64,000 bases of DNA, from positions 6,167,868 to 6,231,867 of the forward strand of contig NC_049984.1 in NCBI RefSeq assembly GCF_000003815.2. The letters are read 5' to 3'. Numbering within the stretch: the first letter of the stretch is position 1; each line of letters starts with the position of its first letter. The notes under the pieces are model-generated. The model ran no database searches. It was not told where the DNA came from and saw only the letters and a list, made by a program, of their open reading frames with translations. This stretch comes from Branchiostoma floridae (lineage: Eukaryota; Chordata; Leptocardii; Amphioxiformes; Branchiostomatidae). This document shows positions 1-64,000 of the stretch, piece after piece. The translations under genes and the position numbers were made by a program.

Positions 1-17
1 TGTTCCTATTATTCTAG

Positions 18-3000
18 GATGGAGAGGTTGACGGCCACCCCGTGTGGGCCATGGTGTACTATTGTCTGCGCTGTGGGGACCTGGACGCTGCTGCAGAAGT
101 CACAGAGAACTGGTTTGTATCACCGTCGTTTGTGACAGTAACTTAAACTCACAAAATTGAGAAATTAGCATCAGTACTAATTCTAACTTGATTAAAACTA
201 GAATATCTTAATAAATTTAGCAATGTGATAATGTGTCAGATGTCAGTGTTCTACCCTTAAATGACCTACAACTATTACAGACAAATGTAGAAGTCAGATG
301 TGTTTGTTGATGTGACCATCAACGTGATCAAAGTATGTTTGCATTGCTATCTGTACATACATTTACAATACAATACATTTATGCAGCTTAACAACCATTG
401 TGTCTCAAACGTATTCCTAAAGAGTTTGCTCAGTCCATTGTTTGTATTTCAGCCAAAGTCTGCAGGGAGACTTCGCCATGTTTTTGAGAGAGTATGTCCG
501 AAGTGAAGACAGAAGGTAAGGTTTCTCTCTATCAGTAAGCATTCATAAAAGCTTACCCAATTATCATATGTAGAACTACGCTAAAAAAATTAATGACATT
601 GAATTATGAGTCAAAATATTCATATAATTGTAACTCATGCCTGACGGGGAAGAACAGATGAAAAAGCGAATTAAGGACGATGAAATTTCGACTACTGTTA
701 CTTTTTGAACATAGAATTCACTTTGATGTTCGACCAAGAACCTAGTGTATACGTAAATATGTATCCTCTATTTCAGATTGTCTCCTAGCACAGAGACCAA
801 AGTCCGCCTGCACTACAGAAGGGCCATCAGAAACAGCACAGATCCCTTCAAAAGGTTGACCACAATTTTGACTTGATAATACACAAGTCAGGGCTCGCCT
901 GCAGATAGATTTTACATACCACTTGTTTCTTTGCCTTCAATGTGATGAATCTGGCATGTAACCTTGGTGCTTAATTAGTTGCAGGTAGACATCAGATTCA
1001 TGATTACCTGTACTGTATGGAGGTGTTTTAAGCCCTGAGTCTGACAAGAAATGCTTCACATGTCTTCCACTTACACTGTTACAGTACTCTGTTGTATGTT
1101 GATGCTTATAACAACTTTGTCCTTGCTTTGAACAAGAGCCAGTTATTTTAACCTATCAGTATTTCCCAGGATGTTGATACATTAATAGTGCTTGCAGACA
1201 TTTTCCTCTTGTACTAGTGGTAGTTTTAAAAGTCTAGATGTCAATAGTGGATGAAGTCATGGTGCCCCAACGACCCACACAGAGGTCAAGGGATAGGTGA
1301 GGTGAGGTGTCTAAAAGTTTTAAATGTGTGTCCTGTCCCCCAGGGCAGTGTACTGTATCCTTGCCTGCTGTGACACAACAGACACACACTCTGACGTCGC
1401 TGACAAGACGGAGGACTATCTCTGGCTAAAGGTAAGCTGTCATCGTCATCATGGACCCTCGTTATGGTTCTGAATAGACAAGTTCTGTGTTCTAACAAAA
1501 TTGAATACTGATGGGGCACATTAGGTCATGCCATTAATATCCAAGGGCTACTGGTACATGTGGCATTTTTGAATAGCGGAAACACTGCTGGGTTCCTGTT
1601 TAAAGCCACCCTAGTAAGTTGCATCTTCTGTGATACATCGCAACCTTGCTCTTTACTTGATGGTGGACAGTGTCAGTTGACTGGAAGCTGTGCTTTCTTT
1701 TGATTGTTAGAAAGTCAACACTTTTTTTCATGTTTGTTTGCAATTTGGCACTAAAATTCTTCCCCTTTTCACCCGTTGACAGCTGTGTCAGGTGTCCCTA
1801 GATGAAGATAGCACAGGTCAACAGGACAAGTTCACACTCCCACAGCTGCAGAGCCTCCTGCTGGAGGAGTATGGTAAGTGCAGCAGGCACAGTCTAGTGT
1901 AATACAAACTTCAATCTGTTGTTTTGGATGGTAACAGATAGATATAGATAGATCTTTAACTTGTGGGAAACAGCTCAAGAAAATGAAATGCAGATGAGAG
2001 GCCTCCATTGCAATCATTATGGAAACTTAAAAAACTGGAAAACAGACTGAAAATACTGTGTCAGCTGTGTCAGGTGTCCTTAGATGAAGATAGCACAGGT
2101 CAACAGGACAAGTTCACACTCCCACAGCTGCAGAGCCTCCTGTTGGAGGAGTATGGTAAGTGCAGCAGGCACAGTTCAATGTAGTTTAATTTTTTTGTAA
2201 CAGTTTTGGGTGGTAACAGCTCCTTCCGCAGTTGGTGGACATAGATGTGGGAGTCAGAGCCTTTAACTTGCGGGGGCCAGCTAAAGAAAATGAAACACCA
2301 AAAGAAGACCAACATGGCAATCATAATTTATGGGAACTTAAAAACTGGAAAACAGACTGAAGAATACTTGCAAAGAAGGAGAACATAACACAACAACCCA
2401 TAGCAAACAAACCTAAGCTCGAACTCTAGAATTATAGTTTAATGTCAGTTGAATTTGTTAACGTTAGCTATATTAGAATGGTCAGATTTTCCGGGGTTGT
2501 ATGCAGGTATTTGCCATCAGGTGCCAAGAGGAACTATGGTTTGGAGGGAAGCTTGACAATGTATTTTTCTCCAGTTTTGCCAAGTGTGTATGTTCCTACA
2601 TTTCTGTAGTTAGAAATGGTGTGTCCTGTACTTGTCCATCCTAATGCCTGGTAGATGCTTGGCTTGACAGCTGTCTGCCAACATTCTGTTCTTCCCAGGT
2701 TTCGCAATGGACAAAACAAAACTCAAAGCTAGCTTGCAAGTCCCCAGCCATTTTTAACGCGATGATGGGAGTTGCTAGTTTTGAAACACAATATGGTAAC
2801 CTTCCAGCTGTATACATGTACCTACAAACAGGACTCATTAGGTCTTTAAATGATGTAAAATTTATCTCTGTTATATAGTACTTTGTCTGACCCTGCCTCT
2901 TCCCTCCAGGCCTCAATGAAAAGCAGCCTGCAGGCCGATTTGAGCTTTCATGAATAAACAAACAAAACCTGGTGTGTTACTCCATGAGGCGGTTTACCAG

Positions 3001-6000
3001 GTATGCAGTACAAACAAACAAACAAACACAGATTCTAAGTTGATTTCTTTTTCCTTATCCCGACAGGTGAGACCCACTTCAGTGCGTCCCAGCAGCCGTT
3101 CCTGTACTTCCAGGTCCTGTTCCTGACCGGACAGTTCGAGGCGGCCATCGACTTCCTGTTCCGCGTGGACCAGCTCCGAGCGCACGCCGTCCACGTGGCC
3201 GTCGTTCTGTACGAGATGAAACTCCTGCTCACCCCCAACACAGTCCAGGCACAACTCTGTAGGTGGTCCTTATCAAAAATTGATATTCTTTCTATAGCAT
3301 TTTTTATAGCCTCTAGAAAATTCATAAAAAAAAATAAAATGTACATTCCAACTCATAATTACAAAAGCATCGAAAACAAAATTTATAACCAACCACAAAA
3401 CCGATGAATAAGGCCCAGGAAATAAGGAACTTCAAGATGGATTGTATCAACACAAGATGAACTCTGGTTATCTTACTTTTTTTGTAGATGGCCTGTATTT
3501 AAAGATAACTAGACTCAAGATAGACATCTAAGAAGACTCAAGATAGATACAATGTATTTATTTTTCAATAGAAAATCCCAAACTTTTTAAATGCTTGCAT
3601 TTTTTCATCAATGTATTTCAATATCTTGGTCAGCATTTATTATCATATGAATTTGATGCAACCATGAAAACTGTATTCATAATGAAAAGACAAGAGCAAA
3701 ACAGATGTTCCTTCTCCCTTCCGTAGTGACGAAGGAGGACGGTGACCCGGTGCCGATGCGGCGGCTGAACTTCGGTCGGTTGATGATGAGTTACACCAGG
3801 AAGTTTGAGTCCACTGACCCCAGGGAGGCTCTGCAGTACTTCTACATACTCAGGTGGGATGCGATGGGCATTCTACTGATTTCTGTTGTTTAGACAAGCC
3901 TTTGAATTTATATAAAAATAGTACATTGAAGCTTAATTTTCTTCTCATTTGCCTGTATGTGGATGGTGGTGGTTAGCCTGGTATCCTTACTTCTTTAAAC
4001 CAAAAAGCAGTTACTCAAGCAACTGGCTTTGATTTTGGAAATGGTCATACGTTTCAGACAGTTAACACCATGTCACTGAAGAAAGGTACCATCTGACCAT
4101 TTCCAAAATCATATCCAGTTGCTTGAGTAACTGCTTTTTGGCATGTCTTTTTACCTGGGTGTCTAACTTTCATTGACATACTTCTTTAAGTTCATGGCAC
4201 CTGGTGGGTTTGCACAAATATTCAGAAGTTTGATGTCTGTTATGCTGCATCTACAAAAGAATATTTGATACCCTAAATTAAGTTGAAACCTGTTTTTTTT
4301 TTTTAATCAAAGTGTGCCAGACTGTTGCAAGTGATCAGAGCTAGAATAGGATGAATGTCAGGTTAGGTATTAGTTGAGACTTTAGTCCTTCAGTTAGCAC
4401 AAGCATGATGTATACTGTTGCACATGACCAAGGAGCAAAACATGTTTCTTCAGGGAGCTGAAGACCCCTGGAGGAGAGAACCTGTTCATGGCCTGTGTCA
4501 GTGCTCTGGTGCTGGAGACTAGAGAGGTCAGGAGAAATACATGTATTAAAATTGCATTTAATTTCATGGAGATTTAATTTCGCGGTAGCGGGAAAATGGA
4601 CTTTTCGCAGTGGTTTTATCTTCGTGGTAGAACCATGCACTGTAGTCTCTTACTGTTATGGAAAAATATTCGCATTGGTTTTAAATTCGCGGTGCGAACA
4701 TTAAACCACCGCGAAAGTTTCTGCATTTACAGTATTAAGTCTTTGATATCCTGTTGCATAACTTAATTGCAATGTCCAGCACAAAGGAAATACACTGCTC
4801 TCCCAGTCAGGTGTTTTAACTGCATTGATTGACATTTTGGAAGCAATGGATTGCTTATTCCTTAGCAAACACTAGTCAGTGTGCAAAATACTTTTCTGGG
4901 CCAGGTTGCACAGTGTGCAACCTAGGGCAAAAACTAGGTTGCACAACTGAATTTCAAGTTGCACCACCTACAATTCACTAATTTCTGAAGAAAAAAAGTA
5001 CAATACATACATATTTGACTGATATGAAATGGAGCTGTGAGTGTGACAGTCCATTTATTTCTTGCAAGTAAATTGAGAACAAAATCAAGTTCTGCGGCTC
5101 AAAATCTAAGTTGCACCCTGTGCAACCTGAGTTAAGAAGTAAGTTGCACCAAGCAAAAAGTGGTTGCAATGTGCAAGTGTGCAAGTGGGTATTTTGCACG
5201 CTGCTAGTGCTGAAAATTTTGTTGTTGAATCTTCTTATGTGCCTTCCAGTTTGACATGCTGCTCGGAAAGTTGGAGAGAGATGGAACAAGGAAGGTAAGT
5301 ACTGGACCTCATATTTTATGCTGCAGTACCTAGGCCAGGAACTGGTACCTTGCTCCCCTCGTCCAACATATTGCACGATCCAAGCCCTTAGATGCTGCTA
5401 CCTTTAATCTCAGTCCTGTATCTTTTATGATCTGGTCTTTCTTTTGCTTGGGGTGTCTTCCCTGGGCCTGGGGTTGGAAAACTTTTGGTGGAATTCTTAT
5501 AAATGTATCTATGTTTTTGGTGGTCAACTTCTTTACATCACCAGACCATCTATGCCTTCTAGTCAAAATGGCCCCAAAACAATAAATTGTTCATCAAAGT
5601 TTAACTTTGATTTCATCATTTGGCATGCAATCTAGAAGTGTGATGCAGAGAGCACATATTTCACTAAGCCCTATTTCAAACTATGGCATGTCAAAAAGTT
5701 TCCACTTTTTTGAGCCATTGTATACAATCACGTATATCATGGCTTGATATCACCATTACTGACCAAGTTCCTTTTACATCACAGCCGGGAGCCATTGATA
5801 AGTTCCATGGTGACACCCACAAGATCATAGAGATGGTGGCTCAGGACACGGAGAGTAAGGGTCAGTCTGAGGATGCTGTCAGGCTGTACGAACTCGCTAA
5901 GGTAAGCTCCCTGCACTTTCACTGTAGGGTAACGATTTGTGTGGTTCTCAACTCTGCTATGGTCTTCTGAAGAGTTGTTTCGTTAAGTTTGAAAAGAAAC

Positions 6001-9000
6001 CTTTGATTTACTTAATATTCTCCCTCCCAAGTGTCCCAACCACACAAAAATCATGACCATAGCATGTCCAGAACACAAGATGTCAAACCTGGACGTTCTG
6101 CTGCAGTACCATAACAAGCCACCAGGTGGCCCTAAATCTAATCATTTCGAGGTCTCATATCATCAACACCTACCCACATACCAAGTATCAGGAAAATCCA
6201 ACCAGGCATTTTCAAGTTATTGTAGTCACAGACACACACACTAAGACACATGAATGCTGCCAAAAGTATAACCTTCTTGGCAAAGATTGAATGAAGAAAT
6301 CAAAAACTATGTCAATGAAGGTTAGACATCCAAGTAATAAGATATGCCAAAAAGCAGTTAGTCAAGCAACTGGATATGATTTTGGAATGGTCAGATGTTT
6401 CAGATGGTATGAAGGATAAGCATCTTGGCAAAGATAGCATAAAGGAATGAAAAACATTGCAGTTTCTACAAAAGAAGATAATTTCAAACCCTATAACTTT
6501 GTTTGTTGTCCCCCTGCTTGTAGGACCACGAGAAGGTTCTGATCCTGCTGAACAAGTTGCTGTGCCAGGTAGTGTCACAACCCCCCGCACCCCAGTCAGA
6601 CAGGGACAGACTCAAGGCTCTGGCTGTCGGCATCGCAGAGAGGTGGGGAAAACTTGAAATGTTTTCACCTGTACATGTGGTGTATTAAATGGAGCCAGTT
6701 TTGATTTCCTTACAATTTTGCTGTTACAGTACTGCTTTTTTTTTATGTACATGACTGTTGAATTAGAAGTGCCACATTTTCAACTACAAGATGGTTGTTT
6801 CTACAGTACAGGTACCAGTCCCAGGGCCACAGTGGTGGTACATGTCCGTGTACCTCAAATTATTCTTTTCTTTACATTCAAAGCAGTCTATAGACACAGA
6901 GTGTTATCCCTTCACATGCATGGTAAGACAGACTCACCATACATGGTTATTCTCCAGGTACCAGACCCAGGGCCACAGTGGTGCCCAGCTGGAGGCCAGT
7001 ACGTTCTTCCTGCTGCTGGACATGGTCACTTTCTTTGACCACTACCACACCGGGCAGCTGGACCAGGCACTGGACGTAAGATGTATTCTGTAATTTTTTT
7101 TATGCAGGAGTTTATGAAGCATTTCTTACTCTGGTTTGCTAGAAAAAATGGCAAGGGGGAGCACTCTGATGGAATGGAATGGAGAGACCAACCAGGGCAA
7201 TAGGTTTGAAGTTGGGGTTCCTCCTTTCAGGGTGTGGAGTTATTGATAATTTTTAAGTTCAAAGGGGCCATTCTAAGGTTTCCTGGGATACAATATTACT
7301 GTCAGACAGGTTACAGCTGAAGACTGACCTAGTAGCACTCCTGGTCACTCAGAATTGTATGCTTGTCAGAGGATCTGCTACCCAGGGTAAGGGGTGCATG
7401 GGGTTGCAGTGCCCCTGTAACCCTCTTTAGAGTTAGACAAAGCCCCGACTCACATGCAGAGCTGTCCAGGGAAATTGGCAAACAGAATTGGCACCATTCA
7501 TCCCAAAAATCAGACATAAAATTGCGTATAACTTCATCTTGCTGATATGAGTTAACTTTTAACAATCTCTTCCTCCCCTCAGATTATCCAGCGTCTCCAG
7601 TTGGTCCCCCTCACCCAGGAGGCGGTGGAACAGAGGGTCGCTGCCTTCTCTTCTTACGCAGATGAGGTGAAGTTTCCATCTTCTAGTAACCTTGGTTGGG
7701 AATAGGCTACGTGTAATGCAAAGGTTTGCTAGATCTGAGTCCTTTCATATTCATACCACCAATCTTGTGCCCTCTGGAAAGGCACTTTACATGTATTGCC
7801 TCACTTGGCTATCGTAAAATGAGTACCGGGGTGCAGTAGTGGACATCCTACAGATAGGGCGGTAAATGGAGGACCTGTGTTTGAGGAGAGCCACTCCATG
7901 AGCATGTCGAAGAACCCACCACACCTATCAAAAAGAGTAGGGGTCCTTCCCGGTGTGAGTGGATCAAAACCATTCCAGTCTGGATAGGGTAAGGAATTCT
8001 GAAAGGTTTATGAAACATTGGTTGTTAAAATCTATTTGGTTGTATTATAAGCTTAGAACCCAGTATAGTTTGAGTGAAACCCATTTATAACCGGTGTTTA
8101 ATGAATACCATCCTATTTCCATCCAGGTGAGAAGGAACCTTCCTGATGTGTTGTTGGCAGCCATGAACATCCTGTACTCAAAATACAAGGCTGTCAGGTA
8201 GGAATTGTGATTATGTTCTGCTTTATTGTCATTTTTTGCAGGGTTCAAATTACTGGGTGTTTGTGCACCCAGGTGCACCCAAAATTGGAGTTGTGCACCC
8301 AATTATTTTTTGTGGGTGCACAGGGTGCACCCAAATATTGTTTTGCGTTTATGTATGGAAAGATATCAAAGTATACTAGTGTAACGTTACATCATATTCT
8401 TGAGATCTAAGTGTTAGAAAGATAATAAAAATGTCTGTCATGGTACTTGTTTAAGAATTTGATAGCTTGTAACTAAGCTTTATTACTAGGTTATTACTTA
8501 AATTTAAGTGGTGCACCCAAAAATATTTTGGTGCACCCAATTTTTTTAAGCTGGGTGCACCAGTGCACCTAATCACAAAAATGAATTTCGCGCCCTGTTT
8601 TGAAATTCGTCTGGTACATCTGGTAATGAAGTCAGGTAACTTTTATTTTCATCTCAAAAAGATTTTGTAACTGTTACGTTTTGAAACCCTGCTGCCCACT
8701 ATCACTTGATTTTGTCGACGTAATCTCCACTGTTTTCTACTTCTGGCCTATTCTGCCAGGCATTTAAACGGTTAAAAATAGCTTGTTGGAAGTGTAAAGG
8801 TGTCCATTTGTCAAGGATGACAACTTGGTATGTTTATATGAAAGTACCGTATATTCTCGATTAAAGTACGCACTTTTTAAACTTTTCAAAATTCAAAAAG
8901 TGTCCCAAGTCATTGCCAAAGTCGGGGTGCGTACTTTATTTGAGGTTGGCTTCCGGACAAAATGGGAAAAGGAGCTGAAATTCGCGTAACACACAGCACA

Positions 9001-12000
9001 CATGGCCCGTAAAGGCACCATTCTTGCCTGAAAACAACAACTGAAAACAACAGGAACAACTGCAGGAACCAGCTCGATTTACAATGCCACATGGCACTGG
9101 ATCCCTGCCGAAAATGACCATGTCATTTTTAAGCCACGGAGACATCGATTTTGGATGATAATAGGCGTATAAAATGGATTGTTTACGTGCGCGCGTGAGA
9201 GGTAACTCCTGCCGTGATAGCCACAGAGCAGCCGTGGATAGCAGCCGGGATACTATTATTTAAATGAGCCAAATAGTTGAATCCTATTGGTCGATTCTCC
9301 CCACACATGCGGGATTACTGCAGTCTCGCCATTTTGTTGTCGGCTTTGGTAATGTATGCCGAGATTTGGTAAGTTTCGTTCTGAAATATTGTATTTCTGG
9401 GACTATCAATGTAATATTTGTGTGGCTCTTAGCTATGGGGTCCAGGTAGGAAACCTTACAGGTAATATTCGTGTGGCTCTTAGCTCTGGGGACCAGGTAG
9501 GGCACCTTACAGGTGATATTTCTGTGGCTCTTAGCTCTGCGGACCAGGGAGGGCACCTTACAGGTAATATTTGCGTGGCTCTTAGCTCTGCGGACCAGGG
9601 AGGGCACCTTACAGGTGATATTTGCGTGGCTCTTAGCTCTGGGGACCAGGTAGGGCACCTTACAGGTGATATTTGCGTGGCTCTTAGCTCTGGGGACCAG
9701 GTAGGGCACCTTACTGGTGATATTTGCGTGGCTCTTAGCTCTGGGGACCAGGTAGGGCACCTTACAGGTAATATTCGCGTGGCTCTTAGCTCTGGGGACC
9801 AGGTAGGGCACCTTACGGGTGATATTTGCGTAGCTGTTAGCTCTGGGGACCAGGTAGGGTACCTTACAGGTAATATTTGCGTGGCTCTTAGTTCTGGGGA
9901 CCAGGTAACACACCGTACAGGTAATATTTGCGTGGCTCTTAGCTCTGGGGACCAGGTAGGGCACCTTACAGGTGATATTTGCGTGGCTCTTAGCTCTGGG
10001 GACCATGTAACACACCTTACAGGTAATATTTGCGTGGCTCTTAGCTCTGGGGACCAGGTAGGGCACCTTACAGGTGATATTTCTGTGGCTCTTAGCTCTG
10101 GGGACCAGGTAGGACACCTTACAGGTAATATTTGTGTGACTCTTACCTCTGGGGACCAGGTAAGGCACCTTACAGGTAATATTTGCATGGCTCTTAGCTC
10201 TAGGGACTAGGTAGGACACCTTACAGGTAATATTTGCGTGGCTCTTAGCTCTATGGAGTAGGTAGGGCACCTTACAGGTAATATTTGCATGGCTCTTAGC
10301 TCTGGGGACCAGGTAGGGCACCTTACAGGTAATATTTGCATGGCTCTTAGCTCTAGGGACTAGGTAGGGCACCTTACAGGTAATATTTGCGTGGCTCTTA
10401 GCTCTGGGGACCAGGTAGGGCACCTTACAGGTAATCTTTGCATGGCTCTTAGCTCTAGGGACTAGGTAGGACACCTTACTGGTGATATTTGTGTGGCTCT
10501 TAGCTCTGGGGACCAGGTAGGACACCTTACAGGTGATATTTGCGTGGCTCTTAGCTCTGGGGACCAGGTAGGGCACCTTACAGGTAATCTTTGCGTGGCT
10601 CTTAGCTCTGGGGACCAGGTAGGACACCTTACTGGTGATATTTGTGTGGCTCTTAGCTCTGGGGACCAGGTAGGGCACCTTCCAGGTGATATTTGTGTGG
10701 CTCTTAGCTCTGGGGTCCAGGTAGGGCACCTTACAGGTGATATTTGCGTGGCTGTTAGCTCTGGGGACCAGGTAGGGCACCTTACAGGTGATATTTGCAT
10801 GGCTCTTAGCTCTGGGGACCAGGTAGGGCACCTTACAGGTGATATTTGCGTGGCTCTTAGCTCTGGGGACCAGGTAGGGCACCTTACAGGTGATATTTGC
10901 GTGGCTCTTAGCTCTGGGGACCAGGTAGGACACCTTACTGGTGATATTTGTGTGGCTCTTAGCTCTGGGGACCAGGTAGGGCACCTTACAGGTGATATTT
11001 GTGTGGCTCTTAGCTCTGGGGACCAGGGAGGGCACCTTACTGGTGATATTTGTGTGGCTCTTAGCTCTGGGGACCAGGTAACACACCGTACAGGTAATAT
11101 TTGCGTGGCTCTTAGCTCTGGGGACCAGGTAGGGCACCTTACAGGTAATATTTGCGTGACTCTTACCTCTGGGGACTAGGTAGGGCACCTTACAGGTAAT
11201 ATTTGCGTGGCTCTTAGCTCTGGGGACCAGGTAGGGCACCTTACAGGTAATATTTGTGTGACTCTTACCTCTGGGGACTAGGTAGGGTACCTTACAGGTA
11301 ATGTTTGTGTAGCTCTTAGCTCTGGGGACCAGGTAGGGCACCTTACAGGTAATATTTGTGTGGCTCTTAGCTCTGGGGACCATATAGGGAACCTTACAGG
11401 TAATACATGTATTTGGGTGGCTTTTGGCTCTTGGCACCAGGTAGGGCACCTCACAGGTAATATTTGTGTGGCTCTTATCTCTTGGGACAAGGTAACACAT
11501 CTTACAGGTAATATCTTTGTGGCTCTTAGCTCTGGGGACCAGGTAACACAATTCTGCATTTACAGTATATCAAACTAAGAAATTGTTTGGTAGCTTGTTT
11601 TCACTGTACTAGTACATGTTTAGCTGAAGACACATTCTGAAGCCAGAAACTTCCCATTATATCTAATGAGAGTAAGCATACCTTAAGTTACCTTATTTTT
11701 TTTTGCTTAAAGGTTTATTTAGCACTTTTTAGCCTGGGAATAAATCGTTCCTGTAGCAGCACAGACCCACTGGTCAGACCACTGGAACAAAATTGATGGC
11801 CAATACCTTGTTGTATGTCTTGTCTCACCTGTGAGGTAATAATTTTTTTGTACATTGTTTTAGATGGAGAAAGTCACAAAGGAAAGGCAGAGTCTACAGG
11901 GAAGGCTTCTCACAGACCCACACTGATGAAGACTTTATTCAACCAGAAGAACGAACTAAGATCCTGGAGCAAAGTCTGGGATAGGTTCCACTTTTCGCTT

Positions 12001-15000
12001 CTTGCAGCTATGAATGTATGGAAAGGATTACAGGGACTACAGGGCTCGAAATTCAAATTTTTGGATTAGGTGCACAGTGCACTGAAAAAATTGGGTGAGA
12101 TTTTGGGTGCACCACTGTCAGAAAAAAAAAGTAATTACAAAACTTGATAATTACAAGCTTATTAAATTAAATTCCTAAACAAGTACATTTTGTACCATGA
12201 CAGACATTTTAGTTGTCTTTCTATTACTTAGATGCGAAGAACATTGTGTATACTAGTATACTCTGATATCCTAACATGACTTTTGTGTAAACCTAATAAA
12301 ATGTTCGGGTGCACTGTGCTGGTGAACCCACAGAAAAAAAATTGGGTGCATAGCTCCAATTTTGGGTGCACCCAGTATTTTGAGCCCTCAGCTTTTATTA
12401 CATGGTTTGTCTAATTGCATACTAAGACCACACCAATTTAATTTCTTGGTTCACGGATTTTTTCATAAAAATATGGAGCGAGAGGGTGATATAAAAATGA
12501 AAATAAAAATTGTAAAATGGTTGGGGTAAAGGTAAGGGCTAATCCAAAACATAAAGAATAAAAGGTTTTCAGTTTGAAAAAAGTACAAAAACACTATTAC
12601 TGTACAGTTACAGCACCAGTTTGTTTAAAATTACAAAAGTAGTGTCAGTTTTTATGTTTGTCCCATTCTTCATGAATGAAAAATATGACTGCTATAATAA
12701 TACTCACATTTTAAGAAGCTTATATAATATGAAGGCCAATTTGTTACACCAGAAAGTTGGTGAATGGTTTCATTCATGGTGAAAATTTGCTGAGTGGTAA
12801 TTTTGATTTTGATTTTTTTCCCAAAAAATAGGAGCGAGCGAATCCGTGAACCAAGAAATTAAATTGGTGTGGCCAAGTAAGATTAGTTTTCCTGTGCTAT
12901 GTTGATATCAGAAGATATGGAACATATATTGTATGCAATTGAAGCTATTTCCCTTTGTTGTATAATACAGTCTGCAACAATATGACACCCATCTTAATTC
13001 TATCTTGTTTAGATCACAATTTTGACAACTTCTTGGCTGCACAGGAGTGTTGTCATGTGTACCTTTTAGTTTTTAGACATTGATTTTGTGTGAATTATCT
13101 GGAAGTTTGTGATGGATGTTCTATGTCATGTTCTATATTTATAATTTGTGCTTAATTCTCTTTAGTAGCCTAGGTCGTACTCTGTAAGGTTGTAATTTGT
13201 TACACATGACAATGACTATGTGGGACATGTGGCTACTCTGATGTGAAATGGTGATATCCAAAGTGTAAATATGTTCAGGTTGACTTCTTTTCTGTCAGCT
13301 TTGGAAAAGGAAGGGTCCAATGTGTCATATAATGAGTCGGTTCTTTGATGTTGAGAGGTGTTAATATTTTCCAACAGTGAACATGGCAACATTGTGATGA
13401 AATTTGGTGACAATATTTAGTTTGAATAGCTCAATACTTAAATTATGTTTTTGTCAAAAACACAAAAGTTTTTCCGAAGAACTTACAGGAAGAGAGATGA
13501 CATGTCTTTTGTTGTTTATAACTTTGTCACTTACTATTAATTAATTTATTACTTTGTCCCAAAGTTGTTTATGTGCAAATTGTGTCACAGAGCGAAGGAG
13601 ATAGTGAATTAAGTCTGTTTACCTACTGGTGCACAATAAAGTTCTTCAACCTATACAGATTCACTAGACTATTGCTTTAATTTTCTTTTGTGTACAGTAT
13701 ATTGTAGTAAAGTTAGAAATACACTGCATATTCTATGATGCATAGCATTAAAACCTTCTCATTTATTATTCCGAATGTATACATCTAATACAACCAATAT
13801 GACTTGATCTTGGTGACTGAGAAGACGAAAATGGATTCGTAATAATCAGTAAATGAGTAAAGATTACGGTAACTGATGACAAAATTTAGACTTTTATAAG
13901 AACTGATGGGAGTTTATCTATTTGAATCGACATCTATTTCTCACAGTTCAGTTCAGTTCATCCTCTTGGAGGTGACACCTGTGTCTCCACTCGTTTCTGT
14001 CCAGCATTACTGATCGGAGTTCGTTGGCCTCCAGACCTGTTTCCTCAAGCATCAGCTTCCTGAGTGTGGCCGAAGGGCGGCCTCGCCTGCGCGGCTCGTT
14101 TGGCTCCCAGAGCAAGACCTGACCTGCCATTTCCTCACAACTCTACAATAAAAAGTTGGAATAACCCAAAAGAGATTGTGGTATCACGAAAAAGGAAGCA
14201 GTGATACTATTGATATTTCATATACGGATTTATATGAAAAATTATGTCAATTTTACAATATGACAATCTATTAAACCCTACCTCATTTTTGTAATGATGT
14301 ACTTTCCCTGTACATGTTTTACCGTAGCACCTGTCCAAAAACAAATTGCTTTGTGATATCTTTAATAACAAATGCTCTTTTTGCCTCAGAAGAGCAAATG
14401 GAATTTTTTAAACAAGTTGCATATATATATTTGATGTCAGAAAATTATTCCACACCCAATAAAGTTGGTTTGAAGAAAATTGGACATCGTTTCGCGATAT
14501 CTTATGTTTTTGCAAAAAATAAGCTCTTTTGGGGTAAATTGAGCTATTTTGATCAATAGTTTGCATATTTCATGTCAGAAAATTATTCCGCACCCAACAA
14601 AGTTAGTTTGAAGAGAATCAGACATCATTTCGCAATATCTTTTTTTTTGTGTGAAAAATGCTCTTTTTGCCTCAGAAGAGCAAATTGAGCTTTTTTGACC
14701 AATTATTTGCATATATCATTTCAGAAAATTATTCCGCACCCAACAAAGTTGGTTTGAAGAAAATCGGATATCGTTTCGCGATATCTTGTTTTTTTGTTTT
14801 TATCTTGCGAAAAAATGCTCTTTTTGGCTCAGAAGAGCAAATTGCGCTGTTTTTACCAATAATTTGCATATTTCATGTCAGAAAATTATTCCGCACCCAA
14901 CAAAGTTGGTTTGAAGAAAATCGGATATCGTTTCGCGATATCTTGTTTTTTTGCGAAAAAATGCTCTTTTTGGCTCAGAAGAGCAAATTGCGCTGTTTTT

Positions 15001-18000
15001 ACCAATAATTTGCATATTTCATTTCAGAAAATTATTCCGCACCCAACAAAGTTGGTTTGAAGAAAATCGGATATCGTTTCGCGATATCTTTTTTTTGCGA
15101 AAAAATGCTCTTTTTGGCTCAGAAGAGCAAATTGCGCTGTTTTTACCAATAATTTGCATATTTCATGTCAGAAAATTTTTCCGCACCCAACAAAGTTGGT
15201 TTGAAGAAAATCGGACATCGTTTCGCGATATCTTGTTTTTTTGCAAAAATAATGCTCTTTTTGCCTCAGAAGAGCAAATTGAACTTTTTTGACCGATAAT
15301 TTGCATATTTGATGTCAGAAAATTATTCCGCATCCAACAAAGTTGGTTTGAAGAAAATCGGACATCGTTTCGCGATATCTTATGTTTTTGCAAAAATAAT
15401 GCTCTTTTTGCCTCAGAAGAGCAAATTGAACTTTTTTGACCGATAATTTGCATATTTGATGTCAGAAAATTATTCCGCATCCAACAAAGTTGGTTTGAAG
15501 AAAATCGGACATCGTTTCGCAATATCTTATGTTTTTGCGGAAAAATGCTCTTTTTGTCTCAGAAGGGCAAATTGAGCTATTTTGACCAATAATTTGCATA
15601 TTTTATGTTACAACATTCTTCTGCACCTAACAAAGTTGGTTCAAAGAAAATCGTTTCGCGATATCTTATGTCGCCAAATTCGGTAATAAACGTTAACGTC
15701 ATCTATCTGACCTGGTGTAAAAAAGCTGCGCATGCCTACTTTTTAATTTAAATGTTCCTAGGTACGTCCTCTTATACCTAGAAGATGTAGCCAATACTGT
15801 CAATCAACTCGAAGAAAAAAGGTAAAGAGTACCGCTGTAACAAACGTTGCCAGTAACGTTTGTTACCTGCCCTGTAATACACAACCAATGGGTACAAAAA
15901 TAAAAAGTTGCCATTTTTGGCTATGGGTAAAAGAGGAATTTTCCCAAACAATCATGTAGTTTTGACTGAAAAATGAGCTGTTTTATTTTTCGACCCAAGA
16001 ATCGCCATTTTTGTATTTCAATGAGGACGAGTTCTCCCTACCTCTTCTTTTTGTGATGACGGACTTTCCCGGTACGTTTTTTAGCATCCGTCCAAAAATA
16101 GAAGAAATTAATTGAACTTCCAATTGAATAAAGGAAGGACAAACCTATTAACGGCAAGTGTAGATAGTGATATGTGCCTACCGTTGTAAAAGGTTCATCG
16201 AAAATCACCGTGCCGTTCTTGTTTTACAAAGGAAACTGCGATTGTTCGTGATGCGCTTCAAATCGACCTTGATTTGCGGATGCGAAACGTGGATGTCACG
16301 ACGTGGCCCTGCATCGAGCGCAAAACTGTAACATGAAATGATGCTGAAATGGTTTATTAGATTAAAAACTGTTGCACCGGTCCTAAGGGCTGAATTGCAA
16401 TTTTTGTACATTGTTCACTTCACATATACGTACATATACAACATATTAAATACGTTACACTAATATGTCCGATTCCTTTAAAAAAACACTGCAAGTTTTC
16501 ACTTAGGAGTCTGACGCAATAGGGGAAAGTGCTGTTACTCAACCGGGACGTCCTACATTTGAAACTAGTGAAGCTGACATTATTTCTTAAAGTTCCCCCG
16601 CCGCAATGGGAGCCATGAACTGTATCTGCTAGAGTTCGCAAGAGATTGCGCATATCTAAGACATAGGATGTCCCTCCTCAGCTGAGCGTTCAGACGACTG
16701 AGACCTGTTATGCGCAGAGCAGACTCATAGGTGAGATCAGGTGACGTACTCTGGTCCCAGTTTTTAAACATATTTGTATCTCATCTGAGATGCAACAGAT
16801 TTTTTGTCAGATTCGTCACACATGTTCATGTGAACTTATTCAGCCTTTCTCTGAAATCCCAGTACCAGACCAAAACTGGAGTTCTATGGAATTCAAGGTA
16901 CTACACTTAACTGGCTGAAGGCTTTCCTGACGAATACAGAGCAAACGGTAGTGGTGGAAGGGAAGGCCTCAGCTCCAGTTAAAGTAGCGTCGGGAGTTCC
17001 GCAAGGGACTGTGCTGGGACCATTGCTCTTCCTCTTGTACATAAACGACTTGCCAGACCAGCTCGATTCAAGTGTGAGGTTATTCGCCGATGATTGTCTG
17101 TTATATATAGAGGTATCCACACAAAATGATTCACAAGTTCTTCAGAAAGATCTGAACACCCTGGAAGAATGGCAAAGGAAATGGCTTATGCAGTTCAATC
17201 CTGATAAGTGCTATATCATGCACATAACGAACAAACGAACACCAAAAGTGTCCCCTTACCAGTTTTGTGGTCAGACATTAGAAACCACAAAAACCCACAC
17301 ATACCTGGGTGTTACATTAACAACTGGGCTGAAGTGGGATGTCCATGTTAACAAAATAACAACCAAGGCTAAACAGACATTGGGAGTAATCAAACGCAAC
17401 TTGTGGGCATGCCCAACCAAGGTAAAATCACTTGCATACACGTCACTAGTAAGACCTAACCTTGAGTATGCCGCTACAGTATGGGACCCGTATACAAAGA
17501 AAGACAAAGATAAACTTGAAAGGGTACAGAACCAAGCTGCCCGATTCTGCACAAACAACTATAACAGGGATTCTAGTGTTACCAAAATGAAAACAGATTT
17601 GCAGTGGATGTCACTTGAAGATAGAAGGAAAATGTCCAGACTTTCCATGATGTACAAAATGACCAATAAACTGGTGGACGTACAAACTGATAAGTATCTA
17701 ATACCAGCTCAAAAAAGAACAAGAAACAGTCATGCATTCAAATACCAGAGTTACCAACCTAGGATTGATGTGTTCAAAAATTCGTACTTTCCCAGAACTA
17801 TCGTAGAGTGGAATTTGTTATCACCAAGTACAGTAGGGGCATCTTCTCTGAGTAGTTTTAAAGAACGCTTGCAGATAGATGTGCAAAAGTTCGGTGTAAT
17901 GAGTCGTTCGGTGTAATGTAACCAGCTGCTGCCGCGCCGCGTGCCTGCGAAGCTGGTGTGTCACGCCGAACGGCGGTTATACCGGCTATATAGATACAGA

Positions 18001-20017
18001 TACAGATACAGATGATGATTCGTTTCCAAGTAACTCTCAGTTAAAATTTTGGAGTTTGACTCGCCAGGATATAGAATGTCGCCATTATGTATAACTAGTA
18101 TTTTCTTTGTCAATGTATTCATCAAGGCGCACTGTGAAGGCTATTTGACAAGTGGAATATCAACATACGGATGTTTGCCAATTGTACAGATGACAATTGA
18201 TGAATTCAGGGTTTTTAAACGTCGACAAATGACACCGATAAGCGCCACCTGCTGCAAAGATATCGCACGAGCTGAACAATGAGGAAATATGAATCGCCTA
18301 TATCTCCAAGTAGATAGTTAGAAGAGCAAAATCGCTTGACTTACTTATAGATCAGTATATTAGCCTACCGTGGTGAAAATTTCATCGACATACAACGCTT
18401 TTTCCTTGTTTCATAAAGTAAAACGCACTCCCGTCATGCGGGGTTCAAATTGGCCTAAAATTGCCTATGTGGAACATATCGGTCGGGTGCGCCCTCACTT
18501 TGTGCGATACTGGAACGTCAGCAGTGGTTTTCATATCTCTCCTAGGAAACGACGGATTTGTACCAAACTTGGTCGACATGTCTATGAAAACTTACTAAGT
18601 CGCTGTATGAATTCTCATTAAATCATATTGATTGGTTATTGAGTTTTGAGCTGTTGAAGTTTGGAAAATAAAAAGTGGACTTCATAGATAAACGTTCGGG
18701 TATACCGAGTGTAACCACTTGCAGAGGGAAGTGCTGATATCGCCGAACTACTTTTAGTAGAGTTATATGGAAATTTGTGACTATTTCAGGATGGACATCA
18801 TTTTGTAATGTCGGACTTTCCGGGTTTGGACTTTTGTGAGATCACGGAAACTGACGACTTCGACAGATAAATGGACTCATGTACCTTCAAACAATTGTAA
18901 AATAACGAAAAGAGCAACATTTCTAGCAACACAGATAGCTCATTTCTAACAACACAGATAGCTCAGTATATTAGCCCACCGTTGTGAAAGTTTAAAATTT
19001 TAAGTAAAAACATAGCTCCCCCTCGAATGTAGGGCTGTTCGGCACTTGGGCAGATAGGCCCCATTCCAATCCGGGTGTTTTGGCCCCAGGCCTAGGCCGA
19101 GGACATTTCGGCCTCAGATTCAGGACATTTCGGGCCCAGGTATCGATATCTAACACGATATATCTTACCACTAAGAAGTCCTTATCAAAACGCAATATGG
19201 AGAAACATGGTAGTTTCCCATCAACCGTCAGGCTGTAAAAAACGTAACGTTACAGGTGTGTACTCAGAATCGTCTCTGCGGAACATAGCGGTTGGAACGC
19301 GGCTTCCGCGATCTGAACGTGAACGTTTAAAACTTCATATGTCTCTTATGACTCTTTTATGAGAATCGGATTTCTTTCAAATTTGGCTGAAATGTTCATA
19401 AATGCTTGGAAAGTCGCTATGCCAATTGCTATACTGAAATCATTGATCATTATCGAGTTACTTGTTACTAGCTAACTTTGTGATCAGTGGTCTCAAACAC
19501 ATTGGGCGTTGGTTTCCAAAACATAGTGCCTTCTAAGCTCTATATTTATTTGGGGTTCATAAGTTACAAACATAATCCACACACATAAACGAGTACACTT
19601 TATTTATACACCTCGGCTCCACATTATGCAGGATACTACTACTACACTAGTACTTGTCGTTGAGGTGGATATCGTTTCATTTAATTGGATCCAGGGTAAG
19701 CTAGGGGCACAACCCGTCGTACGTGCAACTACGTGCAAAACGTAGGCAATCCTTTGCGATCCGTACGTGGTAAGTAACGCCTTCATACGAAAACCTAACA
19801 GAATGCATGCAGATTTCTCTGTGCTCGAGCTGCGGATTCACCCCCGTACGAGCCAGGACGGGCGTGCCCTGTACAACCAATGTGAGTAGGGAAACCGCAC
19901 GTAAGCAGCACGTGTAAGTTTTTTTAATCAGGTTTTTTTATTTAAGGTGTCTTGGGGACAGGTTTTGGATATTACACACAGGTCCGGTGATCCGGTAACC
20001 ACCCATATCCATATTCC

Positions 20018-20080
<63 letters not shown>

Positions 20081-23000
20081 AAACTGGCAAACATTATACA
20101 GATGCACTTAATCCGCCAACGAAATTTAAAAAGAAAGGTTAACACCCTCCATGCACCCCAGTATTTCTTATCAAAATGTACATTTCAGTGAATGAAGAGA
20201 CTCTTTTTCTCACAACCCTTTCTTTATTTCACACCAATGTCACCATCTGTCACCTTCCTCAGAGCAATTCAGACTAGTTTATATTGCCCTAACGTTACTG
20301 CTATAGGTGTCGCTGCGTACAGATGCAGTCACAAACGTTAAGTAGTTACATAACGTTATATACAGTGATTGCTGACGTACATTTCTCAGGCATCATTGAA
20401 ATATGAACATATGAATATGACCTATATATACTGCACACAAAGACACTTGGAACAATAGAGATGACACGTGTAGTTTATTTTGGGAAGAATTGAAAAAATG
20501 GCAGATCAAACTATCATGAATATTATGTCATACCTGTGACGTGAAAACGTTCGATACGGGTGTTCCGGACCAGGCCATAACTTCCGTATCGCACAGGTCG
20601 AAAGGCGTATCACACATGCTTCCTTCGAGTAAATCGAACGGGCCGAATACGGCACGGTTTGCAATTCGAATACCTGATTCGGACGTTGGAACATTGCTGT
20701 TGCAACACTTTTTGTTTGAGGGCACCAAATTTGTTCAACTTCTGGCGCATTTCGCATCAAAGCATCTCAGGTGGGTATGACATAAATAAAACACAACACG
20801 GTGTATTCCGCATCACCCTCGGTCCCAGCCCTCCCGCGGGTTGGATCACCGGCCGTCGAGTGATCCGACCCACGGTTGGGCTGATACCTCTAGTGATACG
20901 GAATACATCGTGTTGTATTCTATATGTATATATACTGCTAATTATACACAGTACTCATGTTGGGAAAGCAAACTCACATATATCTTAGTACCAGCAGAAG
21001 ATGAAATATTGTGCTAAATATAACATACATGTTCATTTATTACCAGTATATGCTTTATATGGTTTTGAAGACCCAAACATGTGTCACTCAGATGACTTGG
21101 TATCAAAGGGGTCAAAACAAACCAACAGTCTTATTCTACAATTTATCAGGACACTGTACTTCTGACCAATCTACCTGAAAATTTCATATTTTCTATACAA
21201 CGTGTAGTATTCAGTTGGACCAACAATGTTGTTAACGTTAACAACAGGTACTTTGATGACCACTCTAGACTATAGACAGACAAGTGATGCATGAAGAGCT
21301 CTGACTCCTGCTGTGTAATCAGCCTGTCTTCTTCTGCCATTTCACGTTTTCAGGCATCATTCAATCCCCTGAAAAAAGAAGAAATGGTCTCAGTGATGTC
21401 TGTAAACAAACATGCAAAACCCATCATTCATGGAGATATCAAGAGCAGTAATCTTGTTCTCGCATTTGTAAGTTGTGTGATAAACCTGTACAATACCTTA
21501 CCTCACCCTTCTCTAGACCAAAAATCAAACAAACAGCACCAATTCTGTACATTTTTAGTGTCTAGCCAGCCAAGGAACTTTTACCCGTAAATTTTACTCG
21601 TATGGTACCTCATTCCAAACCAAACATCCATGCATATGTCACCTATTTATATACATATACTTACAGGTATCCAGATCAACAATCTATATGTTATCTGTAG
21701 ATAGAGTACCTACCTTGTCTCGAGACTGACAAGTCATGCATATATTACCTGGTTACAGATATACAGAACAATAAGCCATAGACATTATGTATATGTTACC
21801 TGTACAGCACATGACCTGGTCTTCAGATATTACCTGTCAGGTGTGTTCACTGGTCCCCAGAGCTGAGAGTCACACAAATATTACCTGTTAAGTGCCCTAC
21901 CTGGACCCCAGAGCTAAGAGCCATGCGAATATCACCTGTAAGGTGCCCTACCTGGTCCCCAGAGCTAAGAGCCACGCGAATATTACCTGTAAGGTGCCCT
22001 ACCTGGTCCCCAGAGCTAAGAGCCATGCAAATATCACCTGTAAGGTGCCCTACCTGGTCCCCAGAGCTAAGAGCCACGCAAATATCACCTGTAAGGTGCC
22101 CTACCTGGTCCCCAGAGCTAACAGCCACACGAATATCACCTGTAAGGTGCCCTACCTGGTCCCCAGAGCTAAGAGCCACACGAATATTACCTGTAAGGTT
22201 CCCTACCTGGTCCCCATAGCTAAGAGCCAAGCAAATATAACCTGTAAGGTGCCCTACCTGGTCCCCAGAGCTAAGAGCCACACAAATATCACCAGTAAGG
22301 TGCCCTACCTGGTCCCCAGAGCTAAGAGCCACGCAAATATTACCTGTAAGGTGCCCTACCTGGTCCCCAGAGCTAAGAGCCACCCAAATATCACCTGGAA
22401 GGTGCCCTACCTGGTCCCCAGAGCTAAGAGCCACACAAATATCACCTGTAAGGTGCCCTACCTGGTCCCCAGAGCTAAGAGCCACACGAATATTACCTGT
22501 AAGGTTCCCTACCTGGTCCCCATAGCTAAGAGCCAAGCAAATATAACCTGTAAGGTGCCCTACCTGGTCCCCAGAGCTAAGAGCCACACAAATATCACCA
22601 GTAAGGTGCCCTACCTGGTCCCCAGAGCTAAGAGCCACGCAAATATCACCTGTAAGGTGCCCTACCTGGTCCCCAGAGCTAAGAGCCACGCAAATATTAC
22701 CTGTAAGGTGCCCTACCTGGTCCCCAGAGCTATTAGAGCCACCCAAATATCACCTGGAAGGTGCCCTACCTGGTCCCCAGAGCTAAGAGCCACACAAATA
22801 TCACCTGTAAGGTGCCCTACCTGGTCCCCAGAGCTAAGAGCCACGCAAATATTACCTGTAAGGTGCCCTACCTGGTCCCCAGAGCTAAGAGCCACGCAAA
22901 TATTACCTGTAAGGTGCCCTCCCTGGTCCGGAGAGCTAAGAGCCACAGAATTATCACCTGTAAGGTGCCCTACCTGGTCCCCGGAGCTAAGAGCCACACG

Positions 23001-24504
23001 AATATTACCTGTAAGGTTTCCTACCTGGACCCCATAGCTAAGAGCCACACAAATATTACATTGATAGTCCCAGAAATACAATATTTCAGAACGAAACTTA
23101 CCAAATCTCGGCATACATTACCAAAGCCGACAACAAAATGGCGAGACTGCAGTAATCCCGCATGTGTGGGGAGAATCGACCAATAGGATTCAACTATTTG
23201 GCTCATTTAAATAATAGTATCCCGGCTGCTATCCACGGCTGCTCTGTGGCTATCACGGCAGGAGTTACCTCCGCGTGATGGTGGATCTATTCCAAGATGG
23301 CGCTGGGGTTATTGGGGTCATTGGGACAGACTACTATTGTATGGGTAGAACTTTTTTGAGGGGTGATTATTTCTTCCTTAAACCGTCGAATTTTTTTTGT
23401 TATATTTGTCGTTTGAATAAAGGTGATAAACGTTGACAATAAGTTGATTGTACGTTTATCAATTTGAAAACTATAAGGCATTTGTGTTTTTTGTCAACAA
23501 ACAGCATGGTTACCCATGCTACGAATGGAACATCACATGCAGCAGTCGACGTCTCCAGAAGCATTTCGGCGTCACAAAAGACGGTCGGAAAGCACAAAAC
23601 ATCGTTTTCTTTGAAGTGGATCAAGATCAAGACCAGTTTTGGGAAAGATGGAAAACTATTCAGGATGTTTTCATGTTCAAATGAACTGTAAAGCAGGTGT
23701 TGCAGTGCCAAATAACTTTGTTTGACATGCCATAGCCGATTTACAAGTTTGCAGAGACGGATTTGCCGGTGGAGAAAACATAGCGTTTTCATAAATTCAG
23801 AAGTCCTTGATTTAGGCAAAATTACCATCAGAAAAGAGATTAAACACTATTAATTTAGAATTTGTCTGGTGCAAAAGGTGTTCAAGATCGCTGGAGAAGG
23901 GGTGCGTACTTTATTCAGGTTTTTCCATTTTACGTTTCAGTGAAGCAAAATTGTCTGAGACTTGCCCTAAATCGGGTGCGTACTTTAATTGGGGTGCGTA
24001 CTTAAATCGAGAATATACGGTACTTTTTATTGTGTTTTCAGGAGTGCGGGTCAGGCCAGTCCAACATCCAGAGGCCGTCTAAGAGAGGACAGCAAGACAG
24101 AGTCTGTGAGTGTCAATTAACTTAATATGTTCTGACTAGATCAGGATTCAATGTATTATCTGCATGTAATTGCAGATTATGTAAGGTTGGACACACTAAA
24201 ACTACATAACTGACTGAAGATCTGTACATATAATTGTTTTTTTTTTTTGGTGTGATACATTTAATTTTGTTGTGGAGGGGTAAAAAAAGGTAAAAGCTCT
24301 GTCTGGAAATATTTCACAATTTACAGTGCAGTGACAATGATGATCACAGTGCTAACTGTTTCCTGCTTGCCCCCTTGGTTCCAGTACCTGACCTACCTGA
24401 GGAAACAGGCCCGCGCCCTCATCACCTTTGCAGGCATGATTCCCTACAGGATGCCGGGGGACACCAACGCACGCCTCGTGCAGTTAGAGGTGCTCATGAA
24501 CTGA
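18..24504 (+). CDS. NUP93: NUP93 nucleoporin, C-terminal part (16 exons, 5' end outside window)
   Basis: Encodes the last ~514 residues of NUP93 (vertebrate protein ~820 aa), an alpha-helical linker scaffold of the nuclear pore inner ring. Exons read: 18-112, 453-515, 777-854, 1344-1431, 1783-1873 (near-identical second copy 2065-2155), 3067-3258, 3727-3853, 4454-4526, 5250-5294, 5785-5901, 6524-6642, 6958-7075, 7583-7666, 8127-8197, 24042-24105, 24385-24504. All have GT-AG borders and consistent phases if one copy of the duplicated exon is used. Recognisable family blocks are [29 protein letters not shown], the [15 protein letters not shown] region, and the C-terminal [11 protein letters not shown] and [15 protein letters not shown] before TGA at 24502. 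The last intron but one is expanded to 15.8 kb by repeats. Introns without their own entry show nothing notable. Identification is firm; exact borders were placed by eye. Confidence 0.95.
1783..2155 (+). repeat. Tandem duplication of a 91-bp NUP93 exon
   Basis: Exon 1783-1873 and its following intron are repeated about 282 bp downstream as 2065-2155. The two exons differ by only a couple of silent changes and encode the same peptide ([14 protein letters not shown]...LLLEEYG). At 91 bp, including both would break the frame, so only one can be used. The first copy keeps a pyrimidine-rich acceptor. The second is preceded by the end of the duplicated intron and lacks a good tract, so the first is probably the working exon. 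The trailing intron copy decays by about 2370. Confidence 0.88.
4000..4141. repeat. Fold-back repeat of the hammerhead-associated family
   Basis: Two arms of about 47 bp (4000-4047 and 4095-4141) are inverted copies starting with CCAAAAAGCAGTTACTCAAG. The centre holds CTGAAGA, like box 1 of a hammerhead ribozyme, but the GAAA-CGTC part is missing. The same sequence recurs singly at 6345-6425 and at 44213-44318. Probably a decayed Penelope-like terminal repeat or derivative. Confidence 0.6.
4530..4735. repeat. Dispersed repeat with TTCGCGGT motifs
   Basis: About 200 bp in a NUP93 intron with repeated, partly inverted TTCGCGGTG/CACCGCGAA motifs, ending in TTCTGCATTTACAGTAT. The same terminal motif reappears at 11553-11570. 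It looks like a degenerate TIR element; no coding capacity. Confidence 0.4.
4868..5212. mobile_element. MITE-like element with ~21-bp terminal inverted repeats
   Basis: The ends CACTAGTCAGTGTGCAAAAT and its inverted partner (5190-5212) bracket about 345 bp rich in inverted GTTGCAC motifs. No coding potential. It lies in the NUP93 intron before exon 5250-5294. The target duplication was not resolved. Confidence 0.6.
6345..6425 (-). repeat. Single-arm fragment of the 4000-4141 repeat family
   Basis: Carries the same CCAAAAAGCAGTTAGTCAAG arm as 4000-4047. Read on the minus strand it keeps a GAAACATC motif but has lost the CTGANGA half. Confidence 0.5.
7745..7995 (+). repeat. SINE-like sequence
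   Basis: Contains the phrases seen in other SINE-like copies here (GTGCCCTCTGGAAAGGCACTT, then a segment on cautioned 'GGGTCCTTCCCGGTGTGAGTGG'-type tail), in the NUP93 intron after exon 7583-7666. No clear B box, so it may be only the body and tail of a SINE. Confidence 0.35.
8239..8597 (+). mobile_element. MITE with CAGGG-type ends, copy 1
   Basis: Starts CAGGGTTCAAATTACTGGGT and ends in inverted form CGAAATTC/GCGCCCTG; the interior is full of GTGCACCCAA motifs. A related copy lies inverted at 12040-12389. hAT-like ends are possible; the target duplication is unclear. Confidence 0.55.
9411..11550 (+). repeat. 51-bp minisatellite array, left arm (~42 units)
   Basis: The unit is about 51 bp, reading GTAATATTTGCGTGGCTCTT then AGCTCTGGGGACCAGGTAGG then GCACCTTACAG. 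Variants are GTGATATT, ACACACC and TCTGCGGACCAGGGA. Because 51 is a multiple of 3, frames without a stop stay open for hundreds of codons on both strands (755 codons on the minus strand, 17-aa period). That is a consequence of unit length, not evidence of a gene. Units decay beyond about 11400. Confidence 0.95.
11864..11984 (+). other. Exon-like sequence, possible alternative 3' exon of NUP93 or captured exon
   Basis: The acceptor-like TACATTGTTTTAG is followed by a 39-codon open frame to TAG at 11982-11984. This frame ([15 protein letters not shown]..., then [15 protein letters not shown]) is the one that exon 8127-8197, ending in phase 2, would read into. An AATAAA lies at about 13636. A different frame here stays open longer (to 12069), and no family was recognised. 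It lies inside the large intron element, so it may be a captured exon. Confidence 0.3.
12040..12389 (-). mobile_element. MITE with CAGGG-type ends, copy 2
   Basis: Inverted relative of 8239-8597: starts AGGGCTCGAAATTC and ends AGTATTTTGAGCCCT, with GTGCACCC motifs inside. It lies inside the large intron element. Confidence 0.55.
12428..12872. mobile_element. MITE with 32-bp near-perfect TIRs
   Basis: The terminal inverted repeats begin CCACACCAATTTAATTTCTT and continue GGTTCACGGATT (12428-12459), matched inverted at 12841-12872. The 445-bp element is AT-rich and non-coding. Its clean TIRs suggest a fairly recent insertion. Confidence 0.8.
12873..13944. other. AT-rich stretch without recognisable gene
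   Basis: No convincing ORF or repeat structure was seen. An AATAAAGTTC motif at about 13636 could be a poly(A) signal for the exon-like sequence at 11864-11984, but nothing else supports a transcript end here. Confidence 0.4.
13945..14130 (-). pseudogene. LINE ORF C-terminal tail fragment
   Basis: The minus strand encodes ~60 aa ([20 protein letters not shown], then [21 protein letters not shown]), a pattern common at the C-terminus of non-LTR retrotransposon polyproteins (GRP...D..W). No RT domain is attached, so this is a 5'-truncated fragment. Confidence 0.6.
14330..15670. repeat. ~146-bp satellite array (~9 units)
   Basis: Tandem units start at about 14417, 14562, 14708, 14866, 15012, 15157, 15302, 15448 and 15595, recognised by GCATATTTCATGTCAGAAAA. 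Each carries TTTCGCGATATC and a GCTCTTTTTGGCTCAGAAGA segment. Short repeated ORFs appear on both strands only because the units repeat. A flank motif (TTTTGTAATGA..ACTTTCC) sits beside the array at 14290 and recurs near 16050 and 18800. Confidence 0.9.
15700..16860. repeat. Low-copy modules flanking the satellite
   Basis: Non-coding. The segment 16040-16200 (GATGACGGACTTTCCCGGTA, then CTACCGTTGTAAAAGGTTCA) is related to 18350-18400 and 18790-19000, so a larger module was duplicated within this core. A short inverted repeat around GTAACAAACGTT lies near 15837-15867. Confidence 0.4.
16870..17916 (+). pseudogene. 5'-truncated non-LTR retrotransposon reverse transcriptase
   Basis: An open frame of ~348 codons encodes the second half of an RT domain: [20 protein letters not shown], then the catalytic FADD box ([10 protein letters not shown]), [24 protein letters not shown] and a C-terminal region typical of jockey/CR1/L2-like LINEs. 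The N-terminal RT palm and endonuclease are missing. The coding part shows no frameshift, so the insertion is fairly young. TAA at 17914 is followed by a short GC-rich 3' region and a GATACA tail. Confidence 0.88.
17987..18013 (+). repeat. (GATACA)n LINE 3' tail
   Basis: About four GATACA units end the retrotransposon copy, as simple-repeat 3' tails do in CR1/L2-like LINEs. Confidence 0.7.
18014..20020. other. Non-coding core with degenerate repeats
   Basis: Holds module relatives (18350-18400, 18790-19000), a 28-bp direct repeat (ACACAGATAGCTCA twice, 18930-18965) and, near 19696-19731, GGGGCACAACCCGTCGTACG, which recurs inverted near 53128-53160. No gene was supported. Confidence 0.4.
20021..20077. 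repeat. (TA)n microsatellite
   Basis: About 28 uninterrupted TA dinucleotides. Confidence 0.97.
20527..20935 (+). repeat. Composite dispersed repeat, copy 1
   Basis: A ~260-bp body (starting GTCATACCTGTGACG..GAAAACGTTCGATACGG) is joined to a palindromic segment that begins ACACGGTGTATTCCGCATCA and ends with its inverse before TTGTATTCTATA. Related copies lie at 44592-44914 and, inverted, at 53621-54237. No ORF was judged real. Probably a non-autonomous DNA transposon. Confidence 0.7.
21354..21467 (+). pseudogene. Orphan protein-kinase exon (catalytic loop)
   Basis: A phase 0-0 exon-like stretch of 38 codons has acceptor ACGTTTTCAG and donor GTAAGT. It encodes [17 protein letters not shown], matching the kinase subdomain VIb catalytic loop (H-x-D-(I/L)-K-x-x-N), closest in style to TKL-group kinases (MLK/TAK1/IRAK). 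The usual HRD is HGD. No DFG exon or other kinase part was found nearby. Probably a host exon captured in the intron element. Confidence 0.5.
21610..23060 (-). repeat. 51-bp minisatellite array, right arm (~24 clear units)
   Basis: Same unit as 9411-11550 but inverted. Clear units run from about 21860 to 23060, with degenerate units back to about 21610. The flank 23021-23270 repeats 9199-9449 almost exactly. Two internal blocks (around 22200 and 22510) are near-identical multi-unit segments, showing higher-order duplication. Confidence 0.95.
23280..24020. other. Right subterminal region of the large intron element
   Basis: Contains at least three GTGCGTACTTTA-type motifs (about 23900, 23967 and 23990), as does the left end (8862, 8925). 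These could be transposase-binding subterminal repeats. Short ORFs on both strands (e.g. 23400-23828 minus, 142 codons) have no recognised family. Confidence 0.4.
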
Positions 24505-25070
24505 GGAAGGGCATACAGAAGCCGGGATCTCTCCAGCATCCGTCCCTAAACAGAACCTTGCCTCTTGAACATTGTAACCATTCCACCTTCAGGTTGGCAA
24601 CAAGAATATCAAAGTGCAGCAAATTTTCAATTGGTCGTCGACAGTGGCCAGAAACTTTTGCAAAAGTGAGACGAGGCCATCAAGATGCAGAAAGTAGCGT
24701 TTCAGATCAGAAGGCTAGAATTTTAACAACTTCCAGGGAACATTCTGGCCGTTATAGAGTCCTTGTATCTGTAGCACTCTGTCAAACTGATGGGATTGAA
24801 ACATATTCAGAGAAGAAGAGACCCCTAGGAAGATTAGTTTTGTTCACGTTGGTTCTTGACGTCATTATCATTGGAACCGTAACAAAACAAAAAAGAACTA
24901 TAGAGAAGTCAAAGGTCCATGTATTTTCTTATTTAGAACCAGATGGAAATGAAATAATTTCTCTGTCATTGGCTACGTTTCTATTACATTGATTGAACAT
25001 ATTCATTAGTAGCAGTAGCTTGACAACTTCTGTACCAATATGACAAGACAAGGGGTACAATTCTATTAGA

Positions 25071-25076
25071 AATAAA
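25071..25076 (+). terminator. Poly(A) signal, likely NUP93
   Basis: AATAAA about 567 bp after the NUP93 stop codon. The intervening 3' UTR-like sequence has no gene. Confidence 0.5.
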
Positions 25077-25224
25077 ATATTAAAACATGTTGTCTGTACT
25101 TCTTGTCTTATTAAAACATTCCAGTCTGGTAAATCATAACTTACCATCCAATACTGTGGTTGATAGTTTGGTTTGGTTTGGTTTGGTTATACAGATCTCC
25201 ATTAGTGACTGATATGTCACTATT

Positions 25225-25390
25225 CTTCCTGGAGTCAGGGTGATTTGTAGAGAATCACCAATTCTAGACGGAAGAATTTTGCACCATCGCACACCGCACC
25301 ACCACCGCACGTCAGCCGGATTCGAACCCGCAACCTCTCGGTCATGGGCCGAACACGGTCCCGCTGCGCTACGCGGTCCCAGTTTGCTGC
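25225..25390 (-). repeat. tRNA-derived SINE head
   Basis: The minus strand reads tRNA-like: GGGACCGCGTAGCGCAGCGG (A box), then GGTTGCGGGTTCGAATCC (B box), with CAT in anticodon position. No intact cloverleaf acceptor stem was seen, so this is a SINE promoter, not a tRNA gene. Confidence 0.6.
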
Positions 25391-25718
25391 ATAATTAGCC
25401 GTAACAGAGCTATTCAGACACCTATTTAACAATAACCCCTGAGGACCTGTCAAGGAAAATCCCACTCCAGAAGCACAGGGTGAATATTGTAGGGAACGAG
25501 TTCTTGAGTTCCTTCGTGCCCTGGTGGGGAAGGACGTGACTTCGACAGCACAGGCACCGGTTGGTACTGGTATAAATTTCGATACTATGATGTTTTAAGA
25601 TTACTAGCTGTGAGTGATCAGAAGTGACAGCCAACGTGTTTCCATTGTTATTTGTGGGTCATTCTTTAGTGATTTGTCCATGTATACAATTAATCTTTTA
25701 TAGTAGTATGTTCCTTGA

Positions 25719-26030
25719 AAAATGCCCAAATCTCTGTATTTCAAGGGTCTCTAGTCTTCTGTGTACCTTCCTAAATGTCTGATAGTCACTCAACTGATGT
25801 CTTTAGCTTAGAGACCCTACCGTAATCGGAAATTGTGCCCGACGTTGGTCTTACAAGCAGGTTTGGCGCCGTCATTTTACGTTGACCTACTTTCGACTTC
25901 TCCAGGTGTGTACTAAAGTGCCCAAATCTCTCTATCCCAAGATGACATAGTCCTCAAACTTGTTTTGTATCTCCCTAAATGTGTGATAGTCACTTGACTG
26001 CTTTGGCAAGCTTATCCCGACTACCGTACG
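25719..26030 (+). repeat. Diverged tandem duplication (~200-bp period)
   Basis: GCCCAAATCTCTSTAT...CCTAAATGTSTGATAGTCAC occurs at 25722-25795 and again at 25920-25996, followed by ACCGTA-containing sequence in both. Non-coding. Confidence 0.55.
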
Positions 26031-26320
26031 TTAGCAAGAATGTGTGACGGAAGTCGGTTAAATGCTGGCCTTCTCGGAAATCATATACCGCGCAGTACAT
26101 TAGAAGCGGGTCCGTATGGGGGGCACTTGGATTTAGAAAATAATTATTGTCGAAAAGACAAATTAGGTAACTTAGTCAAAAGCATTTGTATCCCCCCAAA
26201 ATATCATTCCTGAACATGAATAAGTAGTCCTCACCATTAACAGTAGTCTTTCATCATTTGGATTTGTATATTTTTGTCCGTGCTTAGAATGAGAGAAACG
26301 TTTTTGGTAATCCTATGTCT

Positions 26321-26610
26321 ATTTTAGGAACCCTCCACGAGTTCCCCAGCGCAATCACATTTTCCGTCCGATGCCAGGTAGCCGTCCGTCCTGTTCTAAT
26401 TAAAGTCGTTGTTGTTTCCGCAAAGTCCGCGTGTGGCGCCCTGCGATATGTTTGGACCATTACCTGGACCATTATCAGTGACGTGACGTGAACACGCCCG
26501 TCGAAGGACACCTTCACCCCGAAGTCTGCTTCCAGTGTGACGTACTTGCCGGACAGCCGGACCTGGACATCGGGGGGGTCAGCAGGAGTTGTGACGAGAC
26601 GCTGTACGAT
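26321..26610 (-). pseudogene. Decayed VWD-domain exon
   Basis: The acceptor-like TACGCAG at 26617-26611 precedes QRLVTTPADPPDVQVRLSGK and YVTLEADFGVKVSFDGRVHV, closely matching the last exon of the VWD gene at 48536-48811. Downstream the frame shifts, an in-frame TAG appears, and the CGxCG motif reads RGLCG. The end NSWRVP matches DSWRVQ but its stop is lost. A duplicated exon with no gene around it. Confidence 0.75.
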
Positions 26611-26715
26611 CTGCGTACAATGTATTAGCTCTGCGTATAGCCCTCTATATATAGAGAGAGTTGTCATGAATGATGACATTGCACTGGCATTTTCGCTACA
26701 CTTGAAATAAGTACA

Positions 26716-27930
26716 GGTTCTCATTGGGTACGATCAAGGAGGTTATATTCAGAATGGTACGATCTAGAGGCGGTTCGTGCAAGGTGCCGGATTAACCGAC
26801 GCGCGCAGGATAGTTCTGGAGTTTGACTGAGCATAACCTGACCCAGTAGGTGAAAGGCTTTATGATCTCCATTCGTGAGTCAGAGTCAACATTCCGCCGG
26901 ACTGATTTTTCCAGACGTATTTCCTTCATCTGTCACGCATACATCGCCCTGATTATCCTAGGAAAATAGAGTATCATAAAGCCACGAGTCATTGTCAAAA
27001 ACATCAGAGTACGATAATTATTGTAATATCGTACTTTTTTTCGAAAATGACACTGAAAAATTTGCCCCTTTAGCTTTTGTAATAGTAAAAGCTAAACGAG
27101 CAAATTTTTCAGGGGCAGACGAAATGGGCTTTTGATCAGTGATATACGCATTCCTTTATTCTAATGATTCCTGGACACCTTTGTTTTTAACGCATTAGTT
27201 CCAACTTGTTAACTAATTAAAAGTAGTGTGACAAAAGAAAACTTGGTTCTCATTGGATACAATCTAGATAGAGGCGGTTTGTGCCAGTCGCTCCGGATAA
27301 TTAGAGTTTGACTGAGCATAACCTGACCCAATAGGCCAAGGACCCATCCCGCTTCGTGAGTTCAACAGGGTCGACAGTTAGATTTTTCCAGACGTATTTC
27401 CTTCATCTGTCACGCATACATCGTCCTGATAATCCTGAGGAAAATGGAGTATCATAAGATCAATGGTCACTGTCGAAAACATACGTACGATCATAGTAAA
27501 AGCTAAACGGGCACAATATTTCAGGGGCAAACGAAATGGACTTTTGATATGTTCTCAAGATATACGTATTCCTTTATCATAATTATTCCTCGACACCTTT
27601 GTTTTTAACGTACTACTTCCAACTTGTTCATAACACTTGAAATTTAAGCGTGAAATGACAACATTAATCACTAATAAGGACAATAGTGTGACAAAAAAAA
27701 TGACATACTTGGTTCTCACTGGATACAATCTGGAGGTGATTCGTGCCAGTCGCTTCGGATAATTATGGATTTTGACTGAACATAACCTGACCTGGTAGGT
27801 CAAGGACTCATCCCTCTTCGTGAGTTCAACAGTCAACAAACTGACCCTGACACAGTTCCTCTATCCGTCAGGCATATACGTTCGCGTAAGTCCGAGGATA
27901 TCGGGGTATAAGGCCACTGAGGAACTATAA
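26716..27930 (+). repeat. Three diverged tandem copies, ~470-520 bp period
   Basis: Copies begin near 26716, 27245 and 27712 with GGTTCTCAYTGGRTACRATC and share TTTGACTGARCATAACCTGA and TTTTTCCAGACGTATTTCC segments. Non-coding; they lie next to the VWD pseudo-exon. Confidence 0.75.
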
Positions 27931-29335
27931 AACAATTGTTTCAAGAATAAAGTGCGACGTGCCATGACCGCTTGTAACGTTACCTTCCTACCGATCCTGA
28001 CATTAGAATGTTGACGGTTAGTGCACACACCCTGATGTCATTACATCCGCTGATATGACCTACCATTGTCCCTGTCAACGTTCAAACACAGCAAATTCCT
28101 TGGCAGTCATATTGAAATATGAAACATAACTTTCTTTGTCGTAGATTTATGTATACATATTTATATACAATTTTCCCGCTCTGTACCAACCATACTACAT
28201 GTTAATAGCCATTATCGCCGTGTGTATAAATAGCGATAAACAATAGGTTGACCTCACCTATTAAGATACATGTATGATTGATTGATTGTGTTGTATGTCA
28301 TCTGACGTACAAGTTAGACCGGTGTCAAACGACTTAAAGTTGGCTCGCGACAGTGTGATGCGCAGTTTGCCGAGGTCCAGCCACTCGAGCTCGATCGGAC
28401 ACATTCACAGACAACTCAACAAGACTTCAAGTGAGTCTCAAAAAGTGAGTGTTGACCTTGACTTTGACTTTATTCAGGTTGCTACAAGAACTCTGCATGA
28501 ATATTTACATGTAAGAAAATAATATTTGGCTGCAGATTTTGCTCCGTATACCCCTCTTCCTGGTGTCATCGCACCAAAGTATAATCTCCACATTTTGTAA
28601 TTTTACAAAGAAAATATGTATCTTGCTCTAAAACATTAGAATTTTCATGTTGCTGTTCGTCTTCCAGAGCCCATGCAGAGCCCCAAAATTATCTTGTTGC
28701 TAGATTTTTAAAAAAATGTAATTCATTTTCAAGTACTTCGACAAACCTCCATGCCGACACCACCTTTATCAACCAAACTCTTAAAAAAAGTTCAACTTAG
28801 GAGGATCGTATTTTTAAAAAAAACGGTGTTGGAGGAAAAGTGCGGCAATATTTTCAATTTCGCGATTCATTTTGGTCTTCAGCTCTGCTGTTTGTCCCAC
28901 AAATAGAAGAAAAAAGTACCCTCCTTCTCAGACTTCTAAAAGCACTAAATTTCCTTTTTTGGTCATGTCGGGAGAGAGAGTTTGCCGGGAGATTGAATAT
29001 TCGCGCCACCAGAAAACTCCCCGGCTTTAGAGAACCTTAGCCTATGTTGAAAATCACGAACTGAAGCGCTTCCAAAAAATAAAAGCTAGCGCTTCTAGAA
29101 GTCTGTGAAGGAGGCTGAAAAAGGGACATCATTGTTGTCGTAATAAGGAAGCTTTCAATGATATACAAATATATGAAATCCACAATTATACAACATTTGA
29201 TAGAGCAACTACTTAGATACAATCTTAACTTCCTCCGTTACATGTCCAAGTTTATTCAGCAATTTTAGCCCAAGACACGGAAGAAAACTAGGTACGTTCT
29301 GTTTTTATTGATTGGAGTATAATTGTGTCATACCC
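27931..29335. other. Intergenic, nothing recognised
   Basis: Short ORFs only (e.g. 28286-28522 plus, 28840-29040 plus) with no family resemblance or splice support. Confidence 0.4.
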
Positions 29336-29465
29336 CTATTCCACTTGACGCGGTCTCACGGCGCTCTCACTGCGATGGCAAATTTGCCTCAGCTGTTCGC
29401 CGTGAGAGCGCCGCGGCAGGAAAAGCTGCTCTAGTGGAATGTCTCCGGCGACCCTAGCGCCCTCT
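29336..29465. repeat. Imperfect inverted repeat around GCGCTCTCAC
   Basis: CTATTCCACTTGACGCGGTC...GCGCTCTCAC is mirrored by GTGAGAGCGC...CTAGTGGAAT. Related GCGCTTTCACTGCGACC and GTCGCAGTGAGAGCGC pieces occur at 45340-45362 and 57313-57332, so it belongs to a dispersed family. Confidence 0.5.
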
Positions 29466-29582
29466 CAGCGCGACAAAAACTCAAATGGTCAGCATCTTAA
29501 CGGTCTGCCAAAGATGTAAAATATTACTCAACGAATTTCACATTTTTTGTGAATAACGTTTTGTAAATTTTGTTGTCTTTTT

Positions 29583-29620
29583 TACGTAAAAGTATGACTT
29601 AAAAGTCATACTTTTACGTA
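29583..29620. repeat. 38-bp perfect palindrome
   Basis: TACGTAAAAGTATGACTT, then AA, then the exact inverse: 18-bp arms with no mismatch. Could be a small TE footprint or a cruciform or protein-binding site. Confidence 0.9.
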
Positions 29621-29639
29621 TGACGCAATACAAGTTATA

Positions 29640-30960
29640 AAATCAAGGCTGTAAACAAATCCAATTTGGTCACTCACGGTACAGTCGCTCAGCATGATTA
29701 TTCATGCGTTCGGTTGCTGTTTTATCTTAAATGAAATTTGCCCTGTAGCGCTTTTTTAACAATAAATATATCTAGCATCCAATGCTGTTATCGTAAATCA
29801 TAGAATATTGAAACTCATTGATCTATTGAAAATAAGACTTTTCATTGGTATTCGTATCATTATCCATAACCCCTCCCCCAAGTAATCTCGTCGATCAGCA
29901 GTTGTTATCGAATGCCGCATAGAGATTGCTTTACTTGTGGTACTTTTGTTGTCATGTGTTGCCTATCACTATTATCTATTTGTCCGCGGTCTGCTTTCCT
30001 ACACCCAGCTGCCCCCAGAACATAATGCGCAGGTTAATTTAGACCACTGATTCTATCCTCCGATACGGTTTAAATACCCCCCCCCCCAGGATACCACGAC
30101 GCCAAATATTTAATTGTATGCAGGTCATCTTGTTTGAGAAGATATATGACCTCATCAATCATGAAATCTTCATGATCAGATACGCCCAACGCAATGGGTG
30201 ACATACAAGATACAAGTCAAAAACTGTACACGATGGAATCGCCAGCTCTTTGAGCGCCACTCCTTACTTATCATTTAATTTTCTCAAATATGTATTCCGC
30301 ATTATAGTAGTCACAATACTAAAAAATGAACCTAATATATCTTACAAAATGACTTCTTCACAAACGTTTGGCCCCAATGAGCACAATCACATCTCCACTT
30401 ATTTGAGCATAATTTTCTTTTGCTTCATTATACATGTATCACGATCAATTTCAAAGTTGTCGCAGCATGCACCGTGGAATATTGGTAGCTAGCAAGAGAT
30501 CCAAGCTATGTGTGCAAACAAGACCGCTTGGCAGGCTTCCATACTTTGGGGTTTGCCTACCCAGTGAGTGCTTAGTACGTGTTCCTGACGTCACACATCG
30601 TGCACCGCACGTATGCAGGGTTGGGCCTAATGCCATACATGTACTACATAGAAGGGGTCCATCTAGGCCAGGCTAGAGTCGTTGCTCGTCTCATGAATAA
30701 GTAATCAAAACGAACGTAGTTCTTTGACATAGGGAAAACGCTTTTTGGTGATACATCATGGAATACAGTCCAATATTGTACAAATGACCAGCTAACGATG
30801 ATAGTACAATCGTCAAACTCTTGAGAAAAGTTTATTTAGCACCTACTAGATCAAGACACATGGGAAGTCCCGTGATAATTTCCCCTCGGCCCTCCTTCCC
30901 TCGCCCCGTCATCTTTTATAATCACGGAACACGATGCACCACAGACTTGTACTAATTGTA
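29640..30960. other. Intergenic, nothing recognised
   Basis: AT-rich, with a C13 run near 30076. Short ORFs near 30434-30676 have no family resemblance. Confidence 0.4.
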
Positions 30961-30999
30961 GGATGCGAACGTCGCCCCCAACACATATCTTTATCGAAG

Positions 31000-32110
31000 A
31001 GACTAGTTTAAAAAACATGTTCTCATGTCATTATACCGACATATCTATTAAAAGAATGGCGACATCATCTGAAGTCAAACCTTTGCTCTTAAGCTTGTCA
31101 CCTTGGGTTCAAGTCATCTTGCCTGAAACGCCTTGGCTATCTAAAAATCTCAGGCTCCATCTTACCAGTCGATAACAAAGTCAAAGCAGTACGGTTAAAA
31201 GTGGCTTTTTGCTTTTTGCATATTTTGCTCTATTGTTCACCCTGTCCAATGACGTATGACATCTTATTATACAAGGGATGGGCCGAAAGCTGTACCCGCG
31301 CGTACCAGTCACCGAGAGCGTTTCCTGGTGTGATCACGAATCGGACTAAAACTTACAAATGAAACAATTTTCATGCTCTACCTTCGGGACAACGTATTTC
31401 AAACGAATGACGACATAATCTGCAAACCTTTGCACTTGGAACACAATTCATGCAGTCGTGTTTTAGGCACCTCGTCTTTCGACTAATTTCTTTTTCAAAC
31501 CCCAGAGCCATCGGATAATCAGAAAATCACAAGCTTCCACTTAATCACTATTTTATGAGGGCATAGAACAGACCTTATATGACTAAAATGCCCTCTCTCT
31601 CTTAGCACGTTTTTGCCCTGTTGTTCACCTTGTCAATTACGAACGACACCTGTTGCTCAACTTTTCAATGACGTATGATATCTCATTATACAAGGGATGG
31701 GCCGAATACTGTACCCGCGCGTACCAGTCACCGAGAACGTTTCCTGGTGTGAACCGGGCTCAAACTTTAAAACAATTCTCATGCTCTACCTAGGGGACAA
31801 TGTATATCATCTACAAACATGTATCTTCACTTGGAGCACAGGCAGTCGTGTTTGAGGCACCTCGTCCTACGACAAATTTCAGTGTCAAATGCCGCCATCG
31901 GACAATCTGAAAATCACAAGCGTCAATATTCATAAGAGTAAAAAAAAACAGACCTTACATGTCTAGAATGTTCTCTTGGCACGATTCCATTAATTGCTCT
32001 GTTGTGCACCCTGTCAATGACGTACGACACCTCATTATACAAGGGATGGGCCGAAGACTGTACCAGCACGTACCGGTTGCCAAAGTTCCAAACAATACTC
32101 GACCTGTGGG
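31000..32110 (+). repeat. Three diverged tandem copies upstream of the VWD-CCP gene
   Basis: The block CATTATACAAGGGATGGGCC, then TGTACC.GC.CGTACC, occurs at about 31262, 31683 and 32033 (periods ~420 and ~350). Shared segments (AGGCACCTCGTC, AAAATCACAAGC, AACAGACCTTA) lie between. Non-coding; 0.75-1.9 kb before the start codon at 32861. Confidence 0.8.
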
Positions 32111-32772
32111 ACAATGGGATGAACTTGTTGACATTTCAATTTTCAAGCTGGTTGCATTCTACCTCTTGATTGAAAACATGTATGTCGTACTTACAAATTT
32201 TGATAACTTGGGCATTTACAGCGTCTCTACCAAACGTTTACTCATAACACAAACGAGCCAGAGTTCTAAAATTCAATATGAAATAAGGTTTCAAAACTTT
32301 TTCTACCTGATATACGGCTATGCATTATGCTTGTACAGCCACAAATGTGTACCCCAGGTGCCATGCAGATGTGATTAATCAAAGTCGAGAAATGTCAAAC
32401 TGATCGTGCAGATTCAACTGGGTCTCTACTCACAATTTCAACAAAAATTATAGTTGTTAACTTCAACTAGGCATCTAAGGTACAAGTTTTTTTACGAGGA
32501 CAGCCTCCGAATTCGGCATTTTGTGTGACCAACCATGCAGTCATGGTGCTCAATGCACAAAAGGGCCAAGCACAAGGAAAAGGTATATGTCTAATTTTAG
32601 TAAAATATACACACAAACTTTACTGGGACTAAAAAGCCATATAATGATATATGATAAAATGGGTTTGATAAAAAATTGACAGAGATATGATCACCGAATT
32701 ACAGATTCCTACCTTTTTGTGACAAATTCTGGACAGTGAGATCTTGTGTACTGTTATCCATACTAATCATCT

Positions 32773-32779
32773 TATAAAG
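32773..32779 (+). promoter_or_regulatory. Candidate TATA box
   Basis: TATAAAG lies 82 bp before ATG 32861. A start site about 30 bp downstream would leave a ~55-nt 5' UTR. An in-frame ATG at 32819 would then add 14 basic residues before the signal peptide. Confidence 0.35.
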
Positions 32780-32860
32780 CAAGGTTATGACGTTTTGCTT
32801 TGTAATGTCCTGTTGGACATGTTACAGAAGAACTCAAGGACGAGACGCCAAGCCAACAGC

Positions 32861-46435
<13,575 letters not shown>

Positions 46436-46561
46436 AAATCATCTACAAAAGTCCTACTATGCAGAGTGGCGATTAGGACAAGAAGAGGAAGAAAGTCTGG
46501 TATAAAGTCAAATATGAATGCTCAACCATATATAAAGAAGCAATCAAACGCACACTTTCAA

Positions 46562-46567
46562 AATAAA
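46562..46567 (+). terminator. Poly(A) signal of the VWD-CCP gene
   Basis: AATAAA 127 bp after the TAG at 46433-46435, the first one downstream. Confidence 0.6.
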
Positions 46568-46604
46568 TTTAGTTAACGCTCATCCTTCGCAGACTTTCGG
46601 AGCG

Positions 46605-46640
46605 GTAGCGGGGTGTTTTTTGGGGGGTGGGGGGGTGGTC
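46605..46640 (+). promoter_or_regulatory. G-rich tract just past the poly(A) signal
   Basis: Runs of G (GGGG, G6, G7, GG) within 36 bp could form a G-quadruplex. Its place ~40 bp after AATAAA would suit a transcription pause, but this is inference. Confidence 0.3.
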
Positions 46641-48400
46641 GCGATTTTCACCACGGACTAAGGTTCTGTATTCCGAGAGGGAGTTGAACGGAGAAGGACA
46701 ACCTGAGCCCTTGTTGAAATTGCTAATCAGCGCTCCCACACAAAATAAACGCTGCTGTGCTAGAAGTCTACGAATGAGGCTACTACGTAAGGTTATACAC
46801 TATAATTATTTTGCTGTCCATAGTATGGAATATCAGTTGCAGAACCTGGTGTTTAGATGACAGGTATAGCTAAACTTACACAGGGAGAAAGAAGACACCA
46901 GATGGACCATCACCCATCTGTAGATGAAAGGTCCCACTGCTTACATGTATTTATATCTGAATGCTTACTTGCTGATTTTAGCGTTTCATACAATTGTAAT
47001 TTGTTTTTTTTGAGTGGTCAACTGAAACTGAACGCGGTGTAGTGCTCTTTCGAACTATTGCTGCTGCTGCTGCTGATGATGATGATGGAACTATTGATGA
47101 TGATGAGGATGATGATGATAGAACTATTGCTGTTCAAATGTATTTACGCTGGGCTACTTGGACATATAAGATGTAGTTGCTAGATCGCTATTTAACATAA
47201 TGTATAGAGTATATAATCATATACATGCATGACCCTCCGCCCTGGCGAAGAATAAAAAGTTCACTGTACGTATGCACTGTTCTAAAATGGTGGTAATAAC
47301 CGTCTTCTGAAATTGAATAATGGAATCCGATCTTTCACTGACACACTTTGTATTCACCCCTATTAGTAAAAAATTACAGCTTCTTGGATGCTAATGAAAT
47401 TTATCGCTTTTCAACTAGAATTGCTAATGCATGCGTTGAATACCAATATACAGCTATGACTGTATTTAGCCTACTCAGCTTCCACAGTAGGAATAACAGT
47501 TTTGCTTGTAGGTTTTGGACACAGGGAATAAAAAGGAAGGTCCCAAATTTCGGTGTCTCTCTTTCTGTGCGTGTGTGTACCTCATAGGCAACTCAGTATC
47601 ACAACATTTGAAACATAACTGATCTTCGCAGTGCAAGCTTTTATTTAAAAGAAGATCACGGTTCATGACGCGTGTCTACTACCATACTACAAGCCAATTG
47701 AGTTAATATTGACCAAACTACTAGCATCATACATGTACGATGTACGTAACATGTGGTGTCGGATAGTGTGCCTGTCCTTATACATTGGCCTAAACAAAGA
47801 AATATATTGTCACCGGAAGGAAGCCAACAGAGAGTTATCAAGCTGGTGATGGCTAATCTTTGAAAACCAAATCGATCTCGATAGATGATAATGTCATAAA
47901 ACTCCTAGCGATTTGCGGATAAACTGTAGTGAATGAATGAATGAATGGTTTATCCGATCAATATGATCAGACAAAAAGTATGTATCAGACACAGGCTGAA
48001 TTGCATACTTTTACACTTAACAGGAAGCCGCGATGTGTCTACAGCCCTCTAGAAGCCGGTAATAAATGAAACTGTCCGGTTTTGGTCGTCGTCATCCTTG
48101 TTGTAGGCTTCCTAGGGCGCGGTGCACAAATGTCGTACGATCACAAACTATGGCGTTTTGGGAATAGTTGTGTATGACAGTCTGTGTCTTGCAAAATGTA
48201 GCTATATTATTACCAGATAGGCTGTCTCAAATTCCTGCAGGTGGTTGGTTTTGTCACAGCCTACTTGAAAATCCTACGACACGAAAATCGTGCGACGACC
48301 TCAATAAAAAGCGGTCTTCAGGCCGATATGAGGTTTTCGTAAATGAATTAAGGTTTGAACTAAAGACCTACAGCGAATGTCACCGGACTCTTAGGGTACA
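46641..48400. other. Intergenic between convergent genes
   Basis: Holds a CTG/ATG microsatellite (47057-47122) and otherwise unremarkable AT-rich DNA. Short ORFs lack support. Confidence 0.4.
47057..47122. repeat. (CTG)n/(ATG)n microsatellite
   Basis: GCTGCTGCTGCTGATGATGA followed by an interrupted ATG run. Confidence 0.85.
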
Positions 48401-48406
48401 CTCAAC

Positions 48407-48412
48407 TTTATT
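48407..48412 (-). terminator. Poly(A) signal of the VWD signal-anchor gene
   Basis: AATAAA on the minus strand 124 bp after the stop codon at 48536. Confidence 0.55.
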
Positions 48413-48516
48413 GTAATCTCCAAGCATAAGATAAAGCATGGCCTAGGAGTGAAGCTGGCCTAGGAGTGTGTTTCGCCACCGTTCTTACGCTACCGTAGGA
48501 TCTGCTTGGAGATTAC
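48413..48516. mobile_element. Short MITE at the gene 3' end
   Basis: GTAATCTCCAAGCA is mirrored by TGCTTGGAGATTAC. The right part (CTACCGTAGGATCTGCTTGG) resembles the nested element at 53691-53868. Confidence 0.55.
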
Positions 48517-48535
48517 GTTCACTGCTATTTCCCGC

Positions 48536-50948
48536 CTACTGGACCCTCCACGAGTCTCCCAACGCGTCCATATTTTCCGCTAGTGTGCCGTCCGGTGTCA
48601 GGTAGTCGTCCGTCCCGTTCAAGTTGTAGTTCCCACAAATTCCGCACGTGGCGCCTCGGTACTTCCTAGCGACGTTGACCATGACGCGGCCGCGCCCGTC
48701 GAAGGACACCTTCACCCCGAAGTCTACTTCTAGCGTGACGTACTTGCCCGACAGCCTGATCTGGACATCGGGGTGGGGGTCGGCGGGAGGAGTGACGCGC
48801 TGGTCGTCGATCTGTGTGGAAATGTTGACAAAAGTACGTTCACATATTAGTAATCAGTTAGGGCACGGTACACATACTTCGTGCAATCGTCGTACGATCT
48901 AGCCTGAAGAACAGCCTGGTTAGCTTTGTTCCGCTACCGAAGGTCGCTACTCGCCAACAAGTAGCGACATTCGGGAGCAGAACAAAGTGAACCAGGCTGG
49001 ACTCTAGGCTACGTACGATCATTAACTCTTGGCATTTTGCAGTCAGCCCTGCATGTGTCCTGCAGAGTTCAACGACAATGGACGTATTGCTATTGTCGAG
49101 ACAAGCTTTCTTGCCATTTTGAGAGGCTAGCCCTGTCAGAAATAAACGACTGTTGTCTTTCAACAAGAAAGAGACTTACGAAAACGATTTTCTTGTTTCT
49201 CCCCCGTTTGTTCCTCTTGAACACGACGTTGACGTCGAAGACTGTGACGTTCACCTCGTTGATCCTGGTGACCAGTGGGTTCCCCCGCGGCGCCAGTTGG
49301 GTCTCCACGTTGAAGAACCGCAGGCGGTTGCTGACGCTGTCGGGGCAGGTTTGGGCCAGCGTGTACGTGCCGTGGCCCTGGTAGTGCAGCAGCTCGCCAT
49401 CAAACGTGAGGAAGTGCGGATCTCCGTATGCCTGGCAGGCTACCTGGTCTGGAAGGAAACATCACAAGTAAAGCTTTAATAGTGTACTTGTTGATCTAAA
49501 TTTTTATCTACAGGTAATAGCCCTTCAACAGTACATGTACCTGGTTGGATTTTAAGGGGTCACAGAGAACATACATGAGGAAAACATTGATACATAAATG
49601 AAAGGGCAGATTTAGAATTGAAACGCATATACAGAAATTGACATTTACAACCAGGAGGAATAAGCTCGTTCACACTTCCAAGTACGCGTGCGCGGTGACA
49701 GGTATTATGGGTAATTGTGTCAAAGTTGAAGGCCCCTAACTTGTAAACAGTTCTCGTCTCGACCATTGTATAACAATGACCAGTGTTTGTTTGTCCACAT
49801 GCAGGGTCTTCACCTTTGACATATTACCCACAATTCCTGTCACCGCGCATGCGTCCTCGTAAGATTGACGGGGCTTATTTACCTGGTGACCGCCTATTGC
49901 CTTTCTCAGGGCCATAATGAAATAGGCATCGCTGCTACAATGCAAGGAATGTGATCCCAAATGTCAGCCTATCAGCGTTATTGACATGCGAAACAGACGG
50001 TCCACCTGATTGTGTATATTAGTAAATATTTGTACAAGTAAAGCTACTTACTTTTAAAGCCAGCTATAATATTGTGCATGGGCTGATCTTAAATTAATTT
50101 GTTAGATATGTTGTAGAGTTATTGATAATGGTAGTGATGTGTAACGTTATACTGCCATTCCTGTGTATTTGCCTGTCCCTACTTGTAGAATCCGATATCA
50201 TCAACGCTGCCTGAGAGTCTATGTAATGTACTTTGTCACATTTGCTAATAAATGAACTCACTATCGTCGTCATCACCGCTGTCACCTCCCGCATTGTCAC
50301 CCATGTCGCCGCCATTGCCATTGTCAACATTCTGCCTCTTTACTCTGCTGGCGCCTTTGGACAACAATGCAAAATAAATGTCAAGAAGAATATGGGATGA
50401 CGTTTACAATCTTGGCGGTATGAAAATACATGTAAAGAGTGTAAAGCGATAAGGCTCGTGTCACGTGACCTGTGTGACCGTTGTCTCTCTGGCCACGTGA
50501 CTACCATTCAGAGCTGGAGAAAAAGATGGTGGATGAAAGTTTCTCACTAAGCTTGTATCATTTGTCATGCGCATGCGTGATAGTTCTTTATGTTCAGTAA
50601 GGCCATAAATTCAATGGATGTTGTATGAAAAGACATCTGCATGTGGTTGGCATAAAATAGGCAAATGCCTTCTTACCAGTATTTTTTACCATGAAAACCA
50701 ATTTTGTGTTGTATAACATTTATACTGCAACAAAAAATGCTTATCATAAAAGCGGCACGTAGTAGCGTTATTACTTATGCTGTCTGCTGTTACTTTATAT
50801 GTGTGTATGTGGATATCTTACGTTCATCCTGCCCTGAATGGTCATCCTTGACATCAAAGCGATGTATCTGAATCACGCAGACCAGTAACAGCAGTACCAG
50901 CCAGGCGGCTCCCCCTCGGCGGAACAGCTTTTCCAGCAGCGGGTACAT
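48536..50948 (-). CDS. Signal-anchored VWD-domain protein with furin-type site (254 aa)
   Basis: Coding exons: complement(48536-48811, 49180-49448, 50262-50354, 50822-50948), all GT-AG with matching phases. The start at 50948 gives MYPLLEKLFRRGGAAWLVLL, with a hydrophobic segment (residues ~14-27, AAWLVLLLLVCVIQ) preceded by arginines: a signal-anchor or uncleaved signal. Residues ~46-49 read RVKR before QN, a furin-type motif, followed by an acidic Gly/Asp linker. Then comes one VWD domain (CQAYGDPHFLTFDGELLHYQ ... CGICGNYNLNGTDDY ... LGDSWRVQ) and TAG. C8 and TIL are absent. An acceptor at 50971 suggests a non-coding 5' exon; a donor at 55157 is a weak candidate. No family name recognised; probably a released extracellular VWD module. 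Confidence 0.85.
48892..49020. mobile_element. MITE-like palindrome in intron
   Basis: TACGATCTAGCCTGAAGAAC, then AGCCTGGTT..CTTTGTTC, is mirrored to 49020. About 129 bp, no ORF, between the two VWD exons of the minus-strand gene. Confidence 0.7.
49677..49862. mobile_element. MITE family M1, copy 3
   Basis: Inverted ends GCGCGGTGACAGG..AATTGTGTCAAAG and its inverse at 49812-49858. In an intron of the minus-strand VWD gene. Confidence 0.78.
50460..50501. promoter_or_regulatory. Two E-boxes in the first coding intron
   Basis: A perfect palindrome GTCACGTGAC (50460-50469) and a second CACGTG (50494-50499). bHLH-zip factors such as USF, MITF or TFEB bind such sites; an enhancer role is inference. 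Confidence 0.3.
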
Positions 50949-51364
50949 TTCCACTGCTTCAAGGACAAATCTAAAATAAAGCAGTAAGTATCATGTCCGT
51001 GAAAAGTTGGTATTTCACTTGATAAAGATCTTTTTACACAACCATGCCCAAATCAAGGAAAGACTTGCAGTTGTTACAGATAAACGTGGGTGGTCATGTT
51101 GATTTTAATCGATTGTATTGCTTGAGAGAAGAGTAAAATGTTATTCAGATGAAACTGAAAGGTGATTAAGCTGTGAATGAAGAGTAATATTCATACACGT
51201 TAAAAGTGATTAGGCTTTTTGATAGCACCCAATACACCTCTTACAAAAAAACACGTAAAATCAAGCCCCCCTAACATGAATGGGTAATGAATTCAAAGGT
51301 TGTCCGATAGTCTTCATAAGGCCGTAGGGAATGTAGGTTGTAATTGACTGTGTCTAGGACACAT

Positions 51365-51560
51365 GTGCAGTATTGGAAGGTGGATCCCAACCCTCTCCTT
51401 TCATCGCCCTATACTTGCCCACCCGAATTCAGGTACAAATTTGTACACCTGGGTGAAGCGAGGAAAGTCAGCTAAAGTGCCTTTCCCAAGGGCACACAAG
51501 CCCAGTCCATTCAAACTTAGGACCCCTGGCTTCTGGAACACACGACCCCACAACATGGAT
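51365..51560 (-). repeat. SINE-like sequence
   Basis: The minus strand carries GGGGTCCTAAGTTTGAATGG, then GTGCCCTTGGGAAAGGCACT, then TTTCCTCGCTTCACCCAGGT, matching the body of the SINE at 62790-63045. The B-box region is decayed. Confidence 0.5.
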
Positions 51561-52329
51561 TGAGCAATGACAAACCAATTACACTATTCATGTTGTAGGG
51601 GTTGTGAGGACTAGTTCAAATGAATAGGTCTAATGGCCAAGGCGCCAACTTTCTGTGGCCTCCACATGGACACCATTCACGCGTGAAATGATTACAAAGA
51701 ATGGTCCAGAACGATGGAAATAATCATGATGCGAAAAGAGGATCCGGCTTAAATTACACACGCCAAGATTTCTACAAATTGAAAATTATCTGCGCTCAAC
51801 CTCTTTTCAACTGTCGGCAACATCAGATAATGAGATGTTAGAAACAACCAATCACACACCAGACCTCCCTCGGACAACCAGGATCGCCGATGGGGCAGGC
51901 CTTGATAGGCACTCTATGACAGACGGATTCGGGTAAACACGCAGTCGGGTGGTGGCGGGGTGAAAGGCGCACCCGTTTGCGTAACAGGGGGATTTTAGGC
52001 ACGTGTCAGACCCTCCTGTTGCACGCCGACGCGGAGCAAGTTTACCAGCTAATCTTTATGGTTTGCTACAATGTTGCGATTTTGTTCTTTTATGCAAAAC
52101 AGCCAAGGCCAAAATGTGATACTTTGATTTATTGTCTTGTACACAATTTCCCATTCTAGTCTCACAAGTCCTGAAAACTGCGGGTGTGATTTTGAATACG
52201 CTAGTATCATGTTTACGTAACAAGGTTACGGCACTTCAGGGGTTCCATGAGAACTGGGATATCATCTCCCAACCTTAGGTCGTAAACATTGATGATTGTA
52301 TAAGCGGTTAAACCTTTATCCTGACAGAT
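51561..52329. other. Intergenic, nothing recognised
   Basis: No supported gene, TIR element or array. Confidence 0.4.
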
Positions 52330-52600
52330 TTAATGAATGATCCTCTCTCACAGGCAATAAGCCCTAGGTGTGGCGGGTTCTTTTTAATGCGTGCTCGAGG
52401 TGTGGCTCGATCTCCTCAAACACAGAACTTCAAGTTAACAGAGGGACGGCCCTAACCGAGGCTAGGTACTCATTTTCACCTGTGTGAAGGGCAAAAACAT
52501 CGGTGCATATCAGTGGACTCGAACCCAAGACATCTGGGCTTTGAGCCAAACACCCTGCGATTACGCTACGTGACACCGATATGGTGACACCCCTCCCATG
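52330..52600 (-). repeat. tRNA-derived SINE
   Basis: The minus strand reads CGTAGCGTAATCGCAGGGTG (A box), then TCTTGGGTTCGAGTCC with a perfect B box, followed by the shared body. Not a tRNA gene: no matching acceptor stem. Confidence 0.65.
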
Positions 52601-52703
52601 AGCTACTATCCTGTTGACCTGCTGACGTGAATCGGTAAATATCACGTCACCGCATGTGGCCGAAAGCAATGTTTCTGCTAAAATGCCTCCTCTGAAAATT
52701 ATG

Positions 52704-53166
52704 TACAGTCAAACCTGTATTGACGGCCACCTTTGCATAGCGGTCACCTGGCCACTGCGGGCCCTTTTTGTCGGTCCCTTGGATTTTTCCCATAGACCTT
52801 CATGTAAGCATTTTGAAAAAAATCTATAGCGGCCACCTGTCCAACCCGGCCACGGCCACACGATTTCCGGTCCCGTAGATACAGAAACAATGCCTATTTC
52901 GACCATACAGCGGCCATATGTCACCCTGTGCCGAGTAGTTTGCGAGGATTTGCAGTTCCCGACAAGGTCATTTTGGCGGTAGCGTAAGGTACGCGTATCT
53001 TGAGCGTTTGAGCGCAAGTCTTTGACGGCGAATTTACCAACATTGCGCAATATCAATTTTAAGGGCAGGGCACAGCCTGGCGTTTTCAGAAATACGTGGC
53101 GGACGTGGCCTCCCCCAAAAAAACATACGGACAAATTGCACGTACGACGGGTTGTGCCCTTAGCTT
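52704..53166. mobile_element. DNA transposon remnant
   Basis: Starts TACAGTCAAACCTGTATTGA, then CGGCCACC, a pogo/Tigger-style end, with further GCGGCCA motifs. The right part (53128-53160) shares the CGTACGACGGGTTGTGCCC sequence with 19696-19731. The other end was not found. Confidence 0.4.
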
Positions 53167-53620
53167 AAGTAAAGTACTGCATTTTTGGCGTTGCTTCCAT
53201 TAGCACTAGAGTCTAGCGCCCGCGTCTTCCACATAGACAGACCAAAAAGTTGGTTGTGGAAACAAACGGCCAAACCTTGACCTGGGCTGACCCAAGCCAC
53301 AGAGACAGACAGTATAGCCTGGGATGGTTTGTTGGCGTTCAAAAGTTTCAGACAAAACAAAGGGTATCGAATCTTGAAAAATGTGCCCCTTATCTTTGTA
53401 ATAGAATGTGCACGGAACGTGCATTAGATAGAGATCTAATATGTTACAGGTATATATTTTTAGAATCACAAAGTTGAACCCTTTCGTTAATATTGTGAAC
53501 ATGTGTACCTCCTAGAGCATATTGTCATACTGAAACACGGTTCATGAATCTTACAATTTATAGGCCATGAGCTTGATGTTTCAATAGAGACTACAGTTCA
53601 TAAGTAGCTGAAACGTAAAT

Positions 53621-54237
53621 ATAGAATACAATACGGTGTATTCCGCATCACCCTCGGTACCAGCCCGACCGCGGGTAGGATCGCCCGAATAGTCTCCAAG
53701 CAGACCCTACGGTGCCTTAGAAATAGTATCAAAGCTGGCCAGGGACTTGGTATACCGGCACCAGGTGCCCGTTTGACTCCCTTAGCCGGCTATCTCCCTT
53801 TGACCGGCTATACTCCTTTGACAGCTTTGATACTATTTCTAAGGCACCGTAGGGTTTGCTTGGAGACTACGCCCGAAGGCCGGAGGGCGATCCGACCCGC
53901 GGGAGGGCTGGAGCCGAGGGTGATGCGGAATACACCGTGTACATGTTGTATTTTATCTATGTTATACCCACCTGAGAAAGCACATGTTTCGATGCGAAAT
54001 GCGCCAAAAGTTGAGAAAATTTGGTGCCCTCGAACAAACATTGTTACAACAGCAATGTTCCAACATCCGAAACAGGTATTTAAATTTTCGACCGCTCAGC
54101 ACTTGGCGTGCACAGAGTACGTTCGAAATGTCCGATGGAAGTCTGTGTGATAAAACTTTGAAGCCTGTGTGGTACGGCAGTTTATCACATGGTCCGGAAC
54201 ACCTGTATCGAACGTTATTGTGGCCCCGGTATGACAT
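53621..54237 (-). repeat. Composite dispersed repeat, copy 3, with nested insert
   Basis: Inverted relative of 20527-20935. The palindromic part (53621-53955) is split by a separate element (53691-53868). The body (53960-54237) ends GGTATGACAT. Confidence 0.7.
53691..53868. mobile_element. Nested MITE
   Basis: Inverted ends AGTCTCCAAGCAGACCCTAC, continuing GGTGCCTTAGAAATAGTATC (about 47 bp), mirrored to 53868. It sits inside the palindrome of the composite repeat. Confidence 0.85.
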
Positions 54238-54317
54238 GAATAGGGATATAGAATAGTGAAACGGATACAAAGAAATCAAGCAAGTTCACCAAGTTAAGAA
54301 TTCGTCTTTCATCGCCA

Positions 54318-54640
54318 GCTTACCCAGGTATGTGGCTTAACCGCTTTGTTTGGTCCAAAACCTAGAGGTCCTGGGTTCAAATCCTGTGATGTTACCGATC
54401 CTGTGCACTTGCAATTGGAAAAGACACTTAACACAACTTTCCTCACTTCATGCGGGTGTAAAATGGGTTTTAACACAACTTTCCTCACTTCATGCGGGTG
54501 TAAAATGGGTTTTAACACAACTTTCCTCACTTCATGCGGGTGTAAATATGTGTTTCTGACTTCGGTTGGGGAGGAAAAGCAGTGGAAAGAGGGGGTAGGG
54601 CTTCGCCTTCCAATACCATGCTCCTAGACATAGCGGATAG
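54318..54640 (+). repeat. SINE with internal 42-bp triplication
   Basis: A B-box-like GGGTTCAAATCCTGTG is followed by the SINE body. Inside, a 42-bp unit (AACACAACTTTCCTCACTTC...) is repeated three times (54430-54550). Confidence 0.65.
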
Positions 54641-54663
54641 AAATCCGCACGGTCGTAACGTCC

Positions 54664-54825
54664 TCAAGCCCCCTTCACAAATCAAGAATTTAGCTCGGCC
54701 GAGTTGTCACCGAGCTCTAAATTACGAGGCGGTATGACCCTGATGCCGACGAAGAAACTCTCGTAATTTAGAACTCGGTGACAACTCGGCCGAGCTAAAT
54801 TCTTGATTTGTAAAGGGGGCTTCAA
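54664..54825. mobile_element. MITE family M2, near-perfect palindrome
   Basis: ~65-bp arms: AAGCCCCCTTCACAAATCAA, then TTTAGCTCGGCCGAGTTGTC, mirrored to 54825 around a 30-bp centre. Related to 55982-56331. Confidence 0.85.
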
Positions 54826-54889
54826 GAAGGCTATGGGACTTCATACAAAAATACGAATGATTACAAAACATGTCTTCCAAACATGAGCG

Positions 54890-55100
54890 GTAACGATAGT
54901 TCACTTTTCTTCGCGGGGTAACATATATTCGTTGCTTTGAAAACAGGTATTCAAGGATATCAAGTCGACGGGCGGTAGTTTCAAGCTGCACTATTTTGAA
55001 AATATTGCAACTTGAAACCACCGTCCGTCAACTTCATATGCCTAAATACTAAAAGCATCGGATATAGGTTACCCCGCGTATAAAAGTGAACTAGCGTTAC
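54890..55100. mobile_element. MITE with GTAACGATAGTTCAC ends
   Basis: GTAACGATAGTTCACTTTTC...CGCGGGGTAAC is mirrored by GTTACCCCGCG..AAAGTGAACTAGCGTTAC. About 211 bp, with a second inverted pair inside (GTAGTTTCAAG/CTTGAAACCAC). Confidence 0.75.
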
Positions 55101-55981
55101 ATTCTATGGGGACATTTTCAAATTGCCTGCAGACAGAAGTAGAGAGGTGAAGGTTACCTGAGAACTGAAGTCGCTGTGAATTCTTTGCAGAGAAGGACGA
55201 TATGTGGCCTTGTCCCACCACTCAACTGCGAACCTTGTGAGAAGCTGCAATCCTATATGTAGTTGGCCCGTTCAAATTATGTAAATACGGTAAAGTGTTG
55301 CTTTGAAGCATGCGCAGTTGCACACGTTGATGTTGCACAAGCAAGCCGTAAAGGGTTGAATCAATTATCTTCATGGTTAATGATATGAAAATCCCCACAG
55401 CTTCACTAATAGCAAAATTAACGTGGATCATCTGGCAATGAAAAAAATCTTACATAAGACTTGAAACATATCTAAACATATTAGGGAAACAGGACGCTAT
55501 TTGTTTTCATGTAGTGTTCTACTAGGTTTGTGACACAACATTGTCTCAGACATGTTCTCTCATGTGAGTTTTCTCCGTGACTGATGGACAGAAACTTGCC
55601 CTTGTTCACACCATCAAACACGTTAACTCAAAGTGATGAAGGCCGAACTAATAATGAAACACCTTACATAACGAATCAATAGCAAACTGCCTTACAACCA
55701 TGGTAGAATCTTTCAATAACCATTAACATTGACTGATCAACAGTTACTTTTTATATTCATATCCCCAAACCTCGCGCATTATATGCTTCAGGTCAATGGC
55801 GGGATCTTATCATCTAAACAGATCAGACAGCTGAGATGGGCGCCAATCATCATTTATATTCCCTACCATTTAACTTTGTAAGTATATGAATAGATATATG
55901 AATGGATGGATAACAGACAAAGGACTGTTTAACACACCAAAGATCAAGGTATGTCTGCGTGTTGTACTTTATCGATCTATT
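55101..55981. other. Intergenic, possible 5' exon of the VWD gene
   Basis: A minus-strand donor CTCAG|GTAACC at 55158/55157 could close a non-coding first exon for the gene starting at 50948. No other support. Confidence 0.2.
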
Positions 55982-56331
55982 AAGCCCCGTCACAAATCAA
56001 GAACTGAGCTCGACCAACGTGTCGGCGAGCTCAAAATGGGCATTTTCGGCCAAACAAAAAAGGGCTTCGGGTGATTTTTTTGTAGCTCGTCAGTGGGGAT
56101 GTAAACCCTCTTGTGATGTCAGCTATGTATTAAAAGGGCAGAAAATACAATGACCTAAACTTAATTTCCGACATGATACACTGGCGAGACCACTGTCCAA
56201 TTTGTGACGGGGTAACAGATTCTCAGCGAAAAATTTGATCAACGCTCGGGCGATTTTGAACTTCGGCGAGCTCCAGCTAGCCGATCTACAAATTCGGCCG
56301 GCGTTCGTATAAATTGTGATGCAGGCTTTAC
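55982..56331. mobile_element. MITE family M2, longer diverged copy
   Basis: Starts AAGCCCCGTCACAAATCAAG, then AACTGAGCTCGACC..GGCGAGCTC, and ends with an inverted GCTAGCCGATCTACAAATTC region and AAATTGTGATGCAGGCTT. Confidence 0.55.
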
Positions 56332-58055
56332 CGAACTGTAATTCAGATTCTTTGGAAATGATTCTGCGCGTGACGCAGCGGAACAGAAAACAGAGTGATC
56401 AGGTTTCTGTCATATTAGGCCGTCTTTGTTGATCGCCCAAAGGTCACCCTATTTTTCGATCGCCTGAAAATCTAAAGTATTCGGGATTCGATCCATAAAA
56501 TCGAGCGATGATGGAGAGAACACCGATTGCTTTTTTGTGCTGTGGCCTTTACGGATTGGCATAACACAGAAATCATTATGACATGCTGAATATAATGGGA
56601 CTTTCTAATGAACATCCCCTCCCCTCCTTGCCTTGGAAAAGTTAGAAGTTATGCGGAATGCAACGGGGACACCATTCTTTTTTTTTCTTTTTAACACGTT
56701 TCTTATTTCCAGTTTCAAGTACAATGAGTACATACATACAGGGACACCATTCACAATTACAATTAATTACATGTACGTGTCCTGCGGCGGTCACACGAGG
56801 ACACTAATTGAGAACATTTGTCACCGCAGATTTCTTTTCGAAGCCTTAAAGTGACATACTGTATCTACGAAATTGGTTTAAGTCAGGGTAAAATGATTTA
56901 CTTGAAGAGACTATAATGTTATTGACTTTCTGTCCAGAACGGGCGCTCGTTTACGTCTGACCAATAATTGGAAATCATGTTTGCTAACCAGTCTTCTTGA
57001 ACATAAAAGAGACAAATGTCAGAAATTGGTGTCAATCAACGAGAAAATGATGTACTCGAAAAGATTGTAATGTCATTGTCTTTCTGACAACGGTCCGGAT
57101 CCAGTATAAGCGCTCTTCACACGCAACGTTTGTTTCCACTAGGACGTCGCACTCGCCGCGCTCTCTCTGCGACATAGAATTTGACAGATCGCTCAACGTA
57201 TTGTATAGAAAAGAATCTTTTAACACCTTCTTTTGTTGTCCTCTCAGTCTCACTTTTACATGCTGTTTGATATACCCAGTAAGAAATCAAAGGTTTCACA
57301 TATCCTATTTAGGTCGCAGTGAGAGCGCATCGCGACCGCCGTCTTGTAGAAAGAAGGTCTAAATAAGCTTGAAATCTAAAAGAGACAAATGTTCGAAATT
57401 GGTTTCAATCAGGGAGAAAATGATGTACTCGAAAAAATTATAATTCCAACGTGTTCTGTCAATGGTTCAGACCCGTTGTATTAATTGCAGATGGGTAGTC
57501 TCTTCAAGGCAGTCCGTCAATGGTGGAAATAAGCTAGATAAATGGCTCAAATGAAGTAAGATTCAAAAGAAGAAACTGTAGAAATAGAGTACTTGTACAT
57601 GTAATTTAGCCGATGACGCAGAGACCATGCTTCATGAAACACCGTTTAACCCCAAAGCATGTAATCATGGTATTCCACGCGCACTTCGGTCCCCTACGAA
57701 CTAAGTAGTAACGAGCTGAGGACATGGTTCTAGCGGACGATTATCTTAGTCAGTTCAAGGAGACCTTACGCTGGCAGCCGCGCTATGTACAAGTATACAG
57801 AGAGGGAGGATACAGAGAGGGGGCGACAGGAATCCCAAGTTACTTTGAAAAGAGAGGGGTTTAGAAATTCCCTAGCTGCCAAAATCGTCTGTGTTCCCGG
57901 TCCCGACATAGCGGATATAAAATACACTAGTTTTTTTTTATTGCATCATCCTGTGCCAAGCTTTATTTTCATCATTTGGGGGTAAGTTTGTATGGCTTGA
58001 ACTTTTGATTCTTGAGATAATTGCATATTTTCCCCTCAACTCTCCCATTGGATCA
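56332..58055. other. Intergenic, little recognised
   Basis: Two related segments (56880-56960 and 57360-57450, with AAATGATTTACTTGAAGAG / AAATGATGTACTCGAAAA, and a third near 57040) form a loose direct repeat. GTCGCAGTGAGAGCGC at 57313 belongs to the family at 29340. Confidence 0.4.
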
Positions 58056-58059
58056 CATG

Positions 58060-58425
58060 TATTACTGTGGAAAATCGTAATTGCTGCGTCGGTGTAGTTT
58101 CTGCAAATTCCGCATGTGGCGCCCTGGTATATGTTCGGACTTCGGAGCATCAACGCCCGTCGAAGGACAGCTTCACCCTGAAGACTGCTTCCGGATCCAG
58201 CGTGACGTACTTACCGGACATCCGGACCTGGACATCGGGGTGGGGGTCGGCAGGAGGAGTGACGAGACGCTGTCCGATCTGCGTCTGTGTTAGCTTTGCA
58301 TACATAGCCCACTGTATAGAGTTGTCATAGCAACATTGCGAGTCTGGCAAAGTGCCACGGCCCCAAACCGCACAGGTGTACTTCCTCGCAAATTCGAAAG
58401 GCGGCAGTTCCCCCAAACACACAGG
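58060..58425 (-). pseudogene. Decayed VWD-domain fragment
   Basis: From an acceptor at 58279 the minus strand reads IGQRLVTPPADPHPDVQVRM, then SGKYVTLDPEAVFRVKLSFDGR, then loses frame. Another frame continues IYQGATCGICRNY. Upstream (58340-58425) there is a trace of the preceding VWD exon (GRGTLPDSQ, compare GHGTYTLAQTCPDS). It and 26321-26610 share flanking intron sequence. Confidence 0.75.
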
Positions 58426-58429
58426 AACA

Positions 58430-59655
58430 GTCCTGAAGGGATGGGGTGTGCTGCTATACTGTGAAGGTATTCCTGATATTGAATCTTTTTATTAGTTTCC
58501 TTCTTTTTGAATAAAATTATTCCATCTACAAGTCAAATGACTAGATTGTGCTTGAAGCACACATGCATATGCGGTGTTCATGAAGGTAAAATTAAGGTAA
58601 AGATTAGTGACATAAAATCTGCATTGTTTGATTGTGTTATGATTATTTAGTAGTGAAAAATGTCACCATATACAAGGCCCTGCCAGTCCAACGGCTAGGG
58701 GCCGTGTAAGAAAGGTCAACATGAGCGTGTGAGTGGGCAGTTAATGTTTGAAAAGCATATGGATTCTTGACTTATTACAACAATACCTAGTATTCATAGC
58801 AATAGTGGAAGAACAACTTCAATGACAGACGGATATCAACGTGAAGCGTGTAGCTGGGTTTATTGCAGCTAAGTTGTGAAAGTGAGCAAAAGGCAGAATT
58901 AAAGAAAAATTGAAGTTGGTTTTGAACAAGTTTCAACCCGATCAAATAAGGCTGCATGGAAATTTAACCGTTAATTGTACGAAAGAACAACTTATTACAA
59001 GATTTGACGAAATGAAAGCTTCCATTCTTTCGGATTCCTGTACTTTTGAATATTTGTTTTAACTTCTTATTGTATGTTTTCATTCTGTGACTGCTGATAA
59101 TATTTCTATCTTTAGTTAGATAACTTAAAGCCGTTTTGCATTATTCAACTAAAACAATAATGAATTTTACTTACTTTAACAAGTGCAAGCAGCACAACAG
59201 TAGCCTTACACAAGAGTACAACTTGATACAAGCAAAAATATACTACAATCAGCATGACTCAAACACTAATCAATATCTGTTCACCCTAAATCAGACATTA
59301 TTTCTTAGCTTATCAATAAGCTTTCTACAATATTTGAATCAAGATAAGCTAGTTCGATCGTCGTCGTCGAATAGTGTATCTACTCCAGTCAAAATATCTT
59401 AATCTTAAAATAGACCATGGACAAAATTGGGACACCAGACAAAGTCTACTAGAAAGTAAAAGAGAGACACAATACTTAAGATGATAATTTTTACTAGATC
59501 TTTATATCTTTGTGGATAACGATATACAAGGTTTCTTAATTTGTAGCTAATCTGCAGTAATAGAAGCAAAGCGATTCAACTATCAGCATGCATTAGGCGG
59601 AAGTTCTTCCAGGTGACATTTGTCCGGTCCTGGTCATCTCAGCCTGCTCGGCATC
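58430..59655. other. Intergenic, nothing recognised
   Basis: AT-rich. An ORF at 59136-59402 has no family resemblance or splice support and looks like chance. Confidence 0.4.
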
Positions 59656-59658
59656 AGC

Positions 59659-62600
59659 TCAGGGGTTGTACATTGTTGTCATTATCGGAGATGTGGCCTT
59701 GGTTCCTAACAAATGGAGACAGAAACTTTGTCATCTACTTACAAGGCGAGAAATACGGCATGTTGTTTAACCAGATTGAGATGGATTGAGGTGAATTTGT
59801 CCTGAATGATTTGTGTGGTCATAGAAATCATTACTCTTCACAAATAAGGCTCTTGTGGTGACAAAGAGGCAATAATTGAAATCTTGTGTGTGTATCGTAG
59901 AACGTGTCATAGGACGTATAGCTTTTTGCACATGAATGATGGAATTGTCTTTGATATATATCTAAAGATCAATATCGCATGAATGAAAGCTAATTAATAA
60001 CAATTTGCTCATGTTTTATACCTATCTATTTGATTTTTCCATTTACCACAACACTGACGAGCACATGCGTTGCCTCTATCGAAAAGAACACTATTTCATC
60101 ACAAACTCCGATTCGACCACTCACCTCCAACGTCCTTGCGGTTCGCCGAACGTGCACGAGCTAGGCGGACGCGCCAGGCGAGGAACACGAGTACTGCAGC
60201 CAGTAGACCCAGCATCACAGCCAGGACCGCCCACATGTACACTGTTGGGGAGGTTGCCACCACCGCTGGGGAGGGGGTGGGGGGTTGGGCGGCACGAAGT
60301 GCAAACAAGTGTTACAGCATGCATAAATAAACTTTTTAGTGACGTAAGTATTTCATTTGGTTGGAGTGTTGTGCTATCTGCTTTTTTTCTGAAGTTCGTC
60401 ATCAAAATACGTGTTCTATCTGAATTCAAATTCGTTTCTGTGGGATGTACAGGTGAACTCTCCAATGCAAATTTACTCTTTTTCATCCGTTGCCTTTCAT
60501 GAGAAGAACAGGTAGTATAGATCTTAATACTAGTACTCACGATGTTAGCCAAACCTTTTTATATATAACTATCGGTGCAGCGTATTAAAGAGCGCCAATT
60601 GTACCTTTCTGGCAAACGCGGCCTGGGAAGTCGCCAAACTCTGCTGAACGATCTTCATATCCATCCAGACATGCGCACTTGAAGTAGCCGACAGCGTTGT
60701 GGCACGTGGCGAAGGTAGAGCAGTCGTTGTCCACGGGTGAAGCACATTCGTCATAATCTGGGCAGAATAGAACAATAGATGTGAGTTTTTTTATACGTGG
60801 GAAGGATCTTCCAGCGTAAACTCTTCTGTCGCGAGCATAAATGTGTACGGCTAAGTATTTCTACACAGGGTCGACAAAACAGATATCGTGTCGAAGACAC
60901 TAGGGCTGCATTAACCATAGACCATAGGAAGCACTATATCAGGTCTGGGCATCTGTGAGCTCGTGGCATCTTGCCAGAGCTGAGGTTTGGGGCGAGGATC
61001 TCAAAGTCCACGCGTGACAAAGATCTTTCCGTGTAAATTCTTCAGTAGCTAGGAACGAGCATAAATGGCCATGGATAAGCATCTACAGACTTTGTCGACC
61101 AAAACAGATCAATTCGCAGACCATATTCAATTTAGTCAATAGTAACCTCAGATCCGCACGAGTTAGCATGTTGCTTGTCAACTGCTCGCTATAGGGACAC
61201 TAGAAAGTGATCCAGCAGCACCTCAAGATTAAGCTTCGTGCACCTTGGAATTGCTAAGCTGAACTGCAAGCTCACTACGTACCTGAGACACGATGGCCCT
61301 GCTCGTGTTCGATCAGAAGGTGCGTCCCGTTGTGAGCCTTGGCCAGTTTCTTCAGGGATTCCTGGAGAATGTAGGGCACGTCGTCCCCAGCTTCCAGGAA
61401 CAGGGTGCTGTCGTCAGACAGGTACAGGTTGTAGTGGGCAATGATACTTCCCGGAACGAACTCACGAATGTCCATGTCTACAAACTCGTTCTTGGTCAGC
61501 TCGCCCTTGCCGTAGAGGTCTTTTACCTGAGAAAATACACTTGTTTGTCAAACCAGAGAATAGTAGAAACGGTAGTAATAACTAACGACTGCCCATGCTG
61601 CCAAGAAAAATAACATATAACATTGATGACACACAATTCGGTACACGTTATCGTTATAAGAAAGGAATCGCACTTGAAGTCAACAAATCATGACCACAGA
61701 CCTCCTCCTACATGTCTTAGTTATATACCATTCCACCAGCAGGACAGATATTAAGTTTGACAGATCTTTCAATAAGTTGCACGGACACTGACCAGAAACA
61801 CTGACACTATTCATATCTCCATTTTTTCATGGAGGTAATAACAGGGCTCTAACTCTTACCACGTTGCGAACCTCCTTCACGAGGTTTTTAAATTCTTTGG
61901 AGTTACTGTCGTGGAGCTCTTCGTAAAATTCGTCTGCCAGGAGACGCGTGACCACGGAGTAAGTGAAGAAACCTGTAAAGTTGGTAAAAGAGAGTAATGT
62001 AAGGCAAAACGTAGATATGCCAATATAGCTAAGTCGTCTACTTGTGCGCAAAGGAACTTGTAAACAATGCACGTCAAACATGGTGGAAGATGAAACACAT
62101 TTTATTTTAAACTGTTCCTTCTACGATCAAGAAAGAGAAGAGATTGGTTGCAAGGTACAACGAGTAAAATGGTAACTAGTGTCTATTCTATACATCTATG
62201 TTTCTACATAGGGTTGAATTCTTCTTTGGAAGCAGTGGCTGATGAAAACTCCCACGTTTCTAATGATTAGTAGGTCCTGTGATTAAACACATAACTAACC
62301 TCGGCAAGTTCCCTCCACGTCTTTGTAGGACGGCTTGCAAGGACACTCGTATCCGCCAGTGGTCTCCTTGCATTCCCTCTTCTCTCCACAGTCAACAGTC
62401 TGACAAATATCTGTATTAAAAGTAAGGTTTTCACGTACTTAGAATGTCATTTGTTTCATGAATGTATCACTGGAAATATAACGTTACAACATAGAAAGTT
62501 CATGATGACGTTTGAGTGTTTATTTCACAGTACGCAGTATGAAGATAAACAAAAAACAACAACACATGACTAGCGATGTTCCAGTCAATGTCACATTCTT

Positions 62601-64000
62601 CAGAACTACTACTGCAGATACCATTGGGCATCTTTTTCAACGACGCGCAGTATTTTGATAGCTACCGGGTTTATCAGAAAACGAATAGTTCGCAAAAACA
62701 ACATATCCGGTTGAGATTCAATGAATATTCTTCAGAATAGCATCTTAGGCTCGGTTTTGGTGAAAAACATCGGCGAAATTTGAGACGACGTTGGGTTGAG
62801 TGGCGTAACGGTATTCGGCTCAGGACCAACTGGTCCCGGGTTAAAATCCTGTCATGTCACCTACGTAGTGCCCTTCAGAAAGGCACTTATCACGACTTTC
62901 CTTAATCCACCCAGGTGTAAAAATGGGTATTTGACTTTGATTAGGGAGGTAAAAGGTGGTCAAGCCTCAAGTCAAAAGTCTACCTTTACATTCAGACTGT
63001 TCGTTGTATGTGGCACTATAGAAATAAGCTATAGGCATATCGTCTAAAAGCAAATAGATATGAAAAAATGTTGAAAACGCCTTGAGCAGAAACGAGAGTT
63101 AATCTTACCGTCGCAATCTCCGTCCTCGTCACACTCCAATGCCTCGCACTTGATGTTATTCCCCTCTTCGCAGACGCAGTTCTTCCCGTCTTCTCCAAAG
63201 CGTTCTCCGAGCTACAACAAAAAAGTCACAGTGACCTATCCAAAATCTGCTAAACACAGAAACACAAGGATGCAATTTCATGAAATATTCTGGATTTGAA
63301 TGCAATCATTAATGGGCATGATGATCGATAGGAAGTTATCGTAATTTGACTTAAAGACGAAAAATACAATTGATGAAAGTGCACTAACCGTAAAATAGCG
63401 TCCGTCGCTATGGGTGCAGCCACACTGGTCCTCCGGCACGCAGTTTTGTCCGCTCAGGACAAAGCCGGGATCACACTCACAGCCCTCCACACAGCCATGG
63501 TCCTGGGGACAGCCGCTAGTAGTGCCTCTGGCGCAGGTTTCTGGGCAGGAACTGGTGCATGACGAGTATTGGCTGTTTGGCGGGCATTGTCCGGCTGTTT
63601 GTTGTATATAGTGAAAAAGAAAAACATTAAACTTTAGAAGTTATTATGAAACATGGAACGATGTGTTTGAAAGCCAAAATTTACACCATGGAATATCTGT
63701 TTTATAATTAGAATATGATGCGCGATCAACAGTGTCATTGAAAAGACAACAAAACACCACACACAAATATGAATTTCGTTGAGAAATCTGACAAATATTT
63801 GGTCGCTCATTAGTCGCTGAGCATTCGCAGCCTCTGGTGAAAGGAGGTATAACCCACCATATGAAGGGATGCGCATGGAAGAACTTACGACAAAGACTGT
63901 GATCTCTCCAGAAGAACGAATGCACGCCTGCTTCCACGCATGCGTCAGCGTACGTCTCGAAGTCCTCGCAAAGCCCGACGACGTCTCCGTTCCTCGCGCA
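59659..64000 (-). CDS. Membrane protein: (VWD)-C8-TIL-E-EGF-SEA-EGF-TM, 3' part
   Basis: Exons: complement(59659-59705, 60125-60265, 60605-60757, 61283-61526, 61860-61972, 62300-62410, 63109-63211, 63389-63594, 63889->64000), 409 aa visible, phases consistent. Order: end of C8 (CARNGDVVGLCEDFETYADA), TIL (CPPNSQYSSC ... CVEGCECDPGFVLSGQNC), E (LGERFGEDGKNCVCEEG), EGF (DICQTVDCGEKREC), SEA with the FVPGSII element typical of SEA autoproteolysis (G-S), EGF (DYDECASPVDNDC), one transmembrane helix (VYMWAVLAVMLGLLAAVLVF), basic stop-transfer residues and a ~25-residue tail ending TTMYNP. VWD must lie beyond the right edge. Paralogue of the gene at 32861-46435. A SEA plus TM layout suggests a shed or mucin-like surface protein; ligand unknown. 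Confidence 0.87.
62788..63045 (+). repeat. tRNA-derived SINE
   Basis: GAGTGGCGTAACGGTATTCG (A box), then CCCGGGTTAAAATCC (decayed B box), then the shared body AGGCACTTATCACGACTTTC, ACCCAGGTGTAAAAATGGGT. In the intron between the EGF and E exons of the minus-strand gene. Confidence 0.65.

Follow-up and report, generated by a model that had tools for sequence, protein, structure and literature searches.

Foldback elements (FB) of Drosophila have arms of short tandem repeats and produce 9-bp target duplications, and Polinton/Maverick elements, which produce 6-bp duplications, carry polymerase, integrase and packaging genes. In Tetris, a foldback of Drosophila virilis, the terminal inverted repeat (TIR) is described as having a flanking domain on the outside and tandem repeats inward of it, and three complete copies are reported (PMC4079207). 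Target duplications of 7 bp, rarely of 8 bp, are given for Galileo, together with long TIRs that grow by tandem-repeat expansion and by recruitment of non-TIR segments (PMC4168063), and the tandem repeats in these TIRs were reported to contain binding sites of its THAP domain (PMC3688188). Amphioxus is known for minisatellites termed ‘mirages’, described as duplicating the exon–intron boundary of the gene in which they lie, with units that often hold AG/GT splice signals (PMC3087553). Our search of the full-text literature gave no paper on foldback elements in amphioxus; the family reported here may be catalogued in Repbase, which lay outside that search. A literature listing for amphioxus transposons with a terminal inverted repeat and a minisatellite gave work on PGBD5 only.

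Here, we analysed a stretch of 64,000 nucleotides from Branchiostoma floridae (the window), in which a sequence-only reading had suspected a giant foldback transposon of 15.2 kb inside an intron of NUP93. A giant, recent foldback family is real; it had been suspected rightly and bounded wrongly. We consider it very likely that the locus holds two nested transposons, a 1.1-kb TIR element and, placed into it afterwards, a 14-kb member of a foldback family that is moved in trans.

Results

Both elements have their home in one NUP93 intron (8198–24041, plus strand). The coding exon upstream of it (8127–8197, plus strand; AG/GT boundaries read from the sequence) has a translation of 23 aa, for which all five PDB sequences listed were Nup93 with weak scores (best E 0.025), and the last coding exon (24385–24504, plus strand) matched Nup93 chains with a best E of 1e-14. 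These two are connected in frame by a further exon (24042–24105, plus strand), which was placed by its frame and its AG/GT splice sites and begins 21 bp past the right end of the outer element. Since the exons join in frame, both arms lie in a single 15.8-kb intron, as had been claimed for the whole arrangement, and the window contains no N bases. For NUP93, the insert would account for growth of this intron from about 0.7 kb to its present length.

Other repeats were noted in the surroundings. A GTGCACCCA-rich repeat at 8272–8598, outside the element, is 71% identical to an inverted counterpart inside it (12039–12372). Further downstream, 40876–44531 is a block of ~295-bp tandem units and related direct repeats that by eye look like repeated sushi/CCP exons, and 53633–55100 contains several near-palindromic stretches of 160–330 bp.

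The ends from which the 15.2-kb element had been proposed, about 28 bp long and flanked by TA, are present as matching 27-bp ends that differ from one another by one base, with TA adjoining both (8845–8846 and 24021–24022). The subterminal GTGCGTACTTTA repeats described with them occur at four sites in the window, 8862(−), 8927, 23902 and 23976. The end sequence CCGTATATTCTCGATT stands at 8847(+) and 24005–24020(−) and is absent elsewhere in the window even at three mismatches. What these ends enclose on the outside of the foldback is a left part (8847–9198, plus strand) and a right part (23272–24020, minus strand), which have the short TIR and the GTGCGTACTTTA motif in common; no longer similarity between the two parts appeared among the best 61 rows of a self-comparison. 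The outer left end showed no relation to phages.

As the sequence-only reading had suggested, we searched the genome, that is, the window's own assembly (G000, 513 Mb in 431 contigs), for other convergent CCGTATATTCTCGATT ends at TA. The motif has 38 exact sites, compared with 0 for a reversed-pattern control, and these resolve into 17 convergent pairs and 4 single sites. Fourteen pairs span 1,086–1,126 bp, one spans 2,429 bp, one 8,287 bp, and the pair in the window 15,174 bp; TA adjoins all 36 exact ends contained in the 20 fetched regions. These ends bound a separate 1.1-kb family and not the foldback. With its TA duplication, short TIRs and many dispersed copies, the outer element shows the features of a TA-duplicating TIR transposon and is putatively Tc1/mariner/pogo-like.

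The relation between the two elements becomes evident from the copies of the outer one. Fifteen uninterrupted copies were fetched, and 14 of them, namely 13 of the 14 short pairs plus L018 (which has a one-base gap in its left end), were aligned with the outer parts of the window; L002 was too diverged and had been omitted beforehand, and the interrupted or one-ended regions L015, L016, L017, L019 and L020 were also kept outside the alignment. The insert is missing at the foldback site in all 14 aligned copies, which are 90–99% identical to the window (89.8% for L006 when its run of N is counted as mismatches). At this site a single CGCGTGA is found in 12 of the 14 empty copies; the window has CGCGTGA (9192–9198), then 14,073 bp, then CGCGTGA again (23272–23278, the first seven bases of the right outer part), each adjoining the inner repeat. 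Because the aligned copies read through the site, the outer element is an ordinary 1.1-kb TIR element into which the 14,073-bp piece was inserted. The two most diverged empty copies, L001 and L014, read CGCGTGATCGCGTGA, with a second 7-mer one base on and without an insert. Their bases downstream of the site are unlike those of the window, where the sequence beyond the second CGCGTGA agrees with that of the other twelve copies; for this reason the simplest reading of the pair in the window is still a 7-bp duplication that arose by insertion. L001 and L014 have the same length as the other copies, which points to divergence as the probable origin of their sequence, rather than to an excision scar.

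Two further copies of the outer element were found to be interrupted elsewhere. In L016 (G000:C17:17520587-17530473, at ~1797–8970), a copy is broken by a 7.1-kb insert, the ends of which are 81% complementary over 43 bp (GGGCTGTTCC...) and are each followed by short tandem arrays; ATT stands at both junctions and is possibly a 3-bp duplication. L015 (G000:C17:8429573-8432601) is a copy with an insert of ~1.3 kb near its position 225.

The foldback itself is a transposon of 14,073 bp (9199–23271) with termini reading GAGGTAACTCC.... Its inverted repeat starts at 9199 and 23271, at a distance of 352 bp from the left and 749 bp from the right outer end, and has no mismatch over its first 288 bp; this corresponds to the almost identical unique segment of the earlier description. 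Each arm consists of a unique terminal segment of 212 bp (left, 9199–9410, plus strand; right, 23060–23271, minus strand), identical on the two sides, and of a 51-bp minisatellite array. The arrays have the opposite orientation ascribed to them before, with ~42 units on the left (9411–11556, plus strand; also delimited as 9411–11545) and ~24 units on the right (21850–23056, minus strand). What stood of the earlier proposal was a giant foldback with minisatellite arms; what fell was its delimitation by CCGTATATTCTCGATT/TA, as the element has its own GAGGTAACTCC termini and 7-bp duplication and is nested in the 1.1-kb element.

The left array was also considered as coding sequence. A frame of 761 aa on the minus strand (9284–11569) has no stop, and its distinct changes comprise 11 synonymous and 20 non-synonymous ones (35% synonymous vs 29% expected without selection). 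Counting all occurrences, 48 of 108 changes are synonymous (44%), and a frame with a stop in its consensus gives 48 of 108 as well. Two other frames of the array also have a stop-free consensus, and we read the 761-aa frame as being under no clear selection. Its matches to Pfam (DUF7077, DA_N, Costars, DP and DUF1902) were discarded, zero stretches passing alone.

Genome-wide, the 212-bp arm has 13 matches. Twelve of them constitute six inward-facing pairs (in the window, C4, C13, C2, C299 and C6b, the latter a second site on C6) with spans of 14,065–17,198 bp, and the thirteenth, C2:420513 (L031), is a fragment of ~110 bp with 85% identity, for which no second arm was found. The same six convergent pairs, 14.07–17.2 kb apart, account for all 12 exact genomic sites of the 18-bp terminus; at two mismatches this 18-mer gave 9 matches vs 12 in total for a reversed control, i.e., chance level. 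Target duplications adjoin the ends of five of the six copies (CGCGTGA, CAGTGTG, AAATTTTG, CACTGAC and TTCCACT), four being exactly 7 bp long and one, AAATTTTG, 8 bp. No duplication was seen for C299, the contig of which ends 7 bases after the element. Long terminal inverted repeats with internal tandem repeats characterize all six copies, the one in the window included, with 51-bp arrays on both sides and an array of 145–147-bp units in the core. The foldback family comprises six or more recent copies, dispersed over unrelated sites (six loci on five contigs), and the element moves as a unit with duplication of its target.

In four core blocks (~4.0–4.4 kb aligned), the 15 pairs of copies differ by 0.36–1.68%. 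Only 0.36–0.55% separates the window, C4, C13 and C299 in these blocks, and in an unrooted tree C2 and C6b split together from the other four with a support of 0.998. Heterozygosity in amphioxus is given as 3.2–4.2% (PMC12500494). As the differences among the four closest copies lie below this range, presence/absence alleles may still segregate.

The arrays enclose a core of 10.3 kb (11546–21849), which recurs in unchanged order in the five other copies. It had been taken for other DNA trapped at this place, and this did not hold: the core is common to six copies at different sites and therefore travels together with the ends instead of having been captured at the NUP93 locus. Differences between copies concern a segment of the window copy, 13946–14128, that none of the alignments with the five further copies covers, and the length of a 146-bp tandem array (14370–15653). 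Four copies also carry a LINE fragment with a reverse transcriptase domain (RVT_1; 16870–18002, plus strand), which spans 1,133 bp in C4 as in C299 and is present by alignment, though not by string match, in C13. C6b has clean pre-insertion sequence at the LINE site, and C2 is without this stretch and further sequence. Being present in the four closer copies and empty in C6b, the LINE is a passenger that was gained once and then multiplied by later moves of the element.

Several shorter features of the core were recorded as well. A dispersed repeat (20521–20850) is found twice elsewhere in the window (44589–44859 and 53886–54242) with 76–89% identity. A splice-flanked open stretch at 21354–21470 resembles a kinase catalytic loop and was considered as a possible captured kinase exon; the 39 PDB matches listed were all kinases and involved the same 16–20 residues at weak scores (best E 0.88). 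The 100-aa open frame around it gave no kinase family by profile, only Peptidase_M50 with E 0.14, and another open stretch, 11862–11981, gave no PDB match.

No transposase had been visible in the sequence-only reading, so that the enzyme would have to act from elsewhere, and our searches agree with both points. A six-frame Pfam search in the core of the window copy (11600–21598) returned no transposase domain; its matches were the LINE reverse transcriptase and one further hit below threshold. From the other copies, ten pieces were fetched and surveyed for ORFs of more than 200 aa, leaving out frames with N or 51-bp-repeat motifs; those listed were LINE pieces and the 146-bp repeat only. Three loci with the domain PF21787 (TNP-like_RNaseH_N), which we take to be the P-type catalytic domain, were considered as same-ended partners of the foldback and rejected: none has GAGGTAACTCC within one mismatch or an inverted end pair with a 7–8-bp duplication, and the only similarity to the element among them is a 30-bp stretch of L037 that matches the 146-bp array (87%, E 0.01). 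The 7–8-bp target duplications of the foldback agree with those of the P superfamily (Galileo group), and a P-type/THAP transposase was found neither in the core of the window copy nor, in a same-ended partner, among the three PF21787 loci. With no transposase domain in the core of the window copy and no shared ends at these loci, we read the element as non-autonomous.

The two arms of one copy, compared over 179 bp, show no differences in the window, C4 and C13 and two in C6b, and the arms of C6b differ from those of the window, C4 and C13 at 7–9 of the 179 positions. The main information in this comparison comes from C13 and C6b, because the arms of the window and C4 are identical between these copies as well as within them. 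Homogenisation of the arms is not general: of the 179 positions, 11 differ between the two arms of C2 and 3 between those of C299. The match of the right arm to the left one ends after ~175 bp in C2 and C6b, where a different sequence of ~170–200 bp follows before the right array; in the window, C4, C13 and C299, left-type sequence is found on both sides and the terminal repeat extends over 212 bp and more.

Most array units belong to one side; the comparison covered the first 2.6 kb per side, or 4.2 kb for C2. The sharing of unit types reaches 0.52 among the left arrays of the copies and just 0.00–0.18 for the two arrays within a copy, and is thus higher on the same side between copies. At the inner end, all six left arrays close with an identical unit, which three of the six right arrays have as well. 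Crossing between sides is confined to the outermost units: in C4, the left array opens with units that elsewhere begin right arrays. These patterns would be explained most simply by an exchange between paired arms that involves no more than their outer few hundred bases; this exchange is supported but not proven, and its direction is unrooted. The copies seem to catch the growth of an inverted repeat by arm exchange, a step that is usually just inferred.

Discussion

In the course of events that we propose, a non-autonomous TIR element of 1.1 kb entered a TA in the NUP93 intron first, and the 14-kb foldback (9199–23271) later entered this element, duplicating CGCGTGA. We infer that the foldback moves as DNA, by cut-and-paste, with a transposase supplied in trans. 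Its 51-bp arrays may act as repeated sites for transposase binding or synapsis, and pairing of the arms during gap repair could copy the end of one arm into the other and so lengthen the TIR.

Two other accounts of the locus have been refuted and retain hardly any probability. A single 15.2-kb foldback with CCGTATATTCTCGATT ends and a core of trapped local DNA, the model of the sequence-only reading, has in its favour that both ends are convergent, TA-flanked and in the same intron; however, elsewhere these ends delimit a 1.1-kb element, the insert is absent from 14 of 14 aligned copies, and five further loci have the 14-kb inner part between different flanks. That a small foldback came first and its 10-kb core grew by later insertions at the NUP93 locus would agree with the repeats in the core that are also found outside the element. 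For the shared core this is contradicted by the same ordered core in five other insertions, four of them with duplications of their own, and growth at this locus can hold only for 13946–14128 and for the length of the array. We regard it as unlikely that the inner element is autonomous, its core encoding a multi-exon transposase of a family outside Pfam. A 10-kb core kept collinear in six copies and short splice-flanked open stretches such as 21354–21470 speak for it, but apart from one sub-threshold match, Pfam recognized in the core of the window copy (11600–21598) only the LINE reverse transcriptase, the ORFs of more than 200 aa listed for the fetched pieces of the other copies were LINE and 146-bp repeat, and the open frame of the array is under no clear selection.

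Returning to a nested foldback mobilized in trans, the type of its enzyme has to be considered. Provided that an enzyme in trans is right, we see about an even chance that it would be of the P-superfamily type, which is favoured because Galileo combines 7-bp, rarely 8-bp, duplications with long tandem-repeat TIRs and with THAP sites in those repeats. An enzyme of another superfamily with long duplications (hAT, Merlin, Mutator or Dada) is a somewhat weaker candidate, still well within consideration: duplications of 7–8 bp are not diagnostic of a single superfamily and do not separate these four from P, Tetris with its similar architecture has duplications of 8–10 bp (PMC4079207), and those of Dada, for which a family of B. 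floridae is listed, are given as 6–7 bp (PMC3706591). On the other hand, four duplications of 7 bp and one of 8 bp are the spread reported for Galileo, and Dada-U6 and Dada-U1 are reported to be without terminal inverted repeats (PMC3706591). Neither this absence of terminal inverted repeats nor the insertion into small RNA genes that marks Dada was found here, the foldback having long TIRs, with no Rfam family at gathering score in 8800–24100 and no tRNA in the window. Polinton/Maverick does not fit either, as the duplications are of 7–8 bp and the Pfam scans of the core gave no polymerase, integrase or packaging domains.

The efficacy of DNA transposition in nature is reported to drop significantly over 6 kb, with Pack-MULEs reported up to 7 kb, and artificial constructs, P-element-based ones among them, to have moved 100–200 kb (PMC6431247). 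Natural cut-and-paste elements rarely carry large cargo, and here six near-identical copies of 14–17 kb, mostly non-coding, are found at separate sites; they allow a test of the part that repeated binding sites in long TIRs are proposed to play. A bolder and rather doubtful reading is that the foldback is a natural 14–17-kb vector of non-coding DNA, a foreign transposase serving its ends and arrays and the minisatellite arms enabling it to carry a constant 10-kb core that exceeds the ~6 kb at which natural transposition is said to become inefficient. An exon captured from the host, or a multi-exon transposase that escaped recognition, may also reside in the core, and the family would then be a new giant foldback superfamily.

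Among the systems compared, Tetris has the same TIR plan as the foldback of amphioxus, a middle without apparent coding capacity and few complete copies, and is likewise thought to be moved by the enzyme of another element. It differs in its 8–10-bp duplications and in a middle that is variable in composition and size, whereas here the duplications are of 7–8 bp, the 10-kb core is constant and the total is 14–17 kb. Galileo resembles the family in its 7–8-bp duplications and its long, internally repetitive TIRs, a likeness by description, but includes a copy with a THAP transposase, of which none was seen here. FB elements of Drosophila and the giant transposons bounded by them also place arms of short tandem repeats around a large middle, yet with 9-bp duplications, while the middle in amphioxus is constant across copies. 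The 51-bp unit is similar to mirages in having, by eye, AG/GT splice signals; mirages, however, are arrays of a gene's own exon–intron boundary, and the array here is part of a transposon. The foldback plan is known from Tetris and Galileo, and what is new is the size of the elements and a 10-kb core that stays constant among them while having no recognised gene that is its own.
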